In this document: positions 1 to 64,000 of the stretch, in pieces
Layout: each line of letters opens with the position of its first letter
Position numbering within the stretch: the first letter of the stretch is position 1
Source: Deroplatys truncata
Taxonomy: Eukaryota > Arthropoda > Insecta > Mantodea > Mantidae
Assembly (NCBI GenBank): GCA_030765065.1
Contig: CM060990.1
Location: 10,601,501 to 10,665,500, forward strand
DNA length: 64,000 nucleotides
Reading direction: 5' to 3'
The notes under the pieces: generated by a model
The model's database searches: none
Told to the model about the DNA's origin: nothing
What the model saw: only the letters and a program-made list of their open reading frames with translations
Position numbers and translations under genes: made by a program

Positions 1-1599
1 TCGCTGGGAAAAGTGTATGGAGCTGAAAGGAGATTATGAGGAGAGGTAAAGATTTTTTCCCAAAATTTTTGTGTTTTCTTTGTTAGGTCGGGTACTTCTG
101 GGACAGCCCTCGTAAGTAGTAGTGGTGGTATTTATTAGGTATTTAGGTTAATAGGGGATATAACTATGCATAGGGAAAAGATGAATTCAAGGTAAAGGTG
201 AAGGTACATATCACGGAGGAGCCCCCGGAACCGGTGCAGAGCACCGCAAGTAGGCCGTAACGGCCCTTTGCTTCCCTGGGAGGAAGGGAGGAACGAGGGG
301 GGAGACCCGAAGGGCGACCAGGTCCAGATGCTGACGTGCAAGAATGGACACATCCGGCGCCGCACGGTCCTACTCACAACCAACCCCCCGTGGAGCCAGG
401 CCCGTCTCAATGTATACAGGCCGAACAAGATAGCTGTTAATTAGGTCAACTTCGAGGCCCAGCCTTATCGGTAGTTCACCACCTGCATCTTAGTGTGGAT
501 TTGGAGTACTAATGGGTTCGTTGCTGTCTCAAAACGCACAAATAATTAAAAACCAAATTACTTACTCAGCGAGCGAAAGAATACATAAAAATTGTAGTCA
601 TTAGTTCAAAATATCAAGAAATTGTTGTGTGTTGGGATGTCCATTAAACTATTAAACAAGTTCTGAAAGCTATATAACAGTGTTTTCGTTCCAAAAGATT
701 CCGCGCAGGATTCAGCAGTTGGTATGTGCTATTCAAGGAAATAGTTATGCACTACGTGTTGTTGTTGTGGTATGTGTTAATTTTTCTGAACAATATACAA
801 TAGTAAATAAATTAACTGCACGAGAAATGATGGAAGTGTTCTTGTAGCACCCAGAGCAATTCTTAAAGCTATTGTTATTGAAAATACTTTACCCTCGCGT
901 TTTCTAATTTAACACCCTGTCTGTCTTCAAAACTAGCTCCCAAAGAGTTAGTGCATAGAAATAGAGGGATTTGCCGTCTTCATAAAATACAACGATGTGC
1001 ATTAGTTGGAAATTGATACCTTAGAAATTCCAAAGGTTGCAGCACCATCGTAAGTTAACTGCAACTTTATTATTCAAGTTTCACACGGTAAGATCATAAT
1101 ATCCTACCGATAGTTCAAATGGATGCTTGGTAAAATATTGATTTTGAATAAATGGTCCAAATTTTGATGCTCTTTAAAGTCATCTGAGTGGGTACACAAT
1201 TGCAAGTGAACAAACAGAGAATAAACTACTTCAGGCTGCCAACAGTTTAAAAGAACGTTGCGAGGAAGTAAATGAAGATTCCACATAAATATCCCAAAAC
1301 TAAATTCTTAGAAGAGCAGGTAAGACTTATTTATCAAAAGGCAATGAAATATACAACCGATAACCCGTTATGGGCGTGCTCAATTATTATTTTTTTCTGA
1401 TCCAACAGCTTGCAAATAAGTGATTCCTATGTACTTTCTTTATTCTCAAACGCTTGATTATGATGATAAAGAGTGGTTTCTGAAAGAAGCCATGCACGCA
1501 GGCTCAAGAGACCATTCTGCCCCATATTCTGGCATTACTCTAGTTCAATGGTCCGTATGGGTAGCTACTAGGGCCGGTCGTGCTTAGTTGGTAGCGTAT
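1..1599. other. No supported gene; anonymous sequence
   Basis: I see no credible gene here. A GC-richer block at about 200-430 contains long open frames only because of its composition. The rest is AT-rich, without repeats or splice-flanked coding segments that I recognise. The block at 200-430 could be part of an unidentified dispersed repeat. Confidence 0.4.
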
Positions 1600-3990
1600 A
1601 AAACCAGCTGCTAGCCAAATCTGAACAGATTTGTGGGAGAGACTGGAATGAATAATTGGGATTTACGTGTGAAGAAACAGCCTAGAGGAGTTTCTTATCT
1701 TTGGTCCACACGGCTACTGCCTTTGTGCATGAAATCAAACGGCGTTTAGCTGGATTCAGTCCATCATATTTACTGCAGGCAGAGGAAGAGAACAGGCCAT
1801 GCCTGTTCTGTTTTTCAGCTGTTAGAATGATACAATTAAAATAGCGGTAGGCTTCCTTCCACTGAAGCGGGAAATGTGACATATGAAGATTTGAAATGCA
1901 TGCTCAGCGGTAATTGGGGTATTGTCGTTTCACAGCGGGACTAAAGCTGACTCGAGGAAGTAGAAGACGGTAAACTAATTTGGTATAGGTTAACTCCTCT
2001 GTACGACTGACCTCTGGAGAAAGTATTTGGATGTTGTCCCAGTGGTTTCGAAGAAACTGAGATCCGGCATGATGCTGCCCCGAAGCATAGCTTCGACATC
2101 GTAGGTTTTCCATATGGTCTCCATGGTTATATTTGGCACGTAGTAAACTTGAGTAAAGAGGGTCTGACACTTTTTCTGGGCGGATATCAGATTCAGGCTT
2201 CCCTTAACTGTAGGAAGGTGCATTTGCTGCCAAAACAATTTATAAAAATAACCTTTCTAGATACACACACCCACAGGTCTCTCCAATACAATACCTTGTT
2301 TTGGTAGTATAGGAAGCACTTGAGCCAAGCTTCATAATTTTGACATGCAAAATACATTAACATGCCACACGTTCTGAAAAAGGTTTGAGTTCGTGGAGAT
2401 CTGCTCAAATAGCGATGCTTTCAGTAACCGTTGGCCAATTCAGAGCAATCATATCCTTCCAGTTTCTCGAGACTATAATCCCAAGAATTTTAGTCAGATA
2501 CGTAGAGGGAACATCTCCTACCATGTGATGTTCCGGCCACTTTCCCAATGGTATCAACGCAGATTTGGAGTACTTAATCCTGGCACCAGAAGCTATTCTG
2601 TAAGCCTTAAGTATTCCAGGAATCGTAAAATAGTTTTGTTATTCTCATAACAGAATCACATCATCTGCGTAAGCCCTTAGCTTGAAGAGAGATTGTGATA
2701 CATGGTATCTATACGCGAGCGTTGTAGTTGCCATCTGCATAAGTGGTTGCAAGCCTAAGGCAAAAAGCGTCATTGACAGTGGACAACCTTTCGTACTGAC
2801 TTAACTATCTGTGTGCGCGACTTGGTGCAATCATACAAAGCTCTAATGGCTTCTAGGATCTCTTTCGGGAAGCAGAAGTTTCTAAAACGGAGAATAGGTA
2901 GTGATGGCTCACTGCATCAAAAGCTTTTCCAAAGTCTAATTCCAACAGTGCAGCGCTTTCGTTATCATGCTCTGAAAAATGGAGAATCGTGTCTCTGAGG
3001 ACGCTAAGATTGTGAATAATGTTCCTTCCAGGAATGCCACGGCCTAACCAACACCACAGAGAGCAGATAAAAGGTATGTAATTCTATTCGCCAATGTTTT
3101 CGTAAAATAGTTTATAGTCAGTGTTCAGGAGCGTGATTGGTCGATCGTTTTGAAGGCAGTCAGAAGAGGTTTCTTGGGAAGCAGAATAATCACTCCATCA
3201 CTTAAGCCGTTGGAATAGTTTGAGTCGCTAATATTTCATTTTACATGGCTGTGAGATACCTTTTCACAAAACCCCATTTATCGTCATAAGGAAGCAGTCA
3301 GTCATGGTCCGAGAATGACACCGGCATCACTTACGATCTTTGTCTGAAGATTTTATGATATCGCTAATATCTGTCTGACCTCGAAGCAGAAGCAGACCTA
3401 GGGAATGTATACTGCACAGCAAAACCACGTATGAACCTCCCACGCATTTCTTAAATTTCAAATCTGAGATGAGAGTGTTCAGACCCGAAGGAGGATGGTG
3501 ATGGCACTACACACGCAGTTCCAGTCACTGCCTATAATCAGCTGACTGTGATTATATCTGAAGTAAAAAGGCAGTAGTTCCACGATAAAAGCCTCAGGTT
3601 TTCATGCAATGATGGCTACAAATATACATTTATAAAGTTAACGTTATTGAGAAAGGTACCTTATTCCGCCACTAGAATGACATTAATCGTGTCGTGCATG
3701 AATGCTAGAATAAAAATAATCGCCGTACCTGTCTTGCTGTTACCAGTGCTATGTACCAATAACGGGGTCTTGCTGTTGTAAAAGCAGTACATCTGGGTCA
3801 TTTTGTTTCAACAAGTTCCGCAACATTGCGTGTTTAACCACGGCAGAAAAGAAAAGTATAGCATCCCTGCCGTGGTGTGGCAAGGATGAGTCCTGGTTCC
3901 GACTAAGTTTCCTTAGCAACTTTGCACTCGCCACCTGCGTGCATTTTAAAAGTCTCACTATCGTTTTACCTGCTATATCCCGCAACGAAA
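1600..3990 (-). mobile_element. Degenerate non-LTR retrotransposon (LINE), L1/Tx1-like
   Basis: Minus-strand fragments, in order from high to low coordinate, match an endonuclease-reverse transcriptase ORF2. About 3773-3808 reads NDPDVLLLQ, an AP-endonuclease N-terminal motif. About 3368-3412 ends in SASRSDRY, like the endonuclease SRIDRIY motif. About 3110-3147 reads RPITLLNTDYKLF. About 2899-2922 reads FDAVSHHY (RT motif A). About 2700-2788 reads GCPLSMTLFALGLQPL, and 2660-2671 encodes the YADD box. Downstream, about 1700-2240 holds C-terminal type segments. Many stops and frameshifts break it, so it is long dead. The clade is inferred from motif style; another endonuclease-bearing clade is possible. 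Confidence 0.75.
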
Positions 3991-3999
3991 TGTGTAAAT

Positions 4000-5278
4000 G
4001 TGAAATGAAAAATCTATGTGGATTAACAAGAAGTAGATAGAATAATGGGATTTTTAAGAAACGTTTCTAGAAGAGTGACTAGAAAAAGATGCGTTTTTTA
4101 CATTGAACAAATAGCAATTGGAGGAAGCATTGCATTCTACCATTTAAAACTTCGATGTGGAGATTTCATGGGAAATACAGGTTTGAGGCTGCCTGAATTA
4201 AAAAAATGTGGGTAGATGGGTGAGTGAGTGTGTCTGTGAACGCCATAACTCAAAAAAGAAAAATCGGTTAAATGTCAGCCTTGGTGTTTGAGCTCAGCTT
4301 CTTCCAAGCATGCTACACGAAGGTCTTAAAGAATAAACCCACCCCAAGCAACCCTTTACATCGAAAAAGTTTCGTTTTCTTCATTTCCTCAAAAACAGTT
4401 CTAACGATTTTTATTTAAATGTTAAGATATTTGCACGACAAAATCTACATATTTATAATTTTCTGAAATTATTCTCTTAAGTCTTCTGCATAGAATTTTG
4501 GATAATTTTGTATGACTTGCTAACGATAACAGGCACGTAAAATGTTCTTCCCAGAAAATCCAGAAGTGTTTAAAACACATAACTTATTTCAAATACATCT
4601 TACTGTGGGGTTAGCCATTTCTGAGATGTACGTTATTATTGATTTCAATTTGTCAATACTTTTGTCATTTTTTAAAATATTCTAGCATTTAGTTTTTTCT
4701 CGGGATGTTATGAAAAGAGTATGGAATTTCAAGGCCATCTTATAGCGACACGCTTTTAAACATTAGAATATCGATTCTGGATCCTCCATGCACCTTGTAT
4801 CTGCAACAAAATGTATTGTAATGAAGCTTTTTCTGCAACTGTATATCTCAATTAACATGAAATAGATAGAAAAATAAGCTTACATAAGAATATTTGTAGA
4901 AGCTATATAAAATGAAACAGTATAGGGTGGATAAAGTCATGCGAATGTAACACAGCCGAGTTTTTAAAGTGGTAAGCCGCTATTCGCTTTTTCTCCTGGC
5001 CATGCACGGAGCACGAAATTTCAAAGCATCAGTGGCGATGCTTTTTAAAACTCTGATCGCTTTAACCCGCTGTATTCTCCTTAAACTCAAAACTAAATAT
5101 GCAAATTTGTAATGAAAGTGTAGAGAGAATAATATGCTTTCTAAGAATAATTGTTAGAAGTTATATAAAAGCAGGTACAGGGACGTAGAAAGTTATATAA
5201 AAGAGGTAGGTATACAAAGTCATGTGAATGTAACACATCACCTTCTTTCAAAGACCAACAGTTATTCTTTTAACTTCA
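4000..5278. repeat. Old copies of a ~680-bp repeat family
   Basis: The segment at 4200-4450 (signature 'cataactcaaaaaa' followed by 'accctttacat' and 'ctaacgatttttatt') is a diverged homologue of segments at 14.3-16.4 kb and 18.9-19.45 kb. A second partial copy follows at about 4900-5230 ('gtcatgcgaatgtaacac', 'gtcatgtgaatgtaacac'). No transposase or RT is visible. It may be a satellite or a non-autonomous element. The LTR retrotransposon at 5283 is inserted at its right edge. Confidence 0.5.
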
Positions 5279-5282
5279 ATAT

Positions 5283-6302
5283 TGAAGTGGTATATTTCAA
5301 ATGTTATTTAATTTGTTGTGCCCCACGTTTGGGAGCCAATTTGCGGTGGTGTTTGTTATAATGTTTGTGTATGTGTGTTTACTCAACGTGGTGAAGCCAT
5401 TTTGTGACGTGATTCTTTGTTAGGTTTGTAGCTCCATCTGGTGTTAGCAATTTGCGGTAGTATTAGTGTTTGTTTGAAAGAATGCTACTGTTATTTTATT
5501 TAATTTTTGTTCACTGTCCTCCGGCTAGCTATGATCTTTTTGGTCGAGCACTTTTCTTTATACAGGTTGTGTAAATGGAAAGGAATCTTTTATCCAAACA
5601 TAACACTGATGAAGGAATTTGTTTTACACTTTTATTGTCGAACACAGTCACTATCACAATTTACACATTGATCTTGACACCCGCCAAACTGAAACTGTTA
5701 TAATAACTTATTTACTGATCATTCTTAATTCACGTACTTCAACTTTTTGTATCATTAACTTTACAATACTTGAGATTTTTCATAACTCTGATACGCGTAA
5801 CTTGCGAATCGATAGCCAACGTGTACTCTACAAATATTTTCGGTGAACTGACGGACTGAAGGCGACGTGTAGCATACAAATATTTTCGACGAACTGACAG
5901 ACTCTACCTATAACCTAGCCCTTTTATACTCCTACACCCCGATATGCCTAAAGATTATAACTGAGTTGCAATTGGCTAATAAAACGCGCCAACATTAGCG
6001 TCTATTTTTATATCCAATGAAAATTATGAATACATATGCTCTAGGGACAATGTTCCAGCAAATTCTACAGAAAAACGCGCCAACATTACGTAACTTCCTC
6101 GTCTCTAATAATGATAAACAGCTCACCCCCTCGCTGCATTATTGCACGCTATTATTGTCAGTTTCAGTAAGGCAGTATAAACTTACTTCTCAACAATAAT
6201 TACAATCAACAAACATCTCAAATAAATGTCACATAAAAATGCATATTCATACTGTAATCATTCTTTACATTTAAATAATTTGTGATACAAAATACTGCAT
6301 CA
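5283..6302 (-). repeat. 3' LTR (left copy)
   Basis: This is the left long terminal repeat, 3' with respect to the minus-strand element. Its plus strand starts TGAAGTGG and ends ACTGCATCA. It carries a TATA box (plus-strand 'cttttata' at 5921-5928) followed about 33 nt downstream, in minus orientation, by TCAGTT, a good arthropod initiator. A degenerate primer-binding-site-like segment occurs within it at about 5320-5342. Confidence 0.9.
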
Positions 6303-6313
6303 TATGCCCCACT
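6303..6313 (-). other. Polypurine tract
   Basis: Read on the minus strand, 'agtggggcata' lies directly before the 3' LTR start TGATGCAG. This is the expected place and composition for the plus-strand primer of reverse transcription. Confidence 0.55.
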
Positions 6314-7010
6314 AGAAATATAATTATAAATATTTACAACTTGTTTGGAAATTTTATAATTGGGTTTTTAGTCTCCTAAATCTTGGAACTCACACTATTT
6401 ATCACTTTCACTTAACACATCACACGCATTTAACACATGACATATGTTTTTCCTTTATCTCGCCACTATTTACTGGCTCTGGTCTAATGTGTTTAGACAT
6501 TAATCTGACATCACAAATTTTTTATAGCAAATACTGTACCCTGAGTTATTTAGTTACTGTTACAAAATTATTTACTTTCTTATATTGTTGACAACAATTT
6601 GTGCATTTAAGAATTTTTGTAATTACTATACATATTTACTAAAATATTCACCCTATATACAAATATATTTACATCTCTTAAATCTAAGTACTGTTTCACA
6701 TTTTCTGTTTGCTACATAAGTATTTGTTTTAATTATTTTTACCCCATTTTTGTTATTTTGTACTTTATATTCACAATACTCTTGGAATTATATCTACGTA
6801 CTTTTACTTTAATATAACATCATGCTTCATTTCAAATGCTGTTACAGTTACAAAGAAAATATTATTTTCCTTTTAAACATTTAGTTATGTCCAAAATTTT
6901 ATTTCTCTATTATCATGACGTACATATTTATTTAAACCTCTTACATTCCAATACATTTCTCTGCAGGTCATCTTTAACTATCCAGCATTTACTTTACATC
7001 TCATTGCTAT

Positions 7011-8147
7011 TTACCCTCCTGGATCAAATTGTGTGTGGCTAAACATTACTCGTAGCCGTATCCTAACCTTCCAAAATTTGTTCATGAATAACCTCTTGTA
7101 TTCATATGAAATTTCATCCCATGATAACATTTGAAAACAATCTAAAGTTTTCTGAACTACACGTCTTTTAACAACTTTCATTTTCAATTCTTTTACTATC
7201 TTTTTAATCTGAGAGTACTCTGACAAATTTGTAATAAACTGTACTGGATTGGAGTTTTCAATTTGAACATCATGGTACTTGTTAACTTCAGAAGTTAGCT
7301 TTTGATTATTTACAGGCAAAACTTTAACTTCTTCGTACAATTTATTTCTTTGCATTTCTGATTCTTTCTGAATTTCAAATATCTCCCCTCTGAAATTAAC
7401 TTGCGCCTGATTCACATCTACATTCATAACCTCTTTCATCTCTCTTATCTCACTTGAAATGTTACTCATTCTACTACCTAACTCTGTACATTCTACATCA
7501 ACTTGTTCACTTTTAGTATTAACCTCACCTTCTTTTTTACCTATTTCCCTGCTCATGTCTAACATTTTCTTTGAAACTTCTCCTATCTCACTTGCTATTA
7601 CTTCCTGATTTTCATCTCTCATTTTTGGCATACTACTATCTAGCTTCGTAACTTTCTTTTCAATTTCTTCACTGCTTTGATCTACTTTTTGCTCTAATAT
7701 CTCATTCCTCCTACCAATACTTTCTCTCCATTCCCTATGATCTTTGTTTATAGCTTCTCTCAATTCCCTATGATCCTTTTCCATATTTTGAGTTAGTTTT
7801 TGTTCTAAACTCCTATCAATATCTTCCTTTAATTGATCTGATTTTTGCTCTAATTTCTCAATATTCGTTTCCATATCTTCCCTTAATTTCTCAATATTCT
7901 TTTGCATATTATCATTCATATTTCTCAGCATTTCCATCATCACACTAGCATCAAAATTAACATTTCCTGCTGTTCTATTCTCACTTTCTGCACTAACATT
8001 TCCTCCCTCAAATCCTACATTGTTTGAGCTATTTTCTGTAACCTGTATTGAATTACAGCTAACTGTTACACTATCCCCTTCCATCATTGTTTCCTCAATA
8101 CTATTAGTAGCCATTGTTTTCTTTATCCTACCACTCCTCAAGTACAT
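7011..8147 (-). CDS. Gag-like coiled-coil protein of LTR retrotransposon
   Basis: A 378-residue intact ORF starts MYLRSGRIKK. N-termini of the type M-x-x-R-S-G-R are common in insect Gypsy gag proteins. Residues ~65-250 are dominated by charged heptad-like sequence (repeated MxxNIEKL, EQK, REL), a long predicted coiled coil. The C-terminal ~100 residues contain KKIVKELKMKVVKRRVV, a basic stretch. I see no CCHC zinc knuckle and no protease motif. It presumably assembles particles or binds the element RNA, with enzymes supplied by an autonomous relative. The ATG lies ~500 nt downstream of the primer binding site, a normal leader length. The stop is followed by ~700 nt of non-coding AT-rich sequence, where pol would normally lie. 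Confidence 0.7.
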   Translation of the reverse strand: MYLRSGRIKKTMATNSIEETMMEGDSVTVSCNSIQVTENSSNNVGFEGGNVSAESENRTAGNVNFDASVMMEMLRNMNDNMQKNIEKLREDMETNIEKLEQKSDQLKEDIDRSLEQKLTQNMEKDHRELREAINKDHREWRESIGRRNEILEQKVDQSSEEIEKKVTKLDSSMPKMRDENQEVIASEIGEVSKKMLDMSREIGKKEGEVNTKSEQVDVECTELGSRMSNISSEIREMKEVMNVDVNQAQVNFRGEIFEIQKESEMQRNKLYEEVKVLPVNNQKLTSEVNKYHDVQIENSNPVQFITNLSEYSQIKKIVKELKMKVVKRRVVQKTLDCFQMLSWDEISYEYKRLFMNKFWKVRIRLRVMFSHTQFDPGG

Positions 8148-8513
8148 TTGATTGTTACAATTTTTTTAGAATAAAAAAAATCACAATTTTCTAACCTTTC
8201 TGATGCTATCTGCTGATGTTGCTTTGATGTCCAGCTTCCTGCCCCACTCTCCTAGATTATATGTTGCTTCTGCGTCGTATTATGATGAATCTACGTCGTC
8301 TCGATGTTTTTGTGTCCTGTAGTTGAATTCCCCTGTTGCCTTTTAATCTCGGTATTACGATGTCCACTCATCCGCGTGGTCTGTCGTCCCTGTAGTTGTT
8401 TCTGGAGTCTGCGTCTTGTAGTTCAGTTCACTGCTCCATTCGTTCCACGTCCTGGTTCCTTCGCCCCTTCCTGGTTATTCTGCTCCTTTCCTGGTCATTC
8501 TGCTCCTTTCCTG

Positions 8514-8733
8514 GTCATCGTGCCCCACGTTGGGCGCCAATTTGAAGTGGTATTATTAATGTTATTTATTTAACATTATTGTAGCCCCACGTTGTGGTAG
8601 CCAATTTGAAGTGGTATACTGTTATTTATATTTAACATTTTTGTAGCCCCACGTTGGGCGCCAATTTGAAGTGGTATATTTCAAATGTTATTTAATTTGT
8701 TGTGCCCCATGTTTGGGAGCCAATTTGCGGTGG
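8514..8733 (-). repeat. Tandem primer-binding-site modules at the LTR edge
   Basis: Segments resembling 'gccccacgttgggcgcca' followed by 'att(t)gaagtggtat' recur at about 8522, 8584 and 8646, and in decayed form at about 8703 inside the LTR ('gccccatgtttgggagcca'). Spacing is about 57-63 bp. The modules join a PBS to an LTR-end fragment, as if PBS plus LTR edge had been copied repeatedly. Confidence 0.75.
8646..8663 (-). other. Primer binding site for tRNA-Lys
   Basis: The plus strand reads GCCCCACGTTGGGCGCCA; the minus strand is therefore the 18-nt complement of the 3' end, including CCA, of the insect lysine tRNA(CUU) as I recall it. It ends 3 nt before the 5' LTR edge at 8667. This fixes the element's orientation. 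Confidence 0.85.
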
Positions 8734-9683
8734 TGTTTGTTATGTTTGTGTATGTGTGTTTACTCAACGTGGTGAAGCCATTTTGTGACGTGATTCTTTG
8801 TTAGGTTTGTAGCTCCATCTGGTGTTAGCAATTTGCGGTAGTATTAGTGTTTGTTTGAAAGAATGCTACTGTTATTTTATTTAATTTTTGTTCACTGTCC
8901 TCCGGCTAGCTATGATCTTTTTGGTCGAGCAGTTTTCTTTATACAGGTTGTGTAAACGGAAAGGAATCTTTTATCCAAAGATAACACTGATGAAGGAATT
9001 TGTTTTACACTTTTATTGTCGAACACAGTCACTATCACAATTTACACATTGATCTTGACACCCGCCAAACTGAAACTGTTATAATAACTTATTTACTGAT
9101 CATTCTTAATTCACGTACTTCAACTTTTTGTATCATTAACTTTACAATACTTGAGATTTTTCATAACTCTGATACGCGTAACTTGCGAATCGATAGCCAA
9201 CGTGTACTCTACAAATATTTTCGGTGAACTGACGGACTGAAGGCGACGTGTAGCATACAAATATTTTCGACGAACTGACAGACTCTACCTATAACCTAGC
9301 CCTTTTATACTCCTACACCCCGATATGCCTAAAGATTATAACTGAGTTGCAATTGGCTAATAAAACGCGCCAACATTAGCGTCTATTTTTATATCCAATG
9401 AAAATTATGAATACATATGCTCTAGGGACAATGTTCCAGCAAATTCTACAGAAAAACGCGCCAACATTACGTAACTTCCTCGTCTCTAATAATGATAAAC
9501 AGCTCACCCCCTCGCTGCATTATTGCACGCTATTATTGTCAGTTTCAGTAAGGCAGTATAAACTTACTTCTCAACAATAATTACAATTAACAAACATCTC
9601 AAATCAATGTCACATAAAAATGCATATTCATACTGTAATCATTCTTTACATTTAAATAATTTGTGATACAAATTACTGCATCA
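8667..9683 (-). repeat. 5' LTR (right copy)
   Basis: This is the promoter-bearing LTR for the minus-strand element, with the TATA box at plus coordinates 9302-9309 and TCAGTT downstream in minus orientation. It is nearly identical to the left LTR apart from scattered substitutions and a 3-nt difference near 8740. Confidence 0.9.
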
Positions 9684-9687
9684 ATAT

Positions 9688-10605
9688 ATACTGCATTTTA
9701 TTTTAATTCAATTATATATTTCAAAATTTTAATTATAAAGTAAGTGAATTTGGTAAATGAAACGTAAGCTCATTAATAGTGCATGCACGGAAATATGTTA
9801 TATCTTTGGCTTTGTTTTAATCTAAAATGGGCTTCCGTTATGAAATTATTTTTCTTTGGGATCACTCCTATAAAATCTAACTCATCACTGGCATACCTCA
9901 CAACAACAACAACAACAATAATAACAATAATAACACCAGACAAACAAATGGGAGTGAAACAAAACGTGCTCTCACATTTGTATAGTTTTCGTTACCCGCT
10001 TTAATGTTTTGATTTAACTGTACAATGCGATAATCCGTAACGTTAGACAAGAACAGCCTAAACACAATTGCCAAAAAACGTTATACTGATTGGACAAATA
10101 AATACATTTTAATTATTTGTCAATCTAAACGTGAGTTTATTCTCTCGAAAATAAAGTCTCTGCAACTGAAGTGGAAAACATTCTAATACCCTTTTCGGTC
10201 TGTTTACACTGTTCTTGTCTATTATAACTGATTTTACACTCTAGTGCTAGCCTGGAAACTACCTCCCAATGAGCGCGATCCGCTCATCATCTTCGCTGAT
10301 AAGCAAGAGGAGTAGAACGCGAATGCGCCAGTTCCCCACTGACCTGTGTTTACTTGGAATTGCCCCGTTGAGTTCTGCAACTCTTTTAACACACGAAGGG
10401 TTTTCTGCACAAGTAAAATACGGTACTATTGGGCCACCTGGTACGAAGGAATTAGATAAATGTCTAAGAAAAGTAACAGATAAATGATGAGATACGTGTG
10501 GAGAATGAAACAGAAAGGTAATGAGCAAGGGAAGGATGAGGATTATTTAGATTATCTATAACTCCCCAAAAGCATACTAAAATAAAATATATATATTATA
10601 ACGCA
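9688..10605. other. Anonymous sequence with short AAC/AAT microsatellite
   Basis: I recognise no gene. A short simple repeat of 'aac' then 'aat' units lies at 9900-9936. Open frames on both strands at 10259-10528 overlap each other and carry no recognisable motif. Confidence 0.45.
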
Positions 10606-10783
10606 CTGTCTTTGGCCCAAGGTTATCCGGAGATCCGCGCCAGGAAGCGGAGATAAACAAAGATAAGTCACGTTCTCGCCCGGCGTAAACACTAGAAGCA
10701 CTATCGGCGGATAACCGGAATCCTACGGAAGTTCCTTTACCCCACCTCCAGAATGTGTATCCAGAATGTTCTGTGGAAGATTC

Positions 10784-10826
10784 CATTGGCTATATAAAAG
10801 TGTGTTGTCGCGAGAGAAGTCAGTGA
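10784..10826 (+). promoter_or_regulatory. RNA polymerase II core promoter at minisatellite edge
   Basis: An ATTGG (inverted CCAAT box) at 10785-10789 precedes TATATAAAAG at 10791-10800. The arthropod initiator TCAGTG is at 10820-10825, putting the predicted start A about 31 nt from the first TATA base, which is textbook spacing. A 9-bp inverted repeat ('ggttatccg' at ~10620, 'cggataacc' at ~10707) lies upstream. The minisatellite begins ~45 bp downstream, so any transcript from here would begin with the array. Confidence 0.65.
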
Positions 10827-10865
10827 GTGAGCTAGCGAGTGCGTTTCTGTTGCGATGAAAAGTGC

Positions 10866-12985
10866 TGTTCTCCGAGCAAGTTTGTGATGACTCGTGGGGC
10901 GCAGTGAGTACTGCTACTGTAGGAGAGATTAGAGACGTCTTGTGTTCGACTCCCTAGCGAGTTTGTGGCGACTGCCGTGACGTGCATTGAGTACTGCTAC
11001 TGCAGGAGAGATTAGAGACATCTTGGGTCGACTTCCTAGCGAGTTTGTGGCGACTGCCGTGACGTGCAGTGAGCACTGCTACTGCAGGACAGAATAGAGA
11101 CGTCTTGTGTTCGACTCCCCAGTGACGTGCAGTGAGTACTGCTACTGCAGGGGAGATTAGAGACATCTTGGGTTCGACTCCCCAGTGACGTGCAGTGAGT
11201 ACTGCTACTGCAGGAGAGATTAGAGACATGTTTGGTTCGACTCCCTAGCGAGTTTGTAACGACTGCCGTGACGTGCATTGAGTGCTGCTACTGCAGGAGA
11301 GATTAGAGACATCTTGGTTTCGAATCCCTAGCGAGTTTGTGGCGACTGCCATGACGTGCATTGAGTACTGCTACTGCAGGAGAGATTAGAGACGTCTTGT
11401 GTTCGACTCCCCAGCGAGTTTGTGACGACTGCCCTGACGTGCATTGAGTACTGCTACTGCAGGAGAGATTAGAGACATCTTGTGTTCGACTCCCTAGCGA
11501 GTTTGTGGCGACTGCCGTGACGTGAGGTGAGTACTGCTACTGCAGGAGAGATTAGAGACATCTTCGGTTCGACTCCCTAGCGAGTTTGTGACGACTGCCG
11601 TGACGTGCACTGAGTACTGCTATTGCAGGAGAGATTTGTGACATCCTGTGTTTGACACCTCAGCGGGTTTGTGATGTCTGCCGTGACATGTAGCGAGTAC
11701 TGCTATTGGAGGAGAGCTTTGAGACATCCTGTGTTCGACACCTCAGCGGGTTTGTGATGTCTGCCGTGACATGCAGTGAGTACTGCTATCGCAGGAGAGA
11801 TTTGTGACATCCTGTGTTCAACACCTCAGCGAGTTTGTGACGACTGCCGTGACGTGTACTGAGTACTGCTTTCGCAGGAGAGATTTGTAACATCCTGTGT
11901 TCGACAGCTCTGCGTGTTTGTGATGTGTGCCGTGACGTGCAGTGAGTACTGCTGCTAGGAGAGATTAGAGACGTACTGCGTTCGCCTCCTCAGCGAGTTT
12001 GTGATGTCTGCCGTGACGTGCAGTGAGTACTGCTGCTAGGAGAGATTAGAGACGTACTGCGTTCGCCTCCCCAGCGAGTTTGTGATGTCTGCCGTGACGT
12101 GCAGTGAGTACTGCTGCTAGGAGAGATTAGAGACGTACTGCGTTCGCCTCCCCAGCGAGTTTGTGATGTCTGCCGTGACGTGCAGTGAGTACTGCTGCTA
12201 GGAGAGATTAGAGACGTACTGCGTTCGCCTCCCCAGCGAGTTTGTGATGTCTGCCGTGACGTGCAGTGAGTACTGCTGCTAGGAGAGATTAGAGACGTAC
12301 TGCGTTCGCCTCCCCAGCGAGTTTGTGATGTCTGCCGTGACGTGCAGTGAGTACTGCTGCTAGGAGAGATTAGAGACGTACTGCGTTCGCCTCCTCAGCG
12401 AGTTTGTGATGTCTGCCGTGACGTGCAGTGAGTACTGCTGCTAGGAGAGATTAGAGACGTACTGCGTTCGCCTCCCCAGCGAGTTTGTGATGTCTGCCGT
12501 GACATGCAGTGAGTACTGCTGCTAGGAGAGATTAGAGACGTACTGCGTTCGCCTCCCCAGCGAGTTTGTGATGTCTGCCGTGACGTGCAGTGAGTACTGC
12601 TGCTAGGAGAGATTAGAGACGTACTGCGTTCGCCTCCCCAGCGAGTTTGTGATGTCTGCCGTGACGTGCAGTGAGTACTGCTGCTAGGAGAGATTAGAGA
12701 CGTACTGCGTTCGCCTCCTCAGCGAGTTTGTGATGTCTGCCGTGACGTGCAGTGAGTACTGCTATCGCAGGAGAGATTTGATACATCCTGTGTTCGACAC
12801 CTCAAGCTGGTTTGTGATGTCTGCCGTGACATGCAGCGAGTACTGCTATCGCAGGAGAGATTTGATACATCCTGTGTTCGACACCTCAAGCTGGTTTGTG
12901 ATGTCTGCCGTGACATGCAGCGAGTACTGTTCCTGCAGGAGAGAATGGAGAAATCCTGTGTTCTACTCCCCGGCGAGTGAACCAT
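10866..12985 (+). repeat. Minisatellite, 81-84 bp units, about 26 copies
   Basis: Tandem units carry the core 'gagtttgtga..ctgccgtgacgtgcagtgagtactgct' (interrupted). There are three types. Type A is ~83 bp with 'tactgcagga' (10866-11600, some units lacking ~20 bp). Type B is ~84 bp with 'gacatcctgtgttcgacacc' (11600-11940 and 12740-12960). Type C is exactly 81 bp with 'acgtactgcgttcgcctcc' (11961-12720, about nine nearly identical copies). The homogeneous centre with diverged edges is the pattern expected from unequal crossing-over. Type C has an in-frame stop per unit in the frame I checked, so the array is probably not coding. Confidence 0.95.
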
Positions 12986-13470
12986 CCGAAGAAGAGACTA
13001 CGTCGTGCTATTTCATTACTCCGTTACGTCTCGAAGAAAGTGAAGTGACAGGGAATTTGAACTAGTACACGTTAGTGAAGTGACACTATGAACAAAGTGG
13101 AGTCTCAGCGAAAGTGGAATTAGATTAAAACATTGACAGTAAACGCTAGTGAACTGACAGTCACAATATTGTAGGGCTTAGAACTACAGATTTTATGAAT
13201 ACAGGTAGAGTGAAACAAGAATTTAGACTAGAATGTCTGTATGTGACCGTAGACAGTAACTATATGTTGACTAATGACAAACTGAATGTATTACTTCATC
13301 CAAAAGCTACATTATGCCTTATGCAAACAATTTTGGAATCCCCCGAATGCATCCATGGCTGCTTAATGTATTACTAAAATAATGTAGTAAGAAATCTGGC
13401 ATTAAGTGTCTCTTCATTGAAATAATAATATGTACACATTGAATATAATGCGTCACATGAGAAATAAAAT
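12986..13470 (+). ncRNA. Putative 3' part of transcript, with polyA signal
   Basis: After the array the sequence becomes unique and ends in AATAAA at about 13463-13468. Together with the promoter at 10791-10825 this outlines a possible ~2.6-kb plus-strand transcript made mostly of minisatellite. A 60-codon ORF (13195-13377, starting MNTGRVKQEF) lies near its end; it has no motif I recognise. An alternative reading is a solo LTR or retrotransposon end carrying an internal tandem array. Confidence 0.3.
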
Positions 13471-13875
13471 ATTTAAAATAACGCAAAAAATAAATAATAA
13501 TAAATTATTAAGTTAAAAATATTTGCATTATTTAGTAGAAGCTGGCTTACCCGGCGTTGAACAATTAGCTTTATAAACTCGAATGACGAATCACTTAATG
13601 TTGCTCAGTTTCCCCCGTTTTTATTCAAGTATTGTAAATGACCTTAAACATTCATGTTGAACTCTGCCTTTACATTTACAATTTCATTTTCATACGGCTC
13701 CGGCTAATAACGGATAAAATCTCGCAGAAGTTGTGACAAATCGGCGGAATGTCTGCCTTATTTAACTTACCCTCGACAGTCTTCCAACTTCTCGAAAGGT
13801 TGTACATCCTATACGTACCCTTTGGCGGTGGAACAAACATCAAATTGAAATTAAATTGAATCCTATATATGGACT
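13471..13875. other. Anonymous AT-rich stretch
   Basis: This holds no gene that I can see. The phrase 'gctggcttacccggcgttgaac' style sequence near 13540 looks like the edge of a dispersed repeat, but I cannot define its ends. Confidence 0.3.
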
Positions 13876-13879
13876 GCTG

Positions 13880-14132
13880 TGGTCCTTAGCGTCCCATTCT
13901 ATACTGGGCGTGAAAGACCGGAAATTTTGCTAAAAGGTCTCCATATCAGACGAGGTTCTTTTACGTGCCGTAAATCTACAACACGGGACCACCGGCTTTG
14001 CTTCCCTTCCGAAGGAAACCATGCTAAGAATTTTTACGCCCGAAAAAATTCATCGCCCTCCGTCGGGTTTGAACCCGCGACCTCGGGAACTAGAGGCTAG
14101 CATGATAACCACTACACCACGGAGGACGACAG
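13880..14132 (-). mobile_element. tRNA-derived SINE
   Basis: On the minus strand the head at ~14060-14130 looks like a tRNA: acceptor halves TCCTCCG and CGGAGGG pair, an A box (TGGTGTAGTGG) and a B box (GGTTCAAACCC) are present. The anticodon stem does not fold. A ~180-bp body ('gttcttttacgtgccgtaaatc' family, on plus) follows toward 13880. The non-folding anticodon arm and the body mark a SINE, not a tRNA gene. Confidence 0.75.
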
Positions 14133-14249
14133 AACGATCATCGGTCGGAATGGTCGAGTCGTTTTTACTTTCTCTGTCATCTACCTATAGTAGGTTAGAG
14201 GGAGTACTGTATTCCACCCAAAAGGTTCCACGTCGATATTTCTCGCAAA

Positions 14250-16380
14250 ATGCATGTTTTGAGGCCCTCTGAATCCATAAAAGCATTTTTAGAAAAGATC
14301 CATCTGTGAATGTCTATGTTGGTGTAGGGCAGAACTCTAAAGTTAAATGTTCGGTATTTAAGTTTAGTATGTTTGAAGAATGCGACAACAAGATTTCCAT
14401 GAAGGTCCCCCCATCCAAAAACTACCCTTTAGATGGACAACTTTTTGATATATTTGATTTTCTCAAAAATGGCTCTGGCGATTTCGATTAAAATACTATA
14501 CGCTAATGATATTTTGTTGGCAAATAAAACTTATGTCTTGAATTTTCCGGGAATCCTTTGCGAAGTCCTCTTTTCTGAATGACTTTTACATTATTAGTAA
14601 ACCGTAAGAGATACACAACATCCTACTACACAGAAAGTGTACCTCTGGTTAAATTACACCTTTCATGTCAAATGAAACTTTCTGTAGCTTTCACCGTTTC
14701 CGAAGTGTTGTTTGTTGGTTTAGACCTTGAAATACTTATAAACTTTTCAAGCGATAATCCCTATTCTTTGTTTGTTTGTTTGTTTGTTTTTTCTTTCTTT
14801 CTTTCTTTCTTTCTTACTTACTTTTCCTGGTCAAGCAAAGAATTTGAAAGCCATCACATAGCGACAGTATAAATACAAAATATTGCACTGCAACCAAAAA
14901 TTCCATGTCGAGATTTCACTGGAAATACATGTTTTGAGATCCCTTGAAACCAAAAACACATTTTTAGTAAAACGTCTGTGTTTGTGAAAATCATAACTAA
15001 AAAAGGAAAACTCGGTTAAATACGAACCTTGGTATTTACGTTTAGGCCCTCCCAAGGTTGCACCATGAGGATTTTAAAGTAAACCTCCCAACCTAGTCTA
15101 CCCTTTACCATTTTTGGAAATTTTTATTTTTCTCAAAAATGACCCTTAATGATTTTGATTAAAATACCATTATTTAAGCTGTTTTTATGACAAATAAAAT
15201 GTATACTTTGAATTTTGTAGTAACAGCCTGTGAAGTGCTGTTTATTCTGAATTACTTTTGTATAATTACTAAGCCATAAGGCACAAAAATGTGCATCTCA
15301 GTAAAGCACAATTTATGTGAAACACATTTCCAAGATATTATTTGTTATTACTTTTACTTTTACAATACTTGTACTTATTTTAACTGCAAATCGTTGTTTT
15401 TATTTCATTTCTTATAGTGTTCATGCAAAGAGAACAGAATTTCAACGCCATCCAAAGCGACCGACTTTGAATAGGTTTGACTATCGCTTTAGTTTCTTGT
15501 ATTCTTCTTATGCCTAAACGACATGACTTAATGAGTAATGAAGGTTTATCTGCATTAACAAGGAGCAGATGGAGGAATAAACCTTTGTCAGAATACTTTG
15601 TAGAAGAGTGAGTAGAGAAAGTCATTTGAATGCAAACATCAGATTTTTAGAAAAAGGTTCGAGTAGGTGTCTGTGAACAGCATAACTCAAAGAACGAAAC
15701 GTCCGGCATTTAACTTGAGCATTTTCAAAGATGCGACACCAAAATTTTCAAGAAAATTCTCCCGAATCAAACTACCCTTTACATGGACACTTTTTCGAAA
15801 TATTTGAGTTTCTCAAAAATGACTCTAACGATTCTCATTAAAAGGCAAAGTATTAAAGATATTTACTTGACAAATAAAATATTTATCTTCAATTTTCTTG
15901 ATTAGCCTGTGAAATTCTCTTCATTCTGAAAGACATTTGTGTAATTGGTAAATCGTAAGATATAGACCAAATCTTGCTACACAGAAAATGTGGATCTCGG
16001 TAAAAAGCACAATTTATGTAAAACAAATGTTTGTGGTGTTAGACCGTCTCCGAGCTATCCTTTATTGATGGTTTGAGTTTTGAAATACTTCTACCTTTTT
16101 CAGGTGGTTAGTCGCTATTCGTTTTTTCTCGTGGCGTACAAAGAGCATGGAATTTAAAAGCCATCACATAACGACGTGGTTTTTAAATAATCTGACTACC
16201 TTTATCCTTATTATACGTACAACAAAATGTGTAATGTAAGTTTATCTCCGTTTACAAGGAGTATTTAGATAAAAGAATACAAATTTGGCAGAAAATTTTG
16301 CAGAGGAGTGAGCAGAGAAGGTCATGTGAATAAAACGCTCACATGTTTTTAGATAATAACTAGATAATTTTATATAATTT
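14250..16380. repeat. Tandem copies of a diverged ~680-bp repeat
   Basis: Three-plus homologous blocks start near 14286, 14955 and 15640, with a last partial near 16340. Each has 'atttttagaaaa..', 'gtctgtgaaca/tcataactc', 'actaccctttac/gatgga', 'tttctcaaaaatg..ctaacgatt.t.attaaaatac' and 'gacaaataaaat'. Spacing is ~670-690 bp. The copies are heavily diverged. A TTTG/TTTC simple repeat at 14768-14822 interrupts one copy. No coding content. Confidence 0.7.
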
Positions 16381-18170
16381 TCCCTCGTTACATTATTAGT
16401 ATTTATATATATACTAAAACATTTAATGTTATGAGGTTTCTCAATTTGAACTTATGTGCATCATCCAGCTATTCTAGTATGTCTAGACTTTTCTGATTGA
16501 GCCACAGAGAAAGTTGGTAGACTCTTGATAATACACCAATCTACAAACGTTTCATTCTCTTCTATGAGCATATGTGAGTTCATTTTTGGATGATCCATAT
16601 GCCATTAGTCCTCGCGTGTGTAAAACAAATTATTTTCGGTATAAATGTATGTAATAAAAGCCTGCAAATGGTAAACCAGAAAATATTAGCGAAAACGGTG
16701 TATTAAAAGATTATTTAGCTTTGCCAGTCACATCCGTAATAGGGTCATAAACAGTTACTGCCTTATTCCAGTGCGGCAAGCGACTGGAAAATCCTCTTTT
16801 CTATCTCTCCGGTATTCTGATAACCCCCACGGGTCATCGCAGTGCAAGAGTTTGTGCCCAAGAGCCAAGTCGACTACTGTTCGAGTGCCTCCCCAGGCTG
16901 CTAGCTAGCCCCAATAGGAAAGCTTTGCTAAAAATTTGTTTTCCACGCAGGCCGTAGTAAGCTAATGATCGAAATTAAGGTTAGAGAAGCTCAACACAAA
17001 AGAGAGGGAACAGTTGAGTCCCCTCTTGGGCATAAAACCGTGAAATATTCAAAACGGGAGGATTTTCAGGTCACGGGTTTGAAAGGGATAATGGTAGCTT
17101 CGTAGTTAACTGCAGGTTTCTCATTTATTCCCTTTTTTCATATAAATTAACGGTAGATATAGATAAAACTGCTAAATCAGACGCAGTTTACACGCAGGTG
17201 ACTTTATGTTCAGAGTATGCTGGCGCTGGCGAAATCAAAAACAAAGGCACACTGCAGTTGTAACCTTCGGCAGGAAAAATAAACCAACATAAATATGTAC
17301 TGATAACGTTTATTAAAGGAAATGTTTTTAGAAACAATAGGAGAAGAAGGCTCCTATGCATACAGTTAACGTATCCATTTCAGTGAAATAGCAACTGACA
17401 TTTTGGCACTGTATGTTACCTAATAATTGGAATAAGTAATAATACAAAGCCGAACATAACCCGTATTGTCTGTGCACGTGTATTGCACACAGATCTCGCC
17501 CTAGAAACGATACGACGATAAGATAGCATGAACCCAATGCGTTTCCTAGCAGGGGATCGGGATCGACGGCAAGCTTAGGTACATATTGTGACTTTGTCCA
17601 GCTTTTCAAGTCACTTCGTTCAGTTCCCATTGTCACTGTTTCGATTTGATTCAACTTTCCCTGGGAGTTCAGTTAGTTCACACTCTCACTTCACTAACGT
17701 AAACTAGTTCAATTCCCCGTCGCTACACGTCTACTTATCGTTGGTTATCTCCATCCTCCCGATACCCTTGGACCATGGCCATGGCCTTGTAAAGGAGCCA
17801 TCAGTCATAGAAATTGACAGGATTTTAGTGCAAATGCTCTGCTGTCAGAAAGTATGTGAGTTGATTGCTACATTTCCAACAATTTAAACAATGTTCTATG
17901 TTGCATAGTGTGCCTGGTTATTTAATGAGCATAATATCTCGGCCGTTTGCAAACGATGTCTGCATACATTGCTCGTTTTATAAATGTATTTCTATTGTAT
18001 TTACTTTATCTTCATATCTGGTTTACAAATACGATATTGCCATCGAGTCAGTGTTAAACGTTGGCAACACTGACGGTAGAAGTACACACGTGCACGTTCC
18101 GCTATTACTTTGAAAAGCACCAGTATCACGTTGTGCCCCTCAAAACCGAATTGACAGAACCTGGAATGTA
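16381..18170. other. No supported gene
   Basis: This is mixed-composition sequence. Open frames such as 17328-17654 (minus) and 17865-18113 (plus) show no domain, no splice context and no repeat signature that I recognise. Confidence 0.35.
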
Positions 18171-18179
18171 CTGAGGGAA

Positions 18180-18700
18180 AAGGTACGCAGTATTCACAGC
18201 TCGCATTCGGGAGCTCCCGAGTTCGATTCCCGGCAACCGTTCACTCTGAATCATGAGTTTCTTGAGTTTTTTCCGAGTCGTTAGGTGAATGCCGGAATGG
18301 TTTCTTTCATCCTCGAATTTCCTGTCCCTCCATTTCATTCATCCTTCACCCCGTTTGATCTGTTTCAGTGTTGGAAGAATCGGCGATGGTGTTTCGGTAC
18401 AGCGTGGCTGCGTAAAAGGATGCTCTCTATGAACTTTCTCTGTCCCCCGGCTTTCGGCTGCTTTGCCCGTGTCTAAGGACCGCCCCTTGGGGATGTTGAA
18501 CCCTGTCTGCCTGTCGGGGTGTCTCAATCTGGAAACCATAGGGGCCCTGTCATTACTGTGCCATCACTCCTGGTTCCGGCCGCCCAGTGTCTCCTTTCAT
18601 CTCATCCCTGCCTCCCAGGAGCGCCCCCTCGTGGGCGTCGGTACAATATCCTCGTTCCTGGATCGATGCCGAATCCCCTCCGCTTGATAATCATATTCCT
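18180..18700 (+). mobile_element. tRNA-related SINE, second family
   Basis: A B-box-like GAGTTCGATTCCCGG lies at ~18215-18230, after a weak A-box region. A long GC-rich body follows ('gtcgttaggtgaatgccgg' near 18276, 'ctggatcgatgcc' near 18658), ending in AT-rich sequence at ~18690. The body differs from that of the other SINEs in the window. Ends are approximate. Confidence 0.6.
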
Positions 18701-18924
18701 TAAAAAAACAGGATATTTTCAAATGTCTGAGATTGAAGAAATGTTAGCAGTGAAGCGTTGAACTGCTAGGACACACCAAATTGCATATTTTGAGTTCCTG
18801 TGAGCCGGAGAGAAGCCTTTTTCCTGTATAAGGATATCTTAGAACGTAAAACATTTGGTGATCGTAAGCTGCAAGAGGAGAAAAGTTGAGAGTGTCAAGT
18901 GACACACATGTGCTGCACATGGGT

Positions 18925-19450
18925 AGTGTCTGTGAACAGCATAACTCAAAAACGAAAAGTCGGATAAATATCACACTTCATATTTAGGATCAGTACCTTC
19001 GAAATGTGTGACACGAAAATTTTCAAGAAATCCCCCCTAGTCGAAACTACCTTTTATGGAGAACATTTTTTGATATGTTTTATTTTCTAAAAAACCGTTC
19101 CGACGATTTTTATTAAAATACCATATATTGAAGATATTTATATGACAAATAAAAAGTATATCTTGAATTTTCTTGACTGTGAAGCCCTCTTCATTTGAAA
19201 GGAATTCTTATAATCTTGTTTAATTGGTAAAAACAAAAATGTAGACCTCATATAAACACCCAATTTATTTCAAATAACTTTTTGTGGCATCAACCATTTA
19301 TGAGATATCCATTACTAATGGTTCTAATGGTTCACTACTTCGTCATTCTCAAAAAGTCCTGTCAACACTCAGCTGTTTCTCGCAATGTCATGGAAACAGT
19401 ATGCTGTCTCACTACCTGTGCTCCTGGTAGTGCGTACTCAGGCTGTGATA
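18925..19450. repeat. Further copy of the ~680-bp repeat
   Basis: Same signatures as the 14.25-16.38 kb array: 'gtgtctgtgaacagcataac', 'acgatttttattaaaatacc', 'gacaaataaaa'. It is truncated or diverged after ~19450, shortly before the Tc1 insertion. Confidence 0.6.
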
Positions 19451-19553
19451 TAAAAAGCACCTCGCGCTCCCTACTGCTTGCAGACATTACATACAGTCCC
19501 ACTACGTCTGCTCGAGGTAACTCCTACTCAATTTCAGTGCGATTTAACATATA

Positions 19554-20800
19554 CACTATATGATCAAAAGTATCCGGACACCCCACAAACATACGTTTTT
19601 CATCTTAGGTGCATTGTGTTGCCACCTACTGCCTGGTACTCATTATCCGCGACCTCAGTAGTCATTAGACATCGTGAAACAGTAGAACGGGACGCTCCGT
19701 GGAACTCAAGGACTTCGAATGTGGTCAGGTGATTGGGTGTCACTTGTGTCAGAAGCCTGTACGCGAAATTTCCACACTCCTAAACATCCCTAGGTCCACT
19801 GTTTCTGATGTGATAGTGAAGTGGAAACGTGAAGGGAAATGTACAGCACAAAAGCGTACAGGTCGACCTCGTCTGTTGACTGACAGAGATCGCCGACATT
19901 TGAAGAGGGTCGTAAAGTGTAATAGGCTGACATCTATCCAGACCATCACACAGGAAATTCAAACTGCTTCAGAATCCACTCCAAGTACTATCACAGTTAG
20001 GCGTGAGGTGAGAAACCTTGGATTCCATGGTCGAGCGGTTGCTCATAAGCCACACATCACGCAGGAAAATGCCAAACGACGCCTCGTTTGGTGTAAGGAG
20101 CGTCAACATTACACCATTGAACAGTGGCAAAACGTTGTGTGGAGTGACGAATCACGGTACACAATGTGGCGATCCGATGGCAGGGTGTGGGTATGGCGAA
20201 TTTCCGGTGAACGTCACCTGCCAGCGTGTGTAGTGCCAACAGTGAAATTCGGAGGTGGTGGTGTTATAGTGTGGTCGTGTTTTTCCTGGAGGGGGCTTGC
20301 ACCCCTTGTTGTTTTACGTGGCACGATCACAGCGCAGACCTACATTGATATTTTAAGCACCTTCTTGTTTCCCACTGTTGAAGAGCAATTCGGGGATGTT
20401 GATTGCATCTTTCAACACGAGCGAGCACCTGTTCATACTGCACGGGCTGTGGCGGAGTAATTACACGACAATAACATCCCTGTAATGGACTGGCCTGCAC
20501 AGAGTCCTGACTTAAATCCTATAGAACACCTTTGGGATGTTTTGGAACGCCGACTTCGTGCCAGGCCTCTCCGACCTACATCGATACCTCTTCTCAGTTC
20601 CGCACTCCGTGAAGAATGGGCTGCCATTCCCCAAGAAACCTTCCAGCACCTGATTGAAAGTATGCCTGCGAGAGTGAACGCTGTCATTAAGGCTAAGGGT
20701 GGGCCAACACCATATTGACTTCCAGCATTACCGATGGAGGGCGCCACGAACTTGTACGTCATTTTCATCCAGGTGTCCAGATACTTTTGATCACGTAGTG
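19554..20800 (+). mobile_element. Tc1-like DNA transposon, 1247 bp, inactive
   Basis: The terminal inverted repeats begin CACTATATGATCAAAAGTAT (left, from 19554) and CACTACGTGATCAAAAGTAT (right, complement ending at 20800). TA dinucleotides border both ends (19552-19553, 20801-20802), the Tc1/mariner target duplication. The length and single transposase gene fit a complete Tc1 element. Coding damage makes it non-autonomous now. Confidence 0.95.
19699..20718 (+). pseudogene. Tc1-like transposase (DD34E type), broken
   Basis: About 339 codons run in one frame, interrupted only by TAA at 20458-20460 (after AVAE). The N-terminal half has paired-type helix-turn-helix DNA-binding sequence (REISTLLNIPRSTVSDVIVK) and a GRPR hook. 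The catalytic domain shows the first Asp in VVWSDESR and the Glu in SPDLNPIEHLW. At the second catalytic Asp the family pattern QDNAP is replaced by HERAP, so the Asp is now Glu. The protein would cut and paste DNA at TA sites if intact. With a stop and a changed catalytic residue it is almost certainly inactive. Confidence 0.95.
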
Positions 20801-20802
20801 TA

Positions 20803-21729
20803 CATGTTGAAATAGTTTTCCTTGACTTATTAATTTTTACTTTACACCATACTATGCGCTCCATGATGCGCTAGATATATGCTCAATATCAATAGTAATT
20901 GTACAAGCCTTATCTCTCTTTTTATGTTTGGAGACTTAGCTCTTTCTATAGGTTAAATTATTTTGTCGCTCCGTCAGCTAATGGTTATCCAGTCAGTAAG
21001 AATGTATCTGCCAAGGACCCACCTTGTTACGTTAATGTGTACCGCACCGTTACCTTCAATGGCAAATAGAGCCATGGTTACACAGTCTCTTAATGTTATC
21101 AGCCCAGAAGGTACTGCTAAAGGAAACCATTACAAGTGTACGCACTGCGAGAAACGAAGCAAGATAGCATGTCCTAATTCTCTCTCCATCACCATCTCAC
21201 CCCTAAGTTTCAGGTCTACTCTATGTTGTTTCCTTACGGAATTGCAAAAGGGTATCAACCCACAGAAAGAACATCACTCTAAAGACAGATATGGGAGATG
21301 TAGGTAACGCAGATTTAAAAAGAGGATTTTTTTCCCTTTATACCGAGGGATTTCTTTATTTTCGCTTTGTTCTTCAAATCTGATTCCATTACATACGCTA
21401 TCTCCATCTGAACTAAAAATGTATTTAGATTAAGAAATGTTCAATGTTCTTTTTGTTTGCTGTAGAGTTTTAAATTCGTTCAAATCAGCTGTAAAATAAA
21501 TATTTTTCAAGTAAAGAACTATAAACTTTGTTAGGAGGGTAACTATTATTAGGGTAACTATTATTGACCGCTTGGAGAGCCTAGTGTACAATTCTTATTA
21601 ATCAAGCACTCCACATACTGCCATGGTGCTGTTTACATATTTATACAACTTTATCAAAGTATTAAAAAGAGCTTTAAACTTTAAATTGCATGTAATTCCA
21701 TCGTTGTGTAACATAATTCGTTTGTGCAG
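20803..21729. other. Anonymous sequence, likely intron
   Basis: No gene or defined repeat is seen. Because 21730 begins an exon with a good acceptor, at least the right part of this stretch is inferred to be intron. A pyrimidine-containing tract and 'gcag' acceptor end at 21729. Confidence 0.4.
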
Positions 21730-21886
21730 GTGGGAGGTAGGTGGATCTCCCATTCCAGAACCAGGAGATGAACAACGGTACACGGCGGGCGGCGGCGGAC
21801 TATTGGTGTTACCTAGAGCGCGACCCCACGACTCAGGACGCTACGTCTGTGTAGCTGCCAACTCCGCTGGTAGTGCTCGTTTAGAG
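21730..21886 (+). CDS. Immunoglobulin I-set exon of a cell-adhesion gene
   Basis: A 157-nt exon lies between a 'gtgcag' acceptor and a GTGAGT donor (21887). It enters in split-codon phase (one leading base) and ends on a codon boundary. It encodes the second half of an Ig domain: W (of the core Cys...Trp pair) followed by EVGGSPIPEPGDEQRY, then GLLVLPRARPHDSGRYVCV with the D-x-G-x-Y-x-C motif, then ANSAGSARLEV. The preceding Cys strand must be on an upstream exon. This type of domain occurs in secreted or membrane adhesion receptors. The 'LLVL..A..DSGRYVCV.NSAG' pattern resembles Dscam-family Ig domains, but I cannot separate that from other I-set proteins. Codon use is GC-rich compared with the surroundings, as expected for a conserved exon. 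Confidence 0.8.
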
Positions 21887-24284
21887 GTGAGTGTTGCTTA
21901 TATTACACCTTGTACAGCTCGGTTAGGAAATCAGCTGCAGATAGTTGGAAACCTTTCTGCAAAGCGTTGTGTGCTTAATTTTTGTACATTCTTGTAAAAC
22001 ATGTATCCAGTTTCATACAAGGCATAGAGTGAACAGTGATTCTGCCAGAATTATCCGGTATTTGAAGCTTCTGTTATAACCAAGTTACAGCAACCACGGT
22101 GTTTTCTTCTGTTTAAGCTCTAAAGATTTAAAGAACCTATGAAGCACGTTTTCTGACAATGCATTGTTACTCGTTCCTTAATTTTAACCTTTCCTCAAGT
22201 TTTGTTTCAATTATCCCGCTTTAGTTGTGCTTCGAAAATACTTATAATATGAATTATGAAGCAATGACGTTGCAGTTCCATCTTCAAACTCTGTGAATGT
22301 CGCCTTGTGGATAATATGGTTGCGTTTCTGCATCGCTTCAATATTCCTAATCTCATCCACCTATAATAAAGATCCAATTCCGAGATCTAATTTGTCTGAC
22401 CTCCACAACAACGTTTTCCCTAAAAGTGCCTTCCAATTAGCTACAAGCGTAACTCTGTCCAAAAGTTAAACCCTCGCATTAGAAAATAGAGTGCGATACC
22501 TGGGACAGTTGTTTTACAGGAATGTTACGTCATTGAAAGCGTGACTCAAATAACACTTATTCTAAAACAAGAGTAATCGAAAATACAGAACTCAAATAAA
22601 GAATTTTCAGTGTGGATAAGTCGGCGAAAAAAATCAAGAAAAGTAAAATAGTCACCACTTAATACACAAAGAAATTGTTTGTTGGGCCCTATAGAGCCAA
22701 ACATTCATACTCAGTTGCCCTCATGCGAAGACGCCAAAGGTAGCTTCTGCACCAATAGGGACACAAGTTGTTTGGGCTGCAATAGGCGTTTTACATCTGC
22801 TCTCAAGAAGCAATTCTTTTATATCAAGCTACATCTTATCATGCAGAATTTATGGTCGAAATGTGTTCTTTTCCGTGAATTATTCAGATGTGAAAGATAC
22901 GATCGCGAGGGAGTCTCAGTTCTTGTGAAGATGTCGATATTGTTTACAGCGTTCTGGCAAATCCTTTCGCTTTACACTGCGTGCTTCCCTTGATATCTTA
23001 CTTTTATTGCCTTGACTAAGTATAATAACCTGTAACGTCTTTCTTTCCCACTGTCCCTAAGGTGTTTACATAGATTGCACTGTATTGTTTAAAGCAAAAT
23101 ATTCGACGCTATCAATACGATTCTGGAAAACGATCAACTTTCTGTCAAAGGCCTTAGAGATTAGACTTACACAAAATAAGAAGTTGAAGGCGATACACCT
23201 TTTCTTTGACTTGCACCTGCAAGTCTGCAATAACGAAAGCGTTAATCCATGTAAGGACAAGCATAACTTAAGTAAAGATTGTTCAATTCCGTATAGCTCT
23301 GTTGAATACTGTAGATATAAACAATTAAATGTATGCCTCAAGGCAGCACATTCGAATCAAAGAATAACACACACAAGTCAGTTTTTTTAAAGCAACTGGA
23401 TGTTTCATGTCAATAATTTGCACCGGTGTAAAAACATAAAGGAGAAATTAAGTTGTGTTAAATACGATACACACACCATGTGATCCCCCAGTACCTCGCA
23501 ATTGTTCAATTATACAGCACTGCAATGTGCATTCGAGTAAGTCGATATTATTTTGCTTGTCCACTTATATGTTAGCCTTTGTTTAAACGAAAACGCATCC
23601 TCACTCCACTCCATTCCTACGTGAGAGCATCGCGTGCTATTGCGGTAAAAGTGACTCTGATATGAATGTCAACTCAATGTTTGGTATAAAACGGAATATT
23701 CTATCTAGAGCATTGTTAATCCTGGATGTGAACTGAGACCGATGTCTATGGATGATCTATAAGCTGCGGGTTGCATAGAACCAGGTTGCAAGGAGCTGGT
23801 GATCCTCATAGTATACCATGTTGCGTGTTACGTGCCTAATTTGTTCATTTGTTAATCTTTTGAAAGTTTTCTTGCACATCGACTCGGTTAGTACCAGCCT
23901 GATTTTCTGTTTTTGGAGTAACGCTTCTCATGACGACTATGACAAATGCAAGGCATTCCAAGATGTCCAAATTTATAATGATAAACCACCTGTAGAATAC
24001 GGGAAAGAATGACTTTAGCACTTAGCTACTGGCAGATCATTTCCATCAGCCAGCGCTTAACCCGGACCGTCATTCTCCAAAGTGCTCGCTGAATCCATTC
24101 ATTGCTCGCAGGACGTTTAATTTACCCGTGGTGTATGAGGATTCTCCTCACCAGGAGTACCCTTTAGCTACGATTAGAAAACTACCTTCAAATAAAGCAA
24201 GTTATATGATTAATTTAGTGCATGCTATTATGTACTACAATAGCAACACCTTTGTATTATCTACTTAACTGCTTACATGAGGCC
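21887..24284. other. Presumed intron, no exon recognised
   Basis: Downstream of the Ig exon donor I find no second exon with both splice sites and a recognisable domain. Frames at 22679-22993, 23066-23390 and 23818-24012 show no motif. Confidence 0.4.
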
Positions 24285-24475
24285 CTCTTTCTTTTTTCTT
24301 TCTTCCCCTGCTGTTTCTTCTTTTATTTCTTTACTTCCTTTCTTTTATTTCTCCTCCCGTCTTTCCATTATTCTTTCCTTATTTTCAATTATTTCTTTCC
24401 CTTCTTCGTATCTTGTTCTTTGCTTTCTTTTTAGTTCTTTCTTTATTATTTCTTCTTCTATATCACCTGGGATTC
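24285..24475 (+). repeat. Polypyrimidine tract (~190 bp)
   Basis: Nearly uninterrupted C/T sequence (ttctttc, ttcccctgc, tttctcctcccg types) with few purines. Such tracts can form intramolecular triplex DNA and behave as splicing-related pyrimidine tracts. Open frames in it are composition artefacts. Confidence 0.85.
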
Positions 24476-26352
24476 TGTTTTAAAATGTGTAATAAGAATC
24501 TGAGGCAATACAAAATTCAAATTATACATGCGCGTTTTGATGCTAAGTGAAACAAGGAAAAAGGAAATTGAGAAAACATAAAGCTATGATATAGTTTGTG
24601 GAACACCGACTGAGCTTTAAGGTGCCAAATATGTAGAATTATTTGGAATTTGATTATAAAAATGCTCCAAGCTATTGGTAACAACAACACCTTACAGGTG
24701 ATAAGTTTTGGAGGTGCCAGATGCTAAACCTTGAAGTGTGTTGATGTAATAGAGTGGTTGTGGGAAGTTATTAGGAATTCTTAAGCTTACTGCGTCAGTA
24801 AACTTTGCCCAAAAACAAAGAAAATTCAAAAGGTTTACTTTTAGTATACTTATTTCTTGTGTTTACATACTAAACTGTTTTTATTAATGTCGAATATATG
24901 TAAAACTACATATGGTCATTTAAAGAGTCTCACGCTATATAGATAAAGATTGGTATTAAGCTTAAGGTCAACTTTTCCAATTTTTTCGTAATTGCTGTGT
25001 ATTTAAAATACTCTGTGTACTGCAGTTGTTCATTTACAGGCTTAACTTTTTCAGGAAACTTGAAGCATTAAGGAATTATGTGTAACTTTATAAAGTTACT
25101 TAGTTACAATCAAATCTTTTGTACAATTCATGTTGGCAAAATTAAAAATTTAATTACACATAAACAAAATGTTTTTCTAGTACACTAATTAAAACTAATC
25201 CAAACCTATATAATTTCTGTATGTTGTTTCTTTAAGTTCAAAATTAAATTATAGGAGGGACATTATAAAAATGTTTCTACAAGAAGCATTTTGTGTTAAT
25301 ATATCAAAAGTAATTAGACATAAATAAGAAAGATAAGATTTCTAAAACTGATATTACAACGTTTTATGTTCCATTTGTTTAATGCTATGCATGCGTGGTA
25401 AATGTCATTTCAACAACAAAAATTGGCTTTCTATTTTTTTAGATATGTTTTAACTATTTATCCCTTCGAAATATTTAATTAAAGTTATCAAAGTTAGATG
25501 CGTCAACATGAAGTATTATTTTTTCTGAAAATTAAGAATAAAATACATTTGGGCTTTTAATTGCTTGCTTGATCACAAGCCTTTCTTTTAACGAGAAAAG
25601 AGCCACTTATAAGTGCGGGGGGCTTGACATTCTTCTCGAGCTACGTGCACGTGTATTCAACAACTTTCATTTTTAAGCAATTTTATCTAACTCTAGAAAT
25701 TACTAGAAAACTTGTTACAGTTTTAAGGCACCTTTCAAGTACTTGCTAAAGGACAATTTTCTCTTTCTTTAATTCTAATTTGAGGGCTTCTTCATCTATA
25801 AATTACGTGATAATGTTTTAAAAGGTCTATTTATAATCAGCCTCTACCTTATACAGGGAACTATTGTATTGGTTTTCCGAACTTACTCTAATGCAAAGAA
25901 CAATTAATTTTTTTATGATTTATAGAGGAATGTGTTCTACGGCAGAAGCATTTATATAAAAAACGCTAATTTACTGGCAATTTAAACTAATTGTACCATT
26001 TAGGATTTCAATTGTTTCTAAAGGTTAACAAATAACAGAAAAGTGCTTTTATATCTGTATGCTGAATATACCAAAGTACAGTTAATGCTTTCAGTTTCAA
26101 AATGTACACGCTTGCATAACACCGCATGCGTTAATGGGGTGGGGGAGGTGGCTATAAGACCCTCTTTTGATGCATGAATTTTGTGGGTTAACCTCAATAT
26201 TTCACACTTTAGGTTCAAAGTTCTAACAATGAAGGGAACCACAGGAACAGAATTTTATGAGCATAATTCCTTTCCAACTTGTTCAAACTTGCAAAAGAAA
26301 CATTCAATATACAGACATCGTTTTATGCAACCTGTATTTGGATTGTTTGTAA

Positions 26353-26388
<36 letters not shown>

Positions 26389-26555
26389 TCGCACACTTAT
26401 ATTGAAATCATGTCTGTTTACATGCCTAAGATTTGTGCTTCGAATATTTGCCACCGTTTTAATTCCAATTGTTGTCACTTTACCTCATATCCCTTACAAG
26501 GTATGAAATCAACCTTGCGCGAGGAATAAGCCAGTACATAAGTCCCTTCTAACGC
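24476..26555. other. AT-rich non-coding stretch with (AAT)n
   Basis: Strongly AT-rich sequence with no gene seen. An AAT microsatellite of about 11 units lies at 26356-26389. Confidence 0.6.
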
Positions 26556-26559
26556 TCCC

Positions 26560-26815
26560 CCTATGACCTATGACGGATACCCATTTCCGAGGTGCAGACA
26601 TCCAGCGGCCGGAATCCGCTGCTTGCGATGGTAGGGTGATGACGAGGGTGACGGTGGAATGAGCACTTACAGCTTCTATCGTGGACCTTCACATGAGCAA
26701 GTCAGAGGTGAAGACTCGGATAGGACTGACTTAAAATCGCTACCCCATAACCGGGAATCGAACTCCGGACCCTCAATGCGAGAGCCTGGAACTATACCAC
26801 TGCACTACCCCGGCG
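26560..26815 (-). mobile_element. tRNA-derived SINE
   Basis: Minus-strand head at ~26745-26815: A-box-like GGGTAGTGCAGTGGTATAG and B-box GAGTTCGATTCCCGG, with partly pairing ends. A GA-rich body extends toward 26560. No foldable anticodon arm, so a SINE rather than a tRNA gene. Confidence 0.7.
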
Positions 26816-27670
26816 CCCTACCAGTGCATAAAATACACGAGTGACACGTCGCCATCTCCGCTGGCCCACGCGCATCTTATGGAAACAAAAGCTCAGCTGA
26901 AACTTGGAAATGTACTTACTAACCCCTGCTTAGAGGTACCATGTACTTAATGGTTTGCTTTGCACATTATTACATCAATCATTATAAAGAAATACATGTC
27001 GAATGCATTAGACACGGAAAGGTTGTACTAGTTCACCTTTGAAGCAGATCTTTCGAGGTATTCCAAATTGCCTTGGTTGCTCATTGTTAAATTATAATAA
27101 AACACAAATATAATCGTATTTTAAAACCCTTGGCCAAACAATACAAATACAGAAATGAATGAAAGCTAATAAAATTATTTTATTGTCATACTTTAAACTT
27201 AAAAGATAACAATAGTACATTGAGAATCAACTTTCCAATTTTTAAACGCCGAAAGGTGATTACATCAGTCCTGAAACTTTTCAGGAATTAACTTCTTATC
27301 TGGCTCTACACCTCGTTGTGAACATCATCATTTGCTGTCCAAGACGCAATAAAATCAAGAGGTGAATGTTAAAATGTTACCAAAGTACCTACTATAGGAG
27401 TACCCTAATTTCGCATGAGGTCACATTAGCTGATTCGCAGGAATATGTCGTGATAGATAGATTTGTCCGTTCAGGTCCAACATAAGAATATACCTGTCGC
27501 ACACTTTCCATTAGAAAATTTGCATAATCGCAATTTCATTGATGTGGCCATTAAACTAATATTACCAGGGATCGTCTACTTCTCACATTAACACTGCGTG
27601 GCGTTGTGGAAACAGTTAGTCAGGCTTAACTATTCACAATACTGTACAATGAGAATGTATTGACTAAGAT
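26816..27670. other. No supported gene
   Basis: AT-rich anonymous DNA. Nothing recognisable on either strand. Confidence 0.4.
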
Positions 27671-27675
27671 CAGGA

Positions 27676-28037
27676 AACGGAAGGGACACCTCGACCCAAT
27701 GCGAATATCTTGAGCTTACCACCCCCAGGAGGAACGGATGTGGTGATTGAACCACAAGAGGCTATAGACCGCAGGCAGGCCGGCCGATAGAGACGCGCAG
27801 AGGTCCCTAAAGATTCCAAGCTTGATAACCAGGACACACTGGCGGGATGCTTATAGAGGCTTCCCTCTGGCGGAAACGGAAATATTTCTACCCGCCTGAG
27901 GCGACTCGTAGAAGCCTGCTATCTGGTAGGGTCAAGAAGAGCTTTCCAACAAACAAGCATCTAGACCATCTGTCCGACACCCACCGACACTGAACAACCG
28001 TTAAGCCCAGCTGAGCCATGAAAGGGGAGGCGAAATT
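27676..28037 (-). mobile_element. 5'-truncated copy of the ~490-bp SINE
   Basis: Homologous to the copies at 62102-62590 and 63485-64000 ('cacctcgacccaatgcg', 'ggaggaacggatg', 'ccacaagaggctatag', 'gacgcgcagaggtcc', 'gaggcttccctctggc'). The tRNA-like head, which would lie above 28037, is missing. The LINE remnant starts directly there. Confidence 0.75.
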
Positions 28038-29095
28038 ATTTATTTACTGTGGCAGAGCTAAGGCCATAAGGGCTTCTCTTCCGCTCAACCACATAGAACA
28101 ATCCTGAATACAATATTCTGATCACATTGATGGTACACAGGTAAAATCTAAAGGAACACAAAATAGAAATAACACAAATATTAGAGGGACAGTAAAGCTA
28201 AGTTAATAGAAAATATAAAGAAACTAAGCAAATAATGATGAAAATGTTATTTCATCTAAGTTAACAATTATTGTAAACTAAAATCTGCGATCCGTGACGA
28301 AAAGCATATAAAGTATGACAGCCCCTGACATCTTCCAACCTTCACAGTAAAACATGACGAGTGTAGAGATGTTCGGTGAAGTGGTATTCAAAGTATGTGA
28401 CGATTTTCCGAGCGTGTATGAAGGTTGTGAGACGAGAACAAACTTTTAAAGCGAGAAGCTAGGTATGTAGTGGAAGAAGTGTGAATAAGTTTAAAGAGAA
28501 GTAACAGACAATGAATGTTTCTACGGTCAACTAGATGGAACCATGACAACTCGTGGAGAGATGGTGTTATGTCATCGTACTGACGTACATCACAGACGTA
28601 ACGCACACATGTATTGTGAGCTAGCTGTAATTTACGTGACAGATCAGACTTTAAATCTGTGAGGAGGGAATCACAATAATCGAAGTGGGGCTTCACCATT
28701 GTTTGTATCAAAGTCTTTCTTAGGTTCCTAGGCCGGGACATATTTAAACGCTTGAAAGTATGGATTAAAGAATTTACTTCCCTACAAATGTCAGTAATAT
28801 GATTGTCCCAACTAAGTTTACTATCAAAAATAACTCTTAAATGTTTCGTCGATTGTGTCAGAGATAACAGAATTATTAATTTCAATCAGTGGAAGAGTAT
28901 GCATGTCTATAGTGCCTAACAACCTTGAATGTCCTACCAGCAATGCCAGTGATTTTGAGGGATTGACACCAAGGCTAAACCGCGTGACCATGACTAAACA
29001 GGGTCGAGATCATGGTTAATTGTCAACACCATATTGTGAGTGTCGTCAATTCGTGAATGTATGTATAGCTGTAAGCCATCGGCATAAAGATGATA
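28038..29095 (-). mobile_element. CR1/Jockey-type LINE, 3' fragment
   Basis: Reverse transcriptase C-terminal sequence lies on the minus strand. An altered YADD box (HLYADGLQLYIH) is at ~29045-29095. INHDLD..SWSRGL follows at ~28970-29030, then a 165-codon ORF at 28388-28885 with LRVIFDSKLSWDNHI, RKTLIQTMVKPHFDYCDSLL and LQLAHNTCVRYVCDVRQYD, diagnostic of CR1/Jockey RT tails. A ~350-bp 3' UTR ends near 28038 with 'cagagctaaggccataaggg' (on plus). Frameshifts and a lost second catalytic Asp make it dead. It is 5'-truncated at ~29095, as usual for LINE insertions. Confidence 0.85.
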
Positions 29096-29300
29096 TTTGT
29101 TGTTGCGAATAGAGCGAGAAATATCATTTGGAAATGTGGGAAGAGAAGTTTATGGTACAAGAGAAACACCCCAGCATTCGCCTTTCCAACCAAGGAAAAC
29201 TACTCATGGTCAGAGTGGTTGCCCTCAGGAATTGAACCCAAGACCTCTCGAATGCGAGCCTCGCAAGTTACGGCGTAGCCACTCTCTCGGTATGAGAATC
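29096..29300 (-). mobile_element. tRNA-derived SINE fragment
   Basis: The segment 29165-29290 has 'cattcgcc', 'ccaaggaaaac', 'ggtcagagtgg' and 'gaattgaacccaagacctctcgaatgcgagcctcgca' type sequence (in parts). On the minus strand this is a B box followed by the SINE body. It is the closest in-window relative of the units amplified inside the Polinton-type arms at 37.0-38.3 kb. Confidence 0.65.
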
Positions 29301-29337
29301 CATTACCACTGCGAATCGAAATTTTGGGACTTTGCGT

Positions 29338-30509
29338 CTACAGCTAGCCAGGCATGACCTATCACGAAGATGCACACAGATATAAACTCTCCAGGACTTG
29401 GTGTAAGTGAACCAAAATCAAGAAAATTTGGCTACAGCTAGCCAGGCATGATCTATCACGAAGATGCGCAGAGACATCACCTCTCCAGGACTTGGTGTAA
29501 ATGAACCGAAATCAAGGAAATTTGGCTACAGCTAGCCAGGCATGGCCTATCATGAAGATGTACACAGACATCACCTCTCCAGGACTTGGTGTAAATGAAC
29601 CGAAATAAAGAAAATTTGGTTAATGCTAGCAAGGCATGACCTATCACGAACATGCGCAGAGACATCACCTCTCCAGGACTTGGTGTAAATGAACCGAAAT
29701 CAACGAAATTTGGCTACAGCTAGCCAGGCATGACCTATCACGAAGATGCATTGAGACGTCGTCTCTCCAGGTCTTGTAGTATAATTAAACGAAATCAAGG
29801 AAATTTGCGGATAAACCTACTTGACGTAGACTGAAGAGAGACAGAGAGAGACGTCCCTTCCAGGACGTATTGTAAATGAACGAAATCAAAGAAATTTGTG
29901 GGTACAGTTAACCTGGTTTGATGTATCACGAAGATGCATAGAGATATAAACTCTCCAGAACTTTGTATAAATTAACCGAAATCAAGCGAATTTGTGACTA
30001 CAGTTAGCCAGAATTCAGTATCACAATGTGCAACAGAGAGAACCCCTTAACACTGCGGGAGTGAGCCTCATCTGCAATTAACCAGGCTACACGTATCAAG
30101 AAAATATACTGAGGGAGTCCATTACTACTGTATAATAGGAAGGAGCCACATATACTTACTCAGTCCGGACGTATTACAAAGCTGGTTGGAAATAATGATT
30201 TAACACTACCGGAAGTTTTGGGACTGAGCTACATCTACAGTTAGGCAGGCTTGACGTACCACAAAGCTTGTTGGAGATAATAGTTTACAACTGCGATAGT
30301 TTCTGGGAATGAAGCACACCCCCAGGTAGCAAGGCTTGACGTGTCACTGAGCTGGTTGGAGATAATAGTTTACAAATGCGAGAGTTTTGGGGAATGAAGC
30401 ACACCCCCAGCTAGCAAGGCTTGACGTGTCACTAAGCTGGTTCGAAACAATAGTTTACCACTGCGAGAGTTTTGAGAATGACAAACTTCTACAGCTAGCA
30501 AGGCTTGGT
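29338..30509 (+). repeat. Minisatellite, 94-bp then 85-bp units; Polinton target
   Basis: From 29338 units of exactly 94 bp repeat ('ctacagctagccaggcatga', starts at 29338, 29432, 29526), becoming more diverged by ~30000. From ~30120 a related unit of ~85 bp follows ('gctagcaaggcttgacgtgt', 'cactaagctgg', 'gagataatagtttac'). The last unit is cut at 30509 by the palindromic element and resumes at 49522 with 'cttggtgtgtcactaagctgg' type sequence. Confidence 0.9.
30504..30509 (+). other. Target site duplication CTTGGT (left)
   Basis: The 6-bp word before the left terminus recurs directly after the right terminus (49522-49527). Joining the flanks at one copy recovers the minisatellite unit (family: 'gcaaggcttgacgtgtcac'), so this is a clean insertion. 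Confidence 0.85.
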
Positions 30510-30534
30510 AGTAGGTTATATAGGACAGACCGAG

Positions 30535-31812
30535 CGCATTTTTGCGTTTATATGGGAAAGGATAGGGAAAACGAGGGTATATACGGCGGTTCACGGAGGA
30601 AAATGCGTTTATATGGGGAAGATAGGGACTACGAGGTTCGATGCTAGGCTAGATAGAGGTTGAAGGAATGAGGATGTGCTTTATATGAGAGATACGTGGA
30701 ATACGAGGAGAAGTGTTAGACTAGATAGAGTTTGAGATGTGGAATATGCATTTATATGGGAAAGATAGGGAAAACGTGAACAGAGGCTAGGATAGACAGA
30801 TGCTGAAGCAGGGGGAATATGAACATATATACAGGAGAGATAGGGGATACGTGGAGAGGTACTAGACTATTCAGGGTTTGAAGGGTAGAGTATGGCTTTT
30901 TATATGAAGAGACGAGGAAAACGAGGGTATATGCTAGGTTGAGAGAACCTTCAAGGAAGAAAAAATGCGTTTATATGGGAGAGATAGGGAAAACGTGGAC
31001 AGTTCTGAGGTAGAGCAGGGGCTGAAGGAGGGAGAGATATGCTTTATACGACAGAGATAGGGCATACGAGGGGAGGTGCTAGTGTAGACAGAGGTTAAGG
31101 AGTACGGTATACGTTTATATGAGGAATATATGGAAAACGGGGGCAGGTGGTAAGATAGACAGAAGCTGGGCCACTTTTACGTTTATATGGGAAAGGATAG
31201 GGAAAACGAGGGTAGATGCGACAGTTCAAGGAGGAAAATGCGTTTATAGGGGAGAGATAGGGAATACCAGGGCTGATGCTAGGCTAGTCAGATGCTAAAA
31301 GAGGGAGGGATACGCTTTATACGAGAGAGATAGGGAATACGAGGAAAGATGCTATACCAAACAGGACTTGAAGGGCAGAATATGGCGTTTTATATGAGCG
31401 AGATAGCGAACCGAGGAGAGGTATTAGGATAGGAGTTTTGAATAATAGAGTAGGCGTTTATATGCGAGAGAAAGGGAATACAAGGGTCGATGCTAGGTTA
31501 GACGGGGTTGAAGGAGGGAATGCGTCTTATATGAGAGAGGTAGGGGAATATCAGGAGAAGTGCTAGGCTAGACACGAAGGTCTGAATGACAGAGTATGCG
31601 TTTATATGGAGAGACGAGAAAACGAAGGTAGGTGCTAGGTTGAGAGAGTCTTCAAGGAGGAAAATGCATTTATATGAGAGCGGTAGGGCATACGAGGAGA
31701 GGTGCTAGTCTAGACATGGTTTGAGGAGTAGAGTATACGTTTATATGGGAGAAATGTGGAAAACGGGAGAGATACAAGGATAGACAGGGGTTGGAGGAGG
31801 AATGCAGGTTTA
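30535..31812. repeat. Subterminal repeat field, left arm
   Basis: About 17 irregular units of ~70-80 bp carry 'gcgtttatatgggagagata', 'gggaaaacgagg' and 'tgctaggctagacagag'. They begin ~25 bp inside the terminus. In protein-primed linear replicons such regions can hold origin or terminal-protein contacts; that role here is inference. Confidence 0.85.
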
Positions 31813-32035
31813 TACGATAATATAGAGAGTAATTCGATTATAAAACTTTTCTCATCCAGCGTTACAACACTTTTATATACTTATTTTCTAAACCTTACAA
31901 ACTTTATATATGTTAAACAGTAGTGCGCGAGACGGAGAGGGACAAACTGTATATAGGTTTACAGCGAAGTATACGTCCTAACCTATTGCCACCTTGTTTG
32001 CTCTGGATCTTCTCATTGTCTATTCATTCCTAACA

Positions 32036-32252
32036 TAATCACGTAACAAGACGTAACCAACAAACGTAACCACGTAACAAGACGTAACACAACGTAACAT
32101 AACAGCATGACAAGACGTCACACTAAGTAACATAAGCACGTATCCTCGTAACATCACGTGACATCTCGTAACCAGAAACGTCACACGACGTAACAACACG
32201 TACCAACCATGTAACCACGTAACAAAACGTAAGAACAACACGTAACCAACCC
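32036..32252. repeat. 'acgtaac' short-repeat array, left arm
   Basis: Dense irregular repeats of cgtaac/acgtaacaag with ACGT cores, spaced about 7-15 bp. ACGT is self-complementary, so the array is rich in small palindromes. Possible protein-binding array; function unknown. Confidence 0.8.
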
Positions 32253-32434
32253 ATTGCTAAAGCAATCTAAACTAATTCATCCTTCATAACTTAGACAATA
32301 AGTACGAGAGCCTAGCCTAGATTAACCCGACCAATCCCAAACGTTCCTCTCATCATCTATTCTACTCAGTCATCGACTAACCTAATCTGGCTAGCCAAAG
32401 ATAACCTCAACTTTCTTTTAGTGAAATTGCAATG

Positions 32435-32451
32435 TTTTATTCAGGTTTTAT
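32435..32451 (-). terminator. PolyA signals downstream of left polB
   Basis: Two AATAAA words on the minus strand, at 32446-32451 and 32435-32440, about 260 nt after the polB stop. Mirror of 47575-47591. Confidence 0.5.
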
Positions 32452-32707
32452 TATTCGAGAGTTTTAATTGAAAAGTTTACGTCAACATACCTTTACTTTA
32501 GTTCGTTGTAGGTGTCTCTCCCCTTTTTATCTAGGCTTGAGACTAGCACTAGGATTGCTCCTAATGGCAGGGTTACCACCTTCCCTACCATCTTCTTCTT
32601 TCTTCATCGGTCGTCAGCTAGCTGCATATACAGCACACCGATAACCTTCATTTTTTTTTTAAGATTGTAGACTCACGAGAAAATCTTTATCTTTGACTTA
32701 CATTTTT

Positions 32708-35700
32708 TTAAGCACTGTTTGTAATGGCGTAATGTCCATACGCATATGTCGTTATTCCGTCCTCAGCAATAATTCTTTTATCATCAAACGGAGTCAATGC
32801 AATTTTATTCACTTGCACTGTGGCAAGAGCATTCTCCCGAGACAGGATCAGATTCATGGGTGTTCTGATGATTTCTCCGGTTTTAAGACAGTCTGTATAG
32901 CTGTCAAATGAAATGTACAGCTTAATAGCGCTACGCTTAATACCTTTAATCTTTTTTATCATTGAGCCTTGAATATCTAAGGCATACATCTTAGGAAATA
33001 GTCCAACAAAGCGTAGGATGATTTTACCATTAGCCTCATCTTTAAATTTTCCCAGCACCTTCTTGTTTAGAGCTGAATAGCATATGTGGTTGACAGGGTA
33101 ATCAGCTGTATCTAGGTGTTCGAGAAAACGTAGCTTGTCCTGGTACACATCTTCAGTTGTAACACGATGAATGAACGAATCAGTGTCCATATACATAAGC
33201 TTCAGGTTTTCAGCTCCATAGTAAGGCAACAACACGTCGTAATGATAGTTATACGTTAATGTCTTGGAGATATCCAACACACTCATACCGATGTATATAG
33301 GCTTGTTGAACACGATCTGACGAGAAGCCATATGTACAGCAGCTAGATTAGAAGCATATATCGTCCTGTCGATAAACGTTGGCGTTGCAATTAACTTTTC
33401 CAGAGTCTTCTCGTTTGTCACCAACCGTATATCCACACGATTAGGAAGGTTCTCCATTGTTTTTCCAAACATGGCGTTGTTAAACAGGTTGTAGAGATCC
33501 TTCTCAAAATCATTTGCAGCTTGTTGTCGTAGTCTGTTATTAAATTCCACATACGGTTTTAACCACTGTGACTGTCGAAATTGTAGCACACGATGGATTT
33601 TTGTTAGTCGCAGGCCATGACTAAGAACTTGCTTCAAAGTCATGTAATGTACTACATACTTCGTTCGTGATCCAAGGTGAGGAATTAGCTTCTTAGTAGT
33701 CGAGTCCTTTGGTTTCAGACACTCAGGCAGGAATGGTAGATTATTATGCAGATCATGGAGTTCAGCGGGATATTCGATGTCAAGTTCTAATATGTATCCA
33801 TGAGGATCATCTTCTTCTAGTCTTTGTAAGTTTACTTCTTCAGGTGAAACCCACTGAAATCCATCAAAACAAAGGGCGTGCCACATTGCCCACCCACTCG
33901 TATATGATGAATTGGGTTGGTCTCGACGGATCAAACTTGTCCATGTAAGTGTTATTAGCCTCTGCATACCGATGTGAAACTTGGCATCAACCTCCTCTTC
34001 TTCCGGATTCCACCATGAGTAGTTGGTCATAATCTAGCAACAGTTCCAGTTCAATTCCAGTATACAGTAACATGGCGTCCCATGTAAGTCCTGGAGAGGT
34101 GAAATAATGTGCTGGATCAACTTTGTGCGTTTTGAGAGTTTGCTCTCTGAATGTCTCAAAGACATCACCTAGAAGAAGAACATCAGATATTAAGTAGAGG
34201 TCACTGTATTCTCCCAGGTTTCTCACATTGAACAGTCTCCATACATTTCTAGCATGTTCGTAGTCAGCATCACTAATTTCTTCTTCATTCAGTTTATTGT
34301 GGAAGTAGTTCTTAGGAGGCAGGCAGGTCTCGTTCAAGACGTCCCATGAAGTGACGTAATCATAGGAAAATACACCCTTACGTGTCATCAACTTCATCTT
34401 GTCTTCTCCGAAGTACTTCAATGTTTCAGGGTATGATGTTAGATTTTTTACCAGCTTATCCAAGCTTGTACTCAGGAACCGAAAACTATCTACAAACCGG
34501 AGCTTTATATCTCCGACATACTTGGAGAATGATATATAGCTTTCTTCAGAGCTAGGAATTACTTCCACCCGCTCACTTGTACATTCCAGCTCCTTAACAA
34601 TGAAGTGTGAGTCATATCCACTGAGGTTGTGCATGAAGACAGGGATATATTTAGGTGTTTTGCGGGCTAAATTACATTCATTATGCAGACTTCCTCGATA
34701 TTCTCCATTGATGTGATCATGGTCGCGTACTTTATAGTTCTCTTCAGTAAAGGTTCTTCCACACAAGTAGCATACTGTAGAGGCGTTGAAATCCATCTGC
34801 TGTTCATATGTAAGTTTCAGGGGCATGACAGATTTGTATATATTATTAATCTTCTTTGCAAGGAATGACAGGTATTCCATAAACTTCTGAGCAGCATCAA
34901 CACCACGATATACATAGGGATGCTTAGGAAGGCCAGTTTTCAGCTGTTCAACGTTGGTTGATCGTTTAACGTAAACACAGAAGCTCATTGCTGTGTGCTC
35001 TTGATAAGGGGTTGTATAGGAAGTTTCAGGACTGGGTATGCATGTATGACATGGAGCGAGAATGCTTTCAAAGTCTGCGTAGATGACGTAAGGTAGTTTC
35101 AACATCCTTTCAAAATTTTTAAACTGTACAATTGATTTCTCCTTTGTAGGCATATCTACCCTTGCATCACCATGCTGATTACAGATGGATGCATGTTGTT
35201 GCAGTTTTTCGAGTCCACTTCGTCCATATCGATTGTCAAAATGTGTAAAGCACCGCTTACAAGTATATATAACTCCATCATGCTTAGTTTTCTGACGTTG
35301 AACGAGCTTCTCAAAATTCTTGATATATACATAGTGATGTTTTCCACTACTGTCACTCAATAGCAGGAGGTCACGACGGTCAGATAGTTCAATCTCAGCA
35401 ACCTTTATCGGATACACTTCATGCTTCTCATCCAGACCGAAGACGTTGATAGACATCCTATTAAGCTTCTCAAATTTAGGTATTTGAGAAAGTGGAGTAG
35501 GATAGAAAACGCAGCTGAAGTCGTACTTATCTTGGAGTTGTTCGTATTTGCTCACACGCTGTGCATCCTTCTCGATGAATTTAGCTAATATAGAGTACAT
35601 GAAACATAGCTCATCAGTTAAATTCTGGATGTTTATACACGCTTCTTTACTTCCAACAGATGACGGTAGGGGTATGTAACTACTTCCCCGTAACGGATTG

Positions 35701-36344
35701 TACTTGTTAATACGAAGTCGAATTCCTTCTACAGCAAGCAGAGCCCAGTTACTACCCTTAAGTTGTGATTCCTCCATTTCAGTAACCAACTTCTTCATTT
35801 TCGTTTCCAGCATAGATTCCAGATCCGTTTCTAAGAAATCAGCTTGATTTCGTGTTTTAAATGTTTTGTCGCAGGTTTCTCCGACACTGTTAAGAAATCT
35901 ACACTCAGCTAACAGATTAATTTTCACACTTTTGTGAATACCAAGCTCTTTATGTACAGCCTGGATTATCCGCTGTTTCGCCTCATGCAGGTACATATTC
36001 AGGTCCTTAGTTGATTCACAACGTATAAAATATGATTTCAAGCGTCCATTGAATGAAGTTTCATATTCTTTCATGTCACAGCCATCCATGATAGAAAATA
36101 TCTCTTGCTTTGTCGGTTCTAATCTACGTTTCTTCTCAGGTCTGTTTATTTCACACACATCTTCGTGTCGGCGACCCTTATAACTGTCTTTGAAGGCTAC
36201 GTTACAATATTTACACTTGAAGAGCTTTTTACAACGTAGCTCATGTCGTCTTTTATCATATCCACAGAGGAACTTCTTACAGCATTTACCACAAGAATAC
36301 CCTGAGGCACTAGGAATGATATCCTTATATGAGGATTTATTCAT
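32708..36344 (-). pseudogene. polB: Protein-primed family B DNA polymerase, left copy
   Basis: The polymerase would copy the element's DNA from a protein primer. It reads as two overlapping frames: 36344-33987 (785 residues) and 34030-32708. N-terminal Cys/His fingers lie at residues ~18-64. A treble-clef-like CxxC...HxH...HNEC region is at ~525-557. Exonuclease motifs are YADFES (Exo I, D424/E426), HNLSGYDS (Exo II) and YLISD (Exo III). Motif B (NNAMFGKTMEN) and motif C (YMDTDSF) are in the second frame. The catalytic motif A region (family DxNNLYG) is lost at ~33893-33899 by a deletion of about 14-17 nt, which also shifts the frame. TTA to TGA at 33987-33989 is private to this copy. The start ATG follows two TATA promoters. 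Confidence 0.92.
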
Positions 36345-36360
36345 TTTTCTTCTTGATATA

Positions 36361-36728
36361 ATAAGGTATTAACCTTTCTTCAAGGAAATGTACGCCTCTT
36401 TACCTTGATAACGCTTTAGAAGGTTGATTATTTTCTGAGAGAACAGCGATGTTAACACCTCAGAGATGATCAACAGAATGAATTTCAATGCTAGAGGTCG
36501 CTCTATTTATAGAGGAAGCACGAACCTTTTGCGATCAATTATATAACGTATTAACCCTTCTTCAAGGAAATGTTAGCCTATTTACCTTCATAACACTTTA
36601 GAAGGTCGCTTATTTTCTAGGAGATCAACGATCTGGTCACCTCGGAGATGATTAACAGAATGAAGTTCAATACCCAAGCTCGCTCTATTTATAGAGGAAG
36701 CACGAACCTTTTTGGATCAATTATATCC
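36361..36728 (-). promoter_or_regulatory. Twin polB promoters, left arm
   Basis: Two tandem ~182-bp repeats, each with a TATA box in the plus-strand form 'ctctatttatagagg' (TATAAATA on minus at 36504-36511 and 36686-36693). The hexamer-flanked box sits in a small palindrome (CCTCTATAAATAGAG). The proximal box is 160-167 nt upstream of the polB ATG. Confidence 0.75.
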
Positions 36729-36999
36729 TGATAATTAATACTAAAAACGGTGATGAAACGTGTAAGCTCTTATATTACAATTCGCGTTACACTGATGTTC
36801 GAGCGTCTCCGTATAACTTCGTATACTTAGAGAAAGTGTACAGTATTGTGAAGATGTATGTATTGTTCGGGTATAATCGTACAGATTCGGAGAGCTTGAC
36901 TCGTGAAGGTGATGAACGATCCGTTGACCGAGCAAGAGGCAAGCATTCCCTCTGCACAACGAAACCTAGAAGCACAAAGATGCAAATGAAAGGAAATCG
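36729..36999. other. Inter-module sequence of left arm
   Basis: Unique sequence between the twin promoters and the SINE-derived array; no gene. Mirrored at 43027-43297. Confidence 0.5.
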
Positions 37000-38335
37000 A
37001 GATAGCATGCGGTGCTCAAGCATTCGCCTGCAGACCAGGGAAAACCACGAAAAATATGTCAGAGTGAGCGTCCATCGGGACTCGAACCAGGGACTCTAGA
37101 AGTACACGTGAAAGATATAAATGAAAAAGATTTAAAGGGAAAGGAAAACGGAATCGACGAGAAACCACCCAGACATTCACCTGCAGACCAAGGCAAACCA
37201 TAAAAAATCTGGTGTCAGAGTGAACAACCAACGGAAATCGAACTCCTGAACCCTAAAAGCACACGTAAAAGACACAAATTATATAGAATGCAAGGAAATC
37301 GCGATAGATGGGAAACCGCCCAGACATTCACCCGCAGATCAGGGAAAATCCTGAAAAATCTGATGTCAGAGTGAACAACCAACGGGAATCGAACAAAGGA
37401 ACCTAGAAGCACATGTTAAAGATGCAAATCAAATCAAATAAAATAAAATCGTGATAGATGAGAAACCACCCAGACATTCGCCTACAGACCAGGGAAAATC
37501 ACGAAAAATATGGCAGAGTGAACAACCAACGCTAATCGAACGAGGGAAACCATCAGATTACACATGTGAAAGATGTAAATCAAATAAAATGAAAGAAAAT
37601 CGTGATAGACGGGAAACCACTCAGGCATTCGCCTGCAGACCAGGGAAAACCATGAAAAATCCCAGGATAGAGTGAGCGACCGACAGGGAAATCAAACAAA
37701 GGACTCTAGAAGCACAAATATACAAATGAAAGAAAATCGTGATAGATGGGAAACCACTCAGGCATTCGCCTGTAGACCAGGGAAAACCATGAAAAATATG
37801 TCAGAGTGAGCGACCGACGGGGAAATCAAACAAAGGACCCTAGAAGCACATGCGAAAGATGTAAATCAAATAAAATGAAAGAAAATAGAAATCGATGAGA
37901 AACCACTCAGGCATTCGCCCACAGACCGGGGAAATTGAGAAAAATCTAATGTCGGAGTGAACATCCAACGGCAATCGAACCAGGGAGATCTTCAGATTGT
38001 ACAGTGAAAGATGTAAATTATATAGAATGAAAGGAAATCGCGATAGATGAAAACCCACTCAGGCATTCGCCTGCAGACGAGGGAAAACCATGAAAAATCT
38101 GAGGTCAGAGTGAACAGCCGATGGTAATCGAACTAGGGAGATCATCGGATTATAACGTGAAATATGTAAATGAAAGGGAAATAAATCGTGATAGATGAGA
38201 AACCATCCAGACATTCGTAGTCAAATCAGCGAAAACTGCGAGAAACTAAGGTCAGAGTGACCGTCCCTACGGAAATCGACCCTACGACCTCGAATGCAAA
38301 TTACTGACGTTATCGACTGAACCAGACCGTAAAAA
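37000..38335 (-). repeat. Tandem array of SINE-derived units, left arm
   Basis: About nine units of ~140-155 bp. Each has 'cattcgcctgcagaccaggg', 'aaaaccatgaaaaat', 'tcagagtgaacaaccaacgg' and 'aatcgaac..aggga' elements. The minus strand shows a pol III B-box core (GTTCGATTCC-like) per unit. Only the last unit (38205-38335) keeps a tRNA-like A-box head (TGGTTCAGTCGATAACG on minus). The unit matches free SINE copies at 29165-29290 and 62440-62590. This indicates a SINE that inserted into the element and whose body was then tandemly amplified. Confidence 0.8.
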
Positions 38336-39706
38336 CAGGTTTATTCCATACGACTCATAACAGGATGTAGAGCCAGATGACGTCATACCTGTAGACAGAC
38401 TGTAGGGGGGTCAGTCGACATGCTGAAACGCGCGTGAGCGTTCTTCAGTTAATGTTTCATTCAATGCCTAGCATACCAACACTGCAATCCATTTCACAGC
38501 AAAGTTAATTTTTATTACAATACTTTCTCTCCTTATTTAATTAAATTCATGTATATACCCTATTATTTCATGTTTTCAGTACTTTCTTTCCCTAGTACCT
38601 CTCATTCACCCTAAAGAATCAGTATACAATATGACATTTTTATACGCTTAATGTCCATTTATCATAGAAAACCACGCTTAAAATACTTTCTTTACATCTC
38701 ACCCTCATTCACCCTAAGGAATCAATACACAATGACATTTTTATACGCTTAATGTCCATTTATCTCAGAATACTACGCTTAATTCGCAGTTATCACAGAA
38801 AACCGCTACATTTACTATAATTACGAGCAAACTAATTTTTTCCCAAAGTTACACGGATTTTAAACTCGTAGAATCGTATTAGAAAATGTATCATATTTTA
38901 TCAGTTCAAAGCGGGTAAACATTTTTAAAGTCATCGATTACATTTAGCGTAAAGATTATCATGTATCATTTATAAAGCCGTCTTGTTAAATATAATGTAT
39001 CGCAATCCATTTTTAAAATCAAATCATACATACGTTTAATACATAAAATGGATGTCTTCATATACCCAATATGGCTGCCATGCACGTTAAACCCATCAAT
39101 ATGGAGCGTCTGGCATCTTCGTCATTGAACGCGCTTCCGACTCTCTCCGCTAGATGGAGCGCATGATGCATGCTACGAGGATGGAGAGGGAGAAACCAGC
39201 TCTAATTAGGTTGCAGTAGAGAGGGAGCGTCAGTCGGCCTGAGAGCCTCGTTCAGGGAGGTCGTATAGTTCTCACATTCATTTTAATACGCGTCGTCGTA
39301 TCGCGTGTTCGTTACGTAACTTTTTTTTACCATTCTTAGTCATGCATTCATCCAAGAGATGTAATTTCGTCAGGACGACAGTACTCAAATATGCATTACA
39401 AAATAAACGTTTATTCGATGCCTTTATCTTAATTGCTTTTTGATGTTATTCGAAGATGAATTTATACTCATGTCACGCGATTCAGCCCAAGACCAACAGG
39501 TCAATTTGGAACAGCAGTCAATGACGCATCATATTCTAAAGATATAGACACCCTTTACTGCAAATCGCTATCTCTTTCCATTCAGGAGATATAAGCATTT
39601 AACGGTAATAATACATTTTTTTGCGACGCACCGCCAATTAAAGTGGTCTGTAATCGAAATAATTACCCCACAGTATATATAACATAGCGACTTGGAGCTT
39701 CAAAGC
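38336..39706. other. AT-rich inner part of left arm
   Basis: Non-coding. Contains a ~100-bp direct repeat in two copies (about 38600-38690 and 38700-38790; 'tttatacgcttaatgtccat'). No ORF of interest. Mirrored at 40320-41690. Confidence 0.6.
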
Positions 39707-39726
39707 CGATGCCGACAACTGATAAG

Positions 39727-40298
39727 TTCCTTTCTTCTAAGCAGTCGACTCCCACCCCCGCTTCGTGCTATTCCGACACCGCCATTTACGATGAGAACAA
39801 TATTGCATTGTGCTGCGTCTCTGATTTGCGGTGAAAGAATAGCACAGAAGAGGAAAGGCGTGAAAACACTTAACCTTTGTGGTTTCACCCTTAAAAGCTA
39901 CTGGACCACGATCCCCCTCCTCTCTGCTCTACTCCATCGCTGGCTTAAGCGATGAGAACAATAGCCTATTGTTCTCCAATACCGAGGCCAGCATTAGGTC
40001 ATGCCCCAAAGAGGGGGAGTGATCACGCCCCCTCCGCAGAGAGCCTGACAGTAGAGCACAAAGAGAGGGCGTGCCCAGTGTACGGGATAGGATTAGAAAG
40101 GAGAGGGGAGGGGTGTGCTCACCTGTGCAAGGGAGAGGTCACAAAGGAAGGAGAGGGGGCAGGGTGGCCACCGGCACGCGACCGTGCGGCATTAGGCGAG
40201 ACCACAAAGGGAGGGGGCGGGACCAGGCGGCACACGACAGGACGGCATGTGAGGCCTCAAAGGGAGGGGGCGGGACCAGGCGGCATAGAATAAAGGAT
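39727..40298. other. Spacer at palindrome centre, GC-rich and hairpin-rich
   Basis: Not shared between arms. It holds a perfect hairpin GAGAACAATAG-C-CTATTGTTCTC (39954-39976), a 7-bp stem at ~39933-39954 (CATCGCT/AGCGATG) and a 24-nt near-palindrome around TGATCA at 40011-40034, close to the exact symmetry centre (~40012.5). Its right half has G-rich imperfect repeats ('gggagggggcgggaccaggc', at ~40209 and ~40263). Frames here have gene-like length only because of composition. Confidence 0.8.
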
Positions 40299-40319
40299 CT
40301 TATCAGTTGTCGGCATCGC

Positions 40320-41690
40320 CTTTGTGCGCTTGAAGGAATACAATATACCTACTGTGGGGTAATTAATTCGATTACAGACCACTTTAATTGGCGGTGCGTC
40401 GCAAAAAAATGTATTATTACCGTTAAATGCTTATATCTCCTGAATGGAAAGAGATAGCGATTTGCAGTAAAGGGTGTCTATATCTTTAGAATATGATGCG
40501 TCATTGACTGCTGTTCCAAATTGACCTGTTGGTCTTGGGCTGAATCGCGTGACATGAGTATAAATTCATCTTCGAATAACATCAAAAAGCAATTAAGATA
40601 AAGGCATCGAATAAACGTCTATTTTGTAATGCATATTTGAGTACTGTCGTCCTGACGAAATTACATCTCTTGGATGAATGCATGACTAAGAATGGTAAAA
40701 AAAAAGTTACGTAACGAACACGCGATACGACGACGCGTATTAAAATGAATGTGAGAACTATACGACCTCCCTGAACGAGGCTCTCAGGCCGACTGACGCT
40801 CCCTCTCTACTGCAACCTAATTAGAGCTGGTTTCTCCCTCTCCATCCTCGTAGCATGCATCATGCGCTCCATCTAGCGGAGAGAGTCGGAAGCGCGTTCA
40901 ATGACGAAGATGCCAGACGCTCCATATTGATGGGTTTAACGTGCATGGCAGCCATATTGGGTATATGAAGACATCCATTTTATGTATTAAACGTATGTAT
41001 GATTTGATTTTAAAAATGGATTGCGATACATTATATTTAACAAGACGGCTTTATAAATGATACATGATAATTTTTACGCTAAATGTAATCGATGACTTTA
41101 AAAATGTTTACCCGCTTTGAACTGATAAAATATGATACATTTTCTAATACGATTCTACGAGTTTAAAATCCGTGTAACTCTGGGAAAAAATTAGTTTGCT
41201 CGTAATTATAGTAAATGTAGCGGTTTTCTGTGATAACTGCGAATTAAGCGTGGTATTCTGTGATAAATGGACATTAAGCGTATAAAAATGTCATTGTGTA
41301 TTCATTCCTTAGGGTGAATGAGGATGAGATGTAAAGAAAGTATTTTAAGCGTGGTTTTCTATGATAAATGGACATTAAGCGTATAAAAATGTCATATTGT
41401 ATACTGATTCTTTAGGGTGAATGAGAGGTACTAGGGAAAGAAAGTACTGAAAACATGAAATAATAGGGTATATACATGAATTTAATTAAATAAGGAGAGA
41501 AAGTATTGTAATAAAAATTAACTTTGCTGTGAAATGGATTGCAGTGTTGGTATGCTAGGCATTGAATGAAACATTAACTGAAGAACGCTCACGCGCGTTT
41601 CAGCATGTCGACTGACCCCCCTACAGTCTGTCTACAGGTATGACGTCATCTGGCTCGGCATCCTATTATGAGTCGTATGGAATAAACCTG
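40320..41690. other. AT-rich inner part of right arm
   Basis: Inverted copy of 38336-39706; non-coding. Confidence 0.6.
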
Positions 41691-43026
41691 TTTTTACGGT
41701 CTGGTTCAGTCGATAACGTCAGTAATTTGCATTCGAGGTCGTAGGGTCGATTTCCGTAGGGACGGTCACTCTGACCTTAGTTTCTCGCAGTTTTCGCTGA
41801 TCTGGCTACGAATGTCTGGGTGGTTTCTCATCTATCACGATTTATTTCCCTTTCATTTACATATTTCACGTTATAATCCGATGATCTCCCTGGTTCGATT
41901 ACCATCGGCTGTTCACTCTGACCTCAGATTTTTCATGGTTTTCCCTGGTCTGCAGGCGAATGCCTGAGTGGGTTTTCATCTATCGCGATTTCCTTTCATT
42001 CTATATAATTTACATCTTTCACTGTACAATCTGAAGATCTCCCTGGTTCGATTGCCGTTGGATGTTCACTCCGACATTAGATTTTTCTCGATTTCCCCGG
42101 TCTGTGGGCGAATGCCTGAGTGGTTTCTCATCGATTTCTATTTTCTTTCATTTTATTTGATTTACATCTTTCGCATGTGCTTCTAGGGTCCTTTGTTTGA
42201 TTTCCCCGTCGGTCGCTCACTATGACATATTTTTCATGGTTTTCCCTGGTCTACAGGCGAATGCCTGAGTGGTTTCCCATCTATCACGATTTTCTTTCAT
42301 TTGTATATTTGTGCTTCTAGAGTCCTTTGTTTGATTTCCCTGTCGGTCGCTCACTCTATCCTGGGATTTTTCATGGTTTTCCCTGGTCTGCAGGCGAATG
42401 CCTGAGTGGTTTCCCGTCTATCACGATTTTCTTTCATTTTATTTGATTTACATCTTTCACATGTGTAATCTGATGGTTTCCCTCGTTCGATTAGCGTTGG
42501 TTGTTCACTCTGCCATATTTTTCGTGATTTTCCCTGGTCTGTAGGCGAATGTCTGGGTGGTTTCTCATCTATCACGATTTTATTTTATTTGATTTGATTT
42601 GCATCTTTAACATGTGCTTCTAGGGTCCTTTGTTCGATTCCCGTTGGTTGTTCCCTCTGACATCAGATTTTTCACGATTTTCCCTGGTCTGCGTGTGAAT
42701 GTCTGGGCGGTTTCCCATCTATCGCGATTTCCTTGCATTCTATATAATTTGTGTCTTTTACGTGTGCTTTTAGGGTTTAGGAGTTCGATTTCCGTTGGTT
42801 GTTCACTCTGACACCAGATTTTTTATGGTTTGCCTTGGTTTGCAGATGAATGTCTGGGTGGTTTCTCGTCGATTCCGTTTTCCTTTCCCTTTAAATCTTT
42901 TTCATTTATATCTTTCACGTGTACTTCTAGAGTCCCTGGTTCGAGTCCCGATGGACGCTCACTCTGACATATTTTTCGTGGTTTTCCCTGGTCTGCAGGC
43001 GAATGCTTGAGCACCGCATGCTATCT
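41691..43026 (+). repeat. Tandem array of SINE-derived units, right arm
   Basis: Mirror of the left array; the tRNA-like head ('ggttcagtcgataacg') is at ~41703 and units run toward 43026 on the plus strand, each with 'ttcgattnccgttgg'-type B-box sequence. Confidence 0.8.
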
Positions 43027-43297
43027 CGATTTCCTTTCATTTGCATCTTTGTGCTTCTAGGTTTCGTTGTGCAGAGGGAATGCTTGCCTCTTGCTCGGTC
43101 AACGGATCGTTCATCACCTTCACGAGTCAAGCTCTCCGAATCTGTACGATTATACCCGAACAATACATACATCTTCACAATACTGTACACTTTCTCTAAG
43201 TATACGAAGTTATACGGAGACGCTCGAACATCAGTGTAACGCGAATTGTAATATAAGAGCTTACACGTTTCATCACCGTTTTTAGTATTAATTATCA

Positions 43298-43665
43298 GGA
43301 TATAATTGATCCAAAAAGGTTCGTGCTTCCTCTATAAATAGAGCGAGCTTGGGTATTGAACTTCATTCTGTTAATCATCTCCGAGGTGACCAGATCGTTG
43401 ATCTCCTAGAAAATAAGCGACCTTCTAAAGTGTTATGAAGGTAAATAGGCTAACATTTCCTTGAAGAAGGGTTAATACGTTATATAATTGATCGCAAAAG
43501 GTTCGTGCTTCCTCTATAAATAGAGCGACCTCTAGCATTGAAATTCATTCTGTTGATCATCTCTGAGGTGTTAACATCGCTGTTCTCTCAGAAAATAATC
43601 AACCTTCTAAAGCGTTATCAAGGTAAAGAGGCGTACATTTCCTTGAAGAAAGGTTAATACCTTAT
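43298..43665 (+). promoter_or_regulatory. Twin polB promoters, right arm
   Basis: TATAAATA at 43333-43340 and 43515-43522 inside two ~182-bp direct repeats; the proximal box is 167 nt before the ATG at 43682. Confidence 0.75.
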
Positions 43666-43681
43666 TATATCAAGAAGAAAA

Positions 43682-46600
43682 ATGAATAAATCCTCATATA
43701 AGGATATCATTCCTAGTGCCTCAGGGTATTCTTGTGGTAAATGCTGTAAGAAGTTCCTCTGTGGATATGATAAAAGACGACATGAGCTACGTTGTAAAAA
43801 GCTCTTCAAGTGTAAATATTGTAACGTAGCCTTCAAAGACAGTTATAAGGGTCGCCGACACGAAGATGTGTGTGAAATAAACAGACCTGAGAAGAAACGT
43901 AGATTAGAACCGACAAAGCAAGAGATATTTTCTATCATGGATGGCTGTGACATGAAAGAATATGAAACTTCATTCAATGGACGCTTGAAATCATATTTTA
44001 TACGTTGTGAATCAACTAAGGACCTGAATATGTACCTGCATGAGGCGAAACAGCGGATAATCCAGGCTGTACATAAAGAGCTTGGTATTCACAAAAGTGT
44101 GAAAATTAATCTGTTAGCTGAGTGTAGATTTCTTAACAGTGTCGGAGAAACCTGCGACAAAACATTTAAAACACGAAATCAAGCTGATTTCTTAGAAACG
44201 GATCTGGAATCTATGCTGGAAACGAAAATGAAGAAGTTGGTTACTGAAATGGAGGAATCACAACTTAAGGGTAGTAACTGGGCTCTGCTTGCTGTAGAAG
44301 GAATTCGACTTCGTATTAACAAGTACAATCCGTTACGGGGAAGTAGTTACATACCCCTACCGCCATCTGTTGGAAGTAAAGAAGCGTGTATAAACATCCA
44401 GAATTTAACTGATGAGCTATGTTTCATGTACTCTATATTAGCTAAATTCATCGAGAAGGATGCACAGCGTGTGAGCAAATACGAACAACTCCAAGATAAG
44501 TACGACTTCAGCTGCGTTTTCTATCCTACTCCACTTTCTCAAATACCTAAATTTGAGAAGCTTAATAGGATGTCTATCAACGTCTTCGGTCTGGATGAGA
44601 AGCATGAAGTGTATCCGATAAAGGTTGCTGAGATTGAACTATCTGACCGTCGTGACCTCCTGCTATTGAGTGACAGTAGTGGAAAACATCACTATGTATA
44701 TATCAAGAATTTTGAGAAGCTCGTTCGACGTCAGAAAACTAAGCATGATGGGGTTATATATACCTGTAAGCGGTGCTTTACACATTTTGACAATCGATAT
44801 GGACGAAGTGGACTCGAAAAACTGCAAGAACATGCATCCATCTGTAATCAGCATGGTGTTGCAACGGTAGTTATGCCTACAAAGGAGAAATCAATTGTAC
44901 AGTTTAAAAATTTTGAAAGGATGTTGAAACTACCTTACGTCATCTACGCAGACTTTGAAAGCATTCTCTCTCCATGTCATACATGCATACCCAGTCCTGA
45001 AACTTCCTATACAACCCCTTATCAAGAGCACACAGCAATGAGCTTCTGTGTTTACGTTAAACCATCAACCAACGTTGAACATCTGAAAACTGGCCTTCCT
45101 AAGCATCCCTATGTATATCGTGGTGTTGATGCTGCTCAGAAGTTTATGGAATACCTGTCATTCCTTGCAAAGGAGATTAATAATATATACAAATCTGTCA
45201 TGCCCCTGAAACTTACATATCAACAGCAGATGGATTACAACGCCTCTACAGTATGCTACTTGTGTGGAAAAACCTTTACTGAAGAGAACTATAAAGTACG
45301 CGACCATGATCACATCAGTGGTGAATATCGAGGAAGTCTGCATAATGAATGTAATTTAGCCTGCAAAACACCTAAATATATCCTTGTCTTCATGCACAAC
45401 CTCAGTGGATATGACTCATACTTCATTGTTAAGGAGCTGGGATGTACAAGTGAGCGGGTGGAAGTAATTCCTAGCTCTGAAGATAGCTATATATCATTCT
45501 CCAAGTATGTCGGAGATATAAAGCTCCGGTTTGTAGATAGTTTTCGGTTCCTGAGTACAAGCTTGGATAAGCTGGTAAAAAATCTAACATCATACCCTGA
45601 AACATTGAAGTACTTCGGAGAAGACAAGATGAAGTTGATGACACGTAATGGTGTATTTCCCTGTGATTACGTCACTTCATGGGACGTCTTGAACGAGACC
45701 TGCCTGCCTCCTAAGAACTACTTCCACAATAAACTGAATGAAGAAGAAATTATTGATGCTGACTACGAACATGCTAGAAATGTATGGAGACTGTTCAATG
45801 TGAGAAACCTGGGAGAATACAGTGACCTCTACTTAATATCTGATGTTCTTCTTCTAGGTGATGTCTTTGAGACATTCAGAGAGCAAACTCTCAAAACGCA
45901 CAAAGTTGATCCAGCACATTATTTTACCTCTCCAGGACTTACATGGGACGCCATGTTACTGTATACTGGAATTGAACTGGAACTGTTGCAAGATTATGAC
46001 CAACTACTCATGGTGGAATCCGGAAGAAGAGGAGGTTTATGCCAAGTTTCACATCGGTATGCAGAGGCTAATAACACTTACATGGACAAGTTTGATCCGT
46101 CGAGACCAACCCAATTCATCATATACGAGTGGGTGGGCCATGTGGCACGCCCTTTGTTTTGATGGATTTCAGTGGGTTTCACCTGAAGAAGTAAACTTAC
46201 AAAGACTAGAAGAAGATGATCCTCATGGATACATATTAGAACTTGACATCGAGTATCCCGCTGAACTCCATGATCTGCATAATAATCTACCATTCCTGCC
46301 TGAGTGTCTGAAACCAAAGGACTCGACTACTAAGAAGCTAATTCCTCACCTTGGATCACGAACGAAGTATGTAGTACATTACATGACTTTGAAGCAAGTT
46401 CTTAGTCATGGCCTGCGACTAACAAATATCCATCGTGTGCTACAATTTCGACAGTCACAGTGGTTAAAACCGTATGTGGAATTTAATAACAGACTACGAA
46501 AACAAGCTGCAAACGATTTTGAGAAGGATCTCTACAACCTGTTTAACAACGCCATGTTTGGAAAAACAATGGAGAACCTTCCTAATCGTGAGGATATACG

Positions 46601-47318
46601 GTTGGTGACAAACGAGAAGACTCTGGAAAAGTTAATTGCAACGCCAACGTTTATCGACAGGACGATATATGCTTCTAATCTAGCTGCTGTACATATGGCC
46701 TCTCGTCAGATCGTGTTCAACAAGCCTATATACATCGGTATGAGTGTGTTGGATATCTCCAAGACATTAACGTATAACTATCATTACGACGTGTTGTTGC
46801 CTTATTATGGAGCTGAAAACCTGAAGCTTATGTATATGGACACTGATTCGTTCATTCATCGCGTTACAACTGAAGATGTGTACCAGGACAAGCTACGTTT
46901 TCTCGAACACCTAGTTACAGCTGATTACCCTGTCAACCACATATGCTATTCAGCTCTAAACAAGAAGGTGCTGGGAAAATTTAAAGATGAGGCTAATGGT
47001 AAAATCATCCTACGCTTTGTTGGACTATGTCCTAAGATGTATGCCTTAGATATTCAAGGCTCAATGATAAAATAGATTAAAGGTATAAAACGTAGCGCTA
47101 TTAAGCTGTACATTTCATTTGACAGCTATACAGACTGTCTTAAAACCGGAGAAATCATCAGAACACCCATGAATCTGATCCTGTCTCGGGAGCATGCTCT
47201 TGCCACAGTGCAAGTGAATAAAATTGCATTGACTCCGTTTGATGATAAAAGAATTATTGCTGAGGACGGAATAACGACATATGCGTATGGACATTACGCC
47301 ATTACAAACAGTGCTTAA
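43682..47318 (+). pseudogene. polB: Protein-primed family B DNA polymerase, right copy
   Basis: Same gene as the left copy, transcribed outward on the plus strand. Frame one runs 43682-46162 (826 residues). It continues past the site of the left copy's stop through RGGLCQVSHRYAEANNTYM, a conserved family segment, to QFIIY at 46124-46126. Only 7 nt then separate it from WAMWHAL in the second frame, so motif A is missing, exactly as in the left copy. Frame two carries motif B (FGKTMEN) and motif C (MDTDSF). A private TAG at 47073-47075 interrupts it; the remaining codons continue in frame to TAA at 47316-47318. The total span of 3637 nt is one short of a codon multiple by the amount the deletion explains. 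It is inactive. Confidence 0.92.
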
Positions 47319-47574
47319 AAGAATGTAAGTCAAAGATAAAGATTTTCTCGTGAGTCTACAATCTTAAAAAAAAAAATGAAGGTTATCCGTGTGCTGTATA
47401 TGCAGCTAGCTGACGACCGATGAAGAAAGAAGAAGATGGTAGGGAAGGTGGTAACCCTGCCATTAGGAGCAATCCTAGTGCTAGTCTCAAGCCTAGATAA
47501 AAAGGGGAGAGACACCTACAACGAACTAAAGTAAAGGTATGTTGACGTAAACTTTTCAATTAAAACTCTCGAAT

Positions 47575-47591
47575 AATAAAACCTGAATAAA
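47575..47591 (+). terminator. PolyA signals downstream of right polB
   Basis: AATAAA at 47575-47580 and 47586-47591, about 260 nt after the polB stop. Confidence 0.5.
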
Positions 47592-47774
47592 ACATTGCAA
47601 TTTCACTAAAAGAAAGTTGAGGTTATCTTTGGCTAACCAGATTAGGTTAGTCGATGACTGAGTAGAATAGATGATGAGAGGAACTTTTGGGATTGGTCGG
47701 GTTAATCTAGGCTAGGCTCTCGTACTTATTGTCTAAGTTATGAAGGATGAATTAGTTTAGATTGCCTTAGCAAT

Positions 47775-47991
47775 GGGTTGGTTACGTGTTGTTCTTACGT
47801 TTTGTTACGTGGTTACATGGTTGGTACGTGTTGTTACGTCGTGTGACGTTTCTGGTTACGAGATGTCACGTGATGTTACGAGGATACGTGCTTATGTTAC
47901 TTAGTGTGGCGTCTTGTCATGCTGTTATGTTACGTTGTGTTACGTCTTGTTACGTGGTTACGTTTGTTGGTTACGTCTTGTTACGTGATTA
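47775..47991. repeat. 'gttacgt' short-repeat array, right arm
   Basis: Inverted copy of 32036-32252. Confidence 0.8.
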
Positions 47992-48213
47992 TGTTAGGAA
48001 TGAATAGACAATGAGAAGATCCAGAGCAAACAAGGTGGCAATAGGTTAGGACGTATACTTCGCTGTAAACCTATATACAGTTTGTCCCTCTCCGTCTCGC
48101 GCACTACTGTTTAACATATATAAAGTTTGTAAGGTTTAGAAAATAAGTATATAAAAGTGTTGTAACGCTGGATGAGAAAAGTTTTATAATCGAATTACTC
48201 TCTATATTACCGT

Positions 48214-49496
48214 ATAAACCTGCATTCCTCCTCCTTCAACCCCTGTCTATCCTTGTATCTCTCCCGTTTTCCACATTTCTCCCATATAAACGTATACTCT
48301 ACTCCTCAAACCATGTCTAGACTAGCACCTCTCCTCGTATGCCCTACCGCTCTCATATAAATGCATTTTCCTCCTTGAAGACTCTCTCAACCTAGCACTT
48401 ACCTTCGTTTTCTCGTCTCTCCATATAAACGCATACTCTGTCATTCAGACCTTCGTGTCTAGCCTAGCACTTCTCCTGATATTCCCCTACCTCTCTCATA
48501 TAAGACGCATTCCCTCCTTCAACCCCGTCTAACCTAGCATCGACCCTTGTATTCCCTAACTCTCGCATATAAACGCCTACTCTATTATTCAAAACTCCTA
48601 TCCTAATACCTCTCCTCGGTTCGCTATCTCGCTCATATAAAACGCCATATTCTACCCTTCAAGTCCTGTTTAGTATACCATCTTTCCTTGTATTCCCTAT
48701 CTCTCTCGTATAAAGCGTATCCCTCCCTCCTTTAGCATCTGACTAGCCTAGCATCGCCCCTGGTATTCCCTATCTCTCCCCTATAAACGCATTTTCCTCC
48801 TTGAACTGTCGCATCTACCCTCGTTTTCCCTATCCTTTCCCATATAAACGTAAAAGTGGCCCAGCTTCTGTCTATCTTACCACCTGCCCCCGTTTTCCAT
48901 ATATTCCTCATATAAACGTATACCGTACTCCTTAACCTCTGTCTACACTAGCACCTCCCCTCGTATGCCATATCTCTGTCGTATAAAGCATATCTCTCCC
49001 TCCTTCAGCCCCTGCTCTACCTCAGAACTCTCCACGTTTTCCCTATCTCTCCCATATAAACGCATTTTTTCCTCCTTGAAGGTTCTCTCAACCTAGCATA
49101 TACCCTCGTTTTCCTCGTCTCTTCATATAAAAAGCCATACTCTACCCTTCAAACCCTGAATAGTCTAGTACCTCTCCACGTATCCCCTATCTCTCCTGTA
49201 TATATGTTCATATTCCCCCCTGCTTCAGCATCTGTCTGTCCTAGCCTCTGTTCACGTTTTCCCTATCTTTCCCATATAAATGCATATTCCACATCTCAAA
49301 CTCTATCTAGTCTAACACTTCTCCTCGTATTCCACGTATCTCTCATATAAAGCACATCCTCATTCCTTCAACCTCTATCTAGCCTAGCATCGAACCTCGT
49401 AGTCCCTATCTTCCCCATATAAACGCATTTTCCTCCGTGAACCGCCGCATATACCCTCGTTTTCCCTATCCTTTCCCATATACACGCAAAAATGCG
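48214..49496. repeat. Subterminal repeat field, right arm
   Basis: Mirror copy of 30535-31812, reading 'tctctcccatataaacgca' on the plus strand. Confidence 0.85.
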
Positions 49497-49521
49497 CTCG
49501 GTCTGTCCTATATAACCTACT

Positions 49522-49527
49522 CTTGGT
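49522..49527 (+). other. Target site duplication CTTGGT (right)
   Basis: Direct copy of 30504-30509, immediately outside the right terminus. Confidence 0.85.
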
Positions 49528-49651
49528 GTGTCACTAAGCTGGATAAGAAAAACGCTTTTCGCAGTTTTCCAGTGGTTAATTGTCCACTCTGAGATGAAAA
49601 GGAAACATGGGGTCTTGTACCGCCATATTGCGGAGAAACAAAATTACAATA

Positions 49652-50060
49652 CAGTCCCAGTCATCTCGCCTTGGCTAATCTGACCTGTTTTTCAGGGAAA
49701 AAAATCCGTAAACAGTCACAAAATGTTGAGCGTACACGAGTAAGCAAATGATTGCACACTGCCGCCCGCCGGACCAATCGATTGTTACAAAAAAGAAATG
49801 GCGTAACATTGTTCGGTTTAGCAGAGTACATATTTCTACTTGTAAACCACTGTGTATTAAAGCTTTTATTCATGTAGGTCCATATCCTGTTTTGTGGTGC
49901 GTTCTGATGACTTCAAAGAGGAAAAAAAAAGTGTTTATTTTGGCACAAGAGAAACTGAAAGCTTTGAAGTGATTGGACAAGGGTGAAACGTTATTAAAAG
50001 TGGCACATGATTATAACATAGGAAAAACGACCGTACGAAAGTGATTTACCGAGTAGTAAC
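49652..50060 (+). pseudogene. Tigger/pogo-like transposase N-terminal fragment
   Basis: Starting at ATG 49907 the frame reads MTSKRKKKVFILAQEKLKALK, a stop (TGA, 49970-49972), then LDKGETLLKVAHDYNIGKTTVRK and a stop. This is the CENP-B-type N-terminal helix-turn-helix of Tigger/pogo transposases, which binds the transposon ends. Upstream, TA then CAGTCCCAGTCATCTCGCCT at 49650-49671 resembles the end of such an element. The catalytic domain is missing and I find no right end, so this is a truncated relic next to the palindrome. Confidence 0.65.
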
Positions 50061-50590
50061 AGCTAACATTTTTAAAGTAATTTTAAATGTATACGTATAT
50101 TTTTGTCCTTTTTAAATGTCGTATTTGTTACTTTCCGCGTTCTTCCCGAGCAATCGACCAGGCCACAGCTTGTTTAGGTCGAGAATATTTACCACTATGG
50201 TTTCTGGAATTTAGTTGGGGAATGAAGGCCTGCTTAGATATAAAGTGCGAGCCTGGGTGTCACACACTGAGGTCGTTTTAGCTAAGATTTTGACAAAGGA
50301 GGTTAATTGCCATCGAGAACGAAATAGCGGAGGAACGCACATAAGAGCAAAGGTCCTATAACTCTTAAGGCTCAAACTACTGTATATATTTAATGCTGGG
50401 TTTATAATTTTATTTTATCCTAACTCATTCTAATTACTTTTCTGTATGAGTAGCATTCGATAATTCTCTGCTGATTCGCAGTCCTTATTCATCAAGTTGC
50501 TGTGTAGTAACCACGGAACGGAAAAGTATTTACTCCCATGAGATCCATTGGTTTGTTGTACTTTCCAAGTGTGGTAAAAAACTGACATTA
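50061..50590. other. No supported gene
   Basis: Anonymous sequence between the Tigger-like relic and the trinucleotide array. Confidence 0.4.
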
Positions 50591-50596
50591 GAAGTC

Positions 50597-50694
50597 CTGC
50601 TACCATTACTACTACCACTACACTACTACTACAACTACACTACTACTACTACCGCCACTACACTGCTACTTCCACTACACTACTAATACCACTA

Positions 50695-50751
<57 letters not shown>

Positions 50752-52194
50752 CGCCACTACACTGCTACTTCCACTACACTACTAATACCACTACACTACT
50801 ACTACCACCACTAAACTACTACCGTTACACTACTACTACCAACCACTACACTACTACTACCAGCACCACTACACTACTACTTCCACTACACTACTACTAC
50901 CAGCACCACTAATCTACTACTACCAGCACCACTACACTACTACTACCAACCACAACACTACTACTGCCACTACACTACTACTACCACCACTAAACTACTA
51001 CTACCAACCACAACACTACTACTACCAACCACAACACTACTACTGCCACTACACTACTACTACCAACCACAACACTACTACTACCAACCACAACACTACT
51101 ACTGCCACTACACTACTACTACCACCACTAAACTACTACTACCACCACTACACTACTACTACCAACCACAACACTACTAATACCACTACACTACTACTAC
51201 CACCACTAAACTACTACCGTTACACTACTACTACCAACCACTACACTACTACTACCAGCACCACTACACTACTACTTCCACTACACTACTACTACCAGCA
51301 CCACTAATCTACTACTACCAGCACCACTACACTACTACTACCAACCACAACACTACTACTGCCACTACACTACTAATACCACTACACTACTACCACCACA
51401 CTACTACTACCACCACTACACTACTACTACCAACCACAACACTACTAATACCACTACACTACTACTACCACCACTAAACTACTACCGTTACACTACTACT
51501 ACCAACCACTACACTACTACTACCAGCACCACTACACTACTACTACCAGCACCACTAATCTACTACTACCAGCACCACTACACTACTACTACCAACCACA
51601 ACACTACTACTGCCACTACACTACTAATACCACTACACTACTACCACCACACTACTACTACCACCACTACACTACTACTACCAACCACTACACTACTACT
51701 ACCACCACTAAACTACTACTGCCAACCACAACACTACTACTGCCACTACCCTACTACTTCCACTACACTACTAATACCACTACACTACTACCACCACACT
51801 ACTACTACCACCACTACACTACTACTACTACCAACCACTACACTACTACAACCACAACTACACTACTACCAACCACTACACTAGTACTACTACCGCCACC
51901 ACACTACTACTACCACCACTACACCACTACCACATCCACCACGACATCTGCGTTACTGCCACTACTACGTTACTAGTATGTTACTACTACCACCACCACC
52001 GCAGCTACTACACTACTACTACTGCTACTACTACCACATCCACCACGACATCTGCACTACTACTACTACTACTACGTTACTAGTATGTTACTACCACCAC
52101 CACCGCTACTACAACACCACTACCACTACTACTACTACTACTACCACTACTACGTTACTGGTATTTTACTACCACCACCACCACTACTACTACA

Positions 52195-52241
<47 letters not shown>

Positions 52242-52781
52242 GCTACCACTGCCACATCCAGCACGACATCTACGTTACCACCACTGCTACGTTTCTAGTA
52301 CGTTACTACCATCACCGCTACTACTATGTTACTACTACTACTACTGCGATCACTACTAGTACGTTTACTACCACCACAATCACCACGACTACTACGCTAC
52401 TACTGCTACCACTACCACTACTACTACTACTACTATTTTGCTACTACTACCACCACTACTAATGCTATTACTACTACTATTACCACTACTACTACGTTAT
52501 TACTACTACTACCACTACCACCACCACTGCTACTATTACTACTGTTACCACTACTACTATTACTACTGCCTACTGCTACTACTACATCACTACTACCACT
52601 ACTATCACCTCTATTATTACTACTAGTACACCTCTTGCGTTACTACTACTATTACTACCACCACCACTACTACTGCATTACTACTAGTACCACTACCATC
52701 ACTACTGCTACCACTACCACCAATACTACTACTACTACCACCAATACTACTACTACTACTACCACCACTACTACTACGTTG

Positions 52782-52818
<37 letters not shown>

Positions 52819-53360
52819 TACTAATGCTATTATTACTACTATTATTACTGCTATTACCACCACTACTACTACGTTACTACTACCACTACCACCACTACTG
52901 CTACGATTACTACTATTACCACTACTACTACTACATTACTACTACCACTACTATTATTACTACTAATACGACTCTTGCGTTACTACTACTACTACTCCTA
53001 CTATTACTACCACTACCACCACCACCACTACTACTGCGTTACTAGTACTACCACTACCATCACTACTGCTGCCACTACCATCACTTCTACTATTACTAGT
53101 ACCACTATTACTACGTTAATACTACCACTACCACCACCACTACTATTGCTACTACCACTACCACCACCGCTACTACATTACTACTTCTGCTACTACCGTC
53201 ACTTCTACTATTACTACTACTGCCACTACCATCACTACCACTACTATTACTACTACCGCCTTTACCACTATTACTACTACCACCACCACTACTACTATTA
53301 ATACTTCTACGACTACCACCACTACCACTACTATTACTACTACATTACTACTACTGCTAC
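50597..53360 (+). repeat. ACT-type trinucleotide repeat, ~2.8 kb
   Basis: Imperfect (CTA)n with ACC and GCC variants. The plus strand is almost free of G. Pure CTA runs occur (for example 50698-50748). Longer blocks are duplicated: the run beginning 'accgttacac' recurs near 50821, 51216 and 51484 followed by the same series of variants. Long frames of Leu, Thr, Tyr, His and Pro in it (such as 52326-53045) are artefacts of the repeat. Confidence 0.95.
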
Positions 53361-53539
53361 CACCATTATGATTAGTCTTGGTAGTACATAATACAGGAAT
53401 TCGCTAGAGATAATTGTCAGTCTTATATAGACCCCACATACACATCGCAGTATGTACCCCAAAAATTGTGGACTGGCAGGTATTAGAGGGGAATCTCTCA
53501 GCCATCACCGGTTCACTTATTTCGAAATAAAGGTGTTAA

Positions 53540-55310
53540 GATATCTCAAAGAGATAAATATGAAAAAAGTAAACTAGAATGTGATTGATAGGTGTTTAAA
53601 ACCATACTTGAATGGAAGTTAAAAGGATTTTATGCTAATGCAGATGGGAGAACTCCAGAATATCTGGCTAAGGTTCTGCAAGAGACAAGTGCATTAAGTC
53701 AGATAAAGAGATCAAGAGCAAACAAATGTCGAGTACCATAATGGTGAAATAGCGATATAGATTATCAAATGTGTAAATGTATGCAGAAGCAAAGAATTAT
53801 GACTAGACGTCGTAGAGGAATCCCAGGTACTGAAGAAATGTAAGAAGCGAAGAAGGAATGAGCCGACTAGACTCATATAGCAGTCTAAATGTAGCAGTTG
53901 GCAAAATATAGGCGATGAGTTAGAACATGATATATAGGGTACTGGATATAAAATTGCCTTTGGGAATTTGACAAATGAAACGCCTGTAGACCTGAGTATC
54001 AAAAGAAAAAAGGAGATAGCAAAGATGTTATTCCCTTTTAGAGAAGAAGAACTGCGTTTAGGATTCAGGAGCATGAATGTAGAGCTTGTCGCTGTAGAGG
54101 AGCTAAATGAGGTAGTAAATAAAATGAAGACTGAAAGAGCACCCAGAATCGACGGTATAAATCCGCCATTGAAATAGCATCAGATTAGATTGTAGGGATG
54201 TTATTGAAGCCGTCAGCATATAGACCATTGTGCCTGTTCAATACCTTTAGTAAGCTCTATGAAGGAATGATAAAGATAAGATTAGAAAGGGATATTATAG
54301 AACATGAAGGATTATCCGATAAACAATATGGTTTTCGGAAAGGGAAATTTACAGTACAAGCCATCGCCATTGTACTTAGAATTAAAAATGAATTGAGAGG
54401 AAAGTGGGCTGCATGAATTACATTAGACGTGAAAAATGCGTTTAACACCGCTGCATGGAGCATAATATTAGACGGTCCTAGACAAAACATTATTTCGACG
54501 TGTATAATAAATGTACTAACATCCTACTTTCAAGAAAGGAAAATAAAGATTGATAATGAAGAAATATAATTAACGGCGCATGTTCCACAGGGATCGATTC
54601 TTAGACCACATTTTATGGAATATCCTATATGATGGAGTTCGTAAGTTGAAGTTAACAGAAGGTGCAATACAAATTGCTTTCGCGGACGATCTAGCACTGG
54701 TTGTCAGTGCTGAAGACGAAGAAGAGCTGATATATAGAGTCAATGAATCTCTAAGGCGTATTGACAATTGGATGGCATATAATAGCTAGAGTTAGCACCA
54801 CAGAAAACAGAAGCCGTGATACTGGAGAGCCCTAGAAAGCGTCGAAACATCTGCATTATACTGAGGGAAACCATTTTAGTTCCAAAAAGCGCTATCAGAT
54901 ACTTAGGTATGATGATAGATAAGAATACCACCTTCGGAGTACGCATAAAAACAATGTGAAAACAAAGCGGAAGAAAAAGCATCACAACTTGCTAGAATAT
55001 GGCCAAATATTGGTGTACCGCAATCAATTAAACGACACATGCTATGTGGTGTAGTTTATTTAATTACGTTATATGGTATACTAACCTAAAGAGAATCAAG
55101 TGCTCAAAAGAGATGGAGACAGTGCTAAGTAATGTATTATTAAGAAAGATTTGTGCTTGTAGAACAGTTTGAAATAGGGCATTACAAGCAATAGCAGGGC
55201 CATTCCAACGATTTATTGGTGAAAAAGAATGACAGTTTGTTACTGTTTCAAATGCGTATAATTCCATTGAAGGTAAAGAAGATATCAGAGATGAAATTGC
55301 AAATGAATAG
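53540..55310 (+). mobile_element. R1-clade-like LINE fragment, degenerate
   Basis: Plus-strand reverse transcriptase in pieces: ELNEVVNKMKTERAPRIDGI (~54100-54160), AYRPLCLFNTFSKLYEGMI (~54210-54270), LSDKQYGFRKGKFTVQAI (~54312-54365), ITLDVKNAFNTAAW (~54415-54460), VPQGSI (~54580), IAFADDLALVVSAEDEEELI (54673-54732; FADD catalytic box intact), then APQKTEAVIL and RYLGMMID. The order and motifs match R1-type RTs. Several stops and frameshifts break it, and the 5' endonuclease is absent. It begins shortly after the trinucleotide repeat and ends at the 71-bp tandem array. Confidence 0.85.
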
Positions 55311-55315
55311 CAATA

Positions 55316-56190
55316 TATATATGGCACTATAACCATATCGGTAGATGGAAAAATCTATGAAATAAATAGCCCTTCTACGTTTAACGTGCTGTAAGCGCAC
55401 AGACCATACTGGTCGATGAATGGATTTAAGAAATAAATTTCTCATGAGGTTTAAAGCCCTGTAACCGCACAGACCATATGGATAGATCAATAAATCTATG
55501 AAATAAATAGCTTTACTAAGTTTAACGACCAGTGAGTGCACAGACCATATCAGTAGATTAATAAATCTATGAAATATATGGCTCTTCCATATTTAAGGTC
55601 CTGTAAGTGCACGGACCATATCATAGATGAAGAAATCTATGAAATTACGAGCTCTTCTAAGTTTTTCGTCCTGTAAGCGCGAGAACCATATATGAAGTAG
55701 AATAAATCCATGCAATGAATAGCTCTTCCAAGCTTAACGCCCCTTAAGCGCAAAGAACGTAACGGTGCATGAATAAACCTATAAAATAAATATCTCTTGT
55801 AAGTTAAAAGTCCTGTAAGCCGATAGACCATATCGGTAGATGAATAAATGTATCAAATAAATATGTTTCCTAATTTTATAGCCCTGTGAGCTTACAGACC
55901 ATGTTGGCAGTTGAATACATGTATCAAATAAATAGCTCTTCTACGCTTAAAGTCCTGTAAGCACAAGGCAATAAAATTGCTCTTAAGGTTTAAAGCCCTG
56001 TAGCCGCACAGACCATATGGGTAGATCAATAAATCTATGAAATAAATAGCTCTAATAAATTAAACGTCCACAAGCGCACAGACCATATCAGCAGATGAAT
56101 AAACCTATGAAATAAATAATTCATCTAAGTTTAACGTCCTGTAAGTCCAAAGACCATATCGGTCGGTGAATAGATCTATGAAATAAAGGG
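55316..56190 (+). repeat. Tandem repeat, ~71-bp units, about 12 copies
   Basis: Unit signatures: 'cagaccatatcggtagatga', 'ataaatctatgaaataaata', 'gctcttctaagtttaacg', 'tcctgtaagcgca'. Copies are 75-90% alike by eye. The array starts immediately after the R1-like ORF end, so it may be the 3' UTR of that LINE. Confidence 0.85.
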
Positions 56191-58726
56191 GCAAATGTGC
56201 TCGGAAAACTAACGCGTTAAAACTGAATTGTATCCATCCTAAGTATCTGGCGGTTGGACCCAAAAGGAATTCGAAACCCGGTCCGCACATTAGATGTAAG
56301 AACGTTACTTCCACGTTAACATAATGGCTAAACAAGTGCTGCTTAAAGGAATTCCAAGCAATCCAATGGCATCAGTGTTTACATGCTAAAAGCATACAAG
56401 AAACAGTGAAGTGAGATAATTGTAATAAATATGTAAAAGCATGTGATTATATCGCAACACACTTTGTATTTCTTTGAGGAAAGCATTGCAGCGTAACTGT
56501 ACAACTTATTTGTTATCTGGTGTGGGGAAGGCACATTGTGATAGAAGAGATAGATATGCTTTGAGCATATATTAGAACCAACTCAATTATATCTCTTGTT
56601 TTCCTGTGCGTAATGAGCAGACGTATAGGTAAAAATAATGCGAATTTCGCTTATCAACACTTATAAATATCTGTAAAGTACGCTTACATTAAGCCGTTTA
56701 CAAAAACATTGCGAGTTTTTTTCCAGGATTAACAATCCAGAATATAAAATATGTGGGTTTTCATTCTAAAACAAAGAGTTTAACACTCAAATGAACTTGA
56801 AAATGTATTGCAATTTTTTCATATACCTATTTTTCTTAGAAAAGTTTAACTTTCCTTAAAGACACTGAGAAATTGTGCAGTATGTTTTTAAATGGTCCAC
56901 AATGTACAAATACGATGTCCTATTCCCGCGTAGTCATGTGCTAGTTTGTTTGATAGGTAGATGGCAGCAGGTACACGATCGCTAAATCTGTGCTTTGCCG
57001 ATCCATTATGCTAATGGATAGTCAGGGATTCTGGGACACCATGTTTACATAAACAACATCCCGGCCGAACGCTTGCCTGTTTCAGTTATGACGAAAATTC
57101 GTTTTAAATGAACCGCGTTTTCAGGATGCGCTGTATTTGCTCCCTAAGGACACCTGCAAGGCCAACTGAAACATTGTGATAATACGATACAATACAGCGT
57201 TGCATTACATTGCAGCTATAACAGTATTAGGCAATGAAAATATTACTTATTAAGGACTTGTTGAGAAAAACTGAAACGATTTTACCAAGAAAGCTAAAAA
57301 GAGAACACAATAAACCATGCGTATAAGTGGAATATGTTTGGCAAGAAGTAGGAATTAAGTTAATGCCAATGAAGTAAAATAGCACAAAACGATGTGTTCC
57401 AGAAAGACTAATGAAACTGCGGTTCCTAGATTACAAGTTTCAATTTATACGTTATATGTATTGGAGCTTTGCTTTGAAACTCAGTTCCAATGAAACGAAT
57501 AACTTTGTAAATAATTCAAAGCATGGACTGCGTTAGCGCAAGAAAACCGACGGCTAAGATTAATTTTAATTATTTCCAGTGCAAGGGTAGACTTGAGTGC
57601 TGCTTGTGATTTAATAATGCAAGAGTGCAATACCGCTAAATTAGCTTTCTCCGTTACCTAATTAACGGTGTGCTGGAACCTAAATGAGCAAAGAGCCGTG
57701 CCTCGAGGTATTTACTTTATTTAAGACTTTCAAACATTTATAAAGAGCTGTTAAAGCCATTAACGCTTGTATATAAACCCTGCTTATATAGCGGCCTCCA
57801 AAGTTTTCGTGACTCTTATCGGCTGTACCTCACGGAATTTCCGTGCTTGGAGCGTCACAGAACTGCTTGAAAGATGGTTGTTTTATCCCCATGGTAGCAA
57901 CACTGTAGCATTCGTGTATGAGGGAGCGTTTATAGAAAATAAAATCAAACTAACACCTTTACTTTGTATATGACGGGAGCATTATTTATATAATACTATA
58001 GAAATAACTCTATTTTAAGAATGTAATAAATGTTATTTTTGTATCTGATAAATGATTACTTGTTCAAATTTAAATATGCTCTTCAAAGTATGTTCCCTCT
58101 ATCTAATGAAATTTAACGTTTTCAGAGCTGAAACGTTTGCCTGTTGGGCAAACAGTTCTCTGAATGTGTTTTGTATGTTCTTGTTCTGCATTCCCAAAAC
58201 ATTTTAATTTTATAGTTATTAAAATTAAAAGAAAAGAAGTCGACAGCCATGCCTGCAGGCTAAATTAGTTATCTTTTGGTGTATACAGTCGTCACACAGA
58301 AAACAGTTAAATTGTGATGGAAGCAAATAAAATAACCCAATTTGGAGACAGACTATTTTATGCTGTTAGAAAAAGGCAATTTGAGAGAGTTCGGGAGAAC
58401 ATAGCTTACATTGAGCCTGTGAGATACGAAATGTAGAAATGTTTTTAAAAACTCTTTAGACTATTCTCTTTCTTGTGATCGTCATGAGTTAAATATGCCT
58501 ATATGGATGAAATTTTCCAAAATATCCGTTAAGATGCTTGCTTTAAAGAACTCATATACATTTATTCATATTAACATATATATCTGACTGCTGATTTGGT
58601 GCTTATTTCAGCTTTCAGAAAACTGATTTTACACGCCGTGTCATTGCTATACAAACATATTCTCAAGCTGACTTTCTGCAACACAGTCCTTGGAGTTTAA
58701 ATCAAGCCTCAAAGCCTGGAATTTGA
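56191..58726. other. No supported gene
   Basis: AT-rich anonymous DNA. The frame at 57767-57973 has no motif. No defined repeat. Confidence 0.4.
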
Positions 58727-58734
58727 AGTTTTAC

Positions 58735-60462
58735 CATGGGCGTCGCCAGCATTTTTCCCAAGTGGGGGCAAAAATGAACATAATTCAAAGCACTAATTTC
58801 TTATTCCCCAATTTTACGCAAATTTAATATACATACTAAACTTGGTTTTTAGATGCGTTCGCTACTGTGGAGCACTGCGACACTCTCCGTGCACATCAAA
58901 CAACGCAAGAATCGCTGAGATGTTTTATATAGGAGTTTGGAGAAAATTTGTCCACGTATTTCATATTTGGTTAAATTTGGTACAACATTAAGGTTAGTTT
59001 GCACTGAGAGCATCCTAAAATATTTCAATTTTTATGTGTAGCAATGCACATGAACTGAGATTTATACTTAGAGTTTTAAGCAATTTTTTGATATATTTCA
59101 AATATGGTTAACTCTGTACAAAATTAAGGATACTGACGATTATTAGTTTCTTAAAACTATATCTACTATTTTTAGGATTGTTTCCAAAAATGTCAACTGA
59201 TTACCAGAATGCAAAGACAGGTGTTGCAATAAAGCACCCAAAATGTAACGCAATGCGTTCATTTACTGTCTTGTTATTATGCCTTTCACTGCTACAGTCA
59301 TATCGGCAGCTTTTACCTTTGAAACGAGTGGGGCCTACTTCACAAAATACACAGTTACAAATTGCTCAAAACAACAAACGTATATGCATGTATCATTGTA
59401 ACAGCTATTATTTTATAAAATCGCATTATTACATTTTATGGGACATGGATTCCTCGGAATGTATTTTCTTATCTTACAGCCATTATTTTGTATTTTAAAT
59501 TTGTAATTCGTACTTGCATGAAATAAAACCGTGCTGGTATTCTTTTGTTCATTTTAACGTTAAGGTTTATTATTGTGGGTTAATACTGCGCCAGCGCGCG
59601 GGTGCACGCATCATACGTCTCTGCTACATCTCATTTGAAATTACATGTCGTGGAAGGAGCCCAAGGGCTATTGATAAGTTCATACCTTAAGTCGGTGCTT
59701 GTTGTTTCACTATAATTTAAATAACTCCTACATCCAGAACATTAACACCACTACCTGCAGATTATCATTATACTCGTTCACTGAATTTGATGAACATGCT
59801 GATAAATCAGGATTATCCTTAGGAGCGGTGGCTGTAGCACTAAAAAGCTGCGAAACATCGTCTTCACTCGTCTTCTTTCTCTTAGAAAATATCCTATTAT
59901 TCTACGATGATGGTCACGAAAAGTATAAATAAAACGCAGTCATTATCATCAATAACGAGACACATCCGCGTGGTTTAGAACCAAACCGAACATACCACAA
60001 GAAAGCAAAGTAACTCGGGCCTTAGCGACGTCATGACTATATGATTGTTGTTGCATTGTTACGTTCTTTACGAGTTAGCGAGAAAGAACCAAATTTCCTC
60101 GTTCCTTCGACTGCAAGAAATTGCGGGCCTTGCGCATTGCTTTTCTTTCAAACTGTTTACAGTAAACAACATGAAACTGGCGCGCAGAATGCCATCTCAG
60201 ACTTGGTTGAACGAAACTCGTGGAAGCGAATATCTTGAATCCCTGTACTGCAAAATTCGAAGACACTTTTCAATGAATCACAGACCTGAGAAAAGAAATA
60301 GGTGCTGTTACAGATTATAAAATAGTCTATATATGGTAATGATGAAGACGATACAAAGGAAATGATAATAATAATGATAATGTTAATAAATAATGAATAA
60401 AAAGTTATTAGTAATTCCACGGAGGCGCATTTATGCCCTTTGCCCCCTTACCGACGCCCATG
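58735..60462. mobile_element. Possible non-autonomous hAT-like DNA transposon
   Basis: Ends form an 11-bp perfect inverted repeat (CATGGGCGTCG at 58735; complement ending at 60462), followed inward by similar G-rich sequence ('gtgggggcaaaa' and, inverted, 'agggggcaaagg'). Flanks are AGTTTTAC (58727-58734) and AGTTTTAT (60463-60470), a 7/8 match to an 8-bp duplication. 8-bp duplications fit hAT or P elements. Internal frames (59178-59498, 60045-60320) show no transposase motif I recognise. Confidence 0.55.
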
Positions 60463-60579
60463 AGTTTTATCACAATTATCGGGCTTCCTTCTAGTTTTCA
60501 AACCCTCACTTCCTGTAAAATAACATTCCCGGGATGCTATGTGATTTAGGATTTTCCTCCTGCCTGAAGTTCTTCACAC

Positions 60580-60975
60580 TTTGTCCTCTCTAGAAGGATG
60601 GCTTCGCGGTAATGTGGGAGGTCCCGGGTTCCGACCGTCCAATCTCGCCTTGCGCTTTTCGTCGTTTTACCTGGTTTCTCATCTAACTCGACTTACTTTC
60701 CACCATTTCCCTTTCATTCTGCTTGCTTCTCTTGTTACTTCTAGGTTTTATGGCGTATGGAAGTGCCGGACAGATGAGAGTATTTCTCGTGAACACTAGA
60801 GAGCCGCTTGGTTGACAGGCCGTTCATCGCCCTTTCTGGACAGCTCCAGTAGTGGGACGTGTCTTCGAGACAGGAATTGTTAGGGATTTCCGTGCGTCTC
60901 TGTGGCTTGTATGTCGACGATCTGTAGCCTCCTGTGGTTTCTTCATTTCATCCCTTCCATCTGGGGGGGGGTAGT
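60580..60975 (+). mobile_element. tRNA-derived SINE
   Basis: Plus-strand B-box region 'ggtcccgggttccgacc' at ~60628 follows 'gaaggatggcttcgcggtaa', an A-box-like head. The body includes 'ggtttctcatctaactcgac' and ends before a run of nine G at ~60964. Confidence 0.6.
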
Positions 60976-62100
60976 AGTCGCAATAGATCACACGTAGGTC
61001 GCAGTGGAATGAAAAATATTGCATACTGATTATATGCATATGTCATTAATCTTTGCGAGCTATTTTGTGCCATTTGCATGCATAGTATCGTGCTGATTTA
61101 TCCAGTACCCTAGAGTGTTTGCCCTTTCTAATATTGGGAGAACCACCTCATTATTTTATGTTCACACCAAACCCTTGATGAGCCGGTGTCCGAACTGAAG
61201 TAGTTATTAACCCATGGACAAACACCAGTTCTACGTGATAAAGGAAAGTACAGAAGTAAGAAGAACTTTAACTTGTAAATGTGGTTTTCCATCATGGCGG
61301 CTGGCAACGGAGGACTTTAGGGCGGCGCCCTATCCATAAATAAACGCCCCGGAAATAAGAAATAAAAACAGGAAAGGAATCAGATATCATTGCAGTATTA
61401 ATTTCTGCACTCCCCGATTTAGTTTTACAGATTTTGTTTTGTTTGAAATGCTTTTGCAACGCTTATACAGTGAGTAGCGCGAATGTTTTCATTACGGAGT
61501 GTATTTAGGACTACACCAAATCCGTCCTGGAATCCTTGCTTTTGTAGATACTGGCAGAGTTGAGGCGTGCGGAGGGGAAAGCTTCGAATGATGGTGAGGG
61601 GTGCAGAGAGGTTATAACAGCTTGGTGGAGTTTAAGTTTCGTCCCATTTTGGGTCTTGTACGGTTGTTTACAATTATGTGGGAGAAACTTTGAAGCACGT
61701 AAGTAGCTCCTACATTCTTCTTTTAACTTTACTAAATATCAACTGTTTTAGACTCATAATACAGCTTCGCATATTTCCCTGCGCTTCCTACATAAGTAGA
61801 ATTCACAGTGCTGAAAAAGTTCAGTGGAAGACATCTTCGGTGCTTCTTTTTTATGACTACAAGCAGCTCATTTATAGAATTCAGTTTTGGGTCTACTGTA
61901 AAAACCAGTCTTTAATGTACTCGTATGTACCACACCATAATCCTGAAGGCATCGCGATAAAGACCTGAATCCTCAGAATTTAATTATTTCAGATAAAAGA
62001 AAAGCAGTAAATTATATGGTTTCCCCGCCAACTTAATTATTAAACGTTTCATTTACATCTAAGGTTGACGTAGGTACAATTTATGAATCAACGCTATGAA
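60976..62100. other. No supported gene
   Basis: Anonymous sequence. At ~61292 'catcatggcggctggc' contains a YY1-like CATGGCGGC word in a small GC-rich patch (61290-61350), but no promoter elements are placed around it. Confidence 0.4.
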
Positions 62101-62101
62101 C

Positions 62102-62590
62102 GTATGACCAGGGAACGGAGGGGAGTCTTCGCATCTCGACCCAATGCGGATCTTTTGTGCTCACCTCCTCCAGGAGGAACGGATGAGGTAAGGAACCACA
62201 AGAGGCTATAGGCCAGCCGACAGAGACGCGCAGAGGTCCTTGATGATTTCAAGCTAGAAGACCCGATCACACCGGTGGGCTACTCAGAGAAGGCTTCCCT
62301 CTGGCAGGGCAGAGAAGAACTTTCCAACGAGCAAGCACCCGCGTCATCGGTCCGATACCATCTGACACTGCACAGCCCCTAAGCCTACCTGAAACATGAA
62401 AGAGGAAGCGAAATTATAGGAAATTAGCGAAAGAAAATTCGTAGTAGAACAGAAGCCAACCGAATATTATCCTAGCTAATCAGGGAAAAGCACGAAAAAC
62501 GCATGGTCACAGTGGGCGTCCTCAAGAATCTAACCCAGGACCTCCCCAATGCGAGCCTCGCACGCTACCGCGGAGCAATCTTGGAGATAT
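62102..62590 (-). mobile_element. ~490-bp tRNA-derived SINE (minus)
   Basis: Full-length copy. The minus-strand head at ~62535-62590 holds 'gtagcgtgcgaggctcgcat' and a degenerate B box; the tail end is at 'ggtcata' (62103-62109). The body matches 27676-28037 and 63485-64000. Confidence 0.75.
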
Positions 62591-62764
62591 CATAGTTAAA
62601 TAAAAATCCAGAATGCTTATTTATCTATTTGACTACCTCTACTCAAAACCCTGGAAGCCTGTCTTATGACTAGCGTAATCATTTTAAAAGTCAATGCCTA
62701 AGCCTTAAAATTTTATATTAATACTAACTAAACACTTTAAACCTGCCTATAAATTGTCAACTTT

Positions 62765-63375
62765 ACCAAAATAGATTTACTGATTTCTGGGTAATATCGT
62801 GATGTTTAATATGCCTAGATGCTTCTGGTTTTGCATTGATTAGGAAAACAGATTTAGTGATTTCTGGGTTAAATCCTGAAATATAAATATACCTAAATAG
62901 TCTGATACTGCCAAAACAGATTTAGTGATTCCTGGGTTAAGTCGTGAAGTTTAATATGCCTAATTCCTTCTGGTTTTGCATTGATTACCAAAGCAGATGT
63001 GGTGATTTCTAGGTTAAATCCCGAAGTTTAGTTCGCCTAATTCCTTCTGGTTTTGCATTGATTACCAAAACAGATGTGGTGATTTATGGGTTAATTCGTA
63101 AAGTTTAATATACTTAATTGGTTCTGGTTTTGCATTGATTGTCAAAACAGATTTAGTGATTTCTGGGTTAAATCCTGAAGTTTAATACGCCTAATTCCTT
63201 CTGGTTTTGCAAAATACATTAAGTGATTTCTGAGTTAAGCCATGAAGTTTAAAATGCCTAATTCTTTCTGGTTTTGCACTAATTGCCAAAACAGATTTAG
63301 TGATTTCTGCGTTAAATCCTGAAGTTTAATACGCCTAATTCCTTCTAGTTTCCAATGTATACCAAAATCGCTACT
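62765..63375 (+). repeat. Tandem repeat, ~78-bp units, about 8 copies
   Basis: Units with 'aacagatttagtgatttctg', 'ggttaaatcctgaagtttaa' and 'ttccttctggttttgcattg'. One unit is shortened. The array lies between two inverted SINE copies. Confidence 0.9.
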
Positions 63376-63484
63376 GAGTCTACAATATGCTAAATTGTAA
63401 TTTTCAATTATACCACGAAGAAGAATTGAGCTGAAAAATTCAACTCCGTTTATGTTTAATTGCGTACTTTTAGACTTTCAACTA

Positions 63485-64000
63485 CCCAGCGAAATGGCTT
63501 CGAGATAACGTGCGGGCTCACATTGGCTAAATGCTGGATTAGATTTCTGGAGCCGGCCTTTCTGACCATTGGTTTTACATGTTTTTCCTTGATTAGCTAG
63601 GCAAACGCTGGAGTGGTTTATCTTCTGCTACGAATTTCCGTTCCCTAATTTGCTATAATTTCGCTTCCGCCTTCATGCTTCACGCAGGCTTAGGGACTGT
63701 GTAATGTCGGTCGCTTTCGAAACGATGGCACAGATGCTTGCTCGTTGGAATGTTCTTCTCTGGGCCGCCTCGCTTCAATCGAGTTCAACCGGTTCCGCCA
63801 GAAAACCCTTCTCTGAGCAACAGGTATGACCGAGTCATCAAGCTTGGAATCGTTGGATACATCTACGCGACTCTTTCGGCCGACCTACCTGCGGCCCATA
63901 CCCTTCTGCGGTTCTTTCACCTCGTCCGTTCCTCCTGGGAGTGGTAGGTATAAAATACCCTGCTTGGGTCGAGGTGCTAGGAGTCGCTTCTCTGGTCATA
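63485..64000 (+). mobile_element. ~490-bp tRNA-derived SINE (plus), reaching window end
   Basis: Plus-strand copy of the same SINE as 62102-62590, in inverted orientation to it. It runs from 'aaatggcttcgagataacg' to 'ctctggtcata' at the last base, which is the family's tail end, so it is close to complete. Confidence 0.75.

Follow-up and report, generated by a model that had tools for sequence, protein, structure and literature searches.

The 19-kb palindrome at positions 30510–49521 of the window (the whole stretch of 64,000 nucleotides analysed here, coordinates 10601501–10665500 of contig CM060990.1 in a host genome of 4.29 Gb and 818 contigs) is one member of a family in the mantis Deroplatys truncata. 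Our preferred reading, held with somewhat better than even confidence, is of a palindromic transposon family that carries only a PolB gene, inserts whole and is likely copied through a displaced strand folding on itself to give a 9-kb hairpin that would let the arms correct one another. The element is best read as derived from a Polinton or adintovirus.

The span forms a real palindrome, with arms of 9167 and 9173 bp that are 99.0% identical and differ in length by 6 nt, as a sequence-only reading had described (inverted arms of ~9.2 kb, ~6 nt of drift). Over 9167 bp the arms are separated by 94 substitutions (50 transitions and 44 transversions) and a few indels; because these are ordinary substitutions, the case does not look like a read-adapter artefact. 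Weaker pairing reaches inward to 39759/40266 and leaves a centre of ~0.5 kb unpaired, close to the ~570-bp spacer of the earlier reading. The features of the locus, in window coordinates, are:

30168–30507, plus strand: host 85-bp tandem array, the insertion site; the joined flanks restore a unit
30504–30509, unstranded: left target-site duplication CTTGGT, exact, touching the element end
30510–39676, plus strand: left arm, 9167 bp, outer end AGTAGGTTATATAGG
30510–32700, plus strand: left terminal region with short, degenerate tandem repeats; outside polB it has no ORF of at least 150 aa
32720–36344, minus strand: left polB, ~1.2 thousand codons, N-terminus towards the centre; frame break at ~33.89 kb and an arm-specific stop
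37015–38279, plus strand: left inner tandem repeats, unit of ~151 bp
39677–39759, plus strand: left inner edge of the centre, pairing imperfectly with 40266–40348
39760–40265, unstranded: unpaired centre, 506 nt
40266–40348, minus strand: right inner edge of the centre
40349–49521, minus strand: right arm, 9173 bp
41841–43012, minus strand: right inner tandem repeats
43682–47306, plus strand: right polB; frame break at ~46.13 kb, the mirror position of the left break
49522–49527, unstranded: right target-site duplication CTTGGT, exact, touching the element end

Both ends of the element start with the identical sequence AGTAGGTTATATAGG..., and when the element and one CTTGGT are removed, the flanks form an array unit that is 84% identical over 106 bp to its neighbour. 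The duplication and the rejoined unit indicate that the palindrome entered whole, and therefore that it was neither formed in situ in the chromosome nor built from two insertions; integration as one unit, proposed earlier from the letters, is borne out by a 6-bp duplication of the integrase type. Of 2677 candidates in a genome search for the terminal 251 bp, 40 were scored as matching over the full or nearly the full length, and 30 of these form 15 facing pairs, 3.1–22.7 kb apart. An exact 6-bp duplication flanks 11 of these pairs and three more agree at 4–5 of 6 positions; at the pair at C4:248168444 the host flanks are inverted copies of one another. Three elements read separately from the 15 pairs have two exact 6-bp duplications and one of 5 bp. 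Overall, terminal inverted repeats come with an exact duplication in 13/18 cases and with an imperfect or absent one in 5/18, against 0/210 when flanks were randomly combined. L047, the shortest element defined by its ends, is a derivative that has lost internal sequence and has inverted ends of 952 bp.

Searching the host genome with the window PolB scored 55 places from among 22,736 first-look candidates, and the figure is therefore a lower bound. In 24 of the 55 the hit is free of stops and the open frame reaches 1217 aa or more, and 26 of the 55 make up 13 pairs lying back to back, divergent and 2.7–11.9 kb apart; no polB pair within 30 kb among the 55 hits was convergent or in the same orientation. 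Inner regions were fetched for the 12 other pairs (that of element E cut to 9.95 kb) and for 8 of the 29 single hits, and 20 of the 21 examined centres, the window's included, were palindromic around an unpaired centre. Since the other 13 had been picked as pairs, the singles constitute the free test, and 7/8 were palindromic. The exception, s7 (L035), carries a retrotransposon in its arm, which probably pushed any partner arm outside the 10 kb taken; its own two ends are separated by 16.7 kb and flanked by a 6-bp duplication. Three further mid-element pieces gave two with the inverted inner arms of the palindrome family and one, L075, that fell inside a single arm, so that the centre of that element lies off its middle. 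The same architecture thus stands at many loci on several contigs, and the palindromic copies with a common centre that the sequence-only reading suggested looking for are present in the assembly.

Comparison of 20 centres (s7 left out) identified the window spacer in 12, at length in 9 (window included) and in part in 3. A genome search with 39700–40330 scored 40 places (the window and 39 others, 85–92% identical; 1947 candidates), one of them mid-way in an element of 20.6 kb that was recognised by its ends (966277–986871), and this recurrence is most simply explained if the centre is ancestral and inherited. The shared spacer was not found in eight centres (F, G, I, N, s20, sC13, B and s9). 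The first six of these we read as central deletions in which unequal lengths were lost from the two arms; that reading is less clear for B and s9. We also considered a fresh fold-back in each copy with a freely chosen centre, and rejected it on the ground that 6/8 odd centres look like unequal central deletions.

Each arm holds one polB, read outwards from the centre. Related proteins of 1.2–1.3 thousand residues can be aligned with both parts of the frame-broken window gene, and the window copy is dead. Pfam placed an endonuclease VII-like stretch (PF02945) inside the window protein and, in its C-terminal part, a weak DNA_pol_B_2 match (PF03175) below the family cut-off; in a relative whose gene is unbroken, the complete PolB matches PF02945, with no PF03175 match at E 0.1. 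The OTU-like domain that marks the N-terminus of adintovirus PolB was not among the domains listed. A confident structural model predicts for the polymerase the fold of the PolB of phi29 and of adintoviruses, and by predicted structure the nearest viral folds are those of Alpha adintoviruses and bidnaviruses, which share an Alpha-type PolB. Its nearest named relatives occur in the true bugs Halyomorpha and Rhodnius and the planthopper Nilaparvata. Searches with PolB gave no match among phage records and no relative among viral and prokaryote contigs; a PDB sequence search with the window's N-terminal part gave none, and a PDB search with a 61-protein profile returned only weak zinc-finger and Hpy99I matches.

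The earlier description of a Polinton-type PolB, alone and present twice, is supported: the window element has no other ORF of at least 150 aa, and 8 of its smaller ORFs lack a Pfam match. Thirty fetched pieces of relatives contain 28 ORFs of at least 150 aa, 17 of them polB and 11 others. No integrase domain was detected in the 10 of these 11 that were scanned, a scan that a spliced gene would escape; the only domains they did contain were reverse transcriptase and endonuclease, plus weak matches of the zinc-knuckle and apolipoprotein types. The reverse transcriptase and endonuclease ORFs belong to the retrotransposon inside the s7 arm. Across the window element and the 10 relative ORFs, rve integrase, cysteine protease, packaging ATPase, jelly-roll capsid and hexon were not found, nor were an NS1 helicase or a parvovirus-type capsid beside PolB in the window element and relative pieces. 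The window element also has no DDE or P-type transposase domain, which is a weak point taken alone because FB-type copies without transposase exist. Three further inner pieces, read for ORFs of at least 120 aa, held only polB and a single ORF of 139 aa. At the genome level, a profile search with PF00770 gave no match and its control was equally silent; one with PF00665 scored 150 of 12,192 candidates as matches, an uninformative result because many lie in frames longer than 1000 aa, probably of LTR retrotransposons. As for a full Polinton sharing the termini and polB, which had been proposed as a check, a weak search of the host genome showed no element with the same ends and an integrase. The 6-bp duplication points to an rve-type integrase, of which none was found in the element.

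The arms of an element resemble each other more closely than they resemble other elements. In six palindromes with both polB loci, each arm was nearest its own partner (99.0–99.85%), and the next element stood at 95–98%. A tree of 19 elements, built from a non-coding piece of at most 1000 bp adjoining polB (leaving out s7, and also E, for which the piece had been cut at another place), joined the two arms as a cherry in 19/19, with support of 0.73–1.0; two pairs, s11 and sC13, have arms identical over 1000 bp and carry no support value. By raw identity the arms were 96.3–100% alike and the own arm was nearest in 16/19 elements; the remaining three, K, s6 and s20, were nearer to an arm of another element. 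Because sister arms were recovered in all 19 elements, we conclude that arms are equalised within each element, one being copied onto the other.

Selection on PolB follows the same division. Between elements (15 overlapping pairs), polB differences fall at the three codon positions in the numbers 712/492/2102, with 1768 silent and 837 not, whereas between the arms of one element they number 31/27/31, with 27 silent and 56 not. Purifying selection on PolB is therefore evident between elements but absent when the two arms of an element are compared; there the even spread over codon positions indicates neutral decay after insertion. In one pair of elements, A and B, silent changes are not in excess (45, against 67 that are not silent), perhaps due to decay of A. 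From the codon-position pattern, PolB seems to serve the spread of the element and to go unmaintained afterwards.

Protein-primed initiation at linear ends is established for phi29 and adenovirus, and in the adenovirus panhandle model much shorter terminal repeats rebuild a double-stranded origin. In the cycle that we favour, PolB, predicted to be protein-primed and the sole gene found, would start from a terminal protein at both outer ends and proceed by strand displacement. Since the displaced strand is self-complementary over 9 kb, it would fold into a hairpin, pairing arm to arm and so rebuilding a double-stranded origin at its single open end. Mismatch repair in this hairpin would use each arm as template for the other, which would explain both the sister arms and a loop that is free and inherited; chromosomal arm-to-arm gene conversion might then follow, and an rve-type integrase provided in trans would carry out integration. 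The family itself probably arose once, from an adintovirus- or Polinton-like replicon reduced to an end plus polB and copied back on itself. More tentatively, at a confidence just short of even, we propose that this is a new kind of self-complementary, PolB-only replicon, with a 9-kb hairpin strand, a conserved loop, one open end serving as both origin and integration end, and gene copies that proof-read each other in every round.

Several observations count against the favoured cycle. Chromosomal conversion alone could keep the arms alike with no hairpin stage; 8/20 centres lack the shared spacer and 5/18 duplications are imperfect or absent; A and B show no silent excess, and K, s6 and s20 are nearer to the arm of another element; the PF03175 match is weak or missing, and the centre of the L075 element is off the middle. 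Neither an extrachromosomal form nor a terminal protein or integrase was observed.

The first of these points defines an alternative in which the palindrome is inherited whole, ordinary protein-primed copying involves no hairpin, and the arms are alike only through chromosomal conversion after insertion, the process that keeps the arms of sex-chromosome palindromes alike. Differences between the window arms are indeed patchy, with one 1517-bp stretch free of any (0/20,000 random placements reach this); B (0/5000) and F (P 0.0024) are likewise patchy, whereas the signal is fainter in D (0.04) and in E (0.028), and C (0.14) does not show it. Such patches mean either that some chromosomal conversion takes place or that equalisation was incomplete at insertion, and defects present in both arms, namely the frame break of A and the stop of C, could also be conversions. 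Some arm-to-arm conversion in the chromosome probably does happen. As the whole explanation, however, conversion must outpace every round of transposition to leave sister arms in 19/19 elements and identical arms in s11 and sC13, and we judge this account unlikely, though deserving real weight.

A second alternative has each copy folded afresh: the mobile form would be a single 9-kb arm closed by an inner hairpin with a loop of ~600 bp, and the palindrome its unfolded, integrated double. This accounts for the sister arms and the constant loop, whose edges pair imperfectly like the neck of a hairpin, but none of the 21 centres examined was recognised as lying at the border of a single-arm insertion; the scheme also overlaps our preferred cycle and may be the same cycle at another stage. 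As a separate mechanism we consider it improbable.

The sequence-only reading took the palindrome for a deleted replicon that folded back into a one-off defective molecule by strand switching. PolB alone and symmetric ends would suit such a molecule, as would the similar-looking snap-back genomes of AAV, which can also have a single-stranded loop (PMC8235507, in excerpted text). The structure stands and a snap-back origin is plausible, but a single defective molecule is ruled out by the family, in which the palindrome multiplies, has many copies with a common centre and keeps a selected PolB; this part of the earlier reading is very improbable, and may apply only to the origin of the family. 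The recurrent palindrome, the shared centre and the selected PolB together make a first fold-back likely in the ancestry of the family, with the palindrome inherited since. An assembly artefact or two separate back-to-back insertions, for which the hazard that long, near-identical inverted arms pose to assembly might speak, we reject as having next to no likelihood in view of the 94 inter-arm substitutions, the outer target duplications and the recurrence of the architecture at many loci on several contigs.

Among known systems, Polintons have inverted repeats of up to about a kilobase, and a 6-bp target duplication is a trait of theirs. Polintons/Mavericks (polintoviruses) share with the present element a protein-primed-type PolB, terminal inverted repeats and the 6-bp duplication; they differ in that here the inverted repeat is nearly the whole element and PolB the only gene found. 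Known Polintons are typically 15–25 kb long with 5–10 ORFs, including integrase, cysteine protease and ATPase, and many have capsid genes (PMC6431247, in excerpted text). Although the element works like a Polinton cut down to ends and polymerase, we do not file it as one because integrase and virion genes were not found. Bidnaviruses carry the PolB of Alpha-class adintoviruses (PMC11071296, in excerpted text). The element resembles both groups in PolB fold, but hexon, penton, NS1/VP and integrase were not found here. Foldback elements (FB, Galileo, Tetris) likewise have very long inverted repeats, but are cut-and-paste elements, Galileo being of P-element type, and are not known to carry a polymerase. 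AAV snap-back genomes are subgenomic forms of a parvovirus that lacks a polymerase of its own and, unlike the present elements, are not an inherited transposon family. They form, symmetric or looped, and replicate when given Rep and helper functions, and they resemble our elements in being self-complementary, having ends of a single kind and carrying a replication gene, in their case a partial rep (PMC8235507, in excerpted text). A literature search of titles and abstract beginnings, with subscription journals outside its scope, found no description of a palindromic Polinton-type family, and the excerpted texts of PMC5182062 and PMC12368964 contain nothing on palindromic Polintons.

Protein-primed linear replicons are thought to depend on short inverted ends; here the inverted end is almost the whole element, and it has multiplied in one animal genome. 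The family offers an in-genome record for asking whether Polinton-type replication involves strand fold-back, how numerous 19-kb palindromes are tolerated in a genome and what keeps a mirror-duplicated gene uniform, and it suggests that a polymerase gene and ends alone can make a successful mobile element.

Within the right-arm polB of the palindromic element (43682-47306, + strand), PolB residues ~516-560 form an Endonuclease VII-like insert inside the polymerase, whose CxxC, DH and CN residues are invariant in an alignment of 61 proteins. T4 endonuclease VII cuts cruciforms, so such an insert would suit a palindromic element, but the domain also occurs in many homologues among the matches listed.

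Elsewhere in the host genome, one arm of palindromic copy s7 holds, at 4431-8668 of genome piece L035, a non-LTR-type retrotransposon with endonuclease and reverse transcriptase, and an insertion in copy s9 includes a 353-aa ORF (L037:2668-3726). This frame and a 378-aa ORF in the window (7011-8147), each with a weak, below-cut-off match of apolipoprotein type, perhaps belong to one repeat family. Other repeats and fragments in the window were as follows:
11185-12978, tandem array of ~22 copies of an 81-bp unit, higher in GC than adjoining sequence
19699-20460, fragment with a Tc1/mariner-type HTH
50607-53360, 2.75-kb TAC/CTA-rich array near the element, containing an open frame of 239 aa and reaching a GC skew of -0.9

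At the family copy G000:C4:248168444-248183636 (contig C4 of the host assembly), the two host flanks are mutually inverted copies (12 bp seen per side); since these flanks mirror each other, its palindrome seems to extend beyond the element ends into host DNA. The family also includes a 3.1-kb, internally deleted derivative with a 6-bp duplication (L047, G000:C6:79311700-79314990). Besides this copy, five facing pairs of matches to the element's terminal 251 bp, spaced 4.6-10.5 kb, suggest further short derivatives.
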